The notes: generated from the sequence alone by a model not told the origin. 64,000 bases of DNA from Actinobacteria bacterium HGW-Actinobacteria-1 (GCA_002841355.1 PHFB01000006.1:1-64000), one strand, 5' to 3'. Shown: positions 1 through 64,000, counted from the first letter of the stretch. Numbers and translations are program-made.

Positions 1-1
1 G

Positions 2-1342
2 ATCGGCGACTACACCATCCAGCCGGAGAACGGCGGCGTGGGCGTGTTCGCGCACGAGTACACGCACGACCTTGGCGTGCCGGACCTCTACGACACCGTG
101 GGCGGCGACAACGCCACCAGCTTCTGGACGCTCATGGATAGCGGCTCGTGGCTGTCGCAGGTGGATTACGACCTGGGCTCGGCGCCGAACCACCAGGGTC
201 CGTGGGAGAAGCTGCAGCTTGGCTGGCTGGATGTAGTGGTGGCCGAGCCGGGCACCACGGCCGAGCTGACGCTGGGGCCGGTGGAGCACCAGTCCACGCA
301 GCCACAGGCGCTTCTGGTGAACCTGCCCGACAAGACCGCGTCGTGGACGGTTGCCGCGCCGTACGCTGGCTCGTACTTCTACTACAGCGGCCAGGGCGAC
401 AACCTTCGCAACAAGATGACGAAGGCGTTCACCCTGCCGGCGGGCGCGCAGCTCTCGGCGATGGTGAACTACCAGATCGAGAAGGGGTACGACTACGCGA
501 ACCTCATCGTCTCAACGGACGGCGGGGCCACGTGGGACACGGTGCCGACGAACCTCTCCAGCTCCACGGTGGAGTCGAACGGCATCGACGGCTCATCGCG
601 CGACTGGGTGGAGCTTACGGCGGATCTCTCGGCGTACACGGGTGATGTGCTGCTGGGCTTCAGCTACATCACCGACGGTGGCGTGGCCGAGCTTGGCTTC
701 ATGGTGGACGACCTCGCGATCACCGGTCAGACGCTTGATGGTGCCGAGACGGACACCGGCTGGACGTTTAGCGGCTTCAAGCGCTCGACCGGCACCGAGG
801 GCGGCACGTACTGGAACTACTACCTGGCCGAGAACCGCACGTACGAGGGGTACGACGTTGCGCTCCAGAAGGCATACAACTGGGGCAACCTGCTGGGGAA
901 GAACGCAATGCCTAACTGGGCCGAGCGGTTCCCGTATCAGGACGGCCTGCTCGTGTGGTACTGCGACACCTCGCAGGTGGATAACAACGCCAGTGTGCAT
1001 CCCGGGCACGGGTTCGCGCTGCCGGTAGACGCGCACCCGAAGGCGCTCACGCGCAACGGGAAGAACCTGTGGCGCAACCGGATCCAGACGTACGACTCGA
1101 CCTTCGGGCTGCAGGCGACGGATGCGCTGCCGCTGCACTACAACGGCAAGCTCTATCCGATCCCGAGCCTCTCGGCCGTGTCGGTCTTCGACAGCATGCT
1201 GTCGTACTACGACGCGACCAACCCGACCGGCAGCGTGATCACGCCGGTGACCAGCGCGAAGATCGAAGTGCTGGGGACGGGGACGGGGAGCGACGGGGGA
1301 GTGTATATGGGCGTGCGGGTGACGGCGCCGGGGCTCGAGTAG
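2..1342 (+). CDS. M6-family (immune inhibitor A) secreted metalloprotease, 3' part
   Basis: This is the C-terminal part of an extracellular zinc protease; the gene enters the window already open, in the frame starting at base 2. The zinc site HEYTHDLGVPDLYDT (bases 56-100) is the M6 signature HExxH followed by an aspartate. A beta-rich domain typical of immune-inhibitor-A proteins follows (YFYYSGQGDNL, STDGGATWD), then a second catalytic-domain segment with DGLLVWYCDTSQVDNN. No cell-wall anchor is visible at the C-terminus. It stops with TAG just before a strong hairpin, so it is the last gene of its transcript. The signal peptide and prodomain lie outside the window. Family call is confident; the substrate is unknown. 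Confidence 0.9.
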   Translation: MGDYTIQPENGGVGVFAHEYTHDLGVPDLYDTVGGDNATSFWTLMDSGSWLSQVDYDLGSAPNHQGPWEKLQLGWLDVVVAEPGTTAELTLGPVEHQSTQPQALLVNLPDKTASWTVAAPYAGSYFYYSGQGDNLRNKMTKAFTLPAGAQLSAMVNYQIEKGYDYANLIVSTDGGATWDTVPTNLSSSTVESNGIDGSSRDWVELTADLSAYTGDVLLGFSYITDGGVAELGFMVDDLAITGQTLDGAETDTGWTFSGFKRSTGTEGGTYWNYYLAENRTYEGYDVALQKAYNWGNLLGKNAMPNWAERFPYQDGLLVWYCDTSQVDNNASVHPGHGFALPVDAHPKALTRNGKNLWRNRIQTYDSTFGLQATDALPLHYNGKLYPIPSLSAVSVFDSMLSYYDATNPTGSVITPVTSAKIEVLGTGTGSDGGVYMGVRVTAPGLE

Positions 1343-1365
1343 CGCCCAAACCGTGCAGGTGAGTT

Positions 1366-1392
1366 GCGGGGCCCCCGATTCGGGGGCCCCGC
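1366..1392 (+). terminator. Strong hairpin after the M6 protease
   Basis: A perfect 12-bp G+C stem (GCGGGGCCCCCG pairing with CGGGGGCCCCGC) with a 3-nt loop lies 23 bases after the protease stop. The following TGGTTTG is only weakly T-rich. Most likely a terminator. Confidence 0.7.
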
Positions 1393-1435
1393 TGGTTTGC
1401 GCTAGACTCTCCAGGGAGGCGAGCTGGGGAGGACG

Positions 1436-2032
1436 ATGAACCGCCGAGAGGGAAGCACGCTCACGCTTGCGCTTCGCATGCTCGCGCCGTGGCTGGCGGT
1501 GGGCGTCTTCTGGCTGGGCTTCGGGAACGCGTGGCTTGCGATCCTCACGTATCACGCGCAGATCCTGCTGTGGTCGCGCGGACGGCTCCCGGGCCTGTGC
1601 TGGCCGAAGCGCGACCGCATCGCGTGGCTGATCGCACCCGCAGCGATGGCGGGTCCGGCGCTCTGGCTGCTGCTGCCGTACATCACCCGGACCGACCTCG
1701 GCGGCTGGCTTGCCGAGCACGGCCTGAGCGGCGCATCGATGGTGGCGATGGCGGTGTACTTCGGGCTGGTGCATCCGCTGCTGGAACAGGTGCACTGGAC
1801 GCCGCTTCGGGAGGCCACACCGATTGCGCACGTGGCGTTCGCCGGCTACCACATGCTGGTGCTGGCCTCGCTCCTGACGGTGCCGTGGCTGGCTGTCTGC
1901 TTCGTGATACTCACCGGCGCGTCGGTGGCTTGGCAGAAGATGACGCGGCGGACGGGGAGCGTGTGGGTGGCGGTCGCGTCGCACGTGGCGGCGGATGCAG
2001 GGATCGTTCTGGTGGCGTGGCTGGTGCGGTGA
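1436..2032 (+). CDS. CPBP (CAAX-like) family integral membrane protein
   Basis: This is a 198-residue protein with about six hydrophobic segments. Its second half carries motifs resembling CPBP intramembrane glutamic proteases: an acidic/arginine motif (LLEQVHWTPLR), a following motif with a histidine after an aromatic residue (FAGYHMLV) and a last motif HVAAD. The first motif has one glutamate followed by Gln, not the usual pair EE, so activity is uncertain. The start is an ATG preceded by GGGGAGGACG. It stands alone between a terminator and the A+T-richer island. The family assignment is moderate, and no substrate can be proposed. Confidence 0.6.
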   Translation: MNRREGSTLTLALRMLAPWLAVGVFWLGFGNAWLAILTYHAQILLWSRGRLPGLCWPKRDRIAWLIAPAAMAGPALWLLLPYITRTDLGGWLAEHGLSGASMVAMAVYFGLVHPLLEQVHWTPLREATPIAHVAFAGYHMLVLASLLTVPWLAVCFVILTGASVAWQKMTRRTGSVWVAVASHVAADAGIVLVAWLVR

Positions 2033-2385
2033 GGGGAGCGACGGGGCGCGGGGCGCACGATTACTGAGCACGCTCATGAGTATGGAGCGTCTTGCACTTC
2101 GCAGGCGTCAGCACGAATCCCTGTTACGTGCATTAGTCACTGGAGGCCATGAGCCTACGTCTGGGCATTGTACACCCGGCATGCCGGTTCAATGTGCTTG
2201 CTGCACTCCAATGCGATGGCTGCCTATAACCACGAGGCTCTGTGCCAGCGCGCGTCTTTGCTGGTCGTGACGTTACGCGCGCAATCAGGGACAATGACAG
2301 TCGAGATTCTCGCGCAGGGGTACTAGTCCGTTTGGCTTGGGAGCATTCTGTCTCCCGGCCTCGATGGTTCACTACTGGGGGAGCC
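2033..2385. other. 353-bp non-coding left border of the restriction island
   Basis: I see no supportable gene here. Base composition shifts from G+C-rich to mixed, marking the island edge. It holds a 12-bp palindrome at 2176-2187 (entered separately), a smaller one (CGAGATTCTCG, 2302-2312) and a short GGGAG/CTCCC hairpin at 2339-2356, close to the start of the DUF262 gene. No attachment-site duplication against the right border near 7850 was found by eye. Confidence 0.4.
2166..2194. repeat. Perfect 12-bp palindrome with flanking inverted CATTG/CAATG
   Basis: CCGGCATGCCGG (2176-2187) is a perfect palindrome. CATTG (2166-2170) and CAATG (2190-2194) flank it in inverted orientation, with unequal spacers of 5 and 2. 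It lies in the non-coding left border of the island. It could be an operator, a transcript hairpin or a remnant of a mobile-element end. Confidence 0.4.
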
Positions 2386-4230
2386 ATGACGATTTTGCGA
2401 CCGGGTCCCGACTGCTACGAGGACCTCTTTGCGGCAAAGGTGTTTGCGGTTCCCTCCTACCAGCGTGACTATGCATGGGACGAGGATCTATGCGTCCGCT
2501 ACCTGAAGGATCTCGTGAGTACGGCACTGGCGGTCAAGGCGGGCGCGGCCGACGTCAAGCGCTACATTGGTGCGGTCGTGATGGTGGAGTACCAGCCGGC
2601 TCTGAGCGACATGGACCTGACGAGCTTCGCGTCGGAGGACGCTCGAGTCTTCCACGTCATAGACGGCCAGCAGAGATTGGCGACAACGTTACTGCTACTT
2701 GCAGCGCTGCGCGACGTTGTCAATAGCAGCAGCTTCGAGGCTGATGGTTCAGACAAGGCTAACTTCCAGCAACAAGTGAACAACATGATCTATGGCGGAG
2801 TGGGTCCGGACGACAAGCCGCGCTCTCGCTTATGTATGAGTCGGAAAGACAAGGAGTTCTTTGACGACCTTCTCATCAACCCGGCGCTGAGGTCAGTGCG
2901 TCCGTACCGACCTCTGTCGAATCGGAAGCTTTGGATGGCGTACAGGGCGTTCCTGGACAAGTTAACCGAGCACTGCATCGAGTGCGCGGGTGACGGGAAG
3001 GCGTTCGCCACACAAATCGACTTCATGCGCCAGCTGCGCAACTCGCTTCTCCGGGATTTCCAGGTGATTCGAATCGAGGTTGATTCAATCTCGAGCGCTT
3101 TCGACGTATTTGAGTCGCTCAATGCTAAGCGCATGGACTTAACCGAGAGTGAGCTAGTCAAGAATCTTCTGCTGTGTCGGGTGTCCAGAGATGGCGGATC
3201 CATACGGGAAGCGAGCGACAAATGGGACACCATTACCGCCAGAGTATCTGAAGAGATGGTTCAGTTCCTTCGGCACAGAATGTGTGCTAAGCATAAGCGC
3301 GTCGTTCAGAAGAAGGAGATCTATGCACTACTCGAGACTGAGCTGAACGCAGGCTATGCGGGTCTCTTCTCAGCCCTTGATGCCGACTCGAAGTGCTACG
3401 CCGAGCTCACAGTCTCGTGTCAGCCTGGTGAGTATGTGGTCCTGGGAACCCGGGCGACCAAGTCTCTGCGCGAACTCAGGGACTCGCTGGGCCAAGTTCA
3501 AGCCAGGATACTGCTCCTGAGCGCGGTTCGGGCAGTCCGCGACGAGCGGATGAGCAAAGACCAGTTCACATCGCTGGTCGAACGCCTGGTCACCCTTTTT
3601 GTGCGTTATCGCATTCTTGGTATGAATCCGAACACGCTCAGTAGCGACTGGGCCGAGTACGCGAACAGGCTAGAGCCGTCTTCAACAGACCCGATTTCTC
3701 CAGATACGCTCGTCGAGCTTGTCAGAGGCAAGACTCCGAGCGATGAGAAGCTTAGGCTGGCGTTTTCCGAATGGCGAGTGGACGGGGCTGCGACAAAGTT
3801 CGCCACCTATCTTCTCTTCGAGCTCGAGCATCGGATGAACCCGTCGAATCCGCGTAGACTCGACCCAACAGATCTCACTCTTGAGCACGTGATTCCACAG
3901 GATGTGAACCAAACCGAATGGTTTGGGTCGGATGTGTATGAACCCTCGGATCTGACCGACATACTCACCAGGCCTGGGAATCTAGCCCTGCTGTATCGAC
4001 CTGAGAATGCGAGCGCTGGCAATAGAGACTACTCCACGAAGCTCAAAGTCTATCGTCGTCCCAACATGTCCGACTATCTGCCTGAAGATGCGAGAGGCCG
4101 TACGTCGGTCGCCACTTTCGAGCTGATCCGCGAGATCGTGGATTCGTATCCAACTGAGTTTCTGGAGAAGGAGGTCGATTCCCGAACCGCAGTGTTGGCA
4201 GACCGGGTTGCCAGCGTCTGGAGTGTCTAG
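2386..4230 (+). CDS. DUF262/DUF1524 (GmrSD-like) protein
   Basis: This is a 614-residue protein of the family that includes the modification-dependent endonuclease GmrSD and related phage-defence proteins. The N-terminal DUF262 domain shows YQRDYAW near residue 25 and the ParB-like DGQQRL near residue 95. The C-terminal DUF1524 part has LEHVIPQ near residue 505, which resembles an HNH-type nuclease motif. The ATG at 2386 is chosen because GGGGGAG precedes it and because it gives the usual N-terminus; an in-frame extension to 2242 has no clear ribosome site. Codon and base use are less G+C-rich than outside the island. It faces the adenine methyltransferase gene. Whether it recognises modified DNA is unknown. 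Confidence 0.85.
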   Translation: MTILRPGPDCYEDLFAAKVFAVPSYQRDYAWDEDLCVRYLKDLVSTALAVKAGAADVKRYIGAVVMVEYQPALSDMDLTSFASEDARVFHVIDGQQRLATTLLLLAALRDVVNSSSFEADGSDKANFQQQVNNMIYGGVGPDDKPRSRLCMSRKDKEFFDDLLINPALRSVRPYRPLSNRKLWMAYRAFLDKLTEHCIECAGDGKAFATQIDFMRQLRNSLLRDFQVIRIEVDSISSAFDVFESLNAKRMDLTESELVKNLLLCRVSRDGGSIREASDKWDTITARVSEEMVQFLRHRMCAKHKRVVQKKEIYALLETELNAGYAGLFSALDADSKCYAELTVSCQPGEYVVLGTRATKSLRELRDSLGQVQARILLLSAVRAVRDERMSKDQFTSLVERLVTLFVRYRILGMNPNTLSSDWAEYANRLEPSSTDPISPDTLVELVRGKTPSDEKLRLAFSEWRVDGAATKFATYLLFELEHRMNPSNPRRLDPTDLTLEHVIPQDVNQTEWFGSDVYEPSDLTDILTRPGNLALLYRPENASAGNRDYSTKLKVYRRPNMSDYLPEDARGRTSVATFELIREIVDSYPTEFLEKEVDSRTAVLADRVASVWSV

Positions 4231-4538
4231 CTCGGGATCGAGTACCTTACGAACACCTCGAAGCGTGCCAGCCAGCCACCCTGGTGTTCAGGCGGCCTTC
4301 GGATGCCTTGCGTACGCCTATCAGTCTGAAGTCGGGTTTGATTGAGCGACTAGTGAGAGGTGCATCGGAACGCCTCGAGTTGGGCATCTCGGTTGATTGA
4401 GCATCCCGCGATAACCCCCAACCTCGAGAACCTTGGACGAGGGCCCGGCGTCGCAGATCCCAAGCTATCAAGCTGCAAGTCAAGCAACACAACCTGGACT
4501 CTAAGGCCGAGATTGCCAAGCATCACTGGGGCGCCAGC
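4231..4538. repeat. 308-bp convergent gap with an inverted repeat
   Basis: No gene is supported between the converging DUF262 and methyltransferase genes. It holds an imperfect inverted repeat, CTCGAGTTGGG (4374-4384) against CCCAACCTCGAG (4417-4428), with a 32-nt loop. This might act as a weak bidirectional terminator. Nothing else stands out. Confidence 0.35.
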
Positions 4539-5333
4539 CTAATTCTCGATGCTGAGCGTGCACTGCACATGGTCCAAGCGTCTCGATGCGATGTCGAGGT
4601 AGCTTGGACACTCATCGACACCAATGAACGCTCGACTCTGAGACACGGCCGCAACGCCGGTGGTGCCGCTGCCAGCGAACGGATCGAGAATATGGTCGCC
4701 GGGCAGTGTGGTGGCGAGGACTATCCTCTCCAGTAGCGCGACCGGCTTCTGTGTAGGGTGTTTGCCTTGAAGCTTCTCCGCGGCCTTTGGTGGCGTGAAG
4801 CTCCAGTACGACCGCATCTGCCTGCCGGCGTTCTCGGCCTTCATGAGTTCGTAGTTGAACGTATGCTTTGACGCCCGACTCCTTGCGGCCCAGAGTAGCG
4901 TTTCATGGCTATGCGTGAAGTATCGACACGATAGATTTGGCGGTGCGTTCGGTTTCAGCCAAGCGATATCATTCAGTATCTTGTACTCGAGCGACTGCAT
5001 GGCGTGACCGATGAGGTAGATGTTGTGACTGGTTCCGCTGACCCACAGCGTGCCATTCGGTTTCAGCACACGACGAACTGCCTTCAACCATGACCGATGC
5101 CAACGGTAGTCTTGCTCGAAACCGTTCGATTCGTCCCAATCGCCTTTGTTGACCGCAGCGAACTTGCCGCTCTTGCAGGTGACGCCGCCGTTGCTGAGCA
5201 AGTACGGTGGATCTGCGAAAGCCATGTCAACTGACTCGGCTGGTATGGCTCGTAGGACCTCGAGAACGTCGCCAAGATACAGGACGTAGCCTTCGCCCTG
5301 ATGGTAGGGTTCTATGGTGTACTTGTTTGCCAT
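4539..5333 (-). CDS. dpnA: DpnA-like site-specific DNA methyltransferase
   Basis: This is a 264-residue beta-class amino-methyltransferase, with the catalytic motif DPPY near residue 45 placed before the S-adenosylmethionine motif FAGSGTTG near residue 225. HPTQKP just before the second motif is typical of adenine-N6 enzymes of the DpnA/HinfI/CcrM group. The start is the ATG at 5333 (MANKYTIEPY); a longer frame runs into the divergent gene and is rejected. In DpnII systems a second methyltransferase of this class can act on single-stranded GATC. Here it is transcribed away from the Dam-like gene, across a short operator-like gap. Sequence specificity is inferred from its neighbours only. Confidence 0.85.
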   Translation of the reverse strand: MANKYTIEPYHQGEGYVLYLGDVLEVLRAIPAESVDMAFADPPYLLSNGGVTCKSGKFAAVNKGDWDESNGFEQDYRWHRSWLKAVRRVLKPNGTLWVSGTSHNIYLIGHAMQSLEYKILNDIAWLKPNAPPNLSCRYFTHSHETLLWAARSRASKHTFNYELMKAENAGRQMRSYWSFTPPKAAEKLQGKHPTQKPVALLERIVLATTLPGDHILDPFAGSGTTGVAAVSQSRAFIGVDECPSYLDIASRRLDHVQCTLSIEN

Positions 5334-5337
5334 GGAG

Positions 5338-5378
5338 CAAGTGTATACTTGTGAATCCATACGAACAAGTGTTCGTAT
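5338..5378. promoter_or_regulatory. Twin inverted repeats between divergent methyltransferases
   Basis: Two dyads lie in the 91-bp divergent gap: CAAGT-GTAT-ACTTG (5338-5351) and ATACGAAC-AAGT-GTTCGTAT (5359-5378). Both contain CAAGTGT, and their centres are 24 bp apart. The position suits an operator controlling both genes. No controller protein is visible nearby, so autoregulation by a methyltransferase is possible. Confidence 0.5.
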
Positions 5379-5424
5379 TGCTGTCGTCAAGACCAGACTG
5401 AGCCAAGAACGGAGCATGTCCCAC

Positions 5425-6303
5425 ATGCCGCAAGTGCCAAATCTCGCGTCGAAGGACTCCCCAAAGCCGATTCTGAAATGGGCCGGCGGCAAGGCGAGGC
5501 TTCTCAGCCAACTCGCTTTGCTGATGCCCGAGGACGTGCGCCCGGGCTTCGCTGGTCGGCTCGTCGAGCCCTTCGTGGGCGGGGCCGCGATGTTTCTCTG
5601 GTTGCGACCCAGCGGCGCGCTACTCGCGGACTCGAATGACGAACTCATCAATCTGTATGAAGTGGTGAGGCGACACCCAGACGAGCTGGAGACTGCTCTG
5701 GATTTCTACCAGTCCTTGGCGCACGATTCAGATGTCTACTACGCTCAGAGGGCGGATGATCCTCAGGATCCGGTCAAGAGGGCGGCGCGGCTCATCTACT
5801 TGAACAGAAACTGCTTTAACGGCCTGTACCGCCTGAACCGTTCTGGCAAGTTCAATGTGCCGTTTGGGCGCTATCGGTCAAAACCCAAGCTGTACGATCG
5901 CGAGAACTTGGCGCTGGTCAGCGACGCTCTGGGTGCAGCCGAACTGCGCGTCGCGCCGTTCGAAGAGACCCTCGCCCAAGTTGAGCCCGGTGATTTCGTG
6001 TATCTCGATCCGCCCTACTACCCGATCAGTCAGACTTCTAGTTTCACCGGATACACAGGGGCGGGGTTCGGTCACGCGGACCAAGTGCGGCTGCGGGATG
6101 CGATTCTTGAAACTCATCGTCGGACCAGCGGTGCAGCCCGGATTATGCTCAGCAATAGCAATGCACCTGGTCTGATTGAGCTGTACGAGCCGTACCCGGA
6201 AATACTGCACGTCCACAGCGTGACTGCCATGCGAGCGGTAGGTGCGAAGTCCTCTTCTCGCGGTCTCGTTGAGGAAGTTGCAATCACCAACTACACGACA
6301 TAG
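5425..6303 (+). CDS. dpnM: Dam/DpnM-type adenine-N6 DNA methyltransferase (GATC)
   Basis: This alpha-class D12 methyltransferase family member methylates adenine, most likely in GATC. It has LKWAGGK near the N-terminus (cofactor motif), EPFVGGAAMF (motif I), ADSNDELINLY, and the catalytic DPPYYP near residue 197. About 292 residues from the ATG at 5425, which has GGAG 10 bases upstream; ATG 5416 and longer in-frame starts are possible. The endonuclease gene follows after 15 bases, so the two are probably co-transcribed. Its pairing with a DpnII-like endonuclease supports GATC specificity, as an inference. Confidence 0.9.
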   Translation: MPQVPNLASKDSPKPILKWAGGKARLLSQLALLMPEDVRPGFAGRLVEPFVGGAAMFLWLRPSGALLADSNDELINLYEVVRRHPDELETALDFYQSLAHDSDVYYAQRADDPQDPVKRAARLIYLNRNCFNGLYRLNRSGKFNVPFGRYRSKPKLYDRENLALVSDALGAAELRVAPFEETLAQVEPGDFVYLDPPYYPISQTSSFTGYTGAGFGHADQVRLRDAILETHRRTSGAARIMLSNSNAPGLIELYEPYPEILHVHSVTAMRAVGAKSSSRGLVEEVAITNYTT

Positions 6304-6318
6304 GAGGAAGCCAGGCAG

Positions 6319-7236
6319 ATGGGTGTGCTTACCAGCCGAAACTACGCTTCGTCAGAGCTGTTCGTTGCCGATTTCCTCGCAAGCCTGACGCCTGGCGTGA
6401 TACCCAGAGGTGCGTTCATCAACTGGGACAAGATGGATGCTCGCGGAGGCCCCGAGGCCAGGTCGCTCGCGTTCTTCGAGCGCGTCCAGAGCGAGTTCCG
6501 GCTGGGCGCCGAGCTCCAAGATCTTCTGACGCAACGCTTGCTCGAGAGCGGCCCGCACGATTCGCACATTCGATTTGCCTTCAACCTCCTCGGCCACACG
6601 GCGAAGGCATACATATCTCGGGATGACTGCCTGAATATCGCGGAATTGGACGCTGGAGTCAGGGCCGGTGATGAGGCGGCGGCGCGGCTTGCGGCTGAGG
6701 CGCTGTGCGGGATAGGCCTTGATCATCTGCTTGCGCTTTCGTCTCTCCGCAGCTGCATGGTTGGAGTTCGTGTTGGATTGGAGACGCATCGGCGCAAGAA
6801 CGTAGGCGGGACAGAGTTCTCGAGTCTCGTGGCTCGTGAATTACATGGTATTGCGGAGCGGCTTGGGGAGGCGTCCGGGCGCAGCGTCGTGCTAAGGAAC
6901 GAGGATAACATCCTGTACGGCGACGACCTTCACAAGCGGGTTGACTACGCCATCTACGTCGACGGACTACCGCGGTTCGGTTTCGAGGTCAACTTCTACA
7001 CCTCCAGCGGGTCAAAACCTAGCGAGATAAAGCGAAGCTACGGAGAAGTCGCCCGCGGCCTGCACTCTGTAGGCGTGGACCTGATTTGGATTACTGACGG
7101 TGCCGGCTATCACAGCATGAAGAAGTCACTGCGAGACGCGTACGTAATCCTGCCGAACACGTACAATCTCAGACAGCTCAAGCATCAGCTCGAACTGGAT
7201 CTTTCTCTTGAACTAGCCGAACCAGGGCAGGGGTAG
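6319..7236 (+). CDS. dpnB: DpnII/MboI-type restriction endonuclease (GATC)
   Basis: This 305-residue type II endonuclease is of the DpnII family, which cuts unmethylated GATC. The C-terminal catalytic region shows VDYAIYVDG, then FEVNFYTSSGSKPSEIKRSY near residues 220-240, the PD-(D/E)xK-like core typical of DpnII. It is preceded by AGGAGG and follows the Dam-like gene by 15 bases. The length matches the family. Complete, with no frameshift seen. GATC is common across the window, so host protection by the partner methyltransferase would be needed. Confidence 0.9.
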   Translation: MGVLTSRNYASSELFVADFLASLTPGVIPRGAFINWDKMDARGGPEARSLAFFERVQSEFRLGAELQDLLTQRLLESGPHDSHIRFAFNLLGHTAKAYISRDDCLNIAELDAGVRAGDEAAARLAAEALCGIGLDHLLALSSLRSCMVGVRVGLETHRRKNVGGTEFSSLVARELHGIAERLGEASGRSVVLRNEDNILYGDDLHKRVDYAIYVDGLPRFGFEVNFYTSSGSKPSEIKRSYGEVARGLHSVGVDLIWITDGAGYHSMKKSLRDAYVILPNTYNLRQLKHQLELDLSLELAEPGQG

Positions 7237-7238
7237 AC

Positions 7239-7532
7239 GTGGCGTACAAGTATGGCTACGAGCAAGAAGACCTTTACGTGGAGCAGGGGACGGAGCGCGT
7301 TCCGGATGATGGGCAGTTTCACATCGTTCTCAGAGGCCGGGTTATTGACCGCGAGGCTACCGCGAAGCGTGCGCTCGGGCGACTACAGCAGCTGCGACAC
7401 AATCTGCCCGACGACGATGATGTGTCGGAGGAGTCGATGAGACAGGCGAAGTTGCGCCAGGGCGAGATGGCGACCAGGTTCCTGCAACAATCGACGGCTG
7501 AGAAGACTGCACAATTTGGTCGGAAGAGCTGA
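7239..7532 (+). CDS. Small acidic protein linked to the restriction genes
   Basis: This 97-residue protein, starting with GTG, follows the endonuclease stop by 2 bases and so is probably in the same transcript. No family is recognised. It is hydrophilic, with an aspartate cluster (PDDDDVSEE) followed by a basic, helical C-terminal third. No membrane segment or helix-turn-helix motif is visible. Its tight linkage suggests a role with the restriction enzyme, such as control or an accessory function, but nothing in the sequence proves it. Confidence 0.6.
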   Translation: MAYKYGYEQEDLYVEQGTERVPDDGQFHIVLRGRVIDREATAKRALGRLQQLRHNLPDDDDVSEESMRQAKLRQGEMATRFLQQSTAEKTAQFGRKS

Positions 7533-7573
7533 AAGAGGCGAACTTCGTACTCTGATGAGGAGGTTGCTGGCGA

Positions 7574-7849
7574 ATGACGTTGCAGTGCACGAAGAAGCAT
7601 CGGTATGACGATAGATTTGTTTCTCTGCCGGACGACCAAGGGGGTGCCGGGCGGCATAAGTGCGCTGGCTGCGCCTATGATCACGGCCTTGAGGACGGCA
7701 AGCGTCGACTCGAAACCCTGGAACTGGGGCTTGACGTTCTCCCTGAGAGTCAAGCTGGGACTGTCAGGCACAAGAGCCCGCATGCTGCGTATGCGCTGGG
7801 ATACTACGACGGGGTGAAGGGTTCCTACGAGGTCGTGGACGCTTCCTAG
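7574..7849 (+). CDS. Small HKCxxCAY protein beside the restriction genes
   Basis: This is a 91-residue protein with GAGGAGG upstream of its ATG. It has one CxxC pair (HKCAGCAYDHG near residue 29), a second histidine/lysine segment (RHKSPHAAYALGYYDG) that looks like a degenerate copy of the first, and a cysteine near the N-terminus. It may bind a metal or be a small structural protein. The internal similarity RHKCAGCAYDHGLEDG versus RHKSPHAAYALGYYDG suggests a duplicated motif in which the second pair of cysteines was lost. Function unknown. It is the last gene of the A+T-richer island. Confidence 0.6.
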   Translation: MTLQCTKKHRYDDRFVSLPDDQGGAGRHKCAGCAYDHGLEDGKRRLETLELGLDVLPESQAGTVRHKSPHAAYALGYYDGVKGSYEVVDAS

Positions 7850-7895
7850 ACTTGTTTCCAGCGTGGGCGATGGCATTTACTCAAGGAAGAGTCCC

Positions 7896-8411
7896 ATGAC
7901 CCCACCCCTCATCCCCACATCCTGGTTCGTCCGCCTCGACGGCATCGATCACTCGGGAGGCATCCACGGGCGCGGGCACACTCTGCGCGTGTGGACGCAC
8001 GCGACCGAGCTCGCGCGTGAGCTCGAGCTGCCGGAGTGGCAGCGTGAGGCGGTTCACCACGCGGCGCTGTGGCACGACATCGGCCGCATCGATGACGGCG
8101 CCGACTACTACCACGGCGCGCGGAGCGGCGGTCGCGTCCTCGGCCTCGGGCTGCACGAGGGGCTCGACCCGATCATCACTGAGGCCGCCATCTTCGCGGT
8201 CACGCACCACTGCGGCTCGGAGGAGCACGCCACGCGCGCGCTGGAGTACCAGCTCGATCCGGAGGGCTTCGGCAACGTGTTCCGCGTGCTCAAGGACGCC
8301 GACGGGCTCGACCGTGTCCGTCTCGGCGATCTGAACGCGGGGTACCTGCGATTCCCGCAGTCGCACGAGCGCATCCAGCGCGCGTGGGAGCTGCTGGCGG
8401 AGTCCTACTGA
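7896..8411 (+). CDS. HD-domain phosphohydrolase-like protein
   Basis: This 171-residue protein has the HD metal-site set in order: HGRGHTLRV near residue 20, ALWHDIGR near residue 55, a THHCGS histidine pair and LKDADGLDR near residue 135. The ATG at 7896 follows AAGGAAGAG and is preferred to the longer start at 7863. HD proteins hydrolyse phosphate esters of nucleotides and other small molecules; the substrate cannot be read here. It marks the return to high G+C after the restriction island. Confidence 0.8.
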   Translation: MTPPLIPTSWFVRLDGIDHSGGIHGRGHTLRVWTHATELARELELPEWQREAVHHAALWHDIGRIDDGADYYHGARSGGRVLGLGLHEGLDPIITEAAIFAVTHHCGSEEHATRALEYQLDPEGFGNVFRVLKDADGLDRVRLGDLNAGYLRFPQSHERIQRAWELLAESY

Positions 8412-8493
8412 CGCTCGGCCGCGTCTCCACTATTCTGGTCTCGATGGCGGCGGAGTCCGCCTGAAGCGGCTGCGAATAGGGGAGGTCGTGCGC

Positions 8494-8832
8494 GTGGGTA
8501 AGTTCTTTGACGCCGTCTACAACATCTTCGCGTGGGTGTGGAATCACGTCTGGGGAACGCTCTTCTTCATCGGCGGCGGCTACGCCCTCCTGCACACCGA
8601 CGAGATCCCCTTCTACTACGCGCTTCTGTGCATCGGCATCGGCATCTACTTCTTTTGGTCGCGCTCCTGGACGAAGGCGGCCGAGAACGTCGCCGACAAG
8701 CTGGCCGACAGCATAACGGCACGCTCTGACGGCGCGCAGGCAGCTCCCGCGGCGAGCTTCTGCGAGCAGTGCGGCTCGAAGCTTGAGGTCGATGCCGCGT
8801 TCTGTGCAGCGTGCGGAACGAGGATCGCCTAG
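8494..8832 (+). CDS. Membrane protein with C-terminal zinc ribbon
   Basis: About 112 residues. Two hydrophobic segments (roughly residues 10-30 and 40-55) are followed by a linker and a zinc ribbon with two CxxC pairs: CEQCGSKL and CAACGTRIA. Start is GTG 8494, with GGGGAGG 8 bases upstream; GTG 8488 lies too close to it. Zinc-ribbon membrane proteins of this shape are common in high-GC anaerobes and have no fixed role. It stands alone. Confidence 0.65.
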   Translation: MGKFFDAVYNIFAWVWNHVWGTLFFIGGGYALLHTDEIPFYYALLCIGIGIYFFWSRSWTKAAENVADKLADSITARSDGAQAAPAASFCEQCGSKLEVDAAFCAACGTRIA

Positions 8833-8968
8833 CACGCGACCATCGCCAGCCACGGTGCCGCGAAACGAGATGTTAACCAATCCAAACAATTAGTTTCCAG
8901 AGTTCCGTTTAAGCGCGCTTCAGTTGTGGGTACACCGGAGTATCAACCCTGGAAGGAAGGGTCGCTCG

Positions 8969-9472
8969 GTGCACCTCGCTCGCAAGAAAACGAACGGCGC
9001 TTCAGCGCACAGACTGGCCACGATCGTCGTAGCCGTTCTTGCGCTGCTCGTCATTGTGAGCGTCCTTGGCTCCATCCCGACGTTCCATCAGGCTCTCGGC
9101 ATCGGCTCCACCGACGCACTCGACGAGGGTGTGCTCATCCCCAAGATGTCGACCAGCACCAGCGGCATGACCACCGTCTTCGGCGTGCTCGCACTCGCGT
9201 TTCTCCTCGCAGCGTCGACTTCGCGCAAGCCGCGCGCGGTGCGTGTGATCGCGTCGGGCGCGGGCGCTCCGATACGCCCGCGGGCAGCAGTCTCGGTGCG
9301 CCGACGCATGCGTAGAACGACGCCCTCGGACGACGACGCCGATCATCACCACACTTCCATCGTCACTACCCCGGCCCTTCGGAGCGCGCCAGATTCGGCG
9401 CAACCGGAGGGCTTTTCTGTGTCCTTGTTCCGTTCGGCTCTACATCGCGAGGAGGGATCGTCGGCCCGGTAA
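8969..9472 (+). CDS. Small two-segment membrane protein, unknown
   Basis: About 167 residues from GTG 8969, which has GGAAGGAAGG 8 bases upstream. A basic N-terminus leads into a hydrophobic segment (ATIVVAVLALLVIVSVLG); a second segment (FGVLALAFLLAAST) follows an external loop of about 50 residues. The C-terminal half is Arg-rich, then Asp/His-rich (DDDADHHHT), and probably lies in the cytoplasm. It precedes the multicopper oxidase by about 50 bases. The acidic-His patch could bind metal; that is a guess. No family recognised. Confidence 0.5.
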   Translation: MHLARKKTNGASAHRLATIVVAVLALLVIVSVLGSIPTFHQALGIGSTDALDEGVLIPKMSTSTSGMTTVFGVLALAFLLAASTSRKPRAVRVIASGAGAPIRPRAAVSVRRRMRRTTPSDDDADHHHTSIVTTPALRSAPDSAQPEGFSVSLFRSALHREEGSSAR

Positions 9473-9524
9473 CCCGCACGTCTGCACCGCAACCAGGATG
9501 TTCGAGAGAGGGAGTGTGAGGTTT

Positions 9525-12500
9525 GTGAAACGAAGAGGTAGGACGGTTCGGCGATTGCTCGCCCTGTTAACGACGAGTGCGCTCGTCTTGGGCCCGCTGC
9601 AGCCGGCATTCGGCGTCGCTGCTTTGCAGACGCCGGAGGAGCTCCTGGCCGCGAAGGCCGCGGCCGTGCACGAGCGGATGGACAAGCGCATCACACAAGA
9701 AGAGCGCGAAGCAGCCGCGGAGGCACGTGCCAAGCTCATGGCGTCGGTAGCTGGCACCATCAAGACCACGGCGGTACCGGGACCGGGCGGAACGCCCGAC
9801 TACTTCGGTACCACGCCGAACTGGGCGTATTCGCCCGAACTCCGCAAATTCGTTGACACCCTGCCCGGTGTTGGCCCGGAGAACGCGAACAACCTGGGCC
9901 AGTACCTGTCGATCGGCCACCCCGATACGACCACGTACCCGGGTTCCGACTACTACGAGATCGAGCTGCGCCAGTACTCCGAGCAGCTCCACTCGGACAT
10001 GCCCGCCACGCTCCTGCGTGGCTACGTGCAGGTGAACAAGGGCACTGACGCGAGCGGGAAGAACACCGTTATCCCGGATCCGATCCACTACCTTGGGCCC
10101 ACCATCTTGGCCACCAAGGACCGCCCGGTGCGCGTGAAGTTCACCAACAAGCTTCCCACCGGTGAGGGCGGCGACCTGTTCCTGCCGGTCGACACCACGT
10201 ACATGGGCGCCGGCATAGGCCCGAACGGTGTAGACATGTACACGCAGAACCGCGCATCGGTGCACCTCCACGGTGGCAAGACCGTCTGGATCTCCGACGG
10301 CACGCCGCACCAGTGGATCACGCCAGCCGGTGAGAACACGCCGTATCCCGAGGGCGTGAGCGTGCAGAACGTGCCGGATATGCCCGATCCCGGCGACGGC
10401 TCGATGACCTTCTTCTACAGCAACCAGCAGAGCGCGCGCATGCTCTGGTATCACGACCACGCATACGGCATCACGCGCCTGAACGTGCTCGCGGGCATGG
10501 CTTCCGGCTACTTCATCACCGATGACGCCGAGCAGCAGCTCATCAGCGATGGCACGATCCCGAGCGACCAGATCCCGCTCATCATCCAGGACAAGACGTT
10601 CGTGGACGAGAGCACCATCACGACCACCGACCCGACGTGGAACTGGGGCTCGACCCCGGGTACGCCGCACACCGGCGACCTGTGGTTCCCGCACGTCTAC
10701 ATGCCGGCTCAGAACCCGGCCATGATCGACGGCGTCAACCCGAACGGACGTTGGCACTACGGCCCGTGGTTCTGGCCGCCCACACAGGTCCCGAACGGAC
10801 CGGTCCCGAACCCGTATTACATCTCGGCTGAAGAGACGCCGTGGGAGAACCCCACGATGCCCGGTACGCCCGACAACTCAAGCGGCATGGAAGCGTTCCA
10901 GGACACGCCGCTTGTGAACGGCACGGCGTACCCGACGATGAACGTCGATCCGAAGTCGTACCGGCTCCGCATCCTGAACGCATCGAGCGACCGCTTCTGG
11001 AACCTGCAGCTCTACGTTGCCGACCCCGGCACCGTGAGCTGTGATGGTCGCCGCAACACCGAAGTGAAGATGGTCCCCGCCGCTCCGACGGACGGGTTCC
11101 CCGCCGACTGGCCCACCGATGGCCGAGAAGGTGGCGTTCCCGATCCTAAGACGATGGGTCCTGACTGGATTCAGATCGGCACCGAGGGCGGCTTCCTGCC
11201 CAAGGTCGTGACCATCAAGCAGCAGCCGATCACGTGGGTCACCGACGTGACGCTCTTCAACGCAGGCAACGTCGACAAGCATTCTCTCCTTGTCGCACCG
11301 GCCGAGCGCGCCGACGTGATCGTCGACTTCTCGAAGTATGCGGGCAAGACGCTCATCGTCTACAACGACGCACCGGCTGCATTCCCGGCTGGCGACCCGC
11401 GCTACGACTACTTCACCAACAACCCGGACATGACCGACACGGGCGGTCACACATCGACCCGCGCAGGTTTCGGGCCGAACACCCGCACGATCATGCAGAT
11501 CAAGGTTGCTGCGAAGACCGCGGCCCCCGCGTTCGACATCGCCCCGCTTGAGGCGGCGTTCACGTCGACCGCGACGAACACGAGCGTGTTCGAGGAGTCG
11601 CAGAACAAGATCATCGTCCCGAACGCCCGTTACAACGACACCTACAACAAGTCGTTCCCCTCGGATGCGTACGTCCGCATCTTCGACACCACCTTCAAGT
11701 TCAAGAACCTCGACGGTGTCGAGACCACGTTCTCGCTCGAGCCCAAGGCGATCCAGGACGAGCAGGGTGAGACGTTCGACGAGTTCGGTCGCATGAGCGG
11801 CAAGCTCGGTCTGGAACGGCCAACTGGTGTTCCGGGCGCGCCGAACTTCAACCTGTACGGCTTCATCGATCCGCCTACCGAGGTTGAGACGGCAGTCGAC
11901 CCCACGATGGTCGCCCTCACGCCGATCCTTGGCGACGGTACGCAGATCTGGAAGATCACGCACAACGGCGTGGACACCCACCCGATGCACTTCCACCTGT
12001 ACGACGTGCAGCTCATCAACCGCGTCGGCTGGGACGGCTTCCTTCGCTACCCGGATGACAACGAGCTTGGCTGGAAAGACACCGTCCGCGTGAGCCCGCT
12101 TGAGGACACGATCGTGGCGCTTCGCCCGGTCGCCCCGACGGCGCCGTTCAACGTGCCGGACAGTTGGCGTCCGCTTGATCCCACGCAGCCTATCGGCGGC
12201 ATGATGGGCTTCTCGACGGTCGACCCGGTCACCGGACAGCCGTACACCATGCCCGTGATGAACGAGGTCCGGAACTTCGGCTGGGAGTACGTGTGGCACT
12301 GCCACATCCTGAGCCACGAAGAGATGGACATGATGCGTCCGGTCACCGTGGAAGTGGCGAGCTCGCTTCCCGCCACGCCGTCGCTCGATCCCGCCACGCT
12401 TGTGGCGCCGGGCGCGACGCACCTGACGTGGGCGGATGGTACGCCGATGGGCGCCATCGACACGTGGGGCAACCCGGCGAGTGAGATCGGTTTCCGCATC

Positions 12501-14132
12501 GAGCGCGCGCCGATCGTGGCAAGCGTTGTTGGCGAGTACTCGCAGATCGGTACGGCACTCGCCAACCAGGTCTCCTTCGATGATCCGACGATCGCACTCG
12601 GCGGCGAGTACAGCTACCGCGTGATCGCGTGGAACGAAGAGGGAACCACCACCTCCACGCCGGTCGCGATCGGACCGGTCACCGACACCACGGCTCCTGT
12701 CACCACCTCGAACGTCGACGGTGACTGGCACCAGGGTCCGTTCTCGGTATCGCTCACCGCGACCGACACGCTCTCGGGCGTAGCGGCCACGTACTACACG
12801 CTCAACGGTGGCGGCACGCAGACCTACTCCGGAGCGTTCGATGTGAGCGTCGAGGGAACCACCACGCTCGACTTCTGGTCCGAGGACACACTCGGTGCAG
12901 TCGAGCCGGCCAACACGGCACTCGTGAAGGTCGACAACACCGCACCGGTCACGACTGATGACCACGTTGGCTCCTACACCGGCAGCGCGACGATTCACCT
13001 CTCGGCGAGCGATGCGCTCTCCGGTGTCGCACTCACGCAGTACAGCATCGATGGTGGCGCGGCCGTTGACGGCACGCTCGTGAAGAGCACCGTCCAGGGC
13101 TCGCACACGCTCGAGTACTGGTCCACCGACGCGGCCGGCAACGTCGAGACCACCAAGTCGGTCGGCTTCGCGGTGCTGCCGCCGAATGCGACGTTCGAAA
13201 CGCTTGAAGGCCCCAACCGCATCCAGACAGCGCTGCAGATCTCGATCAACACGTTCCCGCTCAATTCGGTGGACACGGTCGTGATCGCGAGCAGTGCGGG
13301 TTGGCCGGACGCACTCGTCGGCTCGTCATTGGCCGGCGCATACAAGTCGCCGATCCTGCTCACGAGCCCGACGGCGCTCAGCACTGGCATCTCGGCAGAA
13401 CTCACCCGACTGGGTGCGACCAAGGTCGTCATCCTCGGCAGCACGGCGGCGATCAGCTCGACCGTTGAGAACTCGCTCAAGACGCTCCTTGGCGCTGCGA
13501 ACGTGCAGCGCATCGGCGGTGCGAACCGCTACGAGACCGCGCGTCTGGTAGCTGCCGAGACGGTCAAGTTCCTTGGCTGCAACTACAAGGGTTCCGCGTT
13601 CGTCTCCACCGGCCTGAACTTCCCCGACGCGCTTGCCGCAGGTCCGCTCGCGGCCGCCAAGGGATGGCCGATCTACCTGGTCGGACCGGGCGGTCTCGAT
13701 TCGCAGACTGCATCCGGGATGGCCGAGATCGGCGTGACGAAGGCGCTCGTGCTTGGTAGCACGTCGGCGGTTCCCGCCTCGGTCGCAACAGCGATCGGCA
13801 CGGATGTCGGCGCTACGGTGACCAGACTTTCGGGTCCCGACCGCTACTCCACGGCCGTTTCGGTCGCGGAGTACGGCGTGGCGAACGCGGGCTTGAGCTG
13901 GGACGGCATCGCTCTGGCCACCGGTCAGAACTTCCCCGATGGTCTCTCGGCTGGTGCTGCCCAGGGTCTGAACGGCTCGGTGCTGCTGCTGACGAGGACG
14001 GACGTACTGCCCGCTCCCACCGCTTCAGCGCTTACCGCGCACAAGAACAGCATCGCGCTCCTGCGATTCATCGGCTCCGACCCGGCGATCAGCCCGGCGG
14101 TGCGAGTCTCGGTAGCGAACCTGCTCAACTAG
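9525..14132 (+). CDS. Secreted multicopper oxidase with OmpL47-like and CWB2 repeats
   Basis: This protein of about 1,535 residues is exported and wall-bound. Order: signal peptide (KRRGRTVRRLLALLTTSALV), a helical linker, three cupredoxin domains, a fibronectin-type segment, two Ig/OmpL47-like repeats (TAPVTT starts near 12695 and 12945) and three CWB2 repeats (13196-14129). All four copper-ligand motifs are present: HLHGG (10261), WYHDHAYG (10447), HPMHFHLYD (11980) and WHCHILSHEEMDM (12294). It should oxidise an electron donor outside the cell and pass electrons to oxygen or another acceptor. GTG 9525 has GAGGGAG 10 bases upstream; ATG 9498 is an alternative. It is followed by a hairpin. 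Metal (Mn/Fe/Cu) oxidation is possible but unproven. Confidence 0.9.
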   Translation: MKRRGRTVRRLLALLTTSALVLGPLQPAFGVAALQTPEELLAAKAAAVHERMDKRITQEEREAAAEARAKLMASVAGTIKTTAVPGPGGTPDYFGTTPNWAYSPELRKFVDTLPGVGPENANNLGQYLSIGHPDTTTYPGSDYYEIELRQYSEQLHSDMPATLLRGYVQVNKGTDASGKNTVIPDPIHYLGPTILATKDRPVRVKFTNKLPTGEGGDLFLPVDTTYMGAGIGPNGVDMYTQNRASVHLHGGKTVWISDGTPHQWITPAGENTPYPEGVSVQNVPDMPDPGDGSMTFFYSNQQSARMLWYHDHAYGITRLNVLAGMASGYFITDDAEQQLISDGTIPSDQIPLIIQDKTFVDESTITTTDPTWNWGSTPGTPHTGDLWFPHVYMPAQNPAMIDGVNPNGRWHYGPWFWPPTQVPNGPVPNPYYISAEETPWENPTMPGTPDNSSGMEAFQDTPLVNGTAYPTMNVDPKSYRLRILNASSDRFWNLQLYVADPGTVSCDGRRNTEVKMVPAAPTDGFPADWPTDGREGGVPDPKTMGPDWIQIGTEGGFLPKVVTIKQQPITWVTDVTLFNAGNVDKHSLLVAPAERADVIVDFSKYAGKTLIVYNDAPAAFPAGDPRYDYFTNNPDMTDTGGHTSTRAGFGPNTRTIMQIKVAAKTAAPAFDIAPLEAAFTSTATNTSVFEESQNKIIVPNARYNDTYNKSFPSDAYVRIFDTTFKFKNLDGVETTFSLEPKAIQDEQGETFDEFGRMSGKLGLERPTGVPGAPNFNLYGFIDPPTEVETAVDPTMVALTPILGDGTQIWKITHNGVDTHPMHFHLYDVQLINRVGWDGFLRYPDDNELGWKDTVRVSPLEDTIVALRPVAPTAPFNVPDSWRPLDPTQPIGGMMGFSTVDPVTGQPYTMPVMNEVRNFGWEYVWHCHILSHEEMDMMRPVTVEVASSLPATPSLDPATLVAPGATHLTWADGTPMGAIDTWGNPASEIGFRIERAPIVASVVGEYSQIGTALANQVSFDDPTIALGGEYSYRVIAWNEEGTTTSTPVAIGPVTDTTAPVTTSNVDGDWHQGPFSVSLTATDTLSGVAATYYTLNGGGTQTYSGAFDVSVEGTTTLDFWSEDTLGAVEPANTALVKVDNTAPVTTDDHVGSYTGSATIHLSASDALSGVALTQYSIDGGAAVDGTLVKSTVQGSHTLEYWSTDAAGNVETTKSVGFAVLPPNATFETLEGPNRIQTALQISINTFPLNSVDTVVIASSAGWPDALVGSSLAGAYKSPILLTSPTALSTGISAELTRLGATKVVILGSTAAISSTVENSLKTLLGAANVQRIGGANRYETARLVAAETVKFLGCNYKGSAFVSTGLNFPDALAAGPLAAAKGWPIYLVGPGGLDSQTASGMAEIGVTKALVLGSTSAVPASVATAIGTDVGATVTRLSGPDRYSTAVSVAEYGVANAGLSWDGIALATGQNFPDGLSAGAAQGLNGSVLLLTRTDVLPAPTASALTAHKNSIALLRFIGSDPAISPAVRVSVANLLN

Positions 14133-14150
14133 CGTCAACCGCTTTAGCTG

Positions 14151-14183
14151 GATGCCCGCGCAGGAACGATCTGCGCGGGCATC
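14151..14183 (+). terminator. Hairpin after the multicopper oxidase
   Basis: A perfect 13-bp stem, GATGCCCGCGCAG with CTGCGCGGGCATC, and a 7-nt loop, 18 bases after the oxidase stop. No T-run follows, so termination may be factor-assisted. It lies about 40 bases before dusB. Confidence 0.65.
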
Positions 14184-14221
14184 CGTGCGCCCGGGGGAGC
14201 CAGGCGTCGTATCATGGCGTC

Positions 14222-15229
14222 ATGAATAATCCCGCTACCGACATCCGCGCGCTCCTCGCAGCCGGCAACGTGGTGCTCGGCCCGATGGCCGGCATCACCG
14301 AGGCGCCGTTCCGCGCGATCTGCAAGCGCATGGGCGCCGGCCTCACGTTCACCGAGATGGTGAGTGCCACAGGGCTGCACTACAACCCGGACTCGCGCGT
14401 CTCGCGCTCGCTCCTCACCTTCGCTGCCGAGGAAGTCCCGTGCGCGGTGCAGCTCTTCGGCGCGAACCCCGCCATCATGGCCGAGCAGGCGGCCGGTATC
14501 GTCGAGCGCTACGGCGCCGACGTCGCGGCGATCGACATCAACATGGGCTGCCCGGTCACGAAGGTCGTCGCGAAAGGCGAGGGGAGCGCGCTCATGCGTG
14601 AGCCGGCGCTCGCCGCCGAAGTCGTCTCGGCGATCGTCTCGGCGGTACGCGTACCGGTCACGGTGAAGTTCCGCAGCGGGTGGGACGCCGAAAGCGTGAA
14701 CGCGGTCGAGTTCGCACGGGCGATGGAAGCGGCTGGCGCCTCGGCGGTTACCGTTCACGGTCGCACGCGCGATCAGTTCTACCACGGCAAGGCCGACTGG
14801 GACGTGATCGCGAGCGTGAAGGCGGCAGTAGACGTGCCGGTTATCGGCAGCGGCGACATCTTTTCGGCGGACGATGTGGTTGCCATGCTCGAACGCACCG
14901 GCGTCGATGCGGTCATGGTGGCACGCGGCGCGCAGGGGAACCCGTGGATCTTCGCGCAGGCGCGCGCGCTTATCGATGCTGGCGAGCGCCTCGCGCCACC
15001 CACGGCGTTCGAGCGCATCGACATCGCGCTCGAGCACGCGGCTGCCCTCGTGGCGTTCGCGGGCGAGGAGCGCTTCGCGCGCATGCGCAAGCACGTGGGC
15101 TGGTACATCTCGGGCGTGCCCGGCGCCACCTACGTACGGGCGCGCGTGAACGAGGCCCCAACCTACGCCGACCTGGTCGCGCTGCTTGCCGAGTACCGCG
15201 AGTGGCTGGGTTCGAGGCGGGCCGAGTAG
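14222..15229 (+). CDS. dusB: tRNA-dihydrouridine synthase (DusB type)
   Basis: This FMN enzyme reduces uridines in the tRNA D-loop to dihydrouridine. The 335-residue TIM barrel shows GPMAGITEAPFR near residue 20, IDINMGCPVTKVV with the catalytic Cys near residue 107, VTVKFRSGWD, HGRTRDQFYHG near 180 and PVIGSGDIFSADD. Length and motifs fit the DusB branch. It is followed 53 bases later by pyk on the same strand. Confidence 0.93.
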   Translation: MNNPATDIRALLAAGNVVLGPMAGITEAPFRAICKRMGAGLTFTEMVSATGLHYNPDSRVSRSLLTFAAEEVPCAVQLFGANPAIMAEQAAGIVERYGADVAAIDINMGCPVTKVVAKGEGSALMREPALAAEVVSAIVSAVRVPVTVKFRSGWDAESVNAVEFARAMEAAGASAVTVHGRTRDQFYHGKADWDVIASVKAAVDVPVIGSGDIFSADDVVAMLERTGVDAVMVARGAQGNPWIFAQARALIDAGERLAPPTAFERIDIALEHAAALVAFAGEERFARMRKHVGWYISGVPGATYVRARVNEAPTYADLVALLAEYREWLGSRRAE

Positions 15230-15282
15230 GGATACCTCGCGCTCGTTCGGGTAGCATCAAACAAGACCCCGAAGGAGGCGCT

Positions 15283-16683
15283 ATGCCGCGTACCAAGATT
15301 GTCGCAACGATCGGCCCCGCCTGCGATTCGCGCGAGATACTCCGCTCCATGATCGAATCGGGCGTGTCGGTAGCCCGTCTGAACGCGTCGCACACCTCAC
15401 GCGAGGACCTCGCGCGGCGGCTGGCCGCGGTGCGCGCGGCGTCAGAGAACGCGGGCAGGCACGTTGCGGTGATGCTCGACCTCGGCGGCCCCAAGCTGCG
15501 TCTGGGCGCTGTCCGGGAAGGCACGATGCTCACGATAGGCGACCGGTTCACGCTCATCACCGGTGAGTGTATCGGTGACGGGCACCACGCCTGCGTCACG
15601 TACGCTGATCTGCCCTCCGACGTTCCCGATGGCGCAACGCTCCTGGTCGATGACGGTCGCATCGAGCTGCGCGTGATCGAGCGGCACGACGACGCGCTCG
15701 TCACGCAGGTCGTCACGGGTGGGCCGCTCGGCAGCCACAAGGGCGTGAACGTCCCTGGCGTGCGGCTCGGCCTCGATGCGATCACCGAGCGGGACCGCGA
15801 GGATCTGGCCTGGGGCATCGAAGCGGGTGTCGACCTGGTGGCGCAGTCCTTCGTGCGCTCGGCCGACGACGTCGTGCGCCTCCGTGAACTCATGGGCGAC
15901 ACGCCCATTCCCATCGTGGCCAAGATCGAGAAGCACGAGGCCGTCTCGGCCATCGACGAGATCATCGCCGCGGCCGACGCGGTGATGGTGGCGCGCGGCG
16001 ACCTGGGCGTGGAGACCGCCACCGAGCAGGTCCCGGTCGTGCAGCGGCGTATCGTGTCGGCGTGCCGTGCAGCCGGGCGCCCGGTCATCATCGCCACCCA
16101 GATGCTCGACTCGATGACGACGTCGAAGCGCCCCACCCGCGCCGAGGCCTCCGACGTTGCGAACGCCATCTTCGACGAAGTCGATGCCGTCATGCTCTCC
16201 GGTGAGACCGCTGTGGGCGCGTACCCGGCGGAAGCTGTCGCGATGATGGCGCGCATAGCCACCGTTGCCGAGGAATCGCTCTCCGGTCGAGCCGCTGTGG
16301 CACCGACGCATGGCGGGCGCGACGACGTCACGCTTGCCGTGAGCACGGCGGTGACCGAGCTCGCCTGCGACCTCTCGCTTGCGGCGATCGTGACCGCCAC
16401 GCAGTCGGGGGCGACCGCGCTTGCGGTTGCGGCGCATCGCCCGAGGACGCCCATCGTGGCCGTCACGCCGCTCGCTGCCGTGGCCCGTCGGCTTGCCGTT
16501 GTATGGGGCGTCACCCCGCTCGTCGTCACGGAGCACGACACCATCGAAGAGATGCTGGTGCACGCAGTCGCCGCCGTGAGGGATGCCGGGTATGCCCGTT
16601 CTGGTGAGATGGTAGCCCTTACCGGCGGTGTCTCGGTGGGGGTTCCCGGCACGACGAACCTCCTTCAGGTCACGCGGGTGTAG
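15283..16683 (+). CDS. pyk: Pyruvate kinase
   Basis: This 466-residue enzyme converts phosphoenolpyruvate and ADP to pyruvate and ATP. It starts MPRTKIVATIGPAC and has LDLGGPKLRLG, the active-site stretch PIVAKIEKHEAVSAIDEI with the catalytic Lys, MVARGDLGVE, and TQMLDSM followed by PTRAEASDVANAIFD. The C-terminal regulatory domain is present and the length is normal. GAAGGAGG lies 7 bases upstream of ATG 15283. The usual N-terminal NTRRTKI is shortened to MPRTKI. Confidence 0.93.
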   Translation: MPRTKIVATIGPACDSREILRSMIESGVSVARLNASHTSREDLARRLAAVRAASENAGRHVAVMLDLGGPKLRLGAVREGTMLTIGDRFTLITGECIGDGHHACVTYADLPSDVPDGATLLVDDGRIELRVIERHDDALVTQVVTGGPLGSHKGVNVPGVRLGLDAITERDREDLAWGIEAGVDLVAQSFVRSADDVVRLRELMGDTPIPIVAKIEKHEAVSAIDEIIAAADAVMVARGDLGVETATEQVPVVQRRIVSACRAAGRPVIIATQMLDSMTTSKRPTRAEASDVANAIFDEVDAVMLSGETAVGAYPAEAVAMMARIATVAEESLSGRAAVAPTHGGRDDVTLAVSTAVTELACDLSLAAIVTATQSGATALAVAAHRPRTPIVAVTPLAAVARRLAVVWGVTPLVVTEHDTIEEMLVHAVAAVRDAGYARSGEMVALTGGVSVGVPGTTNLLQVTRV

Positions 16684-16733
16684 GGGAGAGCGTCGACTGG
16701 TGGATTCTGCCTCTACCTCGACCTGACCCTTAA

Positions 16734-16762
16734 TCTACACACCGTCAGAATCGTGCTATGAT
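16734..16762 (+). promoter_or_regulatory. Sigma-70-like promoter for the divIC-like gene
   Basis: TCTACA (16734-16739) and TATGAT (16757-16762) are spaced by 17 bp, in the gap after pyk. The first matches TTGACA at four positions and the second TATAAT at five. The ATG at 16833 lies about 65 bases beyond the expected start point. Confidence 0.45.
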
Positions 16763-16832
16763 GCCTCCTGGGCGTGCGCAAGCACGCTTCGGTACGGCCG
16801 CTTGTGCCTTCACGCAGCATGAAGTTGGAACT

Positions 16833-17378
16833 ATGACAGCAGCGCGAAAGACGCAGAACGGGGCTAAAGCGGGCGCTCGTCGAGCCTCCTCGACCACGAG
16901 GAAGGCTCCGGCACGGGCGTCCCGACGCGCGCCCGCCACCAAACGCACGACCTCCTCGGCGAAGCGCAAGCCGTCGACGCGCACCCCGGCCCGGCGTACG
17001 CGCACCGATCACCGCGTGCTCACTGTCATCCTTCTTGGCACGCTGGTGCTTGCCGCGTGGACGCTTTATCCCGTGCTCCGGCTGCAGTACCAGCAGCAGC
17101 GGGAGAAGACCACGCTTGAGCAGGAGCTTGCCGGGCTCAAGGACCGCAACGAGAACCTTCGCGCGCAGGTCGACCGCCTCAAGACGCCCGAGGGCGTCGA
17201 GGAGGCAGCGCGCTCCACACTTGGTCTGGTGAAGGAGGGCGAGGAGGTCTACGTCGTGAGCGACGGCGAAAGCACCCGCGCGCCCGCGCCCGAGATCGGC
17301 GAGCAGACCCGCAGCATCACTGCCTCCGAGACCTCCGTCTGGACGAAGGTGCTCGACGCCGTCTTCGGTTTCCGGTGA
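16833..17378 (+). CDS. DivIC/FtsB-like septum formation initiator
   Basis: This 181-residue single-pass membrane protein is expected to act in the divisome with FtsL/FtsQ-like partners. It has a long Lys/Arg/Ala-rich cytoplasmic tail (residues 1-60), a membrane segment (LTVILLGTLVLAAWTLYPVL), a coiled coil (LEQELAGLKDRNENLRAQVD) and the family's ending motif, AARSTLGLVKEGEEVYVV. The context, with DUF501 and ppx directly downstream and overlapping, is the arrangement common in actinobacteria. The basic tail is longer than usual. ATG 16833 is chosen over 16758 because the longer start overlaps the -10 element. Confidence 0.8.
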   Translation: MTAARKTQNGAKAGARRASSTTRKAPARASRRAPATKRTTSSAKRKPSTRTPARRTRTDHRVLTVILLGTLVLAAWTLYPVLRLQYQQQREKTTLEQELAGLKDRNENLRAQVDRLKTPEGVEEAARSTLGLVKEGEEVYVVSDGESTRAPAPEIGEQTRSITASETSVWTKVLDAVFGFR

Positions 17379-17875
17379 TGTCGGGCGAGGCAGCAATCGT
17401 ACGTCGCCAGCTGGGCCGCGAGCCGAGAGGCACCTGGCGCGTGGCCGTTCGCTGCAGCTTCGGCTATCCCACCGTGATCGCGACCCCGTCGCGCCTGCCG
17501 GAAGGCGAGCCGTTCCCCACGCTTTACTGGCTCACGTGCCCGCACCTGCTCGACGCCGTCGGACAGCTCGAGTCCGCGGGCGAGGTCGATGCGTGGGCGG
17601 CGCGGCTAGCGGGCGACGTCGAGCTTGCGAATCGCATGCGTGCCGCGGACGCCGCGTACCGCGTCGCACGGGCTGCCGAGAGTGGCGGATCCGATGCGTG
17701 CGCTGCTGTGGGAATCGCCGGGCAGCGCGATCCGCTCGGCACGAAATGCCTGCACGCGCACGTTGCGGCGGCGCTTGCGGGTATCAACGACCCAATCGGC
17801 GAGTCGATCCTCGGCTCGCTTGCGCGTGAGTGCGAGGACCAGCGGTGCTCGGAAGGAGCGACTGACAGTGAGTGA
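17378..17875 (+). CDS. DUF501 protein
   Basis: This 165-residue protein belongs to DUF501, a family found almost always between divIC/ftsB and ppx in actinobacteria. The family hallmarks are RRQLGREPRG near the start, FPTLYWLTCPHLLDAVGQLE in the middle, and the Cys/His-bearing RDPLGTKCLHAHVAAALAG. The ATG overlaps the divIC stop (TGATG). The conserved Cys and His residues suggest metal binding, but no function is established. It overlaps the start of ppx by 8 bases, so coupling is likely. Confidence 0.85.
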   Translation: MSGEAAIVRRQLGREPRGTWRVAVRCSFGYPTVIATPSRLPEGEPFPTLYWLTCPHLLDAVGQLESAGEVDAWAARLAGDVELANRMRAADAAYRVARAAESGGSDACAAVGIAGQRDPLGTKCLHAHVAAALAGINDPIGESILGSLARECEDQRCSEGATDSE

Positions 17876-18827
17876 CACCACCCGCTACGCCGCCATCGAT
17901 ATCGGCACCGTGACGTGCCGGCTGCTTGTGGCCGACGTCGGGCCCGACGGCGTCCGCGAGCTGTCGCGCCGCTCCGTCATCTCGCACCTGGGCGACGGCT
18001 GGACCGAGACCGGGCTGCTCTCGGCCGAGGCGATCACGCGCGTGAGCACGGCGGTCGCCGCGTTCGTTGCCGAGGCACGCGACCTGGGCGCAACCGAGAT
18101 CTTCGGCGTGGCCACAAGCGCGTCGCGCGACGCGGGCAATGCTGAGGAGTTCCTCGCCGAGCTCGAGCGCGCCGGCATGCAACCCGAGATCATCCCCGGC
18201 TCGACCGAGGCGCAGCTCTCCTTCCTCGGCGCGACGTATGGGCGAATCGGCGAGGACATCCTCGTCGTGGATATCGGCGGCGGCTCCACCGAGCTCGTGC
18301 TTGGCAGCATCGACGAGGAGGGCGCCATCGACACCGAGTCGGCGCGCTCCATCGACATCGGCTCCAAGCGCGTGACCGAGCTCTTCTTGCACGGCGATCC
18401 GCCGGCGCGTCACGAGATCGACGCGGCGACCGCGTACATCACCGACGAGCTGCGACCGTACTTCGACGGCCTCCGGACGCGCCCGCGCGAGATGGTCGCT
18501 GTTGCGGGCACGGCCACGAGCCTCGCGGCCATCGACCTCGCGCTCGACCCGTACGACCCCGATCGCGTGCACGGCTACTGCCTGGGCGCGCACGCACTGG
18601 CGGACATGCGCGAGATGCTCGCCGCGATGCCGCTCGAACGACGCCGCGGTGTCATCGGCCTCGAACCCGCGCGTGCGGGCGTGATCGTGGCCGGCGCGCT
18701 CATCCTCGAGACGGTGCTGGCGCTTGCCGGCCTCGATTCGACGCTCGTGAGCGAGCAGGATATTCTCTACGGGATGGTGCTCGATCGTGCCGGCATCGCG
18801 GGTGGGACGCTGGCCGAAGACCAATAG
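17868..18827 (+). CDS. ppx: Exopolyphosphatase / pppGpp phosphatase family protein
   Basis: This 319-residue protein is of the Ppx/GppA family (actin-like ATPase fold), acting on polyphosphate or pppGpp. Motifs: YAAIDIGTVTCRLLV near residue 7, FGVATSASRDAGN, PGSTEAQLSFLGA, the phosphate-binding VVDIGGGSTELVLG near residue 130, and VAGTATSLAAID near 210. It starts with GTG after GGAAGGAG and overlaps DUF501. It is the short single-core form without a C-terminal HD-like domain. Its stop codon directly abuts a tRNA-Leu gene. Confidence 0.88.
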   Translation: MSDTTRYAAIDIGTVTCRLLVADVGPDGVRELSRRSVISHLGDGWTETGLLSAEAITRVSTAVAAFVAEARDLGATEIFGVATSASRDAGNAEEFLAELERAGMQPEIIPGSTEAQLSFLGATYGRIGEDILVVDIGGGSTELVLGSIDEEGAIDTESARSIDIGSKRVTELFLHGDPPARHEIDAATAYITDELRPYFDGLRTRPREMVAVAGTATSLAAIDLALDPYDPDRVHGYCLGAHALADMREMLAAMPLERRRGVIGLEPARAGVIVAGALILETVLALAGLDSTLVSEQDILYGMVLDRAGIAGGTLAEDQ

Positions 18828-18914
18828 GGCGGCGTATCCGAATTGGCACAGGAGGGGGCCTTAAAAGCCTCTAGCCGAAAGGCTATGTGGGTTCGACTCC
18901 CACCGCCGCTACCA
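18828..18914 (+). tRNA. tRNA-Leu (anticodon TAA)
   Basis: This class II tRNA has acceptor GGCGGCG (18828-18834) pairing with CGCCGCT, a D arm containing TTGG, and an anticodon loop CTTAAAA with TAA at 18862-18864. It has a long variable arm TAGCCGAAAGGCTA, T arm GTGGG-TTCGACT-CCCAC, discriminator A and encoded CCA (18912-18914). It begins on the base after the ppx stop codon, so it must be processed from the ppx transcript or have a promoter inside ppx. Confidence 0.95.
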
Positions 18915-19033
18915 GATGATGAATCGCGACTCCGACGGGTCACCGCTCGTCGGCATCGCGTGGTTAAGCAGCCGTCAGGTCTGCGATACTTGCAGTAGTC
19001 GGCCGAGACGTCGCGGGAGGAGGGCACAGGCGC

Positions 19034-19693
19034 GTGGCAAGCGAAGAAGCGTCGCATCTCTACGAAGCGTTTGTCGGCCAGGATCCCGCGAAGGCGATCC
19101 AGGTCGTGGAGCGCGTGCGTTCTTCGGGTGTCCCGCAGTCGCAGCTCTTCGACACGCTGTACGTGCCCGCGATGTCCCTGCTCGGCGGAGCGTGGGCCGA
19201 GGGCCTCATCGACGAGATCGTCTTCACGCAAGCGTCCGTCGTGGCCGAGCAGATCGGCAGCTTCGTCATGCCGCCGGTCGCGCGCCCCGATACCGGCGTG
19301 ACCGTCGTCATCGGCAGCATCCACCGCGACCGTCACTCGGTCATGAAGGACGTCGTGGCCTCGGCACTGAAAGAAGCCGGCTTTCGCGTGAACGACCTCG
19401 GTGTGGACGTGCGCGCGGCCGACTTCCTCGAGCGGCTTGAAGAAACCGGCTCGCGCATCGTCATCGTGTTCGCCGAGATCCTCGCGACCGCGCGTGCGGT
19501 CTCCGGCGTGCGCGACTTGCTCACCGCCGAGAACCGCGAGGACGTCGTGCTGCTGGTGGCGGGCGGCCCGTTCGCGGCAGATCCGGGCCTTGCGCGCGCC
19601 GTTGGCGCGAACGGCGTCATCGCGAGCGCGGAGAGCGCCCTTAAGGTGCTCGGGCGCGTGCGTGACGACATCCTCGCCGGTGGCGCCTCATGA
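19034..19693 (+). CDS. Corrinoid (B12)-binding domain protein
   Basis: This 219-residue protein has the two-part fold of methyltransferase corrinoid proteins and B12-dependent regulators: a helical cap (residues 1-85, with LYVPAMSLLGGAWAEG) and a Rossmann-like domain (90-215). The cobalt-binding motif DxHxxG appears as DRHSVMK, keeping Asp and His but with Met for Gly. Later parts (GFRVNDLGVDV, LLVAGGPFAAD) fit the fold. GTG start with GGGAGGAGGG upstream. The next gene overlaps its stop (ATGA). A sensory role is more likely than catalysis, given its TPR and EAL neighbours. Confidence 0.8.
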   Translation: MASEEASHLYEAFVGQDPAKAIQVVERVRSSGVPQSQLFDTLYVPAMSLLGGAWAEGLIDEIVFTQASVVAEQIGSFVMPPVARPDTGVTVVIGSIHRDRHSVMKDVVASALKEAGFRVNDLGVDVRAADFLERLEETGSRIVIVFAEILATARAVSGVRDLLTAENREDVVLLVAGGPFAADPGLARAVGANGVIASAESALKVLGRVRDDILAGGAS

Positions 19694-20856
19694 CGCCGAC
19701 GCGTTCATCCCAGGTGCTCGTCGCCGAGGACCTCGCTCGCCGGGGTCAGCTGCCGGCGGCCGTCGCCGCGTGCTACGAGGCGCTTGCCGTAAACGACCGC
19801 GACCCGTTCGTGCATGCGCTTCTCGGCCATCTCATGCTGGAAGGCGACTTCTACGACGAGGCGATCGCGGCGTCCACGCAGGCGATCGAGCTCGACCCCG
19901 ATTGCAGTCCGGCGTACCTCGCGCTCGGCCTGGCGTACGACCGCCGCGGTGGGATGTGGGACCAGTCGGTGCTCGTGTGGCACGAGCTCGCCGAGGTGGT
20001 CCCGGACCTCGTGACCGCTCACGTGCAGCTTGGCGAGGCGTTCGCGGCCGCGGCCTTCGAGGAGGAGGCCGTCGACAGCTGGAGGCGTGCGCTCGAACTC
20101 GACCCCAAGGAAGCCCGCGCACATTACAACCTCGCGATCGCCGCGCTCAAGCGCGAAGGGATGTCCACGGCGCTCCCCACCATACGCAAGGCGGGGGAGC
20201 TCGACCCCTCGCAAGACGAGCTCTTCTTCGCGCTCCTCGGCCTGCCGGCGGAGCGGCTGGAGTTCGACGTCGCGAAGGTGAAGCCGGAAGCCGAGGCACG
20301 CCTGTTCGCCGCCGGCATGCTGCTGCGTGCCGAGGACTTCTTCGGCGCGAGCGACCTTGTGCGCCTCGTGCTCGATGAAGACCCCGCCAACGCCGAGGCG
20401 CTCGCGCTCGCGGCGTACGCGTACCTGAAGCAGGAGGCCGCGAACGAGGCGATGGCGTGCGCGCTTCGAGCGCTCACGTACTCGCCGGACCTGCCGACTG
20501 CGCTCTACACGCTCGGCGTCGTCTACAGCCGCTTCCCGGGGCTCGCCAAGCACGCGGCGCGCGTCTTCATCGCGCTCGCCAAGGCCGCTCCGCAGCACTC
20601 CCTCACGCACGTGCTGCTCGCCGAGTCGCTTCTCGGCCTGCAGCGTTACGGGCAGGCGAAGCAGGCGTACCGTGCCGCCGTTCGGCTCGACCCGGCGTGC
20701 GTCCGCGCGCGCTTCGGGCTTGCCGCCGTGCGCCTCACCGAGGGCGGGTACGCCGAGGCGCAGTGGGAGATGCGCCGCGCCGCGTACTACGACACCCGTC
20801 GCCAGGGGAACTTCTGGCGTCTGTACGATGCGTACGCCGAAGGAGGTGACTCCTGA
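19690..20856 (+). CDS. TPR-repeat protein
   Basis: This 388-residue protein consists of about ten tetratricopeptide-like helix pairs. Examples are YDEAIAASTQAIELDPDCSP near residue 55, the segment ending LELDPKEARAHYNLAI near 140, and YGQAKQAYRAAVRLDPACVR near 320. There is no signal peptide, so it is a cytoplasmic scaffold. It overlaps the corrinoid protein by 4 bases (ATGA), and its stop overlaps the next start (TGATG). The operon-like packing suggests it holds the neighbouring proteins together, but the partners are unknown. Confidence 0.85.
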   Translation: MTPTRSSQVLVAEDLARRGQLPAAVAACYEALAVNDRDPFVHALLGHLMLEGDFYDEAIAASTQAIELDPDCSPAYLALGLAYDRRGGMWDQSVLVWHELAEVVPDLVTAHVQLGEAFAAAAFEEEAVDSWRRALELDPKEARAHYNLAIAALKREGMSTALPTIRKAGELDPSQDELFFALLGLPAERLEFDVAKVKPEAEARLFAAGMLLRAEDFFGASDLVRLVLDEDPANAEALALAAYAYLKQEAANEAMACALRALTYSPDLPTALYTLGVVYSRFPGLAKHAARVFIALAKAAPQHSLTHVLLAESLLGLQRYGQAKQAYRAAVRLDPACVRARFGLAAVRLTEGGYAEAQWEMRRAAYYDTRRQGNFWRLYDAYAEGGDS

Positions 20857-22832
20857 TGGCCGAGAAGAAGTCCGGTGGCAAGAAGCCGGCCGCCAAGAAG
20901 CCGGCGGCGAAGAAAGCAGCAGCCGCGCCCGTGGCGCCCGTCGAGCACGTGCCGATGCGCAACCCCGACTTCCCGGTGGGCGTGGATTACTACCCGCTTG
21001 ATGAAGAGCGCCGCTCCTGGAGCGACTGGTACGACCGCGACCCGGAGCCTGACTTCGCGGCGATGGCGGCTTCGCGCATCAGCGACGTTCGCGTGTTCGT
21101 CTCGTGGCGCTGCCTGGAAACGCAGGTCGGCCAGTACGATGAGGACGCGATGGAGCGCCTCGAGCGCATCGTCGAGGCCGCGCGTGCACACGACCTGAAG
21201 CTCATCGTCTGCTTCTTCGCCGACGATCGTCTCGCCGAGATGAACGAGGTGCCGTGGGGCAAGCGTCGCGACAGCCGCACCGACGACTACCTCATCCAGC
21301 GTGAGCTCTCGCTCGTGCAGAAGATCGTGAACCGCTACCGGGCCGAGCCCGTTATCAAGGCGTGGGACCTCGGCAACGAGGCGTTCTGCTCGGGATTCGA
21401 GACCGAGACCGCGCTTGAGAAGTGGGTGACCGAGCTGCGCGAGGCCGTTCGCGAGGTCGATCCGGACCGCCCGGTGCTCCTCGGCGTGGATCCGGAGACG
21501 CTCTTGCGCGAGACCGGCGTGGACCCGCGCGGCGCGATCGATCTCACCGAGCGCGCGTGGAGCCACCTCACCGCGCCGTATCGCGCGTACATCGCCGAGG
21601 GGCCCGTCACCTCCGGTCCGGCCACATATACCGACTCGTTCCTGCTGCGCGCGGCGCTCCGCGACCTGCCCGTGGTCGTCGACGGCATCGGCGTGCACGC
21701 GCTTGAGTTCTCGGCCGCCGAGGAAGCCGCATACGTCCGCACCGCGCTCTACTCGGCGCTCATGAACCGTGCGAGTGGCGCGATGCTCCGGCGCTGGCGT
21801 GACCTCGAGACCGAAAAGCGCGAGCCGTACTTCCGCGATCCGTTCGAGGTGCTCGTGGGCGTGGTGGATGTCACGGGCGCCCCCAAGCCCGTCCTGAACG
21901 AGGTGAAGCGCTTCGCGGCGGTTGCCGCACGCCTCGACCCGCGGCGCTACGCGCTTGCTCCCGAACGCGCGGCGGTCGTCATCCCCGCCGAGCGGTACGA
22001 GTCGCTGCCATCGCTCGCCGGCCTCTACGACCCGCGCGCGTGCTTGCAGGCGTACATCGCCGCGAAGGAAGCGCACGTGCCGGTCACCGTGGCGCGCGAG
22101 GGCGACGAACTTGGCGGCTACCACGCGCTCTACCTGCCGTCACCCGCGAAGCTCACGCCCGCGATGTGGGCGGACCTGAGCGCGTTCGTGCAGGGCGGCG
22201 GCTCGGTAGTGCTCTCGTACGGCGGCGGCGATGTGGACCCGGCGCTTCGCGAGATCTTCGGCGTTGAGTTCAACGGCGACGCCGGTCCGAGGCACGCGTT
22301 CGCGTGCCGGGTCGCGCAGCCGGGGGTTCTCGGCGATCTACGCTCATTCGACGCGCGCATGGACCTGCCGCACTACGGTCTCGTTACCGCGAGCGGTGCG
22401 ATGGTCGTCGCCACGGATGCAACGGGCAGCCCGCTTCTCACCGTGAACCAGTACGGCCAGGGCAAGGCGGTCTTCATCGCAACGCCGGTGGAGCGTGCCA
22501 TCGCGCAGAACGACCCGTGGGCCACACCCACGCCGGTGCGACATCTGCTTCGAACGGTGTACGGGACGGTAGCGAGCGCGGCGGGCGCCGGCGCCATGTT
22601 GGAGTGCGATACGCCCGAGGCCGAGATAGCGCATTTCCTGGGTGAAGATGACGACATTCTGCTCATCTTGAGTCACAATGCCGAGAAGATGACCGCCACG
22701 TTGACGACGCCGCGGACGGTCGCGACGGTGCAAGATGTGCGTGGCGGCGCGCCCGCCGAGGTGGGTGGCAAGACGTTCTGCGTTCCGCTCGGCCCGAACG
22801 GGGTCGCGGCGCTGCGGGTGAAGTTCGGCTAG
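20856..22832 (+). CDS. Glycosidase-like (GH42/cellulase-type barrel) protein with basic tail
   Basis: 658 residues. After a Lys/Ala-rich N-terminal tail of about 30 residues, a (beta/alpha)8 barrel of the beta-galactosidase/cellulase type starts at FPVGVDYYPLDEERRSW. The likely acid/base Glu lies in AWDLGNEAFCSGF near residue 175. A C-terminal amidotransferase-like domain (residues 370-560; PSLAGLYDPRACLQAYIAA, FVQGGGSVVLSYGGG) recalls the GH42 trimerisation domain. No signal peptide is seen, so the substrate would be intracellular. It overlaps the TPR gene. The enzyme class is uncertain; it could be a non-catalytic relative. Confidence 0.65.
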   Translation: MAEKKSGGKKPAAKKPAAKKAAAAPVAPVEHVPMRNPDFPVGVDYYPLDEERRSWSDWYDRDPEPDFAAMAASRISDVRVFVSWRCLETQVGQYDEDAMERLERIVEAARAHDLKLIVCFFADDRLAEMNEVPWGKRRDSRTDDYLIQRELSLVQKIVNRYRAEPVIKAWDLGNEAFCSGFETETALEKWVTELREAVREVDPDRPVLLGVDPETLLRETGVDPRGAIDLTERAWSHLTAPYRAYIAEGPVTSGPATYTDSFLLRAALRDLPVVVDGIGVHALEFSAAEEAAYVRTALYSALMNRASGAMLRRWRDLETEKREPYFRDPFEVLVGVVDVTGAPKPVLNEVKRFAAVAARLDPRRYALAPERAAVVIPAERYESLPSLAGLYDPRACLQAYIAAKEAHVPVTVAREGDELGGYHALYLPSPAKLTPAMWADLSAFVQGGGSVVLSYGGGDVDPALREIFGVEFNGDAGPRHAFACRVAQPGVLGDLRSFDARMDLPHYGLVTASGAMVVATDATGSPLLTVNQYGQGKAVFIATPVERAIAQNDPWATPTPVRHLLRTVYGTVASAAGAGAMLECDTPEAEIAHFLGEDDDILLILSHNAEKMTATLTTPRTVATVQDVRGGAPAEVGGKTFCVPLGPNGVAALRVKFG

Positions 22833-22856
22833 CACAAGTTGGGGGCGCAATAACGA

Positions 22857-24212
22857 ATGCACGAAGCGCGCGAAGTACACGACTACCTGCTTGAGTCATG
22901 GCTCGAATTCCACGATGCGCTGCGTGACCACCCCGAGATCAAGCGGCTGCTGTTCGATCCCGTCACCGGTCTGCCGACCACGCCACTGCTCTTCCCGCGC
23001 ATCGAATCGCTCCTGGAGGAGCGCGGCGAGATATCGATCCTGTGCCTGAACGTCGTGAAGTACTCCAAGATCGAGGAGATCTACGGCTGGAAGGTCTTCG
23101 ACGATGTCATGAAGCAGGTTGCGACCGCGCTTGAGAACATCACCGGCGCCGAGCTTCGTGACTCGGATATGGTCGCCGAGCTCATGATCTCCGGTAACGC
23201 GTTCGTCGTGTTGCTCTCACCGCCGCGCACGAGCGACCAGATGGTCCTGGAGAACCTCAACAAGCTTGCCCGTCGCGTCGAAGAGCGCATCCGCGCGGAG
23301 CTCAAGAGCGCGCTCGATCCGGCGCTCTTTCCCAAGTTCGGCTGCTACGTTGGCGCCGCGACGGTGCGCCACGACCCGAAGATCCGCCTCGAGCGCATCG
23401 TGCATGACGCGCTCGACCGTGCGCTGCAGCAGGCCGACTCCCGCGAGGAGCAGGATGCCGAGGAGCGCAAGGCGCGCCTCCAGGACATCATCGAGAACGG
23501 TTCGGTACGCACGTTCGTGCACCCGATCATGCGGCTCTCCGACTTCTCGGTCATTGGCTACGAGGCGCTCTCTCGCGGTCCCGAGAACAGCGAGTTCGAG
23601 CGCCCCGACAAGCTCTTCAAGATCGCCTACGACGCCAACCTCGTGATGACGCTCGAGCGTCTGTGCCGCCGCCGTGCGCTGGAGACCGCGCGCAACCTGC
23701 CCGAGGGCAGGCTCATGTTCATCAACATCGAACCCGAGGCCGTCGCCGACCCCGAGCTTCGCGACGTGATGTTCTCGTCGCTGCTCGCCGAGAGCGATCT
23801 TGCGCCGTCGAGCGTGGTCCTCGAGATCACCGAGCGCACCGCCATTACCGACTTCGCGGCGTTCCGCTCCACACTCGAGTACCTGCGCACGCTCGGCTTC
23901 GCGGTCGCTATCGACGACGCCGGTGCGGGATACGGCTCCCTGCAGTGTCTCGCCGAGGTCCGGCCCGAGTGGCTCAAGATCGATATCTCGCTCATCCGCG
24001 GGGTCGACACCGACGAGGTGCGCAGCCAGCTCGTGGAGAGCCTCGTAACGTTCGCGCAGCGGTGCGGAGTGAAGCTCATCGCGGAGGGCATCGAGACGCG
24101 GGGAGAGCTCGAAAAGCTCATCGAGATCGGCGTCGAGTTCGGGCAGGGCTTCCTGTTCACCGTGCCGGTTCCGCCGTTCCCCTCCGACGAGGAAGTGCAG
24201 CCGGGCTCGTAG
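22857..24212 (+). CDS. EAL-domain c-di-GMP phosphodiesterase with degenerate GGDEF
   Basis: 451 residues. The N-terminal half (residues 30-190) is a GGDEF-type fold starting DPVTGLPTTPLLFPRI, but its signature is MISGNAFVVLL, so it cannot make c-di-GMP and may sense GTP. The C-terminal EAL domain (210-440) keeps the catalytic set: GYEALSRGP, INIEPEA, EITERTA, AIDDAGAGYGSL, LKIDISLI, AEGIET and GQGFLF. It should hydrolyse c-di-GMP to pGpG. No membrane segment, so it is cytoplasmic. It lies 24 bases after the glycosidase-like gene, so it probably belongs to the same cluster. Confidence 0.88.
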   Translation: MHEAREVHDYLLESWLEFHDALRDHPEIKRLLFDPVTGLPTTPLLFPRIESLLEERGEISILCLNVVKYSKIEEIYGWKVFDDVMKQVATALENITGAELRDSDMVAELMISGNAFVVLLSPPRTSDQMVLENLNKLARRVEERIRAELKSALDPALFPKFGCYVGAATVRHDPKIRLERIVHDALDRALQQADSREEQDAEERKARLQDIIENGSVRTFVHPIMRLSDFSVIGYEALSRGPENSEFERPDKLFKIAYDANLVMTLERLCRRRALETARNLPEGRLMFINIEPEAVADPELRDVMFSSLLAESDLAPSSVVLEITERTAITDFAAFRSTLEYLRTLGFAVAIDDAGAGYGSLQCLAEVRPEWLKIDISLIRGVDTDEVRSQLVESLVTFAQRCGVKLIAEGIETRGELEKLIEIGVEFGQGFLFTVPVPPFPSDEEVQPGS

Positions 24213-24237
24213 GCGTTCCCGCCCGTTCGGTTCGCGC

Positions 24238-24243
24238 TATAAT
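24238..24243 (+). promoter_or_regulatory. TATAAT -10 element before selD
   Basis: A perfect TATAAT lies 57 bases upstream of the selD ATG. A matching -35 is poor (GTTCCC with a 17-bp spacer), so activation or an extended element may be needed. It would drive selD-yedF and perhaps selA-selB. Confidence 0.45.
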
Positions 24244-24299
24244 GCATCTCATTAGGTCCGCTTATGCGGCTGTCGCCGCGCGTCGTGCCGAGGAGCATC

Positions 24300-25328
24300 A
24301 TGGAGCCGGTTCGTCTCACGCAGCTCTCCACCAAGTCCGGTTGAGCGGCCAAGTGGGGTCCGGGTGACCTCGCCGCCGTGCTCGAGCAGATGACGCCAGG
24401 GACGTCCGACGATCTCATGGTGGGCTTCGACACGTCCGACGACGCCGCAGTCTACCGTCTCGGCGAGCACGCCGTGCTCCTCACGGTGGACTTCTTCACG
24501 CCGATGGTGGACGACCCGTACGACTTCGGGCGCATCACCGCCGCGAACGCACTCTCGGACATCTACGCGATGGGCGGACGTCCGCTCACCGCGATGAATC
24601 TGCTCGCCATGCCGTGCTCCCTTCCCGCCGAGATGACCGCGCGCGTGCTCCAGGGCGGCGCCGATAAGGTCCGCGAGGCGGGCGCCGTGATCGTGGGCGG
24701 CCACACCATCGACGACAAGGAGCCCAAGTACGGGCTCTCCGTCATGGGCGTGTGCGATCCCGAGAAGGTCGTGCGCAACGTGGGCGCGCAGGTGGGCGAC
24801 GTGCTGGTGCTCACCAAGAAGCTTGGCGTGGGCATCCTGAATACCGCGCTCAAGAACGGTTTCGAGACCGAAGGTACGCTTGCCGAGGTCATCGAGAGCA
24901 TGGCGCATCTCAACCGTGCCGCCTCCGAGGCGATGGTCGAGGTCGGCGTTCACGCAGGCACCGACATCACCGGCTTCGGCATCGCCGGTCATGCGCGCGA
25001 GATGGCGCTTGGCAGTGACGTCGCGATCGAACTCGATCTCGCGTCGCTGCCGCTGTGGCGTGACGTGCTGCAGTACTCGGCAGATGGCGTGAAGCCCGGG
25101 CGCACGGCCGACGTGCTCGCGTTCCTCGAGGGCTCCGTCGACTGGGGTCCTGCCGATGACGCGTGGCGCGGCGTGCTGGCCGACCCGCAGACGAGCGGCG
25201 GCCTGTTCATGTCGCTGCCGGCGCAGCGCGCCAACGTGCTTCTCTCGGCGCTGGCCGAGCGGGGCGAAGACGCATGCATCGTCGGGCGGGTCGTGGCCGG
25301 TGAGGCGGGACGCATCATCATCAGGTAG
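24300..25328 (+). CDS. selD: Selenide, water dikinase (SelD), itself a selenoprotein
   Basis: SelD makes selenophosphate from selenide and ATP, the selenium donor for Sec-tRNA. The true start is ATG 24300 with GAGGAG upstream. Codon 15 is an in-frame TGA (24342-24344), read as selenocysteine in STKSG-U-AAKWGP. U and the Lys three residues later match the catalytic Cys/Sec and Lys of the family. The rest is standard: GFDTSDDAAVYRL, LTVDFFTP, DIYAMGGRPLTAMNL, GGHTIDDKEPKYGLSV, TDITGFGIAGHAREM and ADPQTSGG. Total 342 residues. Automated calling would start at 24378 and lose the active site. A yedF-like gene follows 35 bases later. Confidence 0.95.
24342..24375 (+). promoter_or_regulatory. selD Sec codon and putative bacterial SECIS
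   Basis: The TGA Sec codon is followed at once by GCGGC, which can pair with GCCGC about 25 bases on. Inside, GGTC and GACC form a small stem around a CGGGT loop. The spacing is right for a bacterial SECIS element bound by SelB. It was found by eye only. Confidence 0.5.
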
Positions 25329-25363
25329 CGTGCGGCCGGATCGGTCGCCGGAGAGGAGTCATC

Positions 25364-25702
25364 GTGGGCAAAGTGGTGTTCGTGAACTCTGACCGTATCG
25401 GCGACGGCGAGGCCGAGCTTGGACTCAAGCTCATGCAGTCGTTCCTCTACTCGCTTGCACGCACCGAGGCCAAGCCCTCGGCGCTGCTCTTCATGAATTC
25501 CGGCGTGCGGCTCACGTGCGACGGCTCCGCATCGCTCGACGACATCGGCATGCTTGCGGCCGACGGCGTGGTCGTGAAGAGCTGCGGCACCTGCCTCGAC
25601 TTCTACGGTCTCATGGACGCGCTCGCGGTCGGCGAAGTCGGGAACATGAACGGCACCGCCGAGACGTTCATGGCTGCCGATGACGTCATAAGCGTAGGGT
25701 AG
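25364..25702 (+). CDS. yedF: YedF-like selenium-metabolism protein (DsrE fold)
   Basis: This 112-residue DsrE/DsrF-like domain starts VVFVNSDRIGDGEAELGL and has LLFMNSGVRLTCDGS and the Cys pair of KSCGTCLDFYG near residue 75. It matches the C-terminal domain of the YedF proteins that accompany selD in selenium-using anaerobes. The usual N-terminal TusA-like domain is absent. GAGAGGAG precedes the GTG start. Sitting between selD and selA, it is probably a sulfur/selenium relay or storage protein; the reaction is not established. Confidence 0.82.
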   Translation: MGKVVFVNSDRIGDGEAELGLKLMQSFLYSLARTEAKPSALLFMNSGVRLTCDGSASLDDIGMLAADGVVVKSCGTCLDFYGLMDALAVGEVGNMNGTAETFMAADDVISVG

Positions 25703-25750
25703 TTCGACAGGACCGCGACGGCGCGCTCGCACCTCGGCTAGAATGGCGCT

Positions 25751-27145
25751 ATGGACACTCAATCGCTTTTGCGTTCGCTTCCAAAGGTCGACAAGCTGCT
25801 CGAGCGGGCGGACATCGCCGCGCTTGCCGAGACACACCCGCGTAGCGTCGTGACGGACGCCATCCGGGAGACGGTCGACGCACTTCGCGCCGACATCCTC
25901 TCGGGCGTGTTGCACGAGGTGGGCGAGGACGCGGTCGTCTCGGCGGTCATCACGCTTGTGGAGCGCAAGGGCGTCCGCTCGCTGCGCCGCGTCATCAACG
26001 CGACCGGCATCGTCGTGCACACGAACCTCGGTCGCTCGCGGCTGGCGCCGTCCGCCGTGGATGCCGTTGCCGAGGTGGCGGGCTCGTACTCGACACTCGA
26101 GTACGACGTCGAGAGCGGGGAGCGCGGCAGCCGGCACTCGCACGTGGAGGAGCTCATCTGCAAGCTCACTGGTGCCGAAGCAGCCATGGCCGTGAACAAC
26201 AACGCCTCGGCCGTGCTTATCGGCCTTGCGGGGCTTGCCCGCGGCAAGGAAGCCATCGTCAGCCGCGGGCAGCTTGTGGAGATCGGCGGCAGCTTCCGCG
26301 TGCCCGACGTGATGCGCGAAAGCGGCGCCACGATGGTGGAGGTCGGCACCACCAACAAGACGCACCTCAGCGACTACGAGAAGGCGCTCACGCCTGCGAC
26401 GGGTCTGCTGCTCAAGGTCCACACCAGCAACTATCGCGTGGTGGGCTTCACAGAGGAGGTCACGCTTGGCGACCTCGTCTCGCTCGGCGGCCAGCATGGC
26501 ATCCCGGTCATGGAAGACCAGGGCTCCGGCGTGCTCGTGGACCTGCGCAAGTGGGGCCTGCCGTACGAGCCCACGGTCGGCGAATCAATCGCCGCCGGCG
26601 CCGATGCCGTCACGTGCAGCGGCGACAAGCTTCTCGGCGGACCGCAGGCCGGCATCATCGCCGGCAAGTGGCACGTGATCGCCGCGCTCAAGAAGCACCC
26701 GCTCGCGCGCGCTATCCGGCTCGACAAGATGACGCTCGCGGCGCTCGAAGCCACGCTTCGGCTGTACCTCGACGAAGAGCGCGCGAAGCGTGAGATCCCC
26801 ACGCTCGCGATGCTCTCGGCAAGCAAGGAGGCGATGGCCGGACGTGCCGTGCGCCTCGCCGACGAGATCGCCCGCGCCTGTGGCGACGCGTACCTGGTGG
26901 GCACCGCCGAGGATGTCTCGCGCGCCGGTGGCGGTTCGCTGCCGATGGCCGACATCCCCACGGTCGTTGTCGCCGTCATGCCGCAGCGCATGAGCGTCAC
27001 CGAGCTTGAGGCACGCCTGCGCTGCGCCGAGCCGCCCATCGTCGCGCGCATCAACGCCGACCGCGTGCTACTCGACCCGCGCACGCTCACGCTGGGCGAG
27101 GAAGCCGAAATCGTGGCCGCGCTCGCTGCCCTTGCGGGGTCCTAG
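25751..27145 (+). CDS. selA: L-seryl-tRNA(Sec) selenium transferase
   Basis: This PLP enzyme converts seryl-tRNA(Sec) to selenocysteinyl-tRNA(Sec) with selenophosphate. The 464-residue protein shows the N-terminal tRNA-binding region (LLRSLPKVDKLLERADI), RRVINATGIVVHTNLGRS, AAMAVNNNASAVLIGL and the PLP lysine in CSGDKLLGGPQAGII near residue 295. The length is normal for bacteria. It is followed by selB after only 3 bases, so they form a unit. A possible -10 (TAGAAT, 25739-25744) lies 7 bases before its start. Confidence 0.95.
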   Translation: MDTQSLLRSLPKVDKLLERADIAALAETHPRSVVTDAIRETVDALRADILSGVLHEVGEDAVVSAVITLVERKGVRSLRRVINATGIVVHTNLGRSRLAPSAVDAVAEVAGSYSTLEYDVESGERGSRHSHVEELICKLTGAEAAMAVNNNASAVLIGLAGLARGKEAIVSRGQLVEIGGSFRVPDVMRESGATMVEVGTTNKTHLSDYEKALTPATGLLLKVHTSNYRVVGFTEEVTLGDLVSLGGQHGIPVMEDQGSGVLVDLRKWGLPYEPTVGESIAAGADAVTCSGDKLLGGPQAGIIAGKWHVIAALKKHPLARAIRLDKMTLAALEATLRLYLDEERAKREIPTLAMLSASKEAMAGRAVRLADEIARACGDAYLVGTAEDVSRAGGGSLPMADIPTVVVAVMPQRMSVTELEARLRCAEPPIVARINADRVLLDPRTLTLGEEAEIVAALAALAGS

Positions 27146-27148
27146 CGC

Positions 27149-29056
27149 ATGACCGGCCCGTCGCTCGTCCTCGGCACTGCCGGGCATATCGATCACGGCA
27201 AGTCCTCGCTCGTCCGCGCGCTCACCGGCACGGACCCCGATCGCCTTGCCGAGGAGAAGGAGCGCGGCATCACCATCGAGCTCGGTTTCGCGCAGCTTGA
27301 GCTGCCGAGCGGCCGAACGATGGGCGTCGTCGACGTTCCCGGCCATGAGAAGTTCGTGCGGCAGATGGTAGCGGGCGCGACCGGCATCGACGTCGTGCTG
27401 CTCGTGGTCGCTGCCGATGACGGCGTCATGCCACAGACCCGCGAGCACCTCGCGATCATCGACCTTCTCGGCATCCCGAAGGGTGTCGTGGCGCTCACGA
27501 AGGCCGACCTGGCCGATCCCGACTGGATCGAGCTTGTCGCCGAGGACGTGCGCGCGCTGCTGCGTGACACCTCCATCGACGGCGCGCCGATCGTGCCGGT
27601 CTCCTCCAAGACCGGCGCCGGGTTGCCCGAGCTGCTCACGGCGATCGACTCGGTCGCCGATGAAGCCGTCTCGCGGCAGGCGAGCCTCACGATGCGCCTG
27701 CCGGTGGATCGCGTCTTTACCATCGCCGGTGCGGGCACCGTGGTGACCGGGACGCTGTGGAGCGGTTCGGTCGAGCGCGACGCGCAGGTGGAGATCTACC
27801 CCTCGGGCGTTCGCGGCCGGGTCCGCTCGGTACAGATGCACGGCGCCCAGGCCGAGAAGGCCGTCGCCGGTAACCGCGTGGCGCTCAACCTCGCGGGCGT
27901 GGAGCGCGACGAGATCGACCGCGGCGACATCGTGGCCGAGCCCGGCAGCCTCACGGTCACCGACCGCTTCGACGCGCACATCACGTACCTTGCGAGCGAG
28001 GAGAAGCCCTTCGAGAGCGGCACGCGCGTGCACGTGCATCACGGCACGCGCGAGGTGCTCGGTAGGGTGCTCTTCATGGACGTGCCGTCGCTACCGCCGG
28101 GCGGCAAGGGCGTCGCGCAGGTGCGGCTGGAAGAGCCGCTCGCGCCGCGTTACGGCGATCGCTTCATCATCCGCTCGTACTCGCCGATGTGGACGATCGG
28201 CGGCGGCGTCGTACTCGACGCGCTTCCGCCACGGCGCACCACGCTCAAGCCGTACGAGCGCGAGCTTCTTGAGGCGCTCATCGCGCACGATCTCTCCTCG
28301 GCGGCGATCGGGCTGCTCTCTTCGCGCGCGCTGCCGATGACGTCCGCGCAGGTCGCGCTCGCGCTTGGCGTGCCGCGCGCGGGAGTCGCTGACGACCTCA
28401 ACAAAGCCGCGCTCGAGCGGCTCAAGGTGGGTAACGACACGTACTTCGTGACCGAGGAGGCGCAGTGCCACCTTCTGAGCGGTATCGAGCGCGAGCTGCT
28501 CGCGTTCCACGCCGCGAACCCGAACGCGACCGGCATCGCGGCGCTTGCGCTGCGAGACCGCGTCGATCGGCGCCTCGACCCGAAGGTCTTCGATGCGCTC
28601 CTTGCGCTTGCGACGACGCGCGCCATCGCCGCGCTCGCCGACGGCCAGGTGCGCCATCCCAAGGCTGCCAGCACCGCGCTTGCCGAGGAGGAAGCCGCGC
28701 GCGTCGCGCTCGTGCCGCTGCTGCAATCGCAAGGTCTGGCGCCCGGCACGGTCGCCGAGCTCGCTGCGGCGGTCGGGATCGACGCCGGCGTGGTGCGCAA
28801 GGCGCTGACGAAGCTCGTCGCCGAGGGAACGGTGGTGCGTATCGGCCCCGAGCTGCACTTCGACGCCGGTGTCGTCGCCACGGCCCGCGAGCGAATCGTC
28901 GGATACCTGAAGGAGCATGGCGAGATCCTCGCCCGCGACGCTCGCGACATCACCGGCAGCAGCCGCAAGTACATCGTGCCGCTGCTGGAGTACTTCGATT
29001 CGCAGGGCATCACGAAGCGCGATGGCGATTCGCGCACGCTCGGCCGTCTCGGCTAG
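27149..29056 (+). CDS. selB: Selenocysteine-specific elongation factor
   Basis: SelB carries Sec-tRNA(Sec) to UGA codons marked by a SECIS. The 635-residue protein starts with the GTPase motif [17 protein letters not shown], followed by [26 protein letters not shown] and LTKADL (NKxD equivalent). EF-Tu-like domains 2 and 3 follow, then winged-helix repeats that bind the SECIS (for example [20 protein letters not shown] near residue 545). Its stop TAG shares the bases CTAG with the stop of the convergent sensor kinase. Confidence 0.95.
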
Positions 29057-30450
29057 ACGGGCTCCGGTGCCTCCCGGCGCTTGAGGCGGATGGTGAAGAC
29101 CGCGCCGGTGCCCTCCGTCGCATTGCGGACCTCGATCGTGCCGCGATGCAACTCCACGAGCCGTTTCGTGATCGCCAGCCCCAGTCCGCTGCCACCGCCG
29201 CTGCCGTCGCGCGGACCGGGTGCGCGGTAGAAGCGGTCGAAGATGCGTCCAAGGTCCTCGGCTTTGATGCCGGTTCCGGTGTCCGCGACCGAGAGGCACA
29301 CGGTATCGCCCTCGTTCTTCGCCGAGATGGTCACGGTGCCGCCCGCCGGCGTGTGACGGATCGCGTTGCGCACCAGGTTCATCAGCGCCTGCTCGAGCAG
29401 GTCCGGGTCGCCATCGACCCAGAGTTCCTCGGCAGTGTCCGCCACGATGGCCGGACCACCGATGACGCGGGCGCGTACGACCGCTTCCTCGATGAGCGTA
29501 GCCACGTCGAGCGGCTGGAACGCCCGCGTTGCGCCGCGGTCGAGGCGCGCGAGCGCGAGCAGGTCGTCAACAAGCCGCTCGAGCCGCCCGGCCTCGTCCC
29601 GGATAGCGGCAAGCGCTTCGCGTTTGGCTTCGTCGTCGGTGAGCGGATGCTCGATGAGATCGAGGTTCCCCCGCACGACCGCAAGCGGTGTCCGAAGCTC
29701 GTGCGAGGCGTCGGCGATGAACCTGCGTTGCTCGGTGAACGCGGTCTCGAGCCGGTCGAGCATCTCGTTGAACGATGCCACCAACGCACCGACTTCGTCG
29801 CGCGGCCCCTCGTACGGCACGCGTCCGCCGAGTGATGCCTGCGTGATGCGCCCCGCCGTCGCCGAGACCTGTCGCAGCGGCCGCAGGCTCGCGCGCGCAG
29901 CCCATGCCGAGAGCGCGGCGCCGATAAGCACGACCATCGAGCCGCCAAGGCCGAGGGTGCCGCCTAGATCGGCGGCGACTGAGTTCATGTAGGCGGTGGA
30001 GATCGCGGCCTGGAAGACACCCTCAACGGCGCCTTCGGTGGAGACGATCGATGCGGTCGCGATGCGGTACTGCGTGTCGTCGAGCGTGAGCGTCTTGAAG
30101 CCGACCGCCGGCATCTCCACGTTTCCCGGCGCGCTCTCGATCCGTATCTCGGAGTTCGAAAGCACGCGACCGTCTGCTAGGCGCACGAGCAGTATCGGGT
30201 GGGTGCCCGACTCGACCTTCGTTCGTGCCGAGAGGTACGTCCGTGCGATCTCGACGAGCCCGGCGGTGGCCTCCTCGGACTCGCCGCTGCGCACGGCGGC
30301 CATGAACGCCTCGGTCTCGCGGAGCAGGCCACGGTCGACGTCGGCCTGCAATCCCCGCGAGACGGCGACGTACGAGGTCAGCGCGAGCGCGACAACGCCT
30401 GCGGTGAGCGTGAGCGTCATCGCGATGGCGACGCGCCCGGATGCTGTCAT
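29053..30450 (-). CDS. Membrane sensor histidine kinase
   Basis: 465 residues. Segment 1 (residues 7-29), an extracytoplasmic sensor of about 135 residues, segment 2 (about 164-184), HAMP (185-237), a HisKA domain with the phospho-accepting His250 in ADASHELRTPL, and an HATPase domain with NLVRNAIRHTP, VADTGTGI and GSGLGLAI. It starts 4 bases after the response-regulator stop and is the last gene of the minus-strand unit begun by the 23-haem cytochrome. It probably senses a redox or envelope signal that controls that cytochrome. Confidence 0.9.
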   Translation of the reverse strand: MTASGRVAIAMTLTLTAGVVALALTSYVAVSRGLQADVDRGLLRETEAFMAAVRSGESEEATAGLVEIARTYLSARTKVESGTHPILLVRLADGRVLSNSEIRIESAPGNVEMPAVGFKTLTLDDTQYRIATASIVSTEGAVEGVFQAAISTAYMNSVAADLGGTLGLGGSMVVLIGAALSAWAARASLRPLRQVSATAGRITQASLGGRVPYEGPRDEVGALVASFNEMLDRLETAFTEQRRFIADASHELRTPLAVVRGNLDLIEHPLTDDEAKREALAAIRDEAGRLERLVDDLLALARLDRGATRAFQPLDVATLIEEAVVRARVIGGPAIVADTAEELWVDGDPDLLEQALMNLVRNAIRHTPAGGTVTISAKNEGDTVCLSVADTGTGIKAEDLGRIFDRFYRAPGPRDGSGGGSGLGLAITKRLVELHRGTIEVRNATEGTGAVFTIRLKRREAPEPV

Positions 30451-30454
30451 TCGT

Positions 30455-31120
30455 CTACGGCCGGACACGGTACCCCGCTCCGCGAACGGTCTCGATGACC
30501 GAGGGCTCACCCCGGCGGTCGAGCTTGCGTCTGAGATACCCCACGTAGACGTCAACGATGTTGGACGCGCTCTCGAAGCCGAAGCCCCAGACCGTGTCGA
30601 GGATCTGCTGGCGCGTGAGGACCTGGCCGGGGTGCCGCATCAGGTACTCGAGCAGTGCGAATTCGCGCGAGGGGAGATCGACGGACTCATCGCCGTGTGT
30701 GGCGATGCGCGTCCTGATGTCGAGGGAGAGGTCCTCGGTCTGCAGCACGCGCGAGCTCTGCTGTCCGTGGCGTGCCGCCGCCCGCACGCGAGCCGCAAGC
30801 TCGGCGAACGCGACCGGTTTCACGAGGTAGTCGTCAGCGCCCAGATCGAGGAGGTCGACCTTGTCGTCGATCTCGCCGAGCGCCGTCACCACGATGATTG
30901 GCACCTCGGCGTCGCGTGCTCTGATCGTATGGAGCACGTCCCGACCGCTGCCGTCGGGCAGCACGAGATCGAGCAGGATGAGGTCGTAGTCGTGGGCCGC
31001 GGACATGCCAAGCGCCTCCGACGCAGTCGCAACGCGATCGACCGCATGTCCCTCGGCATCAAGCCCGCTCTCCATGAATGCTGCGATGCGATCCTCGTCT
31101 TCGACGAGCAGGATTCTCAT
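30455..31120 (-). CDS. OmpR/PhoB-family response regulator
   Basis: 221 residues. The receiver domain has VEDEDR acidic residues, phospho-accepting Asp51 in ILLDLVLPDGSG, the Thr in VVTA and the Lys in VKPVA. The C-terminal winged helix has the OmpR-type ending LTRQQILDTVWG ... VDVYVGYLRRKLD and VRGAGYRV. It is encoded between the small anchored protein and its kinase. Seven-bp direct repeats with an 11-bp period upstream of the cytochrome (33327-33355) are the kind of site this family binds. Confidence 0.93.
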   Translation of the reverse strand: MRILLVEDEDRIAAFMESGLDAEGHAVDRVATASEALGMSAAHDYDLILLDLVLPDGSGRDVLHTIRARDAEVPIIVVTALGEIDDKVDLLDLGADDYLVKPVAFAELAARVRAAARHGQQSSRVLQTEDLSLDIRTRIATHGDESVDLPSREFALLEYLMRHPGQVLTRQQILDTVWGFGFESASNIVDVYVGYLRRKLDRRGEPSVIETVRGAGYRVRP

Positions 31121-31150
31121 GGTGACTCCTCGGCATCCGGGTTCTGCGGT

Positions 31151-31570
31151 CTAGTCGTGATGCTCCTCGGGCACTTGCTCTCCTGAAGATTCCCCGTCGG
31201 CTGGTTTCGCAGCGGGGGACGTCTCCTTCGAGGAGCTGCTGTCGCTGGAGTCGTGGTCGTCGCCGTCTTCTTCGCGCACCTCGGGGGCGATGACCTCACG
31301 CTTCGGGGTCGCTCTGACCGCGGTGGAGGTGACGGGGGAGTCGGTGGGTTCCAGCACAGCTGGCTCGGTGGTGGCAGCCGATGGCTCTGCCGGGGGCGTA
31401 GCGGGTGCGGGGGCGACCGCTTGAGCGAGCCGCGTGAACGTTATCACCGGCAAATCGCTCGATACCGGTTGACGGATACCGTTGAGCGAGATGGCGTACG
31501 CACCCGCGCCAGCAAGCAGCAGGCCGGCCGTGAGGCCGACCAGAACGCTCTGCTTCGATCGCTGCAGCAT
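31151..31570 (-). CDS. Small anchored or secreted acidic protein
   Basis: 139 residues. A basic start and hydrophobic segment (VLVGLTAGLLLAGAGAYAI) form a signal anchor. The outside part is Pro/Ala/Thr-rich and then strongly acidic (EEDGDDHDSSDSSSS), ending EEHHD. No known domain. It lies between the cytochrome and the response-regulator gene on the same strand; TATAGT (31614-31619, complement) could be its own -10 element. The Asp/His-rich tail could bind a metal ion. It may be the accessory protein sensed by the adjacent kinase; that is a guess. Confidence 0.6.
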   Translation of the reverse strand: MLQRSKQSVLVGLTAGLLLAGAGAYAISLNGIRQPVSSDLPVITFTRLAQAVAPAPATPPAEPSAATTEPAVLEPTDSPVTSTAVRATPKREVIAPEVREEDGDDHDSSDSSSSKETSPAAKPADGESSGEQVPEEHHD

Positions 31571-31633
31571 GGTTGTGGCTCCCTTAGAACCAGCGTACGT
31601 TACCTGCACTCTTACTATACCCACCCGGGTACC

Positions 31634-33268
31634 CTAGTCGTCGGGCGGGCCGTTCGGGTGGCAGCGTACGCACGTTGCGGAGCCATAGCCGTTGGGGTGA
31701 CAGTTCGTGCAGGCGAAGCTGCGGTATGTGTGCTCGCCGCCGGGGATGCGCGGGTGCGTGAACGTCGCGCTGCCCCAGGAGCTGCTCGGCGAATGGCAGT
31801 TCGCGCACGTCGTGCCGTAGTGGTTCGCCGGTGCCGTGTGACACGACGCGCATGTCGTGGACGTCGGGTGGTAGAACCTCCAGGAGCTTCCCGGCTTGTG
31901 ACAGGTCACGCAGCTGAGTCCCGAGTGGCCGGACGGCCTGCTGTGGCAGTTCGTGCATGTCGCGGTCGATCCGGGGTGCGTGAACTTCGCGGCCGAGAAG
32001 GCAGTCTTGGGGTTGTGGCAGGTATTGCAGGCGCCCGAGTAGTGCTTCGCTGGTGCCTTGTGGCATGTCGCACAGTTCGCAGTTGCACCCGGGTGAGTGA
32101 ACTTGGCCTTCGCGAAGGCGATCTTGGGCGAGTGGCACGTGTAGCAGGTGCCCGAGTAGTGCTTCGCCGGTGCCTTGTGGCACGTCGCGCAGTTGGCTTT
32201 GGCGCCCGGATGCGAGAACTTCGTGTTCTTGAACGCCACCTTCGTCGAGTGACATGCCGAGCACGTGCCCGAGTAGTGGCGCGCGGGCGCGGTGTGACAG
32301 CTGGCGCACGATGTCGAGGTCGGATGCTTGAATGTCCAGGCGGTGCCGGTCGTGTGACACGTGGTGCAGGTCTCGGTGGCATGAGCGGCCGGGCGGGTGT
32401 GACACGTCGTGCACGTCGCGGTTGAGGAGGGGTGCTCAAAGGCCCAGGATGTGCCAGTTTCGTGGCACGTCGCGCATGCACCCGCCCGGTGCTCTGCCGG
32501 AGTTGTGTGGCAATCCACGCACGTTGTCACGTCCGTGGCGTGTTCGAACGACCAGGAAGCGGCGGTCGTATGGCACGTGGTGCAGACAGAGGTCTCGCTC
32601 GTGGCTGTGGTGCTCACGCTCTTGAACGTGGGATGCGAGCGCGCCTCGGGAGTGTGGCATGTGGCGCAGCTTGTCTTCGCCATGTCATGGCAGTTCGAAC
32701 AGGTGACGCTGATGTGGCCGGGAAGGTTCGCCGAACCGGCGCCGACGACCGCGATCGTGAGCCGATCCTTCGCCTGTGCGGCGGCAGAGTCGAGGATGCC
32801 CGCCTCGGCAAGTGCGGTCGAAGTGACCTTGTGACCCGCGCTTGCATGACAGTCGACACATGAACGTTCGCCGCGGTGCGTCTCGTGCGTGAATCCCGGG
32901 ATCTTGGGGTCTATTGTGCCGCTGTGGCAGGCCAGACAGCGGCTGTCCGGGATGTCCGTTACGGCACCCGGGAACTTCGGCTCGGTGGTGAAGTGGTCGT
33001 ACACCTCTTTGAGGGCGACCACTTTGTGTGCGATTTCCGACTTCAGGCCGGGCTCGACATGGCAGGAAACGCACGAGATACCTGCGTGGGCGCCTTCGTT
33101 CCAGGCGACGTAGTAGGGGTCCATTTCGTGGCATGAGGTGCAGAATCCGGGACGGCTCGTATAGTTCGTGGCGGCGACGGCGCCACCCGTGAGTGCGCCA
33201 AGAGCGAGAACGACGACGATCGCGGTGATCGCTGGCTTGCGTCGCATAGCGGCGAACAGTCGTCTCAT
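31634..33268 (-). CDS. Multihaem c-type cytochrome, 23 CxxCH sites
   Basis: 544 residues. After an N-terminal membrane anchor (AITAIVVVLALGALTGGAVA) comes a NapC/NirT-like region (FCTSCHEMDPYY, CVSCHVEPG, then KEVYDHF) and a long array of haem sites. I count 23 CxxCH motifs in all. In the middle, units of about 30-40 residues recur, with CATCHKAPAKHYSG and SHPG/THPG. It should carry electrons from the quinone pool across the wall to an outside acceptor or partner. The ATG at 33268 has GGAGCTA before it; the open frame extends upstream through tRNA-Sec and is rejected. It heads the unit with the two-component genes. Confidence 0.93.
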   Translation of the reverse strand: MRRLFAAMRRKPAITAIVVVLALGALTGGAVAATNYTSRPGFCTSCHEMDPYYVAWNEGAHAGISCVSCHVEPGLKSEIAHKVVALKEVYDHFTTEPKFPGAVTDIPDSRCLACHSGTIDPKIPGFTHETHRGERSCVDCHASAGHKVTSTALAEAGILDSAAAQAKDRLTIAVVGAGSANLPGHISVTCSNCHDMAKTSCATCHTPEARSHPTFKSVSTTATSETSVCTTCHTTAASWSFEHATDVTTCVDCHTTPAEHRAGACATCHETGTSWAFEHPSSTATCTTCHTRPAAHATETCTTCHTTGTAWTFKHPTSTSCASCHTAPARHYSGTCSACHSTKVAFKNTKFSHPGAKANCATCHKAPAKHYSGTCYTCHSPKIAFAKAKFTHPGATANCATCHKAPAKHYSGACNTCHNPKTAFSAAKFTHPGSTATCTNCHSRPSGHSGLSCVTCHKPGSSWRFYHPTSTTCASCHTAPANHYGTTCANCHSPSSSWGSATFTHPRIPGGEHTYRSFACTNCHPNGYGSATCVRCHPNGPPDD

Positions 33269-33310
33269 TAGCTCCGGCTCCGTTCGAACGGGTCGAGTCT
33301 CGTCTCCAGA

Positions 33311-33364
33311 AGTATCGGGAGACTCAATGAGCGCTCGATGAGCGCCAAATGAGAGTTCTCTCAT
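33311..33364 (-). promoter_or_regulatory. PhoB-type 11-bp direct repeats and -10 before the cytochrome gene
   Basis: On the plus strand ATGAGCG (33327), ATGAGCG (33338) and ATGAGAG (33349) recur every 11 bp, that is 7-bp repeats with 4-bp spacers, as in OmpR/PhoB boxes. A -10-like GATACT (complement of 33311-33316) lies 10 bp from the nearest repeat, as at PhoB-activated promoters. The last repeat is also part of a perfect palindrome, ATGAGAGTTCTCTCAT (33349-33364). The cytochrome ATG is about 40 bases downstream of the -10. Confidence 0.6.
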
Positions 33365-33422
33365 GAGGAGCGCGAGCCGCGCGGTTTGACAGGCACCGGA
33401 CGGCTCCCCACAATACCGCCCT

Positions 33423-33519
33423 GGAGGCGAATGGGTCCTGGTGGGCTCCGCGGTCTTCAAAACCGTCGTGGGGCGTGAAGAGCGTCCTGGGTGTGTTCGA
33501 TTCGCACACGCCTCCGCCA
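33423..33519 (+). tRNA. selC: tRNA-Sec (anticodon TCA)
   Basis: Acceptor GGAGGCG pairs with CGCCTCC. The D stem has 6 bp (GGGTCC/GGGCTC) closing a 4-nt loop TGGT. The anticodon loop CTTCAAA carries TCA. A long variable arm and T arm GTGTG-TTCGATT-CGCAC follow, then discriminator G and encoded CCA (33517-33519). The long D stem, tight D loop and extended variable arm are diagnostic. It lies 4.4 kb after selB, between divergent cytochrome genes. Confidence 0.95.
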
Positions 33520-33646
33520 TAGCGTGAACCAGCGGGCGCCCTTCGGGGCGCTCGCTGTCGTTGCACCGTGCGATTGCCGCCTATCGGGTCCCGACAACGG
33601 GTATGCACGCAACGACCGGTGCCGATGCCGTGACCTGGGGGCCCTC

Positions 33647-34687
33647 GTGAAGAGCGCAGTGGATTCCGCGAGCGAGGTGAGGTCGCCGCGGGCAGGACGC
33701 AGCCGTCGCGCCTGGATCACCGGGAGTGTGGTGGGTGCGGTGCTTCTGGCGCTTCTCGGCGGCTCGCTGGTGTACACCGAGCGCTCATCGTTCTGTCCCG
33801 CGTGTCACGAGATGCAGCCGTACTACACCGCCTGGCAGGCGAGTGGCCACGCCTCGGAGGCACAATGCGTGGACTGTCACGTCGATGCTGGCATCATCGC
33901 GCACCTTGCCCACAAGCCCACGGCGCTCAAAGAAGTCTGGGACCACTTCACGAAGGACAACCGCTTCCCGAACTACTCGGTCGCCGTCCCTGACGGTCGC
34001 TGCGTGCGGTGCCATCCGAAGGTGGTCAAGAAGATAGGCGCCCGCTTCGATCACGCGCTCCACGAGAAGAAGGGGCGCTGCCAGGACTGCCACGCCATCA
34101 CAGGTCACCTTGTGACGCTCGAGGCGCTTCGCACGGCTGGAATCCTCAAGGAAGGTGCCGGCATGCCGGCGATTCCGACCGGCGCCACGCCATCGACCGC
34201 GGCCGGGCACAAGAAGGTCGTCTGCCAGCAATGCCACGATCAGGCGAAGATGAAGTGCTCGCAGTGTCACCAGGCGCCACACGACGACCGCGGCGAGTGC
34301 TCCGATTGCCACAAGACCGGCGAGAAGTTCGTGTTCGTGCATCCGAGCACAGCGGTCGACTGCGCGTCGTGTCACAAGAAGCCAGCGAAGCACCCGGCGA
34401 CGACTGCTTCATGCACGACGTGCCACAGCGGCGGAGGGAAGAGCTGGGCGTTCGTGCACCCGAAGTCAACGAAATGCGCCGACTGCCACAAGGCACCCGC
34501 GAACCACTACGGCACTGACTGCACACGCTGCCACAAGACGACGGTCCCATTCGCGAACGCGACGCTCAATCACCCGCGGACGGCAGAGCACAGCTACAGG
34601 AGCTTCGCGTGTGTGAAGTGCCACCCCAGCGGCTACGCGACCGCCAGCTGCACCTGCCACGGCGGTCGGCCGCCGTCGGGCGACTAG
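33647..34687 (+). CDS. Multihaem c-type cytochrome, 12 CxxCH sites
   Basis: 346 residues from GTG 33647. A membrane anchor (GSVVGAVLLALLGGSLVY) is followed by the NapC/NirT-like start FCPACHEMQPYY, CVDCHVDAG and KEVWDHF, then a haem array; I count 12 CxxCH. It resembles the 23-haem protein at both ends (C-terminal RSFACVKCHPSGY against RSFACTNCHPNGY). The last motif is CTCH, one residue short of the CxxCH expected by comparison (CVRCH in the longer protein). Probably a quinol-linked partner or alternative to the divergent cytochrome. tRNA-Sec lies upstream. Confidence 0.9.
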   Translation: MKSAVDSASEVRSPRAGRSRRAWITGSVVGAVLLALLGGSLVYTERSSFCPACHEMQPYYTAWQASGHASEAQCVDCHVDAGIIAHLAHKPTALKEVWDHFTKDNRFPNYSVAVPDGRCVRCHPKVVKKIGARFDHALHEKKGRCQDCHAITGHLVTLEALRTAGILKEGAGMPAIPTGATPSTAAGHKKVVCQQCHDQAKMKCSQCHQAPHDDRGECSDCHKTGEKFVFVHPSTAVDCASCHKKPAKHPATTASCTTCHSGGGKSWAFVHPKSTKCADCHKAPANHYGTDCTRCHKTTVPFANATLNHPRTAEHSYRSFACVKCHPSGYATASCTCHGGRPPSGD

Positions 34688-34696
34688 CGCGCGGCG

Positions 34697-36136
34697 CTAC
34701 CTCTCGGCATCGCGGATGCTCCCGTACACAGCGAGCGCGCGGAGTCGGGCCGCGGCATGGTCGACGACGGGGCGCGGGTATGTTCGGCCGAGCCTCACAC
34801 CGGCGGCCGCAAGCACTCCCGACGGTGCGCTCCACGGGCGGTGGATCCAGCTCGCCGGCATGGCTTCGAGCTCGGGCACCCAGCGCTTCACGTACGCACC
34901 TTCCGGATCGAACCGTTCGCCCTGGATAACCGGGTTGAAGATCCTGAAGTACGGTGCGGCATCCGCGCCGCTTCCGGCGACCCATTGCCAGCCGAAGGTG
35001 TTGTTGGCAAGGTCGGCATCCACGAGGCGCTCCCAGAACCAGCGGGATCCATCCGTCCACGGCAGCAAGAGGTCCTTGGTGAGCAGCGACGCCACGAGCA
35101 TCCGAACCCTGTTGTGCATCCACCCGGTGGCCAGCATCTGCCTCATGCCGGCGTCCACGATCGGGAAGCCGGTTATGCCACTGCGCCATGCGTCCATGCA
35201 GTCGGGGTCGCGGCTCCATGGGAACACGTCGAAACCGCGCCGCAGCGGGAGCTCAGGCGTGTGGGGATAGTGGTGCAGCAGGTGATACGCGAACTCACGC
35301 CAGTAGAGCTGACGCGTGAATGCGACTGCGTCTTCCGAGACGTGACATTCACCGTTGCAGCGCACGATCTCGTCGGCGCGCGACTTGAGCGTCCGGGGTG
35401 AGATCTCGCCGAACGCCAGGTGCGGTGAGAGCCGAGAGGTGCCGTCGGTGTCGGGACGCTCCCGGCTACGCTCGTAGTCATCGACGATATCCGAGAAGAA
35501 CCGCTCGGCGGTGGCCTCGGCACCGCGTTCCCCCGGAGTCCAGAACCGATCGATGTCGGGCGCGTCCGCCGGACTCGAGGGCAGGGCAGAGAGCGGGATG
35601 CCCGAGGGTAGCGTTGCCGGTGAGAGGATGTGCTCGGGCGACGGGAGCGGGAGGTCGTGACCGGTCCGCAGCGCCGCGTTGTAGAAAGGCGTGAACACCT
35701 TGTATGGACTGCCGCTTTGCGTGGTGAGTGCGTCGGGTTCTACCAGGAGCGAGCCCGGAAGGACGCGCACGGCGATGCCGGCAGATTCAAGCCTGCGCTT
35801 CACGTTCTCGTCGACGGCGGCCAGCGTGGGCTCGTATCGCCTGTTCCACACAACGGTGTCGGCGCCGATCAACAACGCGCAGCCGATGAGCGCCTCGGCA
35901 GCCGGACCTGAGAGTATCGTCAGTGTGCCGCCGATTGCCCTGATGCTCTCTGCGATTGCGGCAAGCGAACGGGCCCGCCACGCACGCGACGCACGTCCAA
36001 GTGCCCAAGCGCCGGCTTCCTCGGGCGACCACACCACCACGGGTGCGACAGCCTCGTGCGATTGCATTGCCGAGAACAGTGCCGGGTTGTCGGCAAGCCT
36101 GAGGTCGTTACGCATCCAGACAACTGCCGTTCTCAA
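34697..36136 (-). CDS. phrB: Deoxyribodipyrimidine photolyase (class I)
   Basis: This FAD flavoprotein splits UV pyrimidine dimers with light. 479 residues. N-terminal antenna domain (VVWMRNDLRLADNPAL), then the FAD domain with LAFGEISPRTL, QLYWREFAYHLL, WRSGITGFPIVDAGMRQM, TGWMHNRVRMLVASLLTKDL and NNTFGWQWVAGSG. It begins with TTG (complement of 34-36 in 36134-36136), which restores the normal VVWMRNDLR start; an ATG seven codons later would remove part of the first strand. It ends 9 bp from the convergent cytochrome stop. Unexpected in a strict subsurface anaerobe; it suggests exposure to light. Confidence 0.92.
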   Translation of the reverse strand: MRTAVVWMRNDLRLADNPALFSAMQSHEAVAPVVVWSPEEAGAWALGRASRAWRARSLAAIAESIRAIGGTLTILSGPAAEALIGCALLIGADTVVWNRRYEPTLAAVDENVKRRLESAGIAVRVLPGSLLVEPDALTTQSGSPYKVFTPFYNAALRTGHDLPLPSPEHILSPATLPSGIPLSALPSSPADAPDIDRFWTPGERGAEATAERFFSDIVDDYERSRERPDTDGTSRLSPHLAFGEISPRTLKSRADEIVRCNGECHVSEDAVAFTRQLYWREFAYHLLHHYPHTPELPLRRGFDVFPWSRDPDCMDAWRSGITGFPIVDAGMRQMLATGWMHNRVRMLVASLLTKDLLLPWTDGSRWFWERLVDADLANNTFGWQWVAGSGADAAPYFRIFNPVIQGERFDPEGAYVKRWVPELEAMPASWIHRPWSAPSGVLAAAGVRLGRTYPRPVVDHAAARLRALAVYGSIRDAER

Positions 36137-36267
36137 CCGCGCCCGCCTCCCTTGCTGCTATCGTCAACGAACCTAGTTCCTTCCCTCGTTCCCGAGGCGC
36201 GAGGCGTTCATACCTACAACGGGAACAAAAACCTACGGCGAGCGGGACCGAAGGGGGACGAAGCGTG

Positions 36268-37251
36268 ATGGTCGAAGTCATGACTACCAAGGTCCCGCTT
36301 GGCGTAAGCGCATGTCTGGCGGACTGTCCGGTGCGCTACAACAGCAAGCGGTTCGATGCGCTCGGGAAGATGGGCCGCGAACGCGCCGATTTTGCGATCA
36401 CGCCGGTATGTCCCGAGTGTATGGCCGGGTTCGGCGTGCCGAGGGAGCCGATACATCTTACCGGCACCGGCCAGGAGGTGTTGGCGGGAGAGGCGACGGT
36501 CGAGAACCGACATGGTCGGGACGTGACCGCGCAGCTGGTCTCGGGAGCGCAGGCGTGCGTGGATGCACTCGAGCGTGCGGGCGTGCGGGTGGTTATCCTC
36601 AAGGAGGAATCCCCGAGTTGCGGTCTGTTCAAGGCTAAAGTCGGCCGTAGCCGCCGTCGCGAGGCGCTCGGCAGCGGCGTGTTCGGTGCCATGCTCGCCG
36701 AGAAGGGCTGGTTCCTCATCCCCGACAATGCGTTCGACTCGCCGCTCACGTGGTGGGACTGGCGTCGCCGCATGCACGCGTGGCTATGGCTGAGCGACCG
36801 CCAGATCGCCGCGAACGGCGACCTCACAGCGGCGTGGCACGTGATCAAGTTCGTGCTGCAGGAAACCGGTCGGAAGAGCGCCGACGAGATGGGGCGTGCG
36901 CTCGCCGCACTCCCGAAGCACGCATCGCTCTCCGAGCTTGAGGCGCTCAGGGCGAAGATGCTCGAGATGCTTCGCACGCCGACGACTCGCGAGCGCGCGA
37001 TGAGTGCGCTGTGGAAGACCTACTCTCACGCCCGCAAGAGCGGTACCCTCGAGGGTGTAGACCTGCACGACCTTACGGTGCGCTCGCCCGAGGTCAGGCG
37101 GAACGTCACTACCATCGCCGAGGAACTCATCGGCCTCGAGCGTATCTCATTCGAGAACGACCTGCTCTTCGGGACCACGCCCGTGCTGTATCGCGAACGC
37201 CGCCGCCTCAAGGCGCGCGACGAGTCGCTCGGGAAGATATCCGAACGCTGA
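36268..37251 (+). CDS. DUF523-DUF1722 fusion protein
   Basis: 327 residues. The N-terminal DUF523 domain (residues 8-150) has VSACLADCPVRYN, TPVCPECMAGFGVPREP and LKEESPSCGLF, with the conserved cysteines. The C-terminal DUF1722 (YbgA-like, 165-300) has a helix-rich segment including AWHVIKFVLQETGRKSADEMG. This fusion is known in bacteria with photolyase neighbours, and here it is divergent from phrB. The conserved Cys could bind metal; recent family knowledge links it to nucleoside or tRNA-thiolation-like chemistry only loosely. No function claimed. Confidence 0.8.
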   Translation: MVEVMTTKVPLGVSACLADCPVRYNSKRFDALGKMGRERADFAITPVCPECMAGFGVPREPIHLTGTGQEVLAGEATVENRHGRDVTAQLVSGAQACVDALERAGVRVVILKEESPSCGLFKAKVGRSRRREALGSGVFGAMLAEKGWFLIPDNAFDSPLTWWDWRRRMHAWLWLSDRQIAANGDLTAAWHVIKFVLQETGRKSADEMGRALAALPKHASLSELEALRAKMLEMLRTPTTRERAMSALWKTYSHARKSGTLEGVDLHDLTVRSPEVRRNVTTIAEELIGLERISFENDLLFGTTPVLYRERRRLKARDESLGKISER

Positions 37252-37265
37252 CGAAGGAGTCCAAG

Positions 37266-37778
37266 ATGGAACTGCTCGACGCGATCATGACGCGCAGAAG
37301 TATCCGCAAGTACACAGCCGAGCCCGTCTCGACCGAGACGATCGAGACGATCCTGCGTGCGGCGATGGCGGCACCCTCGGCGGGCAACCAGCAGCCGTGG
37401 CGGTTCGTGGTGCTGACCGAGCGCGCACAACTTGATGCGGCCGCCACGACCACGCCGTACGGGGCGATGCTGCGTGAGGCGCCGCTCGCGATCGTCGTCT
37501 GCGGCGACCTCGCGAACCTGAAGCACGACATGATGTGGCAGCAAGACTGCGGTGCCGCCGTTGAGAACGCGCTCCTTGCCGCGCACGGGCTGGGACTCGG
37601 CGCCGTGTGGCTCGGCTACTGGCCGAAGATGGAGCGTGTGACGCCGCTCAAGGAGGTTCTCGGCATGCCGGACGGCGTGGAGCCGTTCGCGGTGCTCGCC
37701 ATCGGTCACCCCGCCGAGACGAAGCCGGCGGCCGACCGCTACGATGCCGCGAAGGTCCGGTCCGAGCGGTGGTCGTAG
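37266..37778 (+). CDS. Nitroreductase-family FMN oxidoreductase
   Basis: 170 residues. The family start MTRRSIRKYTAEPVSTE, APSAGNQQPWRFVVL (FMN binding), the AAVENALLAAHGLGLGAVWLG helix and FAVLAIGHPAE are all present. It probably reduces nitro or quinone compounds, or acts in flavin-dependent redox chemistry, in the cytoplasm. AAGGAGTCC precedes the ATG, 15 bases after the previous stop. The next gene's GTG overlaps its stop. Confidence 0.9.
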   Translation: MELLDAIMTRRSIRKYTAEPVSTETIETILRAAMAAPSAGNQQPWRFVVLTERAQLDAAATTTPYGAMLREAPLAIVVCGDLANLKHDMMWQQDCGAAVENALLAAHGLGLGAVWLGYWPKMERVTPLKEVLGMPDGVEPFAVLAIGHPAETKPAADRYDAAKVRSERWS

Positions 37779-38455
37779 CGCCGCTGCTCGCCGCTCGCGG
37801 GCTCACGGCCGTCCGGGCAATCGATGGCCGGGACGTGCGCGTGCTCGACGGCGTCGACCTCAAGCTCGCTCCCGGCGACATCGCGGAGCTTCGTGGACCG
37901 AGCGGTGCCGGCAAGACCACGCTTCTGCTCGCGATCGCACGCCTGCTCCCCGGGGCCGGCGGATCACTCGCGCTTGCGGGCGAGTCTGCCGATGCGACCG
38001 ACCCCGCCGTCTGGCGGACGAAGGTTGCGTTGCTGCCGCAGCGGACCGCGCTCTTCCCCGGCACGGTTGAAGAGAACCTGCTCCTGCCGTTCGCCCTCAA
38101 GTCACGTGACGGCGCAACGCCGCCCTCGGCCGAGGCCCTCCGTGCCGCGCTCGATGACGTGGGCCTTTCCGATGTCGCGCTCGATCGCGACACCGCGCGT
38201 CTCTCGGTGGGGCAGGCGGCGCGCGTGGCGCTCCTGCGCGTGCTGCTCACAGCACCGCGGGTGCTGCTGCTCGACGAGCCGGATGCGAGCCTTGATGACG
38301 CCAGCGCCGCGGCCGTGGCGGCCATGACCGCGCGATTCGCCGAGGCGGGCGGTGCGGTGCTGAGGGTGAGTCACCTGCGGGCCGACGCTGCCGCCACTGT
38401 CCGGCTGCATCTTGAAGGCGGACGCCTGGGCGGCGGTGATCGCGATGACCGCTGA
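37769..38455 (+). CDS. fetA: ABC transporter ATPase (FetA-like)
   Basis: 228 residues. Walker A GPSGAGKTTLLL near residue 41, Q-loop ALLPQRTALFPG, signature LSVGQAARVALLR (LSGGQ variant), Walker B VLLLDEPDASLDD and H-loop RVSHLR. The downstream gene encodes a UPF0014/FetB permease, so this pair matches FetAB (YbbLM), linked to iron homeostasis and oxidative stress resistance in E. coli. GTG 37769 overlaps the nitroreductase stop. The overlap with fetB supports coupled translation. Confidence 0.82.
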   Translation: MVVAPLLAARGLTAVRAIDGRDVRVLDGVDLKLAPGDIAELRGPSGAGKTTLLLAIARLLPGAGGSLALAGESADATDPAVWRTKVALLPQRTALFPGTVEENLLLPFALKSRDGATPPSAEALRAALDDVGLSDVALDRDTARLSVGQAARVALLRVLLTAPRVLLLDEPDASLDDASAAAVAAMTARFAEAGGAVLRVSHLRADAAATVRLHLEGGRLGGGDRDDR

Positions 38456-39251
38456 GGGTGCTGTCGTCATCGGCTGGCCGCAACTGCTGCTCGCAGCCAG
38501 CTTCATGCTCATCACGGGTGCGCTTTCAGTCGCGATCGGCCTCGGACTGGTGAAGGACCTGGCGGTCGCGTCCGTGCGCACGTACGTGCAGCTGCTGGCG
38601 CTGGGTCTCGTGTTGCGATGGGTGTTCTCGGTACGGCTGTGGTGGGTCGTGGTCGTACTGCTTGGCGTGATGACGGTCGTTGCCACGCGCATCGTGGTGA
38701 AGCGTGCGCCGGATGCGCCGGGCGGGCTGTTCGGCTCGGCGCTCTTCTCGATGGCGATCACGGCGATCACGGTCACCTTCGCGGTGACTGCGCTCATCGT
38801 CCGCGTGCCGGTGTGGTACGAGCCGCGCTACGTCATCCCGATCGCCGGCATGGTGCTGGGCAACTCGATGACCGGCATCGCACTCGCGCTTGAGCGGCTC
38901 TTCTCGGATCTGGATTCGCGCACGGGAGAGATCCTCGCGCTCACGGCGCTTGGCGCGGATCGCTGGGAGGCTGCGCGCGCGTCGGTTCGCATGGCGCTTC
39001 GGGCGGGCCTCATCCCGACGATCAACTCGATGGCCGCGGCCGGCATCGTCTTCATCCCCGGCATGATGACCGGCCAGGTGCTTGCCGGTGCAGATCCGCT
39101 TGAGGCAACCAAGTACCAGATCGTCGTGATGCTCATGGTCAGCGCGGCCACCGCGATCGGTTCGATTCTGGCCGTGATGCTGTCGTACCGGCGCGCCTTC
39201 ACCGCCGACGGCGTGTTCCTTGAGAAAGGGTTGCGCGGTCCGGCGTCGTAA
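38445..39251 (+). CDS. fetB: UPF0014/FetB-like ABC permease
   Basis: 268 residues with about seven membrane segments. Family features are VKDLAVASVRTYVQLLALG near residue 35, the central VLGNSMTGIALALERL, and the coupling segment LTALGADRWEAARASVRMALRAGLIPTINSM with PGMMTGQ. It forms a transporter with the preceding ATPase, likely iron-related. ATG 38445 overlaps fetA by 11 bases; ATG 38412 is a longer alternative. Confidence 0.82.
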   Translation: MTAEGAVVIGWPQLLLAASFMLITGALSVAIGLGLVKDLAVASVRTYVQLLALGLVLRWVFSVRLWWVVVVLLGVMTVVATRIVVKRAPDAPGGLFGSALFSMAITAITVTFAVTALIVRVPVWYEPRYVIPIAGMVLGNSMTGIALALERLFSDLDSRTGEILALTALGADRWEAARASVRMALRAGLIPTINSMAAAGIVFIPGMMTGQVLAGADPLEATKYQIVVMLMVSAATAIGSILAVMLSYRRAFTADGVFLEKGLRGPAS

Positions 39252-39281
39252 TCCGCAACAGGGGCAGCGGTTGCCCAGGTG

Positions 39282-39309
39282 TTACTTTCGACTTCCACGC
39301 TTGTATACT
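39282..39309 (+). promoter_or_regulatory. Sigma-70-like promoter before the prenyl synthase
   Basis: TTACTT (39282-39287) and TATACT (39304-39309) with a 16-bp spacer, 53 bases before the ATG at 39362. The -10 matches five of six consensus positions; the -35 is weak. Confidence 0.4.
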
Positions 39310-39361
39310 GATGCGCACATGGCGCTGCACGGCGTTTTTCGCGTGCCTTCCGAGGAGACAC

Positions 39362-40369
39362 ATGACCGGCTTCGAGCTGTACCTGAACCTCAACGCGAAG
39401 AAGTTCGACGACTACCTGCTCACGTTCTTCGCGAGCGGCTCGCATCCCGACATGGCCCGCTACCTCTACGATCCACTGCGCGCCTTCTCGGACAACGCGG
39501 GCAAACGGCACCGCCCGCTCATCTGTCTCCTGGCGTGCGAAGCGGTGGGCGGCGACCCCAAGAAGGCGTGGCCATCGGCTGCCGCCATCGAGCACTTCCA
39601 CACCGCGGCGCTCATCCACGACGACATCGAGGACTCGTCGCTTACACGACGCGACCAGCCGTGTATGCACATCACCGAGGGTCTCGGACTTGCCATCAAT
39701 GCCGGCGACCTCGCACTCGCGCTCGTCTGTGGAACCGTCATCGATGACGAGGGCCTTGAGGACACCATCAAGCTGCGTGTACTTGCCGAACTCGTGGCGA
39801 TGACGACGCGCACCATCGAGGGGCAGGCGCTCGACATCGGCTGGGCGCGCGACGATCGCTTCGACCTGTCGGTCGAGGATTACCTCGTCATGGCGAACCA
39901 CAAGACCGCGTTCTACTCGGGCGCTATCCCGCTTGCGGTTGGAGCGATGATCGGCGGCGGAACCGAGGAGCAGGTCGAGGTGCTGCGCGACTTCGGCATG
40001 GCATCGGGCCTCGCGTTCCAGATCCAGGACGACGTGCTCAACCTGGTCGGTACGAAGGAGTCCACCAAGAAGGACTTCCGGAGCGACCTCACCGAGGGCA
40101 AGCGTACGCTCGTGGCCATCCACGCGTTGCAGAACTCGCCGCGCCGTGAGCGCCTTCTCGAGCTGCTATCCTCTCGAACCGTCGATTCCGCCGAGCTTCA
40201 GGAGATCGTGGACATCATGTCCGAGGCCGGCTCGCTCGACTACGCGCGGGAGTACGCGCGTGGGCTCGTCATGGACGCGAAGCATCGGCTCCAGGAAGCG
40301 GTGCCGTCGGGCAAGGCGCGCACGCTCTTGCTGTCGATGGCCGACTTCTTCGTGAAGCGTTCGTCGTAG
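39362..40369 (+). CDS. Polyprenyl diphosphate synthase
   Basis: This 335-residue trans-isoprenyl synthase condenses isopentenyl units for quinone side chains or other polyprenyls. First Asp-rich motif HDDIEDSSLTRR near residue 88; second motif reads FQIQDDVLNLVG, with Asn in place of the last Asp (DDxxN), then KKDFRSDLTEGKRTL. The N-terminus has GKRHRPLICLLACEA. GAGGAGAC precedes the ATG. Altered second motifs are tolerated in the family. Chain length cannot be read. It is convergent with rhomboid-TPR. Confidence 0.85.
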   Translation: MTGFELYLNLNAKKFDDYLLTFFASGSHPDMARYLYDPLRAFSDNAGKRHRPLICLLACEAVGGDPKKAWPSAAAIEHFHTAALIHDDIEDSSLTRRDQPCMHITEGLGLAINAGDLALALVCGTVIDDEGLEDTIKLRVLAELVAMTTRTIEGQALDIGWARDDRFDLSVEDYLVMANHKTAFYSGAIPLAVGAMIGGGTEEQVEVLRDFGMASGLAFQIQDDVLNLVGTKESTKKDFRSDLTEGKRTLVAIHALQNSPRRERLLELLSSRTVDSAELQEIVDIMSEAGSLDYAREYARGLVMDAKHRLQEAVPSGKARTLLLSMADFFVKRSS

Positions 40370-40375
40370 CCGCTA

Positions 40376-41566
40376 CTACTGCGTTTGCAGGGCTCGATCG
40401 CCGAAGGCGATGAAGTCACTTGCGGGGTATGCCTCGACGAATCGCTGCCACTCGCCTCGAGCATCCTCAGCTCTTCCGAGCGCCAGCAGCACGTGTGCCA
40501 GCCGGAAGCGAGCACGTTCGAGCGCCGCGCATGCTCTGTCGCATGAGGCAGCTTCCCGGTACAACTTCTCGGCGGCAGACAGGTTCTTCGAGCTTTCCGC
40601 GGCGCCGGCGATGGCAACGAGCGTCTGCGGGTCGATGCCCAGCCCGCCGAGTACCCGCGCGGCTTCGTCGGCGATGTCATGCGCCTCGATCAGCTGCCCA
40701 TTTCGCACGAGAAGCTCGAGCGCCGCGCGGTACTCCACTGCGGCCTTCCCTGGCTGCGGGGTGTGCAGTTGGGCAAGTTCGCGTGCGTGCTGCAGGCGCC
40801 ACGCCGGGTTCGTGGGATCCTGAGTTGTGAGCTTGTCGTACATGCCTACCGCGACCTCATGGGCGCCGCTGGCAACGTACTGTGATGCGTCCTCGGCCAT
40901 ATACGCCGCCGTGGCGGAGCGAACGGTTCCCGAGAGAAGCGCCATCGCGATACCGGCCGCCAGACCGCCGACATGCGCCCAGTTCGCGGTTCCGCCGCCG
41001 GCGGTTCCCACGGCGAGCGCGCTGTACATGAGTTCTCGCGCCCCCCACAGGCCGATCGCCACCGGTGACGGCATCGCCGCTGTGCCGAAGCGGTAGAGGA
41101 AGCCCCAAACGAACCGCACCTTCGACCGGTAGAGGCACACGGCGAACACGCCCATGATGGCGGCGATCGCGCCGGATGCGCCGACCATCGGGATGTCACG
41201 GCCTGCGGGCATGAGCGTTAGTACGAAGACCGCATGCACAAAGGCCGCACCAAGCCCGCCGAGGAAGTACAGCATCAGGTAGCGAAGACGACCGATGGCG
41301 TCTTCGACCACAGAGCCGAAGAGCCACAGGAAGTACATGTTTCCAAGAAGGTGGCCGAACGGGTCCGCGTGGATGAACATCGACGACAGCCACGTTACCG
41401 CGCCGGCTGCGTTAGGGCGAAAGCCGAATGTCGCGATGGTGCGGTCGAGGCCATTCGAGACCGCAAGCACGAACACCGTGATATTGGCTACGATAAGCCC
41501 GATGGTGATCCATGGGATCCGGAACGGTCGATCGACCTTGTACGGGAACAGAAACACCGCAATCAC
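40376..41566 (-). CDS. Rhomboid serine protease with TPR C-terminus
   Basis: 396 residues. The rhomboid core (residues 15-215) has FIHADPFGHLLGNMYFLWLFG, the catalytic Ser in VGASGAIAAIMG near residue 130 and the catalytic His in WAHVGGLAAG near 200. The cytoplasmic C-terminal third is helical, TPR-like (AAEKLYREAASCDRACAALE). It cleaves membrane-spanning substrates; the targets are unknown. It is divergent from fprA. Confidence 0.88.
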   Translation of the reverse strand: MIAVFLFPYKVDRPFRIPWITIGLIVANITVFVLAVSNGLDRTIATFGFRPNAAGAVTWLSSMFIHADPFGHLLGNMYFLWLFGSVVEDAIGRLRYLMLYFLGGLGAAFVHAVFVLTLMPAGRDIPMVGASGAIAAIMGVFAVCLYRSKVRFVWGFLYRFGTAAMPSPVAIGLWGARELMYSALAVGTAGGGTANWAHVGGLAAGIAMALLSGTVRSATAAYMAEDASQYVASGAHEVAVGMYDKLTTQDPTNPAWRLQHARELAQLHTPQPGKAAVEYRAALELLVRNGQLIEAHDIADEAARVLGGLGIDPQTLVAIAGAAESSKNLSAAEKLYREAASCDRACAALERARFRLAHVLLALGRAEDARGEWQRFVEAYPASDFIAFGDRALQTQ

Positions 41567-41653
41567 CCCCGAGCGCCACGATAGCAGGTGCCCGCGCCGG
41601 CGGACATCGGGGTACAGTCTTCAGGATGGAAGCGAAGAACGAGAGGAGCCGCA

Positions 41654-42844
41654 ATGCGCGCGGTACCCGTAAGCGACGGCATCTGGTGGGTTGGCGTTAT
41701 CGATTGGGGTCTCCGCGACTTCCACGGCTACGAGACGCCGCGTGGCACCACGTATAACGCGTATCTCGTGCGCGGCGAAGGAACATGGGCGCTCATCGAC
41801 ACCGTGAAGACGCCGTTCGTTCCGGAGCTGCTCTCGCGTGTCTCCTCGATCATCGATCCCGCCGAGATCGGCCTCATCGTAGTCAATCACATCGAGCCGG
41901 ATCACAACAGCGGGCTGCGCGATGTCATGGCGGCTATGCCTGCCGCACGCGTGGTAGCATCCGGCTCTGGCGTCAAAGGCGTGGCCGAGTATCACGATGG
42001 CCTGGTGGTCGAGGCGGTCGGCGCTGCCGACACGATCGACCTTGGCGGCAAGACGCTGCAGTTCATGCCTGCACCCATGGTGCACTGGCCCGACTCGATG
42101 TTCACCTACTGTCCCGAGGTCCGCACCCTCATGCCGAATGACGCTTTCGGGCAGCACCTGGCGTCCTCGGGCAGGTTCGCCGACGAGGTCGGCGTCGACC
42201 TGGCGATCGAGGAGCTCGGCATCTACTACGCGAACATCCTCATGCCGCTTGGCGCGCAGGTCGCGAAGATGGTCGGCAAGATCGCAGATGCCGGCTGGGA
42301 TCCTGAAGTGATCGCACCGTCGCACGGCGTCATCTGGCGTGGAGACGCGCTTGCCGCCGCATACGCCGCGTACGCGCGTTGGAACTCGGGCGTGAAGCGG
42401 GACAAGGCCGTCGTGGTGTTCAGCACCATGTGGGGCTCGACGAAGATGCTCGCCGAGGCGATCACCGACGGAATCACCGCCGAGGGCGTCGAGGTCGACA
42501 TGTACGATCTCGCGCTCACGTCGGGCGCTCACATCACCTACGAGCTGCTCGAAGCCAAGGCTCTGGTTCTCGGTTCTCCGACGTTGCATCACGGCATGCT
42601 CTATCGCATGGCCGGCTTCATCCAATACATCGAGGGCCTCAAGCCGGTCGACAGGATGGTCGCATTCTTCGGTTCGTTCGGCTGGGGTGGTGGCGCTATC
42701 AAGCAGATGCGCGAGCGCGTGACGGCGATCGGACTCGACGCGCCCCTGGAGGACTTCTCCGAGAAGTTCAAGCCTACCGAAGAGGACCTCTCGGCCGCAT
42801 ACGCCTGGGGTCGCGAGGTCGGTGTCGCCACCAAGGCGCGATAG
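41654..42844 (+). CDS. fprA: A-type flavoprotein (FprA, diiron flavodoxin)
   Basis: 396 residues. The N-terminal beta-lactamase-like domain holds the diiron site (NHIEPDHNSG near residue 80, MVHWPDSM, and APSHGVIWRG). The C-terminal flavodoxin domain starts VVVFSTMWGSTKMLAEAI near 253 and has FGSFGWGGGAIKQM. Such proteins reduce O2 to water or NO to N2O and protect anaerobes. GAGAGGAGCC precedes the ATG. Single gene; the electron donor is not adjacent. Confidence 0.92.
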   Translation: MRAVPVSDGIWWVGVIDWGLRDFHGYETPRGTTYNAYLVRGEGTWALIDTVKTPFVPELLSRVSSIIDPAEIGLIVVNHIEPDHNSGLRDVMAAMPAARVVASGSGVKGVAEYHDGLVVEAVGAADTIDLGGKTLQFMPAPMVHWPDSMFTYCPEVRTLMPNDAFGQHLASSGRFADEVGVDLAIEELGIYYANILMPLGAQVAKMVGKIADAGWDPEVIAPSHGVIWRGDALAAAYAAYARWNSGVKRDKAVVVFSTMWGSTKMLAEAITDGITAEGVEVDMYDLALTSGAHITYELLEAKALVLGSPTLHHGMLYRMAGFIQYIEGLKPVDRMVAFFGSFGWGGGAIKQMRERVTAIGLDAPLEDFSEKFKPTEEDLSAAYAWGREVGVATKAR

Positions 42845-42975
42845 CAGACGGCCATCGGCTGTGTCCGAGCGCACAAATGCGCGGATTGAGGCTCAAGTTC
42901 GGGCGACGAACGGACGATGTACGCTGCATGTTACGCAGGCTCCGGTGGGGCCATGTGCAGTGAGGTGCACACGTC

Positions 42976-43353
42976 ATGCAACGTAGCCAGGACGGCTTCA
43001 CGCTCGTCGAGCTGATGGTCGTGATTCTGATCATCGGCGTCCTCGTGGCTATCGCCGTTCCCTTGTTCGCCGAGACGACGGGAACCGCGCGCAGACGCAC
43101 GTGCCAGTCGAATCAGCGCAGCATCGAGGGTGCAAGCCAGACGTATCGGGCCTACACCGGCGACCTGTGGACCCAGACCGCCGTGTTCGACGGCAACAAC
43201 ACTGCGGATACCGCGGATCTTCTTGCGGCACGGTACTTCCTGGATCCGCCGAAATGTCCGACGAACCGAACATACTACTGGGTCGACCCGACGGGCACCG
43301 TGGTCGGATGCACTGGAAACGGCGATTGGGCCACGGGTCACGCTCACTACTAG
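42976..43353 (+). CDS. Type IV pilin-like (pseudopilin) protein
   Basis: 125 residues. A class III prepilin leader, QDG then FTLVELMVVILIIGVLVAIA, with the conserved Glu5, so PilD-type processing is expected. The globular part is short, with three Cys residues. No pilus assembly genes are nearby, so it is an orphan minor pilin or pseudopilin using machinery encoded elsewhere. A lipoprotein gene follows after 28 bases and may be its partner. Confidence 0.85.
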   Translation: MQRSQDGFTLVELMVVILIIGVLVAIAVPLFAETTGTARRRTCQSNQRSIEGASQTYRAYTGDLWTQTAVFDGNNTADTADLLAARYFLDPPKCPTNRTYYWVDPTGTVVGCTGNGDWATGHAHY

Positions 43354-43381
43354 ACGACGCGACGCGCAAGATGGGGGACGC

Positions 43382-43822
43382 TTGAAGCGATTCATAGCGC
43401 TTGTTGCTGTTCTGGCGATGCTTCTTCCCGCTGGGTGCGAGAGCCGGCTTGAGCACTCCCAGACGGATGCGGCGAACGTTGCATCCACGTACCTCACAGA
43501 ATTGCTCATCGATCAGGACGTCGAGGCCGCGTATGCGATGCGCGACTCAGAGTCGAATGAGGATGTGACAGCAGCAGATCTCGAGCGCTGGGCCTCGATG
43601 CAGGCCGGTGCCGGCGATGTCGCGGAGATCAAGGCGACCGAGTACGAGATATCGCAAGACAAGGCGGCCATAGAGGTCTACCTGACGGGATACGGCGAGG
43701 CACAGGTTCGGTACTACCGCGTGCGGGTCAGGGGTACCGCCGCGATGGGATACCAGCCTTCCGAGACCGAGGTCAGCGGCGATCCCTTCCCGGGGTCGAA
43801 CTTCCGCCAGCGGCTGTACTAG
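43382..43822 (+). CDS. Putative lipoprotein
   Basis: 146 residues from TTG 43382, preceded by GGGGGACGC. Signal peptide with lipobox LPAGC, so the mature protein starts CESRLEHSQ and is lipid-anchored. The rest resembles NTF2-like/DUF4878-type lipoproteins (VASTYLTELLIDQDVEAAYAM). No catalytic residues are seen. It may act with the preceding pseudopilin. Its stop shares CTAG with the stop of the convergent cbiO. Confidence 0.7.
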   Translation: MKRFIALVAVLAMLLPAGCESRLEHSQTDAANVASTYLTELLIDQDVEAAYAMRDSESNEDVTAADLERWASMQAGAGDVAEIKATEYEISQDKAAIEVYLTGYGEAQVRYYRVRVRGTAAMGYQPSETEVSGDPFPGSNFRQRLY

Positions 43823-44700
43823 CAGCGCCGCCAGGCATCGAGCGCGTCGGCCGCCTCATCGACCGTGAGCGCGGTTGCGGGCGCGCTGGGATCGCGCTGG
43901 CGGAGCCGCGAGAACAACTCGGCTAGTATCGGCGGTTTGATGTTGCCCTGTGCGAGTACGTGCGCGTTGGCGAAGACCTCCTCGGGCGTTCCCCGCAGAG
44001 CGATCGTCCCGCCGGGAGCGAGCACGTAGGCGAAATCCGCGAACTCCGGAACCGTGTCGATGTCGTGCGTGCTGAGCACGACCGTCATGCAGCGTTCGCG
44101 TGCAAGCCGCTCGAGGAGATCGAGCAGGGACTGACGCGATTTCGGATCGAGCCCCTCGAACGGCTCGTCGAGCACGAGCAGTTCCGGGTCCATCACGAGC
44201 GCACCGGCGAGCGCCACCTTGCGCTTCTCGCCGCCCGACAGGTTGTGCGGCACGCGGTCGGCCAGCTCCTCGATGCCGAGCAGGCCGAGCGCCCGGTCCA
44301 CGCGTTCGCGGACCTCGGACTCGGGCAGGCCGTATTGTCTCGGCGAGAAGGCGACGTCGTCGCCGACGGTTGGGGAGATGATCTGTTCGTCGACGTTTTG
44401 GAGCACGACGCCGACGCGCCGTCGGATCGACGCCCACTCCTCGGAAGGGGAGACGCCGAAGACGCTTACGGCGCCCTCCTGCGGCTTGAGCAGTCCGAGG
44501 ATGTGATAGAGCATCGTCGTCTTGCCTGCGCCGTTGGGACCAAGTACAGCCACGCGCTTTCCCCGATGTGCGAGGAAGTCGAGACCGCAGAGGTGCACCG
44601 AGGTGCCGTCCTCGTAGGTGTGGCGTACGCAGCTGATGCGCACGACCTCCTCGGCGTTGGGGTCGTCAGGATGGATGTGATCGCAATCGTGCGTGGTCAT
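43819..44700 (-). CDS. cbiO: ECF transporter ATPase (CbiO-like)
   Basis: 293 residues. Walker A LGPNGAGKTTMLY, Q-loop VVLQNVDEQIISPTVGDDVAF (group II ECF ATPase feature), signature NLSGGEKRKVALAGAL, Walker B LLVLDEPFEGLDP and H-loop STHDID. A His/Asp-rich N-terminus (HDCDHIHPDDPN) and a C-terminal extension of about 50 residues are unusual. It energises metal import with CbiQ and CbiM, whose genes overlap upstream. Confidence 0.9.
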   Translation of the reverse strand: MTTHDCDHIHPDDPNAEEVVRISCVRHTYEDGTSVHLCGLDFLAHRGKRVAVLGPNGAGKTTMLYHILGLLKPQEGAVSVFGVSPSEEWASIRRRVGVVLQNVDEQIISPTVGDDVAFSPRQYGLPESEVRERVDRALGLLGIEELADRVPHNLSGGEKRKVALAGALVMDPELLVLDEPFEGLDPKSRQSLLDLLERLARERCMTVVLSTHDIDTVPEFADFAYVLAPGGTIALRGTPEEVFANAHVLAQGNIKPPILAELFSRLRQRDPSAPATALTVDEAADALDAWRRC

Positions 44701-45497
44701 CGTTTCCTCCCACGGAACAGGAACGTGGCGCCAAGCCCGAGAAGCGCCAGCGCCGGTAGCATCCAGCTGTAGTCGATGAGACCGATCCAATAGATGCGCC
44801 AGACCGTCGCGACGCCGAGCAGCGCGAGCGCGCCCGCCACGAGCATGCGGTCGGTGATCGGCGAGCGCGAGGGGTGCTCGGCGACCTTGAGACGTCCGGA
44901 GTATCCGCGGAGCACCAGCACGTCGTACTCGCGCTGCGCGAGGTCGACCGAGTAGAGCAGCAGACCGCCGAGCGCACGCGTGGTCGCCTTGGCCGAGCGG
45001 ACCGGATGCGTGCCGGCGATGCCCGCGCGCAGCCGTATCGCCCGCGTGAGGTCGGCAAGCTTGTCGGCGAGGATGAAGATCGCGCGGTACGTCATGAGGA
45101 GCGCGTCGCCGACGAGCCCGGGCGTCACGCGCTGCACGGCGGCGAACACCTGCGGGTACGGCGTCGTGAACATGAGCGTGACCGCCGCGAGCGCGGCCGT
45201 GACCGCCTTCGCCACGATGAGCGCCGCGGCAAGCGCGTCCGGCGCCGAGGCGAACGCGAAGACCGCGGCGAAGATCGCCGGGTACGCGGCAAGCGGCAGC
45301 ATGGAGCGAGCGGGGAGTCGCTCGGCAGCCACGAGAGCGAGCAGCACGAGCAGGAGCGCGAGCACGACGAAGAGGTTCGTGGTCACGACGATGCTTGCGA
45401 GCAAAAGCGCGAACGCGAGCAGCTTCGCGCGCGGTGCGGCGAGATGCAGGTGCGAGCGTCCGCTTACGGCGGAGCGATCGAGGACGGCGACATCCAT
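44697..45497 (-). CDS. cbiQ: ECF transporter transmembrane component (CbiQ-like)
   Basis: 266 residues with about six membrane segments. It has the coupling motifs of ECF T components that contact the ATPase (ALLMTYRAIFILADKL region and RAIRLRAGIAG). It lies between cbiM and cbiO, overlapping both by 1-4 bases (stop of one within the start of the next), so the three are translationally coupled. Metal identity depends on CbiM. Confidence 0.87.
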   Translation of the reverse strand: MDVAVLDRSAVSGRSHLHLAAPRAKLLAFALLLASIVVTTNLFVVLALLLVLLALVAAERLPARSMLPLAAYPAIFAAVFAFASAPDALAAALIVAKAVTAALAAVTLMFTTPYPQVFAAVQRVTPGLVGDALLMTYRAIFILADKLADLTRAIRLRAGIAGTHPVRSAKATTRALGGLLLYSVDLAQREYDVLVLRGYSGRLKVAEHPSRSPITDRMLVAGALALLGVATVWRIYWIGLIDYSWMLPALALLGLGATFLFRGRKR

Positions 45498-46303
45498 CAG
45501 TGCACCCCGAGCTCGTCGCCGGGAAGAATGCGTTCGGTGGGGGCGAGCGGTCCCTCGAAGATGAGCGATGGCCGCACCCGTGCCACATAGCCGAGAATCG
45601 CCGCGGTCACGAGCGCCTCGATCAGCCAGCCGACCGGCCCGAGTGTGTACACGATGGTCGCGAACCGCTTGAGGCCCACCGCCGGGGCGGTCGCCTTCTC
45701 GCCTCCCGAGAACAGCCCGACACCCACGACGCCCTCGCTGAATGGCGAGGCGAACGTGAGGTTCTGGGGGTCGAGAGCGCCTGTCTCGCGTGCGGTGGCT
45801 CCGGTCACGCCCGAGGCGGCGACGAGCCCCACGAGCAGCGTCGTCGTGATGGCAAGCGTCACGACGGTCGCGATCCCGCTGGCGGCGCGTACGCGTGTGC
45901 GCCCCAGCACGCGCACGAACGCGCGGAAGAGCGCCCATCCCAGGAGCATCTCGGCCATGGTCATGAGCGTGTTGAGCCCGATGACGGTCACGCCGCCGTG
46001 ACCCAGAAGCGCGAGCACGACCTGCACGACGAACGCCGAGACGATCGCCAGCTGCGGCCCCAGCAGCACGCCGGCTACGACGGTGAGGTTGATGTGGTAT
46101 GCGATCGGCACGATCTCGCTCGACATCGAGACCAGTACCAGCGCCGAGATGATCCCGACGAGCGGCACCTTGCGTCGAACGTCGGCCCCGCGACTTCGAG
46201 TGCTCGCGAACCAGATGAGGGCCGCGGCAATGACCCAGCCGCTGAGCCAGAGCCAGACCGGGAGCACGCCGTCCGGGATGTGGATGTGCGACACCTCAGT
46301 CAC
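45497..46303 (-). CDS. cbiM: Cobalt/nickel ECF substrate-binding component (CbiM-like)
   Basis: 268 residues, seven or so membrane segments. The family N-terminus HIHIPDGVLP near the start provides the metal-binding His. Other features are IAYHINLTVVAGVLLGP and GLNTLMTMAEMLLG. No cbiN is visible; a longer loop (residues 170-215) may replace it. Start GTG 46303 overlaps the regulator's 3' end; GTG 46294 would place the His nearer the N-terminus. Cobalt would serve B12; nickel or zinc cannot be excluded. Confidence 0.87.
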   Translation of the reverse strand: MTEVSHIHIPDGVLPVWLWLSGWVIAAALIWFASTRSRGADVRRKVPLVGIISALVLVSMSSEIVPIAYHINLTVVAGVLLGPQLAIVSAFVVQVVLALLGHGGVTVIGLNTLMTMAEMLLGWALFRAFVRVLGRTRVRAASGIATVVTLAITTTLLVGLVAASGVTGATARETGALDPQNLTFASPFSEGVVGVGLFSGGEKATAPAVGLKRFATIVYTLGPVGWLIEALVTAAILGYVARVRPSLIFEGPLAPTERILPGDELGVH

Positions 46304-46748
46304 GCTCCGCGGCGCAGGCAGCGCAGGCAGCGCAGAGGCCGTAGAGCGTCACTTCGTGCGCGGTGACCGTGTACCCGGCGCTCTTGGCCGAGCTCAGGAG
46401 CGAGCCGTCAACGGGGCATTCGATGCCTACGACTGTGCCACAGCCCGTGCACACGAGGTGGTGATGGTGGTCGCCGCCAGCGCAGAGCGCGTAGAGCGTG
46501 CTGCCGTCGCGCGAACCGACCGGCGCGAGCGCGCCCGCCGCTGACATCGCCGCGACAGCGCGGTACACGGTCGCCACGCCGATGCCTGCATGCGTTGCCG
46601 ATACGGCCGCGTGAAGTTCCTCGGCAGTGAATGCCCCGCCGAGCGAGCGAACTGCCTCGGCGATGGCACGCCGGGCGGCGCTGAGTCGCGAGCCGCCGAA
46701 GAGATCGCCGGCGCACGGTGCGCTTACGGGGTGGTGGTGCTCGGACAT
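46296..46748 (-). CDS. Fur-family metal-responsive repressor
   Basis: 150 residues. Helix-turn-helix domain with FTAEELHAAVSATHAGIGVATVYRAVAAM, then the metal-sensing dimer domain with HHHHLVCTGCGTVVGIECP. The C-terminal Cys set is CAACAACAAE. The His-rich N-terminus (MSEHHHPVS) adds ligands. It could be Zur, Nur or PerR-like; the adjacent ECF metal genes suggest control of metal import. It overlaps cbiM and has a perfect operator-like palindrome 13 bp upstream, so autoregulation is likely. Confidence 0.9.
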   Translation of the reverse strand: MSEHHHPVSAPCAGDLFGGSRLSAARRAIAEAVRSLGGAFTAEELHAAVSATHAGIGVATVYRAVAAMSAAGALAPVGSRDGSTLYALCAGGDHHHHLVCTGCGTVVGIECPVDGSLLSSAKSAGYTVTAHEVTLYGLCAACAACAAERD

Positions 46749-46760
46749 CGTGCTCCTTAG

Positions 46761-46775
46761 TGAGAATGATTCTCA
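46761..46775. promoter_or_regulatory. Fur-type operator
   Basis: TGAGAATGATTCTCA is a perfect 7-1-7 inverted repeat, close to the Fur/Zur-type consensus built on GATAATGATTATC halves. It lies 13 bp before the Fur-family ATG and about 110 bp before the divergent LysR gene. Confidence 0.75.
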
Positions 46776-46883
46776 GATGCACGATATACCCCAGCGTCAC
46801 GCGACTCAATCGTCGCTACCGTGCGGGGTTTGTCGTAGCATAAGGAAATCCGATAGCACTCGCGAGGATATCCGGGGGGCAGC

Positions 46884-47771
46884 GTGAACCTTTCCCAGCT
46901 TCGAACGTTCGTGGCGGTCGTCGAACACGCATCGTTTTCGGCGGCGGCCCGCGCACTCGGGCTCTCTCAGCCTGCAGTCACCATGCAGGTCCAGGCGCTC
47001 GAGTCCGACCTCGGCGTCACGCTGCTCGATCGCCGGTATCGTAAGGTCGAGTTGACCGAGGCCGGGCGCGCCCTGCTGCCACATGCTCGCAAGCTGATGC
47101 TTGAGGTCGACGAGGCGCGACTTGATCTCGAGAACCTCTCGGGTACGGTGTCGGGTCGCCTCACGGTAGCGGCCAGCACCACACCGGGGCAGTACGTGCT
47201 GCCGCGACTGCTTGGTGGCTTCCTCAACCGGTATCCGGACGTTGGCGTCACGCTGCGCGTCTTCGACACAAGTGACGTCATCGCGCACGTCGAGAGCGGG
47301 GAGGCGCACCTTGGTATGACCGGCGCCGAGGTCTCCGGCGCGCGCGTAGCCTCCGAGAAGCTCGGCAGCGATGACCTCGTGCTCGTTTGCCCGCCGGGAC
47401 ACGAACTGGCGTCGCGGAAGAAGATTCTGCTGCCAGGCCTCATCGACGAACCGTTCATCGTGCGCGAGGGTGGTTCGGGAACCCGGATGGTCGCCGAGGA
47501 CGTCATGCGGCGCGCGGGCGTGGATCCGACCGAGCTTCGCGTGGTTATGGAGCTTGGCACGAACGAGGCGGTGCTCTCGGCCGTCGAGGGTGGTATGGGT
47601 ATAGGCATCGTGAGCATGTGGGTCGCCGAGAAGGCGATCAAGCTCGGTACGGTCGGTCTGGTCCCGGTGCCCGAGTTCCCGCTTGCTCGACCGCTTTTCC
47701 TGGTCACGCCGCGCACCACGCTCACGCGTGCGGCCGAAGCACTCGCGAACTACCTGAGGGTGGCGCTGTAG
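46884..47771 (+). CDS. LysR-family transcriptional regulator
   Basis: 295 residues from GTG 46884 (GGGGGGC upstream). The N-terminal helix-turn-helix is complete: FVAVVEHASFSAAARALGL, SQPAVTMQVQALE and LLDRRYRKVELTEAG. The ligand domain resembles CysL/CbbR-type regulators (PGQYVLPRLLGGFLNRYPDV). It stops 63 bases before the first CWB2 surface-protein gene on the same strand, which it may control. It lies at the start of the molybdenum/tungsten region; its ligand is unknown. Confidence 0.92.
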   Translation: MNLSQLRTFVAVVEHASFSAAARALGLSQPAVTMQVQALESDLGVTLLDRRYRKVELTEAGRALLPHARKLMLEVDEARLDLENLSGTVSGRLTVAASTTPGQYVLPRLLGGFLNRYPDVGVTLRVFDTSDVIAHVESGEAHLGMTGAEVSGARVASEKLGSDDLVLVCPPGHELASRKKILLPGLIDEPFIVREGGSGTRMVAEDVMRRAGVDPTELRVVMELGTNEAVLSAVEGGMGIGIVSMWVAEKAIKLGTVGLVPVPEFPLARPLFLVTPRTTLTRAAEALANYLRVAL

Positions 47772-47834
47772 GTGAGAGTCCCCGGCGCTGTGCGTCCGGG
47801 AGTGTCATTCGTCTCGATGAGAACGGAGCGTGCT

Positions 47835-49886
47835 ATGGGGGCACATCGTTGGGCTCGCTATCTAACAGTCTTGTTGGTCACGGCTCTGGTGACACCGCTG
47901 GTGGGCGTTCCAACAGCGTTCGCCGCTTCAAGCTTCACCGGGGGACCGACCGACACGGTTCTGTACGTTCCAAACGACCACACGCCCATCGCATTCCGGT
48001 TCCGGGCAACTGCCGGGCTCTCCCCAAGCACTCAGTACTACGTGAAGGTGCGCTTCACCGTCGGCACCTCACCGAACCCTACGACGAACCGCGGATTCAC
48101 CTGGAATGCCGCGTCGGGAGCATGGGTTCCGGACCTTGGCGGAGGCAACTGGACCGACTTCCCGGTCGTCACCAGCAACTCTGACGGCACGATCACCGAG
48201 CAATGGATCTTCGCGAAATTCGGCGACGAGCTCTCCTCGGGGGCATACCACGTGATGATCTCGCTCTTCGCCAACGGGACCACGTACAACTCGTCGGACG
48301 TCCCCGCCGTCACGGTCATGAACATGGCCACAGAGGGCGGCTGGATCCACAACGGGACCACGATCGCGGCCGGATCCGCCGGCAAGCGCGTCGAGTGCAC
48401 TTCCATCGCATCTACGGCGACCGTCTATGCGCTGGCGAAGACCGAGCTCGACCTGGTCGATAGCGACTCTGACGGCACGGTCGACAACGAAGACTACGGC
48501 CCCGCAGGCGTTTCTGCCGCCGACTTCCGTCTTGGCGTGCCGGTAGGCGTGCCGTTCAACACGTACATCAATCGGACGACGCAGATCACGACGTCCTTCA
48601 CGCTGCCGGTGGCCGACACCGACATCGTACATACTGGCGCCGATCAGGTCGCCCCGAGCGCGCCCGGCTCCTTCCTGGTGAAGTCGGACGTCCTGTCGAA
48701 TGAACTGTCCTGGACGGCGGCTTCCGATTCAGGCGGGTCGGGCCTCGCGAGCTACCGTATCGTTCGCCGCGTGGCGACCGAAACCGCCGGCTTCTCGAAC
48801 CCGTGGTCGCTCATCGCAACGCCGACGGCGGGTACCACCTCGTACGTAGACGATGACCTCGAAGCCGGGGTCGAGTACTTCTACGAGATCAGAGCCGTGG
48901 ACACGGCAACGAACATCGGTCCGCGTGCATCGGGAAGCGGCACACCGCTTTCCGAGCCACCCGTAACGGTTCGCACCTCGGGCGCCGATCGCTACGCGAC
49001 CGCGATCGCGATCTCGGAGAGCACGTTCGCGCCAGACTCGGTCTCCACAGCCATCCTCGCCACGGGCATGAACTTCCCGGATGCGCTTGCGGCATCGGGT
49101 CTCGCCGGTGCGGTTGGCTCGCCGGTGCTGCTCGTCGGCGCGTCCGTGACCGCTTCGCTCACCGCCGAACTCGATCGGCTCGGCGTGACCGACGTCGTCA
49201 TCGTCGGCGGCGAGAGTGCCGTTTCGGCAAGCGTCGCGACCCAGCTCGCCGAGAACTACACCGTGGACCGGATCGCGGGTAGCGACAGGTACATCACCGC
49301 GGCGTACGTTGCATCGCGCATCAACGAACTGACGGGCAACACCAGCTTCGCGTTCTTCGCACGCGGCGACAGCTTCGCAGACGCGCTTGCGGTTTCGCCG
49401 ATCGCCTACAGTGGCGCGATACCGGTTCTGCTCGTCCGTCCCAGCAGCGTGCCGACGATCACGAGTGGCGCCATCGGTGTCCTCGGCGTCACGGACGGCG
49501 TCGTCGCGGGCAGTGAGGCAGCCGTTTCGAGTGGCGTGTACACCACGCTCGACGGGCTCCTAAGCGGGACGATCCAGCGCGTTGGCGGTACGAATCGCTA
49601 CGACACCGCCAAGCTCGTCGCCGAGTACGCGGTTGACGAGGGCTGGGCCACCTACAGCTACATCGGCCTCGCGACGGGTCTCAACTACCCCGACGCGCTC
49701 GGCGGCTGTGCTGCCACCGCGTGGAATGGCGGCGTACTGCTGCTGACCGACCCCAACACGCTCTCAGCACCGGTCGCCTCGGCGATCACCGACAACAAGA
49801 GCGATATCGGGATGGTCGAGATCTACGGCGGGACGAGCGCGGTCAGCCAGGGCGTCTTCGACGCCGTGGAGGCGCTGCTGAACTAA
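47835..49886 (+). CDS. CWB2 surface protein, paralogue 1
   Basis: 683 residues. Signal peptide (YLTVLLVTALVTPLVGVPTAFA); an unnamed N-terminal domain of about 220 residues (TGGPTDTVLYVPNDHTPIAF start) ending in a calcium-type loop DSDSDGTVDNEDYG; a fibronectin-like domain (residues 270-375, PSAPGSF to IRAVDTATN); then three CWB2 repeats (SGADRYATAIAIS, AGSDRYITAAYVA, GGTNRYDTAKLVA). It is wall-anchored and outside the cell. ATG 47835 has GGAG 6 bases upstream. It is closely similar over its whole length to the protein at 51026, which also has 683 residues. Role unknown; perhaps a ligand-binding or structural surface protein. Confidence 0.88.
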   Translation: MGAHRWARYLTVLLVTALVTPLVGVPTAFAASSFTGGPTDTVLYVPNDHTPIAFRFRATAGLSPSTQYYVKVRFTVGTSPNPTTNRGFTWNAASGAWVPDLGGGNWTDFPVVTSNSDGTITEQWIFAKFGDELSSGAYHVMISLFANGTTYNSSDVPAVTVMNMATEGGWIHNGTTIAAGSAGKRVECTSIASTATVYALAKTELDLVDSDSDGTVDNEDYGPAGVSAADFRLGVPVGVPFNTYINRTTQITTSFTLPVADTDIVHTGADQVAPSAPGSFLVKSDVLSNELSWTAASDSGGSGLASYRIVRRVATETAGFSNPWSLIATPTAGTTSYVDDDLEAGVEYFYEIRAVDTATNIGPRASGSGTPLSEPPVTVRTSGADRYATAIAISESTFAPDSVSTAILATGMNFPDALAASGLAGAVGSPVLLVGASVTASLTAELDRLGVTDVVIVGGESAVSASVATQLAENYTVDRIAGSDRYITAAYVASRINELTGNTSFAFFARGDSFADALAVSPIAYSGAIPVLLVRPSSVPTITSGAIGVLGVTDGVVAGSEAAVSSGVYTTLDGLLSGTIQRVGGTNRYDTAKLVAEYAVDEGWATYSYIGLATGLNYPDALGGCAATAWNGGVLLLTDPNTLSAPVASAITDNKSDIGMVEIYGGTSAVSQGVFDAVEALLN

Positions 49887-49906
49887 CGCCCCACAGTATT
49901 CATGAA

Positions 49907-49946
49907 CGAGCCGCCCGCGATGCTTCTTGCTATCGAGGGCGGCTCG
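49907..49946 (+). terminator. Hairpin after CWB2 paralogue 1
   Basis: CGAGCCGCCC pairs with GGGCGGCTCG over 10 bp, with a 4-bp inner stem (CGAT/ATCG), followed by CGTTTAC. It separates the first CWB2 gene from the regulator and the eight-gene run. Confidence 0.65.
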
Positions 49947-49957
49947 CGTTTACACTC

Positions 49958-49998
49958 AGGTACACACCCTAAAGAGAAACTTAGAGTAGGTGATACCT
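49958..49998. promoter_or_regulatory. Nested inverted repeats before the HTH-PBP regulator
   Basis: AGGTACACACC (49958) and GGTGATACCT (49989) are imperfect inverted halves that enclose CTAA (49969) and TTAG (49981). The whole dyad ends next to the GTG at 49999 and covers its ribosome site, so a bound regulator or RNA fold would silence the gene. Confidence 0.45.
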
Positions 49999-50988
49999 GT
50001 GGCCGGCACCATCAGGATGAGCCGCGATGATCAACTGGAAGCGGTTGGTGATTCGACGCGACGTGCGCTCTTGCGCAGGCTTATGGCCGCTCCGGCGACG
50101 CTCTCACAGCTTGGTACGGCGTTTGGCAAGCACCCCGCGTGGATTCGTCATCACGTCATGCGATTGGTCGATGCCGGCCTCGTCGAGTTGAGTGAGATCC
50201 GCCAGGTCCGCAACTACACCGAGAAGTACTACCGGGCTACTGCCTCGGCATTCGAAGTGCACCTCTTGCTTGCACCGGATGATGGCGCGGATCGCACGGT
50301 CACCGTTGTGGGCAGCAACGACAGCGCGCTTGAGGCGTTCGCCGGGAGTCTCTCGGGCATGTCGGTGGTGCCGGTGTCGATTGGGAGCCTCGACGGGCTC
50401 ATCGCCCTTCGCCAGGGACTGGCCGACATCGCGGCGTGCCACCTCTTCGACACGCGTGAATCCGAGTACAACATCCCGTACGTGCGCCATCTGTTCGCGG
50501 ACCGCGAGGTCGTCGTCCTTACGCTGGTTCATCGCGAACAGGGTGTGATGGTCCGCTCGGGCAATCCACTTGGGATACGGAAAGTCGCCGACATCGTCGA
50601 GGCTGGCGCACGCCTGGCAAACCGCAATCCCGGTTCGGGCACGCGAATCTGGCTCGACGGGGAACTCCGCTCGATCCGTGCAGACCACTCGGCCATTCCC
50701 GGTTACGAGTCATCGTTCGTCACACATGCTGCGGTCGCGCACGAGGTGGCGCGAGGCAGGGCCGATGTTGCTCTCGGTATCAAGACGGCGGCGGAAGCCG
50801 AGGGGCTGGAATTCATCCCACTTACCCGTGAGCGGTTCGACCTTGTCATCCCCGCGGACCGAATCACGCAGGCGAACGTAGAAGAGTTCGTGGATGAACT
50901 CGAGACCAGACGTGCTCGGCAGATGATGGGCGCATTGAGCGGTTATGACGTATCCCACACCGGCGATGAGGTGTCACTAGCAGGTTAA
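49999..50988 (+). CDS. ArsR-type HTH fused to a PBP-like (oxyanion-type) sensor domain
   Basis: 329 residues. Residues 10-85 form a winged helix-turn-helix (STRRALLRRLMAAPATLSQL, IRHHVMRLVDAGLVEL, YTEKYYRATAS). Residues 90-315 form a PBP-like domain of the PF12727 kind, seen with molybdate/MoeA-linked regulators: VVGSNDSALEAFAGSL, LADIAACHLFD, RNPGSGTRIWLD, RADVALGIKTAAEAEGLEFI. The likely ligand is an oxyanion such as molybdate or tungstate, by family and context. GTG 49999 has AGAGTAGG 8 bases upstream. It lies 37 bases before the eight-gene run and is its probable controller. Confidence 0.8.
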   Translation: MAGTIRMSRDDQLEAVGDSTRRALLRRLMAAPATLSQLGTAFGKHPAWIRHHVMRLVDAGLVELSEIRQVRNYTEKYYRATASAFEVHLLLAPDDGADRTVTVVGSNDSALEAFAGSLSGMSVVPVSIGSLDGLIALRQGLADIAACHLFDTRESEYNIPYVRHLFADREVVVLTLVHREQGVMVRSGNPLGIRKVADIVEAGARLANRNPGSGTRIWLDGELRSIRADHSAIPGYESSFVTHAAVAHEVARGRADVALGIKTAAEAEGLEFIPLTRERFDLVIPADRITQANVEEFVDELETRRARQMMGALSGYDVSHTGDEVSLAG

Positions 50989-51025
50989 GCGCAGGCGTAT
51001 TGGAGCGTTACCCAGGGAGGTCGGC

Positions 51026-53077
51026 ATGAAGAAGGGACTCATACGAAAGCGGGTTGCCATTCTGGTGGCGCTCGCGATGATCGCGTCGATGGGGTGGGCG
51101 ACCCCATCCGCGTCGGGCGCTGCAGGCACGTTCACTGGTGGCGCCTATGACATGCCGCTCTACGTGGCGAACGATCACACGCCGGTCGCGCTCCGTTTCA
51201 ACGCAACGGGCGGGCTCGAGGCGAGCACGCAGTACTACGTGAAGGTGCGCTTCACTGCAGACGTGGTGCCGAACTCGACCACGAACCGTGGATGGACGTA
51301 CAACCCGACGTCGAACACGTGGGTTCAGGAGCGCGAAGACTGGACGCTCTTCCCGATCGTGACCACCGACGCGAGCGGTCTGCTCGACACGTGGATCTAC
51401 ACCAAGTTCGGCGACGAAGATCAGAGCGGTTCGTACCACGCCATGATCTCGCTCTCGAAGACGGGTGCGGCGTCGACGTACAACTCGTCCGTAGTGCCTG
51501 TCGTGACAGTCATGGACATGAAGACGGCAGGCGCGTGGATCCACAATGGCACGGCCACCGGTGCGTCCACTGCCAAGCGTGCCGAGGTTACGTCGGTTGC
51601 CTCGACTACCACTGTGTATGCGCTTGGCAAGACCGAGACCGACCTTGTCGACAGTGACTCGAACGGCGTGGTCGACGACGAGGACTGCGGTCCCACGGGC
51701 AAGAATGGCGACTACCGATTCGCGGTGCCGACCGCCACTGCGTTCAGTGTGTATCTGAACCGCAACTACACCTCTAGCACGATCCTCAACAAGACGGTTG
51801 CGGCGAACGACATCGACATCGCTCTCATGGCCGCCGATACGGAGGCGCCGAGTGCTCCAGCTAACCTCACCGCTACACCGGGCTCGGACAGTGTGATGCT
51901 CGAGTGGGACGCGGCGACCGATTCGGGCTCGGGTGTTTCGGGCTACAAGGTCTATCGCTGGCAGGCGTCACCGTCGGCGTCGTACACCTATCCCAAGAGC
52001 CTCATCGCAACGCCTTCGGCTGGCGTGACCTCCTTCCTGGATGAAGGACTGGTCAAGGGCGAAGAGTACAGCTACGAGGTCCGTGCCGTTGACGCCGACA
52101 CGAACGTCAGCCCCCGTTCTGTCGAAGCCACAGCCGTTCCGCTGGGCTTGATGGACACCACCCGCACTTCCGGCACCGATCGCTACGCGACCGCGATCGC
52201 GCTGTCGTCGTCGACGTTTGCCGACAGCTCCGTGACGACCGCTGTCGTGGCAACGGGCCGAGACTTCCCGGATGCGCTCTCCGCATCGAGCCTGGCAGGC
52301 GTGTACGGAAGCCCGATCCTGCTCGTGGGTACGTCGGTCACCGCGTCGCTGACCGCGGAACTCGACCGTCTGGGCGTGCAGGACATCGTGCTTATCGGCG
52401 GCACAAGCGCTGTCTCGGAGACGATCGAGACGTCGCTCTCCGCGAGCTATGACGTCTCGCGCGTCTCTGGCGACGATCGCTACGCGACATCGGTTGCTGT
52501 TGCCTCTGAGGTCGCGAGCCTCACCGGCGGCATGACCGAGGCGTTCTTCGCGCGCGGCGACGGTTTCGCCGACGCGCTTGCGGTGTCTCCGTTCGCGTAT
52601 GGTCAGGCCATCCCGGTCTTGCTGGTTCGGCCGACGAGCATTCCCACAGTCGTTAACACGGCCATCGGCACGCTCGGCTTGACCGACGGCATCATCGTCG
52701 GCGGAACCCCCGCCGTGTCCGCGGCGGTCATGAGCGACCTTGACGGCCTGATGTCCGGCTCGGTCACCCGTGTCTGGGGTACGGACCGTTATCTCACCGC
52801 CCGCGCCGTCGCCGACTTCGGTGTCGCACAGGGCTGGGGCGGCTACGGCTACGTTGGCGTGGCGACCGGGCTGACCTTCCCGGACGCGCTCGGTGGCGGT
52901 CCTGTTGCAGCGCAGAATCACGGCGTGCTGTTGCTGACGAACCCGACCACGCTTTCCGCTCCGGTGTCCTCGGCCATCACCACGAACAAGGCGATGATCG
53001 ACCTGGTCGACATCTACGGCAGCGAAAGCGCCGTGAGCGCCGGTGTGCGCAGCGCAATCGAAGCATTGCTTCAGTAG
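51026..53077 (+). CDS. CWB2 surface protein, paralogue 2
   Basis: 683 residues, the same length and domain order as the protein at 47835: signal peptide (RVAILVALAMIASMGWATPSA), unnamed N-terminal domain (TGGAYDMPLYVANDHTPVAL start), calcium-type loop DSDSNGVVDDEDCG, fibronectin-like domain, and three CWB2 repeats (SGTDRYATAIALS, SGDDRYATSVAVA, WGTDRYLTARAVA). GGGAGG lies 7 bases before the ATG. The next gene starts 10 bases after its stop, so it heads the eight-gene run. It is likely the surface partner of that system; ligand unknown. Confidence 0.88.
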   Translation: MKKGLIRKRVAILVALAMIASMGWATPSASGAAGTFTGGAYDMPLYVANDHTPVALRFNATGGLEASTQYYVKVRFTADVVPNSTTNRGWTYNPTSNTWVQEREDWTLFPIVTTDASGLLDTWIYTKFGDEDQSGSYHAMISLSKTGAASTYNSSVVPVVTVMDMKTAGAWIHNGTATGASTAKRAEVTSVASTTTVYALGKTETDLVDSDSNGVVDDEDCGPTGKNGDYRFAVPTATAFSVYLNRNYTSSTILNKTVAANDIDIALMAADTEAPSAPANLTATPGSDSVMLEWDAATDSGSGVSGYKVYRWQASPSASYTYPKSLIATPSAGVTSFLDEGLVKGEEYSYEVRAVDADTNVSPRSVEATAVPLGLMDTTRTSGTDRYATAIALSSSTFADSSVTTAVVATGRDFPDALSASSLAGVYGSPILLVGTSVTASLTAELDRLGVQDIVLIGGTSAVSETIETSLSASYDVSRVSGDDRYATSVAVASEVASLTGGMTEAFFARGDGFADALAVSPFAYGQAIPVLLVRPTSIPTVVNTAIGTLGLTDGIIVGGTPAVSAAVMSDLDGLMSGSVTRVWGTDRYLTARAVADFGVAQGWGGYGYVGVATGLTFPDALGGGPVAAQNHGVLLLTNPTTLSAPVSSAITTNKAMIDLVDIYGSESAVSAGVRSAIEALLQ

Positions 53078-53087
53078 GGACCGAGAC

Positions 53088-53537
53088 GTGAGTGGAGGCC
53101 GCAACCGTGCGTTGATCGTGCTAGGAGCAGTGCTCGTGCTCCTGGTCGTCGGCGCATGGGTTGCGGCCTCCCTGCTCACACCCAAGGATCAGTATGAGGT
53201 TCGGGTCATCGACGGGACGCGAGTGCTGGCTTCGTACACCGTCGAAGAGCTTCAGGCTCTGGGCGAAGCGAAGATCGTCGCCCTCGGCAAGACGGAGCAG
53301 GGGCCGAGCCTCATACGGGTACTTGAGGATGCGGGCGTCAGGGAGTTCACGCGGCTTATCATCCGCGGCGCGGGCGTTCGCGACGCCGGATCGATCGTGC
53401 TCACGCATGATCAGGTGACCGACGAGGTCATCTTCGACGTCGCGAATCGCGGCACGGTGAAGATCGTCAGCCCGGACATGGCATGGGGCGACCGGGTTCG
53501 CGACGTGACCGAGATCGTCGTGGAGGGGGCCGAATGA
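53088..53537 (+). CDS. Anchored protein with a molybdopterin-oxidoreductase-like fold (tentative)
   Basis: 149 residues from GTG 53088. One membrane segment (ALIVLGAVLVLLVVGAWVAA), then an outside domain. YEVRVIDGTRVLASYTVEEL, SLIRVLEDAGVREFTRLIIRG and RVRDVTEIVVEG resemble the SUOX-like molybdopterin-binding fold, where TLEEL and a domain-closing beta strand recur. There is no cysteine, so it could not hold the metal as the oxidases do. It may bind the pterin or a related ligand, or be a structural relative. Its stop overlaps the next start. Family call is weak. Confidence 0.5.
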   Translation: MSGGRNRALIVLGAVLVLLVVGAWVAASLLTPKDQYEVRVIDGTRVLASYTVEELQALGEAKIVALGKTEQGPSLIRVLEDAGVREFTRLIIRGAGVRDAGSIVLTHDQVTDEVIFDVANRGTVKIVSPDMAWGDRVRDVTEIVVEGAE

Positions 53538-54121
53538 TGGCTCACCGTCACCGAAAGCCGCATTTCACCGTTCGAGAGATCGTCCTGCTCGCGCTTCTCG
53601 CCGCGCTCATCGTCGTCACCAAGATGGTGCTGCGGATGCCGATCAGAGTCCCGGGACATTCGGGCGTGCTGTGGATGGCGGCGCTCGTGATCGGCCGGGG
53701 TCTCGTAAAGCGGCCGTGGGCCGGCACGATGCTCGGTTTCGTCTCGGGCGTGCTCGCAGTGCTCTTCGTGGGCGGCGCCGAGGGCCCGCTGCTGTGGGTC
53801 AAGTACCTCGCTCCCGGCATGGTGCTCGACCTCATCGATGTCCTCATCCCAATCGGGCTTGAGGATCGATTCCTCGGCACGCTGGCGGGAGCGATTGCGA
53901 ACTGCGCCAAGCTTCTGAGCTCGACGATCATCGCGCTTCTGATGGGGCTCGATGCCGGATTCCTCGTGGTCGGCCTCGGCGCCTCCGCGATCTCGCACGC
54001 GTTCTTCGGGGGGCTCGGCGGATGGCTCGGCTCGTACCTGCTGCGGAGGCTGGGGCCGATCCTCAGGGGGCCATCGACCGCAGAAGTGCCGATCGACACC
54101 GAGATGCGGATGGGTGCATGA
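53534..54121 (+). CDS. ECF-transporter-like S component
   Basis: 195 residues with about six membrane segments. The N-terminus REIVLLALLAALIVVTKMVL and the loop KYLAPGMVLDLIDVLIP fit ECF substrate-capture proteins (BioY/ThiT-like shape). No adjacent T or A component, so it would share CbiQ/CbiO-type modules elsewhere or work differently here. ATG 53534 overlaps the upstream stop; ATG 53537 is also possible. The substrate is probably linked to the neighbouring molybdenum/tungsten or cofactor genes. Confidence 0.7.
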   Translation: MMAHRHRKPHFTVREIVLLALLAALIVVTKMVLRMPIRVPGHSGVLWMAALVIGRGLVKRPWAGTMLGFVSGVLAVLFVGGAEGPLLWVKYLAPGMVLDLIDVLIPIGLEDRFLGTLAGAIANCAKLLSSTIIALLMGLDAGFLVVGLGASAISHAFFGGLGGWLGSYLLRRLGPILRGPSTAEVPIDTEMRMGA

Positions 54122-55905
54122 TGCGGACGCTCCGACGCTTCATGGTAGTCAGCGTCTTGCTGGCGGCGCTGCTCCAACCGACGTCTGCGCAGGCGAAGTC
54201 GACGTATCGGGAGGGCACCGCAAGCCGGCCGTTCAGCGTGAACTCGCTTACCGGCGGGCGTATCCTCGACTCGGCGGGCGACCCTCGGATCGTGGCCAAG
54301 ACCGCGATACTGTGGGAGTTCAAGGTTGCGAGCCTCGATCCGCGGTGCATCCAGCTTCTGGGCAACGGCAACGTGCTCGTCGCGAGCAGGGACGGGAACC
54401 GGGTCCTGGAAGTTGATGTCGCGGGTCGTATCGTTTGGACCTACACATCCGCCGAGTATCAGGCGGCACTCGGACTGGATTCGACACAGCCGTTCCTGCC
54501 GTTCGCGGTGAACCGCTTCTCGGCACCCGATGGTTCTCAGCACACCCTCATCACGCTCCGCAAAGGCGAGCCGGTCTTTGAGCTTGACGAGCATAAGGAC
54601 ATCGTGTGGCGCTACGGAACGGGCGTTTCCGGATCTGGTCCGGGGCAGCTTGTTGATGCGTTCTCGGCCACACGGCTCTCGAACGGGAACACGCTCATCG
54701 CCGACAACCAGGGCTGCCGAGTCATCGAGGTGACGCCTGGCGGCGATATCGCGTGGCAGTACGGCATCGCAGGCGAGCTGGCTTCCGCACACGGCTACGC
54801 GCCCGGCTATCTCGATTGGCCTCGAACGGCGCAGCGCATCGACCCCCATCCGAGCGATGGCGCATTCACCACGCTCATCGCGGACGAGCCCGGTCAGCGC
54901 GTCGTCGAGGTCGATCAGTCGGGCGCGGTCGTGTGGCAGTACGGCCAGAACGGGGTCAGGGGTACCGCGCCCGGGCAACTCTTCGATCCGTCGCAGGCGG
55001 TCGCGCTTCCCGACGGTACGATCATGATCCTCGACAACCCGAACAGGGTCGGTCGCGTGTTGCACGTGGCCAGGGACCATAGTGTCATCAGTGTGTATCC
55101 CGACTCTGCCGACACCCCCGAGAATGGTGTGATGGGGGAGACGCGATCGGTGGCCGTCTCGGCTTCAAACGCGGCACAGTTCCCCGGTTGCATTCTCATG
55201 GCAGATGAGTCGAACGACCGCATCATTCGTGTCGGGTACGAGCCTTCGGTCAAGCTGACCTCTCTTGACCTTGACTGCGGACTACCCGGCGTTCAGAAGG
55301 ACTTCCTCGCGATCTCGTGGGAAGGCACCCTTCCGAGAGGAACCTCGCTGATGCTGTACTACGCCATCGACGATGGCGCATGGCAGACTGCTGGCTCCGC
55401 GAAGCGAATCGAACTGCCGGCCACGGCCGTTGGCAAGCGCATCAAGTATCGGGTGGTCATCACGACGACCGATAGCTCGCAGCAGGCATCTCTCGATGCG
55501 GTCAGCATCGAGTCCGCGCCTGCCGCCGACCACGAGCGCACCCCGGACAGCACCGGTGGTATGTCTTCAACGGAAGGCACGCGAACCTCAGCAACCAGCG
55601 GGAACACCGCGACCGCTCCGATACCCTCCGGAGCCAAAGGCAGCGCTGGCGGCGCTCTCATAAGCGACGCCGGGGTCGAAGGTGTTTTCGATGGTCCACT
55701 CGAGACGGCGGCGGGCCAGGTGCTTGCCGCGAGCGCCACGTCGATACCGGGGCTGCCGGGCCCGGGTGGAACGCCGGGCGACCTTGGCGGATCCGCCGCC
55801 GCTCTCGGGATGACGTATCTGGCCGGGTTCGCGTGGTATCCCGCGCGTTCCGGGCTTGCGCGACTCATGGCAGCAAAGAACACACACCCGCAGGGGAGGA
55901 CGTGA
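54118..55905 (+). CDS. Exported beta-propeller (NHL/PQQ-like) protein
   Basis: 595 residues. Signal peptide (RFMVVSVLLAALLQPTSAQA), then repeats of a propeller blade with a recurring pattern, such as LGNGNVLVASRDGNRVLEVD, LSNGNTLIADNQGCRVIEV, TLIADEPGQRVVEVDQSG and LPDGTIMILDNPNRVGRV. Blades often end WTY, WRYG or WQYG. From residue 385 a beta domain and a Thr/Ser/Gly-rich linker lead to a C-terminal hydrophobic segment near PGDLGGSAAALGMTYLAGFA. Similar propellers occur in arylsulfotransferase-like and NHL proteins. It could bind or scaffold an extracellular ligand. The start overlaps the previous stop (ATGATG). Confidence 0.75.
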   Translation: MMRTLRRFMVVSVLLAALLQPTSAQAKSTYREGTASRPFSVNSLTGGRILDSAGDPRIVAKTAILWEFKVASLDPRCIQLLGNGNVLVASRDGNRVLEVDVAGRIVWTYTSAEYQAALGLDSTQPFLPFAVNRFSAPDGSQHTLITLRKGEPVFELDEHKDIVWRYGTGVSGSGPGQLVDAFSATRLSNGNTLIADNQGCRVIEVTPGGDIAWQYGIAGELASAHGYAPGYLDWPRTAQRIDPHPSDGAFTTLIADEPGQRVVEVDQSGAVVWQYGQNGVRGTAPGQLFDPSQAVALPDGTIMILDNPNRVGRVLHVARDHSVISVYPDSADTPENGVMGETRSVAVSASNAAQFPGCILMADESNDRIIRVGYEPSVKLTSLDLDCGLPGVQKDFLAISWEGTLPRGTSLMLYYAIDDGAWQTAGSAKRIELPATAVGKRIKYRVVITTTDSSQQASLDAVSIESAPAADHERTPDSTGGMSSTEGTRTSATSGNTATAPIPSGAKGSAGGALISDAGVEGVFDGPLETAAGQVLAASATSIPGLPGPGGTPGDLGGSAAALGMTYLAGFAWYPARSGLARLMAAKNTHPQGRT

Positions 55906-55912
55906 CACGGCA

Positions 55913-56557
55913 ATGCTCGACGGTATCCGCTATCTACTGACGACCCCGCAGGCGATCATCTACGAAATCGCTACCGCGCTGCTCTACCCTGTACTGTTCA
56001 TCGAGGTGATTGCGCTCGCCTGGGCCGTTTTCGAGCTCGGCTCGTTCACGTGGGAGGCTCTCCGGCGACGAGGGAGACGCTCGCTTCGCGCCATGGACGA
56101 AGTCACAACGCGCGCTGCGCTGCTACTTGCCGATGGCAAGTCCGAGGGCGCGCTCACCGAGATGCGCCGGCTGCCCGGCCGAGGCTGGGTTCGTACGTTC
56201 TTCGCCGAGGCCGAGGGCGCCGACTGGCATGAACGAACGCGACTTCTCAAGCGCCTCACGGATCTGGAGTCTCGTGTCAGCAAGACGCTGGAGCGCACTC
56301 GCATCCTGGTGCGACTGGGGCCGATGCTTGGACTCATGGGCACGCTGATTCCCATCAGCCCCGCGCTCATCGGACTCGCGAAGGGCGACGTCCAGACGCT
56401 GTCGGATAACCTGGTCGTCGCGTTCTCTACCACGGTCATCGGTCTTCTCATCGGCGGTCTGGGGTACGTCGTCTCCACCGTGCGAGACCGCTGGTACGGA
56501 CTGGATGTGAGCGACATCGAATACGCGCTCGACCGGGTCGAGGAGCACCTGCAGTGA
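55913..56557 (+). CDS. MotA/TolQ/ExbB-type proton channel protein
   Basis: 214 residues. Membrane segments near residues 15-40, 140-165 and 170-190. The family core is in LVRLGPMLGLMGTLIPISPAL and LSDNLVVAFSTTVIGLLIGGLGYVVS, the two helices that line the proton path in ExbB/TolQ/MotA. It should pair with the DUF2149 protein, whose GTG overlaps its stop, as an ExbD-like partner. In a monoderm cell no TonB or outer membrane is expected, so the driven machine is unknown. Confidence 0.85.
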   Translation: MLDGIRYLLTTPQAIIYEIATALLYPVLFIEVIALAWAVFELGSFTWEALRRRGRRSLRAMDEVTTRAALLLADGKSEGALTEMRRLPGRGWVRTFFAEAEGADWHERTRLLKRLTDLESRVSKTLERTRILVRLGPMLGLMGTLIPISPALIGLAKGDVQTLSDNLVVAFSTTVIGLLIGGLGYVVSTVRDRWYGLDVSDIEYALDRVEEHLQ

Positions 56558-56916
56558 ACAGGCAGGCGCGCTGGAAGGGTGACCCTGGCTCGTTCATGGA
56601 ACGACACCGGACGCGCATACCGGATCGCAACGGCGATCCTATGGAAGCGGTCGGGAACCTGTTCGATGTGGCGATGCTGATCGGCATCGGCTTCCTGGTG
56701 GTTGCGCTCTCTTCGTTCGGACTCAAAGAGCTGCTCACGCAAGATGACCTCACCATAGTGAAGGCGCCAGGGACTCCACAAATGGAGATCATCACTCGCT
56801 CCGGCGAGAAGGTGGAGCGTTTCACCACCACGCCCGAGCAGGCATCGGGCCAAGGTTTGCCGATTGGAACCGTTTACCGGCTTGAGAACGGGCAGATCGT
56901 CTGGGTCCCCCAATAA
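56554..56916 (+). CDS. DUF2149 protein (ExbD-like partner)
   Basis: 120 residues from GTG 56554, overlapping the channel gene by 4 bases. It has one membrane segment (FDVAMLIGIGFLVVALSSFG) preceded by NLFDVA, and the family's ending GTVYRLENGQIVWVP. DUF2149 proteins are found next to ExbB-like genes in methanogens and other anaerobes. By topology (one helix near the N-terminus, an outside domain) it resembles ExbD/TolR. Function not established. Confidence 0.82.
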   Translation: MNRQARWKGDPGSFMERHRTRIPDRNGDPMEAVGNLFDVAMLIGIGFLVVALSSFGLKELLTQDDLTIVKAPGTPQMEIITRSGEKVERFTTTPEQASGQGLPIGTVYRLENGQIVWVPQ

Positions 56917-56926
56917 GGAGAGTTAG

Positions 56927-57679
56927 ATGACACGCATATTCGTGACGTTCGACGATACCGACACGCTCGATTGCGGACGCGGCACCGGCAAGCTCGCACG
57001 CTGGTTCGAGGGCGAGCTGCCTGATGGTTGCGTGATGTGGGGCGTCGTGCGCCAGCAACTGCTGGTCCACCCGGATGTGCCGTACACGTCGCACAACAGC
57101 TCGGCGTGCGTCGTGATCGACGCTCCAAGCGCGAACGTTGTCCCGCTACTCATCGACCGGGCAATCGCGCACCTTGAGAAGCACGCCGTTGACGGCAGCG
57201 ATCCCGGACTGTGTGTTGCCACCGATGAGGCTCCCCGGCTCCATATCCTGCAGGCGTTCGCCGAGCGTGCAACGCGGGAGGTACTCACGCAAGCGGACGC
57301 GATTGCTGCGGCAACAGCTGCCGGCGTGCATCTGTCCGCACACGGCGGGACGAGCGACGGCATCATTGGGGCTGCAGCAGGAACGGGCCTCACGATCGAT
57401 GGATGGTCGGGCAGGTTCATTGAGTATGGCGGTGAGAAGCGTTTGCGAGACTTCCCGGATATCGTTCGGGTGGGTGATCTAGTGGCCGAGGGCATGATCG
57501 TGCTTCCCGTCGACCGCAACGTGGAGTCAGCCAAGCCGGATGATCTGGTGGACTCGCTCGGCTGGCTTCGGCCCCGACTATGGGGCGGTCGGCCCGCGGT
57601 GCCGGTGCTCCGCACGGAGCCGGGACGCTGGCAGGCCATCGGCCGCTCAACCGGTAAGGCGAAGTCGGACGCGGAATGA
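56927..57679 (+). CDS. DDT-motif protein related to TiaS N-terminal domain
   Basis: 250 residues with AAGGAG before the ATG. The start FVTFDDTDTLDCGRGTGKLA matches the nucleotide-binding IDDTDS motif of archaeal TiaS (tRNA agmatidine synthetase), and HPDVPYTSHNSSACVVI recalls its NPNIPWKTRGN segment. The C-terminal zinc-ribbon and OB domains of TiaS are missing. A Gly-rich segment (AHGGTSDGIIGAAAGTGL) lies near residue 140. It is part of an oxyanion/cofactor operon, so a kinase-like or ligase-like role on a small molecule is more likely than tRNA work; that is inference. Confidence 0.6.
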   Translation: MTRIFVTFDDTDTLDCGRGTGKLARWFEGELPDGCVMWGVVRQQLLVHPDVPYTSHNSSACVVIDAPSANVVPLLIDRAIAHLEKHAVDGSDPGLCVATDEAPRLHILQAFAERATREVLTQADAIAAATAAGVHLSAHGGTSDGIIGAAAGTGLTIDGWSGRFIEYGGEKRLRDFPDIVRVGDLVAEGMIVLPVDRNVESAKPDDLVDSLGWLRPRLWGGRPAVPVLRTEPGRWQAIGRSTGKAKSDAE

Positions 57680-57719
57680 CCGTTCACAGAGCAGTCAACG
57701 TTCATGAGGAGGAAGCATC

Positions 57720-57926
57720 ATGCGGCTATCGGCAAGGAACGTCCTAAAAGGCAAGGTCGTTGAGATCGAGCAGGGTAGCGTCAATGCCGTCGTGAAGGTC
57801 GATATCGGCGGACCGGTCGTGAGCTCGATGGTGACACTCGATGCGCTGAAGGACCTCGGCCTGGCAGTTGGCTCGGAAGCGTATCTCGTGGTCAAGGCGT
57901 CGAACGTTATTCTCGGCGTCGACTAG
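57720..57926 (+). CDS. mop: Molybdenum-pterin binding (Mop/TOBE) protein
   Basis: 68 residues, one TOBE/Mop domain: LSARNVLKGKVVEIEQGSVN at the start and VVKASNVILGVD at the end. Such molbindins store or buffer molybdate or tungstate as higher oligomers. GAGGAGG precedes the ATG. It is the last gene of the eight-gene run and is followed by a strong hairpin. Confidence 0.9.
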   Translation: MRLSARNVLKGKVVEIEQGSVNAVVKVDIGGPVVSSMVTLDALKDLGLAVGSEAYLVVKASNVILGVD

Positions 57927-57944
57927 TCGCGTCGACACGCCTCG

Positions 57945-57982
57945 TGCACGAAGCCTGGTCCCGCGACCGGGCTTCGTGCACT
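57945..57982 (+). terminator. 17-bp hairpin after mop
   Basis: GTGCACGAAGCCTGGTC pairs with GACCGGGCTTCGTGCAC through 17 bp (one G-T pair) around a CCGC loop. No long T-run follows. It separates the eight-gene run from tupABC. Confidence 0.75.
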
Positions 57983-57994
57983 ACCGGGCGTGTT

Positions 57995-58023
57995 TGAGTG
58001 TGGTGTTCTATTGGGCTATGCTC
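57995..58023 (+). promoter_or_regulatory. Promoter for tupABC
   Basis: TTGAGT (57995-58000) and TATGCT (58018-58023) with a 17-bp spacer, directly after the hairpin. It predicts a leader of about 130 bases before tupA. Confidence 0.5.
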
Positions 58024-58029
58024 TGGGGT

Positions 58030-58162
58030 ATGCCGTGGGGGCCCCGCGGCACATATCTCCGAGCCCCGGAGTCCTACCGCGGTTGGTCGCCGCAATGGCG
58101 CCGGGGCCGACAGGGTTGAATGGGAAACGATTCAGCCTTCCGTACTCGAAAAGGAGACACAC
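58030..58162 (+). promoter_or_regulatory. Structured 5' leader of tupA, riboswitch candidate
   Basis: Three successive foldable elements: TGCCG/CGGCA plus inner pairs (58032-58052), CTCCG/CGGAG (58058-58072), and a longer stem bounded by CCT/AGG with GTTGG/CCGAC and CGCC/GGCG inside (58073-58117). The stretch is not coding. It precedes a tungstate transporter, so a molybdenum- or tungsten-cofactor riboswitch is plausible. I cannot match the Moco consensus by eye. Confidence 0.4.
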
Positions 58163-59047
58163 ATGAGAGACCGTTCTGTTCGTCCCGCCCTGTGGCGGAT
58201 GGGCGTCATCGCCCTGGCAGTCGTTTTGACGTTCTCCCTCGTGGGCTGCGCGAAGGACGACACCGAGGCCACGAATACCGCTCCGGCACCGGTCGAGAAG
58301 ACCAAGATCGTCCTCGCATCCACCACATCTACGCAGGACTCGGGTCTGTTCGACGTGCTGATTCCGGCATTCGAGAAGGCCAATCCCGAGTACACCGTAG
58401 AAGTCATCGCCGTCGGCAGCGGCGAGGCGATGAAGATGGGCGAGAACAAGGACGCCGACGTTCTGCTCGTCCATTCGCCCGCCGCCGAGAAGGCGTTCAT
58501 GGAGGCCGGTTTCGGCACCGAGCGCCGCGACGTCATGTACAACGACTTCGTCCTCGTCGGTCCGGCCTCAGATCCAGCGGGCGTCAAGAGCGCCGCGGAC
58601 CTCAACGCGGTCATGGCTGCGCTTGCTCAAGGCAAGGCGCCGTTCATGACCCGCGACGACAAGTCGGGCACGAACGCCAAGGAGCTCAAGCTGTGGACCG
58701 ACGCGAGCGTGAGTCCCACTGCCACCGCGAGTGCTGCCGACTGGTATCTCTCGACCGGTCAGGGCATGGGCGAGACGCTGAAGATCACGAACGAGAAGCA
58801 GGGCTACACGTTGGCAGATCGTGCAACCTTCCTCACGAGCAAGGGCGCGCTCGACCTCGTGATCCTGCGCGAGGGCGACAAGGCATTGCTTAACCAGTAC
58901 GGTGTCATCCCGGTCACGGACGCGACGCACCTTGATGGTGGCGTTGCTTTCATGGAATGGATCACAAGCGCCGAGGGCCAGAAGGTCATCGGCGAGTTCG
59001 GTATCGAGAAGTTCGGAGAGGCGCTCTTCACGCCAAACGCGCAGTAG
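58163..59047 (+). CDS. tupA: Tungstate-binding lipoprotein (TupA)
   Basis: 294 residues. Lipoprotein signal ending LVGCAKDD; then the TupA signature LASTTSTQDSGLFDVLIPAF near residue 52. Further features are VGSGEAMKMGENKDADVLLVHSP, FMTRDDKSGTNAKELKLW and GYTLADRATFL. It binds tungstate (or molybdate) and delivers it to TupB. AAAAGGAG precedes the ATG. Family specificity favours tungstate. Confidence 0.92.
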   Translation: MRDRSVRPALWRMGVIALAVVLTFSLVGCAKDDTEATNTAPAPVEKTKIVLASTTSTQDSGLFDVLIPAFEKANPEYTVEVIAVGSGEAMKMGENKDADVLLVHSPAAEKAFMEAGFGTERRDVMYNDFVLVGPASDPAGVKSAADLNAVMAALAQGKAPFMTRDDKSGTNAKELKLWTDASVSPTATASAADWYLSTGQGMGETLKITNEKQGYTLADRATFLTSKGALDLVILREGDKALLNQYGVIPVTDATHLDGGVAFMEWITSAEGQKVIGEFGIEKFGEALFTPNAQ

Positions 59048-59096
59048 ACCTTCTGCGTTGATGCGGCCGGCACCGCGAGCTCGAGGGTAGGGGTCA

Positions 59097-59801
59097 ATGG
59101 GAATCTTCATCGATGCGTTCCGAGACGGGCTGGCTATGCTTGCCTCGGGTGCCGCCGATGTTTGGACTATCGTTCTCGTTTCCATACAGGTCTCGGGCAT
59201 GGCGGTTCTGCTTGCGCTCGTACTGGGCATACCCGCGGGGTTCGTGCTTGGTACGAAGCGGTTCGTTGGTCGGAGATTCATGCTCATCATCGCGAACACC
59301 GGGATGGGACTCCCTCCGGTGGTCGTCGGCCTGGTTGTCGCGATGCTGCTTTCACGGCGGGGCCCCTTCGGCAGTCTTGAACTGCTCTACTCGCAGCCCG
59401 CGATGGTGATAGCGCAGCTTGTGATCGCGCTTCCCATCGTGGCTGCCGTATCCGCGGCGGCCGTCTCGGCCGTTCCGCGCGAACTCCGGCTGCAGGCGCG
59501 CTCGCTTGGTGCTTCGCCGCTCCAGGAAGCGTTCATGACGCTCAAAGAGGCCCGCATGGGCCTTATCGCGGCGGTTGCCGCGGGCTTCGGATCGATCATT
59601 TCCGAGGTGGGCGCCGTCACGATGGTCGGTGGCAACCTGGCGGGGAAGACCCGCGTCATGACCACGGCGATCGTGCAGTACACGCGAATGGGCGACTACG
59701 GCCCGGCACTCGCGCTCGCCGCCGTGCTCATGGGCATGGTGCTCATCGTGAACATCCTGCTGGCGCGCGTGCAATCGTCGGCCGAGAGGTACGAGGCGTG
59801 A
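59097..59801 (+). CDS. tupB: Tungstate ABC permease (TupB)
   Basis: 234 residues with five or six membrane segments and the binding-protein-dependent permease EAA-like motif (LQARSLGASPLQEAFMTLKE near residue 145). IIANTGMGLPPVVVGLVVAML is typical of TupB. Lies between tupA and tupC; it forms the channel. Confidence 0.9.
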   Translation: MGIFIDAFRDGLAMLASGAADVWTIVLVSIQVSGMAVLLALVLGIPAGFVLGTKRFVGRRFMLIIANTGMGLPPVVVGLVVAMLLSRRGPFGSLELLYSQPAMVIAQLVIALPIVAAVSAAAVSAVPRELRLQARSLGASPLQEAFMTLKEARMGLIAAVAAGFGSIISEVGAVTMVGGNLAGKTRVMTTAIVQYTRMGDYGPALALAAVLMGMVLIVNILLARVQSSAERYEA

Positions 59802-59805
59802 TGTC

Positions 59806-60891
59806 ATGACCGCAGCCGCCATCGCAATCACAGGCATCCAGAAGTCGTTCAAGGGCAAGATGGCCGTGGACGTCAGCCATCTCGAACTCAAGCCGGGGCG
59901 CACACTTGCGCTGCTCGGCCCGTCGGGTTCCGGGAAGTCAACGCTGCTCTCGATGATCGGGCTGCTCGAAAAGCCCGATGCGGGCACCGTCGAGCTCGAC
60001 GGTGCGCCCGTGACGGTGGCCGATCGGGCGGCTCGCATGACGATGGCAGCGGCGTTCCAGCGCACGTACCTCTTCAAGGGCACCGTCGGAGAGAACGTGG
60101 CGTACGGGCTCAAGTTGCGCCGCATATCGTCGGCCGAGACGGGCGGGCGTGTCGCCGCCGCCCTCGAGCGAGTCGGCCTTCCCGGCTGGCAGGAGCGCTC
60201 GGCGCTTACGCTTTCAGGTGGCGAGGCCCAGCGCGTGGCGCTTGCCAGGGCGCTCGTGCTCAAGCCGAGCATCCTGCTGCTGGACGAACCGCTCGCGTCG
60301 CTCGACCCGATCATGAAGTGGCGGCTCACCCGCGACTTCGCACAGATCCTGAACGAGGAACGGGTCACCACGCTCTACGTCACCCACGATCAGGACGAGG
60401 CGCTCGCGGTGGCGGACGATGTCGCGATCATGCGCGACGGCCGCGTCGTCGCATACGGTCCGGTCGATGAGGTTTTCGGACTGCCTGTGGACGATTGGAC
60501 CGCGGGGTTCCTCGGCATGGAGCCGGCGGTCCGTGGTCGCGTGCTGGAGTCCGAGGAAGGCGTCGCGCGCATCGATTGCGGCGGAGTCGACCTGTACGCC
60601 GTCGCGTCGCTTGCGGTCGGCTCAGAGGTGTCGCTGGGCGTGCGACCGGAAGACGTGCTGCTCTTCGAGGCCGATGCGGTCGTACCGCTCTCCTCGGCGA
60701 GGAACAAGCTTGAAGCCGTGGTGGCCGAGATCGACCCCTCGGGCGCCACGTTCCGTGTGGTGGTCGAGCGCGGCCCCGTGCGAATTGCGGCTCGCATATC
60801 GCGTGCGGCACTCGCCGACTTGCGGCTCAGCGTGGGTACGCCGGTCCAGGTGCTCTTCAAGGCGACCGCGGTGCGGGTCGCGTCGACGTAA
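59806..60891 (+). CDS. tupC: Tungstate ABC ATPase (TupC) with TOBE domain
   Basis: 361 residues. Walker A LGPSGSGKSTLLS, signature LTLSGGEAQRVALARAL, Walker B ILLLDEPLASLDP, and YVTHDQDEALAVAD. The C-terminal 120 residues form a TOBE/Mop-like oxyanion-sensing domain (LSSARNKLEAVVAEIDPSG). The C-terminal domain suggests feedback by the transported anion. It starts 4 bases after tupB. Confidence 0.9.
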   Translation: MTAAAIAITGIQKSFKGKMAVDVSHLELKPGRTLALLGPSGSGKSTLLSMIGLLEKPDAGTVELDGAPVTVADRAARMTMAAAFQRTYLFKGTVGENVAYGLKLRRISSAETGGRVAAALERVGLPGWQERSALTLSGGEAQRVALARALVLKPSILLLDEPLASLDPIMKWRLTRDFAQILNEERVTTLYVTHDQDEALAVADDVAIMRDGRVVAYGPVDEVFGLPVDDWTAGFLGMEPAVRGRVLESEEGVARIDCGGVDLYAVASLAVGSEVSLGVRPEDVLLFEADAVVPLSSARNKLEAVVAEIDPSGATFRVVVERGPVRIAARISRAALADLRLSVGTPVQVLFKATAVRVAST

Positions 60892-60959
60892 GGTACCCTG
60901 CGGGGTATGATTCAGTACTGTTCCGCACTGCGCGATCGCGCGCTCCCGGCAGGAGGCGG

Positions 60960-62390
60960 ATGAGTTTGGAGAAGGAAGGTTCGAGCAAGCGTCTTCCGGT
61001 GACCGCGGCGGTTCTCGCCGGCGGTCGCTCGATGCGTATGGGCATCGACAAGACGATGCTTCCGGTCGATGGCGAGCCGCTTGTCGCGCGCGTCGTTGAG
61101 TCGGTGGGTGCGCTGTGCGAGCACGTCGTGGTGGTCACGAACCGCCCCGAGGCGCTTGAGGGCGCTGACTTGCCCGCGGGTGTCCGTATCCTGCAGGACG
61201 CGGTAGCGTACCAGGGTCCGCTCGGCGGTCTGGCCACCGCGCTTGAAGCCGCCGAGGACGACTGGGTCCTTGCGGTCGCGGCCGACATGCCCTGGCTGCG
61301 TCCCGAGGTCGTGCGGCTGCTCTGGGAGTCGCGGGGCAACGCGCAGGTCGTCATCCCGCTGACCGAGAAGGGCTCTGAGCCGCTGCTCGCCCTCTATCAC
61401 CGCGATTGTCTTCCGGCAGCGCGCAAGGTCCTCGAGTCCGGGCGCCGGCGCGTCGTGGCGATCCTGCCGTCGCTCACCGTCGTCGAGGTGCCTTTGACCG
61501 AGTTGCGCACCGTCGACCCCGATCTCTCCAGCTTCGTCAACGTGAACACGCCCGAGGACTTGAGCGACGTGCGCGAGGGCAGCGCTTCCATGCCGCGCGG
61601 CGAGGATGCTCGCGAGGTCCGCGTCTCGGTCATCGAGGTCGGCACTCGGCGCCCGCGGGGTATGCCGAGCGAGCGTGCAGTCACCATCGACATGAACGGC
61701 ACGGAGATCGCGACGATCCAGGCTACGCCTGACGCACTCGAGGAGATGGCGGTCGGGTTCCTCGTCGGCGAGGGGCTGCTCACCGATCGCGAGGCGTTCC
61801 TCGGCGCGGATGTGGATGCCAAGCGCGGCCTCGTCTACGTGCGCAGCAACGAACCTGTGCCCGACGACCTCGTCTACCGCCGCCGGTACATCACGGCTGG
61901 TTGCGGCAAGGGCGTCACGTTCGCGTCGCTCGGCCATACGCTTGGCCTGGAGGCGATTACGTCGGAGGAGGTCGTTGACTCCGACGCGCTCTACGACATG
62001 ATGGGCCAGATGTCGCGGCAGGCGGTCTCATACCGTGACACCGGCGGCATGCACGCGTGCGCGCTTGGCCGAGATGGTCAGGTGCAGCTCGTTCGCGAGG
62101 ACGTCGGTCGCCACAACGCGGTCGACAAGGTGCTCGGTCGGGCGTGGATCGACCGCATCCCGGTCGAGGGAGCCGTGCTGCTGACCACCGGCCGCATCAG
62201 CTACGAGATGGCGGTGAAGGCCGCCAAGGCGCGCGTCCCGGTGGTCGTCTCTCGGACCGCCGTCACCGACCTTGCCGCCGAGGTGGCCGCTGCCGTCGGC
62301 GTGACGCTTGTGGGTTACGCACGCGGCGGCAAGCTCGTCGTCTACACGCGACCGGATAGAGTGTCGCTTCCCGAGGAGGACGTTCAGTGA
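60960..62390 (+). CDS. MobA-FdhD fusion protein
   Basis: 476 residues. The N-terminal MobA domain (residues 10-205) attaches a nucleotide to molybdopterin: AAVLAGGRSMRMGIDKTMLP, QGPLGGLATALEAAED, VAADMPWL and FVNVNTPEDL. The C-terminal FdhD domain (217-470) is the sulfurtransferase that activates formate dehydrogenase: MAVGFLVGEGLL, GGMHACALG, VREDVGRHNAVDKVLG and TTGRISYEMAVKA. The usual CxxC of FdhD is reduced to one Cys in ITAGCGKGVTF. The fusion joins cofactor completion with sulfur insertion. moeA overlaps its stop (GTGA). Confidence 0.9.
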   Translation: MSLEKEGSSKRLPVTAAVLAGGRSMRMGIDKTMLPVDGEPLVARVVESVGALCEHVVVVTNRPEALEGADLPAGVRILQDAVAYQGPLGGLATALEAAEDDWVLAVAADMPWLRPEVVRLLWESRGNAQVVIPLTEKGSEPLLALYHRDCLPAARKVLESGRRRVVAILPSLTVVEVPLTELRTVDPDLSSFVNVNTPEDLSDVREGSASMPRGEDAREVRVSVIEVGTRRPRGMPSERAVTIDMNGTEIATIQATPDALEEMAVGFLVGEGLLTDREAFLGADVDAKRGLVYVRSNEPVPDDLVYRRRYITAGCGKGVTFASLGHTLGLEAITSEEVVDSDALYDMMGQMSRQAVSYRDTGGMHACALGRDGQVQLVREDVGRHNAVDKVLGRAWIDRIPVEGAVLLTTGRISYEMAVKAAKARVPVVVSRTAVTDLAAEVAAAVGVTLVGYARGGKLVVYTRPDRVSLPEEDVQ

Positions 62391-63616
62391 TTACTGTTGA
62401 GGAGGCCCGCGCCACCGTGCTGGCGGGCATCGGCGTGCTCGAGCCCGAGCGCGTCAGTGCGCTCGAGTCGATCGGGCGCGTGCTTGCGGCCGATATCGTC
62501 TCGGACATCGACGTCGCACCGTTCGACAACTCGGCGATGGACGGGTACGCCGTGCGGTTCGCCGATGTGGCGAATGCCAGCGAGGATGCGCCCGTGCGCC
62601 TGCGTGTCGTCGAACACGTGCCCGCCGGCGCCTTCCCCGCGATGCCGGTGGGTCCCGGTGAGGCTACCCGTATCATGACCGGTGCGCCCGTGCCCGAGGG
62701 TGCCGACGCCGTCGTGATGGTCGAGCGCACTGCCGAGGAGGAAGACGGCGCCGTCGCGGTCATCATGGCCTCGGTCCGCGAGGGCGAGAACATCCGCCGC
62801 AAAGCCGAGGACGTTCGCCGTGGCGAGGTCGTTCTCGCAGCGGGCGAGGTCGTCGGACCGGCGGCTGTCGGGCTGCTTGCGGCCGTCGGCGCCGCTCAGC
62901 CGCTCGTGTACCGCAAGCCGCGCGTGGCGATCGTCGCCACCGGTGACGAACTCGTGGCGATCGACGAGTACCCGGGACCGGGCAAGATCCGCAACTCCAA
63001 CTCCTACTCGCTTGCCGCCCAGGTGCTTGATGCGGGCGGAGAGCCGGTCGTGCTGGACGTGGCGCGCGACAACTTCGACGACACCGTCGCTATTCTGTCG
63101 CGTGCACCCGAGTTCGACCTCATGGTGAGCACCGGCGGTGTCAGTATGGGCGACTACGATGTCGTCAAAGACGTGCTCGAGCGCATCGGCACGATGGACT
63201 TCTGGAAAGTCGCCATGCGCCCCGGCGCGCCGCAGACGCACGGCACCATCGGGGGGACGCCGTTCTTCGGCCTCCCGGGCAATCCCACGTCCACCATGGT
63301 CGGCTTCGAGCTCTTCGTGCGACCGGTCGTCCTCAAGATGGCAGGCCACACGGCACTCGACCGCCCGAGACACACCGCCGTGCTTGCGCACGACGTCAAG
63401 AAGAAGCCGGACCGCCGCTACTTCCTGCGCGCTCGGGCGACGCGGCAGTCTGACGGCACGTACGTTGCTGCGCTTTCCGGTGCGCAGTCCTCGGCGATGC
63501 TCACTTCAATGCACCACGCGAATTGCCTGCTGGTCCTGCCGGAAGGGGAGTCCTTCTTCCCTGCAGGCGCGACGGCAGAATGTATCCGTATCGATCGCAA
63601 GGAGGGCTCAGAATGA
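62387..63616 (+). CDS. moeA: Molybdopterin molybdenumtransferase (MoeA)
   Basis: 409 residues from GTG 62387. It inserts molybdate (or tungstate) into adenylated molybdopterin. Motifs: APFDNSAMDGYAVRF near residue 45, PEGADAVVMVERT, VAIVATGDELVAIDEYPGPG, STGGVSMGDYDVVKDVL and GLPGNPTSTMVGFELFV. The C-terminal domain IV is present. In anaerobes, MoeA paralogues can be tungsten-specific; this cannot be told here. Its stop overlaps the next ATG. Confidence 0.94.
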   Translation: MITVEEARATVLAGIGVLEPERVSALESIGRVLAADIVSDIDVAPFDNSAMDGYAVRFADVANASEDAPVRLRVVEHVPAGAFPAMPVGPGEATRIMTGAPVPEGADAVVMVERTAEEEDGAVAVIMASVREGENIRRKAEDVRRGEVVLAAGEVVGPAAVGLLAAVGAAQPLVYRKPRVAIVATGDELVAIDEYPGPGKIRNSNSYSLAAQVLDAGGEPVVLDVARDNFDDTVAILSRAPEFDLMVSTGGVSMGDYDVVKDVLERIGTMDFWKVAMRPGAPQTHGTIGGTPFFGLPGNPTSTMVGFELFVRPVVLKMAGHTALDRPRHTAVLAHDVKKKPDRRYFLRARATRQSDGTYVAALSGAQSSAMLTSMHHANCLLVLPEGESFFPAGATAECIRIDRKEGSE

Positions 63617-63831
63617 GCAGTGACACCCCCAAGACCGTGGATCAGCGTTGGTCCGGTCAGATCACGCCCGAACTCGCAGAGGCCGTGAAAGCAGCGGCTG
63701 TCGACGGTCGAATCACCTGTCCCGTGCTCCGCAAGCTTGCCGAGTCGTTCGGTGTTGCGTACAAGGTGGCAGGCGCAGCGGCCGACGAGGCCGGCATCAA
63801 GGTCAAGAACTGCGACCTGGGCTGCTTCTAG
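63613..63831 (+). CDS. 72-residue protein between moeA and mobB
   Basis: ATG 63613 overlaps the moeA stop (ATGA). The frame runs 72 residues: a hydrophilic start, two helices (LAEAVKAAAVDGRITCPVLR and KLAESFGVAYKVAGAAADEA), and a Cys-bearing end KNCDLGCF. The pattern CPVLRKLAESFGV looks like a helix-turn-helix, so it may bind nucleic acid, and the final CxxxC could hold metal. No family is recognised with certainty. Its position ties it to molybdenum cofactor assembly. Confidence 0.7.
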   Translation: MSSDTPKTVDQRWSGQITPELAEAVKAAAVDGRITCPVLRKLAESFGVAYKVAGAAADEAGIKVKNCDLGCF

Positions 63832-63832
63832 G

Positions 63833-64000
63833 ATGAGCAAAGGGACCGGCATCCCTGTTGTCTCGGTAGTCGGCAAGAGCGACTCTGGCAAGACAACGCT
63901 CATGGAAGGTCTCATCCGCGCGCTTACGTCGCGCGGGTGGCGCGTTGCCACGTGCAAGCACCACGTGCACGAGGTGGATATCGACCAGCCAGGCAAGGAC
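63833..64000 (+). CDS. mobB: Molybdopterin-guanine dinucleotide biosynthesis protein MobB, 5' part
   Basis: The window ends inside this gene; 56 residues are visible. The start VVSVVGKSDSGKTTLMEGLI contains the P-loop, and GWRVATCKHHVHEVDIDQPGKD is the following MobB motif. MobB is the GTP-binding partner of MobA, here placed after moeA and a 72-residue gene. The start lies 1 base after the previous stop. Confidence 0.9.
   Translation, partial: MSKGTGIPVVSVVGKSDSGKTTLMEGLIRALTSRGWRVATCKHHVHEVDIDQPGKD

Follow-up and report, generated by a model that had tools for sequence, protein, structure and literature searches.

The window, by which we mean the whole stretch of 64,000 nucleotides that was analysed, is taken from contig 8, in a genome totalling 2.44 Mb, and its host appears to belong to the order Anaerosomatales in the class Coriobacteriia, a single-membrane lineage. 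Nine genes, all on the + strand, occupy positions 49990–57926 and encode, in order, a regulator, a CWB2 surface protein, a small protein, an S-component, a propeller protein, an ExbB-like protein, DUF2149, a DDT protein and Mop. The successive intergenic spacings from the regulator to Mop are 37, 10, −4, −4, 7, −4, 10 and 40 bases; none exceeds 40 bases, and three are 4-base overlaps. A first-pass annotation had described a regulator followed by eight closely spaced genes on the same strand, ending in a hairpin and followed by tupABC and Moco genes, and the ORF calls and the folding of the RNA 3′ of Mop bear out this layout. The features are as follows.

49990..50988, +, regulator with an ArsR/HTH_20-type N-terminal HTH and a PBP_like domain (PF12727) (Pfam PBP_like 6.8e-63, HTH_20 1e-7); an alternative start is the ATG at 50017
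51026..53077, +, exported surface protein with fn3 and three CWB2 wall-binding repeats (PF04122 1.4e-47, fn3 3.6e-9)
53088..53537, +, small protein with an N-terminal membrane anchor and a predicted sulfite-oxidase fold, PruR-like (AF2, Foldseek, VIA-align)
53534..54121, +, S-component of ECF type with a YkoE/RibU/ThiT/FolT-like predicted fold (AF2, Foldseek; Pfam ECF-ribofla_trS 2.1e-4, below cut-off)
54118..55905, +, exported beta-propeller and Ig-like protein (Arylsulfotran_2 1.7e-5, below cut-off; alignment; hydropathy)
55913..56557, +, proton-channel subunit of the ExbB/TolQ/MotA family (PF01618, MotA_ExbB, 5.9e-9, above cut-off)
56554..56916, +, DUF2149, ExbD-like partner (PF09919 1e-25)
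56927..57679, +, DDT protein, a stand-alone TiaS TCKD-like domain with a unique C-terminal part (NCBIfam TiaS 3e-6, below cut-off; profile against TiaS structures)
57720..57926, +, Mop/Tub, single-TOBE oxyanion-binding protein, accessory (TIGR00638 3.8e-23)
57943..57981, +, strong hairpin at the end of the transcription unit, with no T-run (fold of 57925–58000, −50 kcal/mol)
58045..58171, +, Mo/W-cofactor riboswitch RF01055, 5′ of tupA (61.8 bits against a gathering score of 36, E 4.1e-12)
58163..63616, +, adjoining tungstate/Moco unit of tupA-tupB-tupC, a MobA-FdhD fusion and MoeA (ORFs, names by inspection)

The protein families named earlier agree with the Pfam and NCBIfam searches, in which the calls for the S-component, the propeller and TiaS are weak and fall below the curated cut-offs. 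The small protein received no family assignment in the same searches. The genes moaA and moaC are located just beyond the window, at 64917–65853 of the contig. The RF01055 riboswitch is absent from the first-pass annotation.

The riboswitch alignment before tupA lacks the P3 stem. RF01055 variants without P3 are proposed tungsten-cofactor sensors. RF01055 was found only 5′ of tupA, after the hairpin, and not before the envelope operon in the window or in the other loci scanned, so that control of this operon by a Moco riboswitch was rejected. The tup/Moco unit is probably a transcription unit separate from the envelope operon. The adjoining unit, with its RF01055 element, and the TOBE protein resemble known TupABC/ModABC, Mop/Tub and Moco riboswitch systems; however, the known transporters import the free oxyanion and need neither an ExbB nor an S-component. 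By analogy with other regulators of its kind, and judging from its neighbours, the PBP-type regulator would be a sensor of tungstate or molybdate.

DUF2149 is present in 31 of the 298 genomes of the class. Within the order (n = 69) it occurs in 18 genomes, the S-component in 13 and the close DDT family in 14. DUF2149 and the S-component are common to 12 genomes (hypergeometric p 2.5e-8), DUF2149 and DDT to 11 (p 4.4e-6) and DDT and the S-component to 10 (p 6.9e-7), where each value is calculated over the 69 order genomes with kinship ignored. The arrangement regulator-CWB2-small protein-S-component-propeller-ExbB-DUF2149-DDT is retained, whole or in part, at 12 or more loci at the level of the order (L031 to L046), and since the identical order recurs in divergent genomes the gene run lies far beyond chance. 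The regulator heads the cassette in most loci where the flank extends far enough. The DDT gene is 5′ of the regulator in two genomes, and one genome has a more distant DDT-like gene in inverted orientation. The tup or mod genes adjoin the cassette in several loci of the order and not in others. Mop was seen only in the genus of the window and in genome G065, and was therefore ruled out as a core part. It had been proposed earlier to ask whether the genes travel together in related genomes; with the exception of Mop they do, and about twelve genomes within the order have them in synteny.

The small protein was modelled with AF2 from seven sequences (pLDDT 86.4). Foldseek ranks PruR first (7kom, 4.0e-4); sulfite oxidases and a bacterial oxidoreductase that contains W come next. 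Alignment with VIA-align gave Z = 12–14 (maximum 14.0) against SUOX domains and PruR, with unrelated rows below 5; for PruR, Z was 13.0 over 108 residues with an rmsd of 2.4. A sequence-only search of the PDB returned nothing significant for this protein. No counterpart of the Mo-ligating cysteine is conserved among 11 small-protein sequences, and the protein in the window is free of cysteine. PruR also lacks this cysteine; it is a periplasmic pterin binder, is probably unable to hold full Moco, and signals via DcpA in Proteobacteria (PMC13259868). Both are thus small exported SUOX-fold domains without the Mo-ligating residue, but the protein here differs in being membrane-anchored, in being encoded in an uptake-type operon without a DcpA partner, and in sharing only ∼12–16% identity with PruR. 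On the modelled fold, it is predicted to be an extracellular binder of a pterin-type ligand.

The AF2 model of the S-component (pLDDT 85.5) has YkoE (5edl) as its nearest solved structure (Foldseek 3.0e-4, Z = 16.1, rmsd 6.1). Z scores were about 11–14 against RibU, ThiT, FolT and PanT, and 9–14 for other S-components overall; a sequence-only PDB search again found nothing significant. An EcfA1-EcfA2-EcfT module is encoded 3′ of rplQ in the same genome, so the protein can be an S-component of the shared-module type. The family resembles the ECF transporters RibU, YkoE, ThiT and FolT in its fold, in the shared EcfA1A2T of the genome and in the full ECF operon that surrounds homologous S genes in Desulfobacterota, where EcfAA and EcfT adjoin the S gene. 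It differs in that it matches no curated model, has an invariant G-H motif and is tied to Mo/W genes and, in the order, to an ExbB-type pair. A further set of ECF genes, of CbiQ type, is located at 44892–46303 in the window; it was rejected as a partner, being on the opposite strand beside a Fur-like gene and resembling a metal transporter.

The ExbB-like protein carries the conserved core of its family, GLMGTLIPISPAL...AFSTTV in the alignment. DUF2149 comprises a single TM helix followed by a short external domain, and F37-D38-x-A40 is invariant within the helix in the alignment, with the Asp also present in divergent DUF2149 sequences. Its sequence relation to ExbD is weak, and canonical ExbD (PF02472) was found in none of the 69 order genomes. 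The propeller protein has a signal peptide and a hydrophobic C-terminal stretch, which passes the hydropathy threshold in eight of the 14 family members. A second family within the class often has a different exported protein encoded next to exbB, again with a tendency to a hydrophobic end, and C-terminally anchored exported proteins encoded beside exbB may substitute for TonB. Neither a TonB protein nor an outer-membrane receptor is among the nine genes of the operon (Pfam). The likeness to TonB-ExbB-ExbD and Tol therefore lies in the channel core of the ExbB family, in a partner whose one helix carries an invariant Asp in the membrane and in an exported anchored protein encoded alongside, while the differences are that DUF2149 is not PF02472 ExbD, of which the order has none, that the exported partner is a C-terminally anchored propeller, and that the host lineage has a single membrane. 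The same pair of proteins, ExbB and DUF2149, constitutes HmuU and HmuV of the Bacteroidota hmu heme operon, where they are described as ExbB/ExbD-like and HmuV/DUF2149 is called diagnostic of heme transport (PMC10100974). Unlike HmuTUV, the operon here is without HmuY, HmuR, HmuS and HmuT, and its neighbours are Mo/W genes. The propeller-ExbB-DUF2149 trio also occurs without the S-component and DDT (in L032 and as a second copy in L031), and ExbB-DUF2149 accompanies other importers elsewhere in the class; the motor is therefore not specific to Mo/W.

The DDT protein is 250 residues in length. Its profile matches TiaS structures (8e-8) over residues 1–167, corresponding to the TCKD kinase domain, and the alignment stops at TiaS residue 166. 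The Asp motif of TiaS and the residue aligned with Thr18 are both kept. TiaS (tRNA-Ile2 agmatinylcytidine synthetase) is a multi-domain protein of ∼420 residues; DDT shares ∼167 residues with it and lacks the other TiaS domains, and it is located in bacterial Mo/W operons. There are also weak matches of DDT to methanogenesis marker 11; neither methanogenesis marker protein 11 nor TunR was matched in the literature searched. Judged from its sequence, DDT may act on a small Mo/W-linked molecule in a reaction that depends on ATP.

A scan with the DDT alignment over one genome per species gave 93 confirmed relatives, of which 80 were kept, mostly from Desulfobacterota with some from Synergistota. 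At the 69 DDT loci outside the Actinomycetota set, a homologue of the MosB-type molybdenum storage protein is located within 5 kb in 49 (1e-64 for one representative against MosB), a 74-residue protein outside the known families in 52 and a TupB-type permease in 24. DDT adjoins tup/mod genes in other phyla too, and a formate dehydrogenase operon, recognised by sequence with no family search, is near DDT in several loci outside the Actinomycetota set. A MosB-like storage protein was sought in the genome of the window and was not found. Twelve DDT loci of Desulfobacterota include a homologous S gene, with EcfT in 11 and a TonB-dependent receptor in 9–10, and in all 12 the storage protein is absent within 5 kb. 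One of these operons of TonB receptor, ECF, S-component and DDT (L082) has a PBP_like regulator inside it. Desulforhopalus singaporensis DSM 12130 is among the carriers of the TonB receptor-ECF-S-DDT set. From the Desulfobacterota operons it follows that the S-component and DDT recur with a different energised front end, the TonB-dependent receptor, in two-membrane bacteria. The nearest PDB match of this receptor is the colicin I receptor CirA, of catecholate uptake, and the scores of the BtuB, siderophore and heme receptor families are close.

Locus L066, from a related genome, represents a natural deletion. Its order is regulator, a C-terminal remnant of the propeller gene, DDT, riboswitch, tupABC, mobA/fdhD and moeA, and its DDT is 82% identical to that of the window. 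In the DNA alignment it matches only window positions 49926–50972, 55610–55814, 56927–57661 and 58031 onwards. The envelope genes can thus be dispensed with while the regulator, DDT and the tungstate unit remain together. The connection of the gene set to Mo/W that had been drawn from the window holds across phyla; it is supported because DDT adjoins the storage protein, tup/mod and formate dehydrogenase genes and because L066 keeps regulator, DDT and tup. Judged by its neighbours, DDT is very probably linked to Mo/W.

The gene order, its conservation, the predicted folds of two proteins and the partners in other phyla can be assembled into a model with the following proposals for location, direction, regulation, ligand, the role of the motor and the reaction of DDT. 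Capture of a ligand in the wall would fall to the CWB2 protein and to the anchored small protein with its sulfite-oxidase fold. ExbB and DUF2149 would form an ExbB/ExbD-like proton motor, with the exported, C-terminally anchored propeller protein as its output partner. The ligand would pass to the S-component, working with the shared ECF ATPase/T module, and in the cytoplasm DDT, as an ATP-dependent enzyme of TiaS-kinase type, would process it for the Mo/W pool; the PBP-type regulator would detect molybdate or tungstate. That the cassette serves uptake we consider rather likely, since S-component and DDT sit with a TonB receptor and ECF genes in Desulfobacterota, and on account of the S-component and PruR/SUOX folds. 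The fuller statement makes the operon a Ton-like uptake system, powered by protons, whose scarce Mo/W-linked ligand would be either an oxyanion chelate or a cofactor or precursor of pterin type; it has in our judgement about an even chance of being correct. Also in its favour are the synteny and co-occurrence within the order, the shared EcfA1A2T of the genome, the lack of canonical ExbD in the order and the gene content of L066. The nearness of the Desulfobacterota receptor to CirA fits a chelate, and the small protein of the order fits a pterin. The narrow version, in which the motor feeds the S-component an external Mo- or W-pterin cofactor that the TiaS-kinase-like enzyme readies, is improbable; such an uptake route has no described counterpart in the literature searched. 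Moco auxotrophy was rejected as a simple driver, because moaA and moaC are retained in S-positive genomes, which thus do not resemble Moco auxotrophs. Tungsten-type AOR enzymes are non-discriminating, being present in 58 of the 69 order genomes. Counting against the model are that a single-membrane cell has no obvious membrane barrier to call for a motor of this kind, that no MosB-like storage protein was found in this genome, that the likeness of DUF2149 to ExbD is weak, and that the motor genes also occur away from the S-component and DDT. The earlier proposal of an energised set for uptake or sensing of an oxyanion, chelate or cofactor is thus backed on the side of uptake by the Desulfobacterota operons and the folds, and is amended in that Mop is not core.

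Three other explanations were weighed. The operon might combine two modules, one for Mo/W (regulator, DDT and Mop) and an unrelated envelope module from CWB2 to DUF2149; the absence of the envelope module from L066 with the rest kept, the separate occurrence of the propeller-ExbB-DUF2149 trio and the three DDT-positive order genomes without DUF2149 are in keeping with this. However, the S-component and DDT meet again in Desulfobacterota behind another front end, and the S-component co-occurs both with DUF2149 and with DDT in the order, and we regard the division as unlikely. A signalling machine is a little less probable again: the PruR-like protein would bind an extracellular pterin and ExbB and the propeller would act on the wall or surface layer. 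PruR, the closest fold, does have a signalling role, the propeller and CWB2 proteins count as surface structures, and some copies are without S-component and DDT, but the operon genes include no GGDEF/EAL or kinase partner (Pfam), and the S-component and the TonB-receptor/ECF partners in Desulfobacterota indicate import.

The remaining alternative, an HmuTUV-like system for heme or corrinoids whose proximity to the tup/Moco genes is coincidental, draws on the match of ExbB and DUF2149 to HmuU and HmuV and on the near-equal standing of the BtuB, siderophore and heme receptor families for the Desulfobacterota receptor. We consider it very unlikely, given that no HmuS/CobN chelatase or hemophore domain is found in the nine genes (Pfam, NCBIfam), that a PBP_like regulator is present, that across phyla DDT keeps company with the Mo storage protein as well as with tup/mod and formate dehydrogenase genes, and that regulator, DDT and tup stay together in L066 after loss of the envelope genes.

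If the uptake model is true, one-membrane cells too have a working motor of the type familiar from bacteria with two membranes. Incomplete Ton systems of single-membrane Actinobacteria have been called likely non-functional (PMC12204202); because this candidate Ton-like system is conserved with its partners, the syntenic ExbB and DUF2149 with Mo/W genes argue against that verdict for this operon, and equally against HmuV/DUF2149 as diagnostic of heme (PMC10100974). The analysis gives names to two new families, one of S-components and one of enzymes (DDT), the second of which is linked across phyla to the molybdenum storage protein, and it makes the acquisition of scarce tungsten, or of its cofactor, by anaerobes directly testable.

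Upstream of the operon the window carries the following genes, the selD-, selA- and selB-like ones being named by eye.

24378-29056, selD-, selA- and selB-like genes
33423-33515, selenocysteine tRNA (67.8 bits)
44892-46748, - strand, genes for a CbiQ-type EcfT and a CbiM-like S component, and a Fur-like gene
46884-49886, just 5′ of the operon, a gene of LysR type and one for a second CWB2 protein

The second CWB2 protein resembles that of the operon itself, and it and the LysR-type gene are conserved in the cassette locus L034. Another cassette locus holds a copy in decay (L045:7519-9395), with the regulator, a CWB2 fragment and DUF2149 left, and without ExbB.

In another family of the class (L047-L065) ExbB-DUF2149 is accompanied by ABC importer genes and very large surface proteins, and in some loci by a Peripla_BP_2 binding protein. 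The L047 locus further includes DUF364/DUF4213 along with a protein resembling FmdE. In L063 a TiaS-like protein (10278-11288) directly adjoins ExbB and DUF2149.

A basic protein of 74 residues, without matches in Pfam and NCBIfam, is encoded between DDT and the storage protein (L128:10742-10966); it occurs in ~50 further loci. In Desulfobacterota and Synergistota (L072-L144) MosB-like molybdenum storage proteins lie beside DDT (within 5 kb) in 49 of 69 loci. Although MoSto is stated to have no known homologues (PMC6448029), MosB-like proteins are common here beside DDT.
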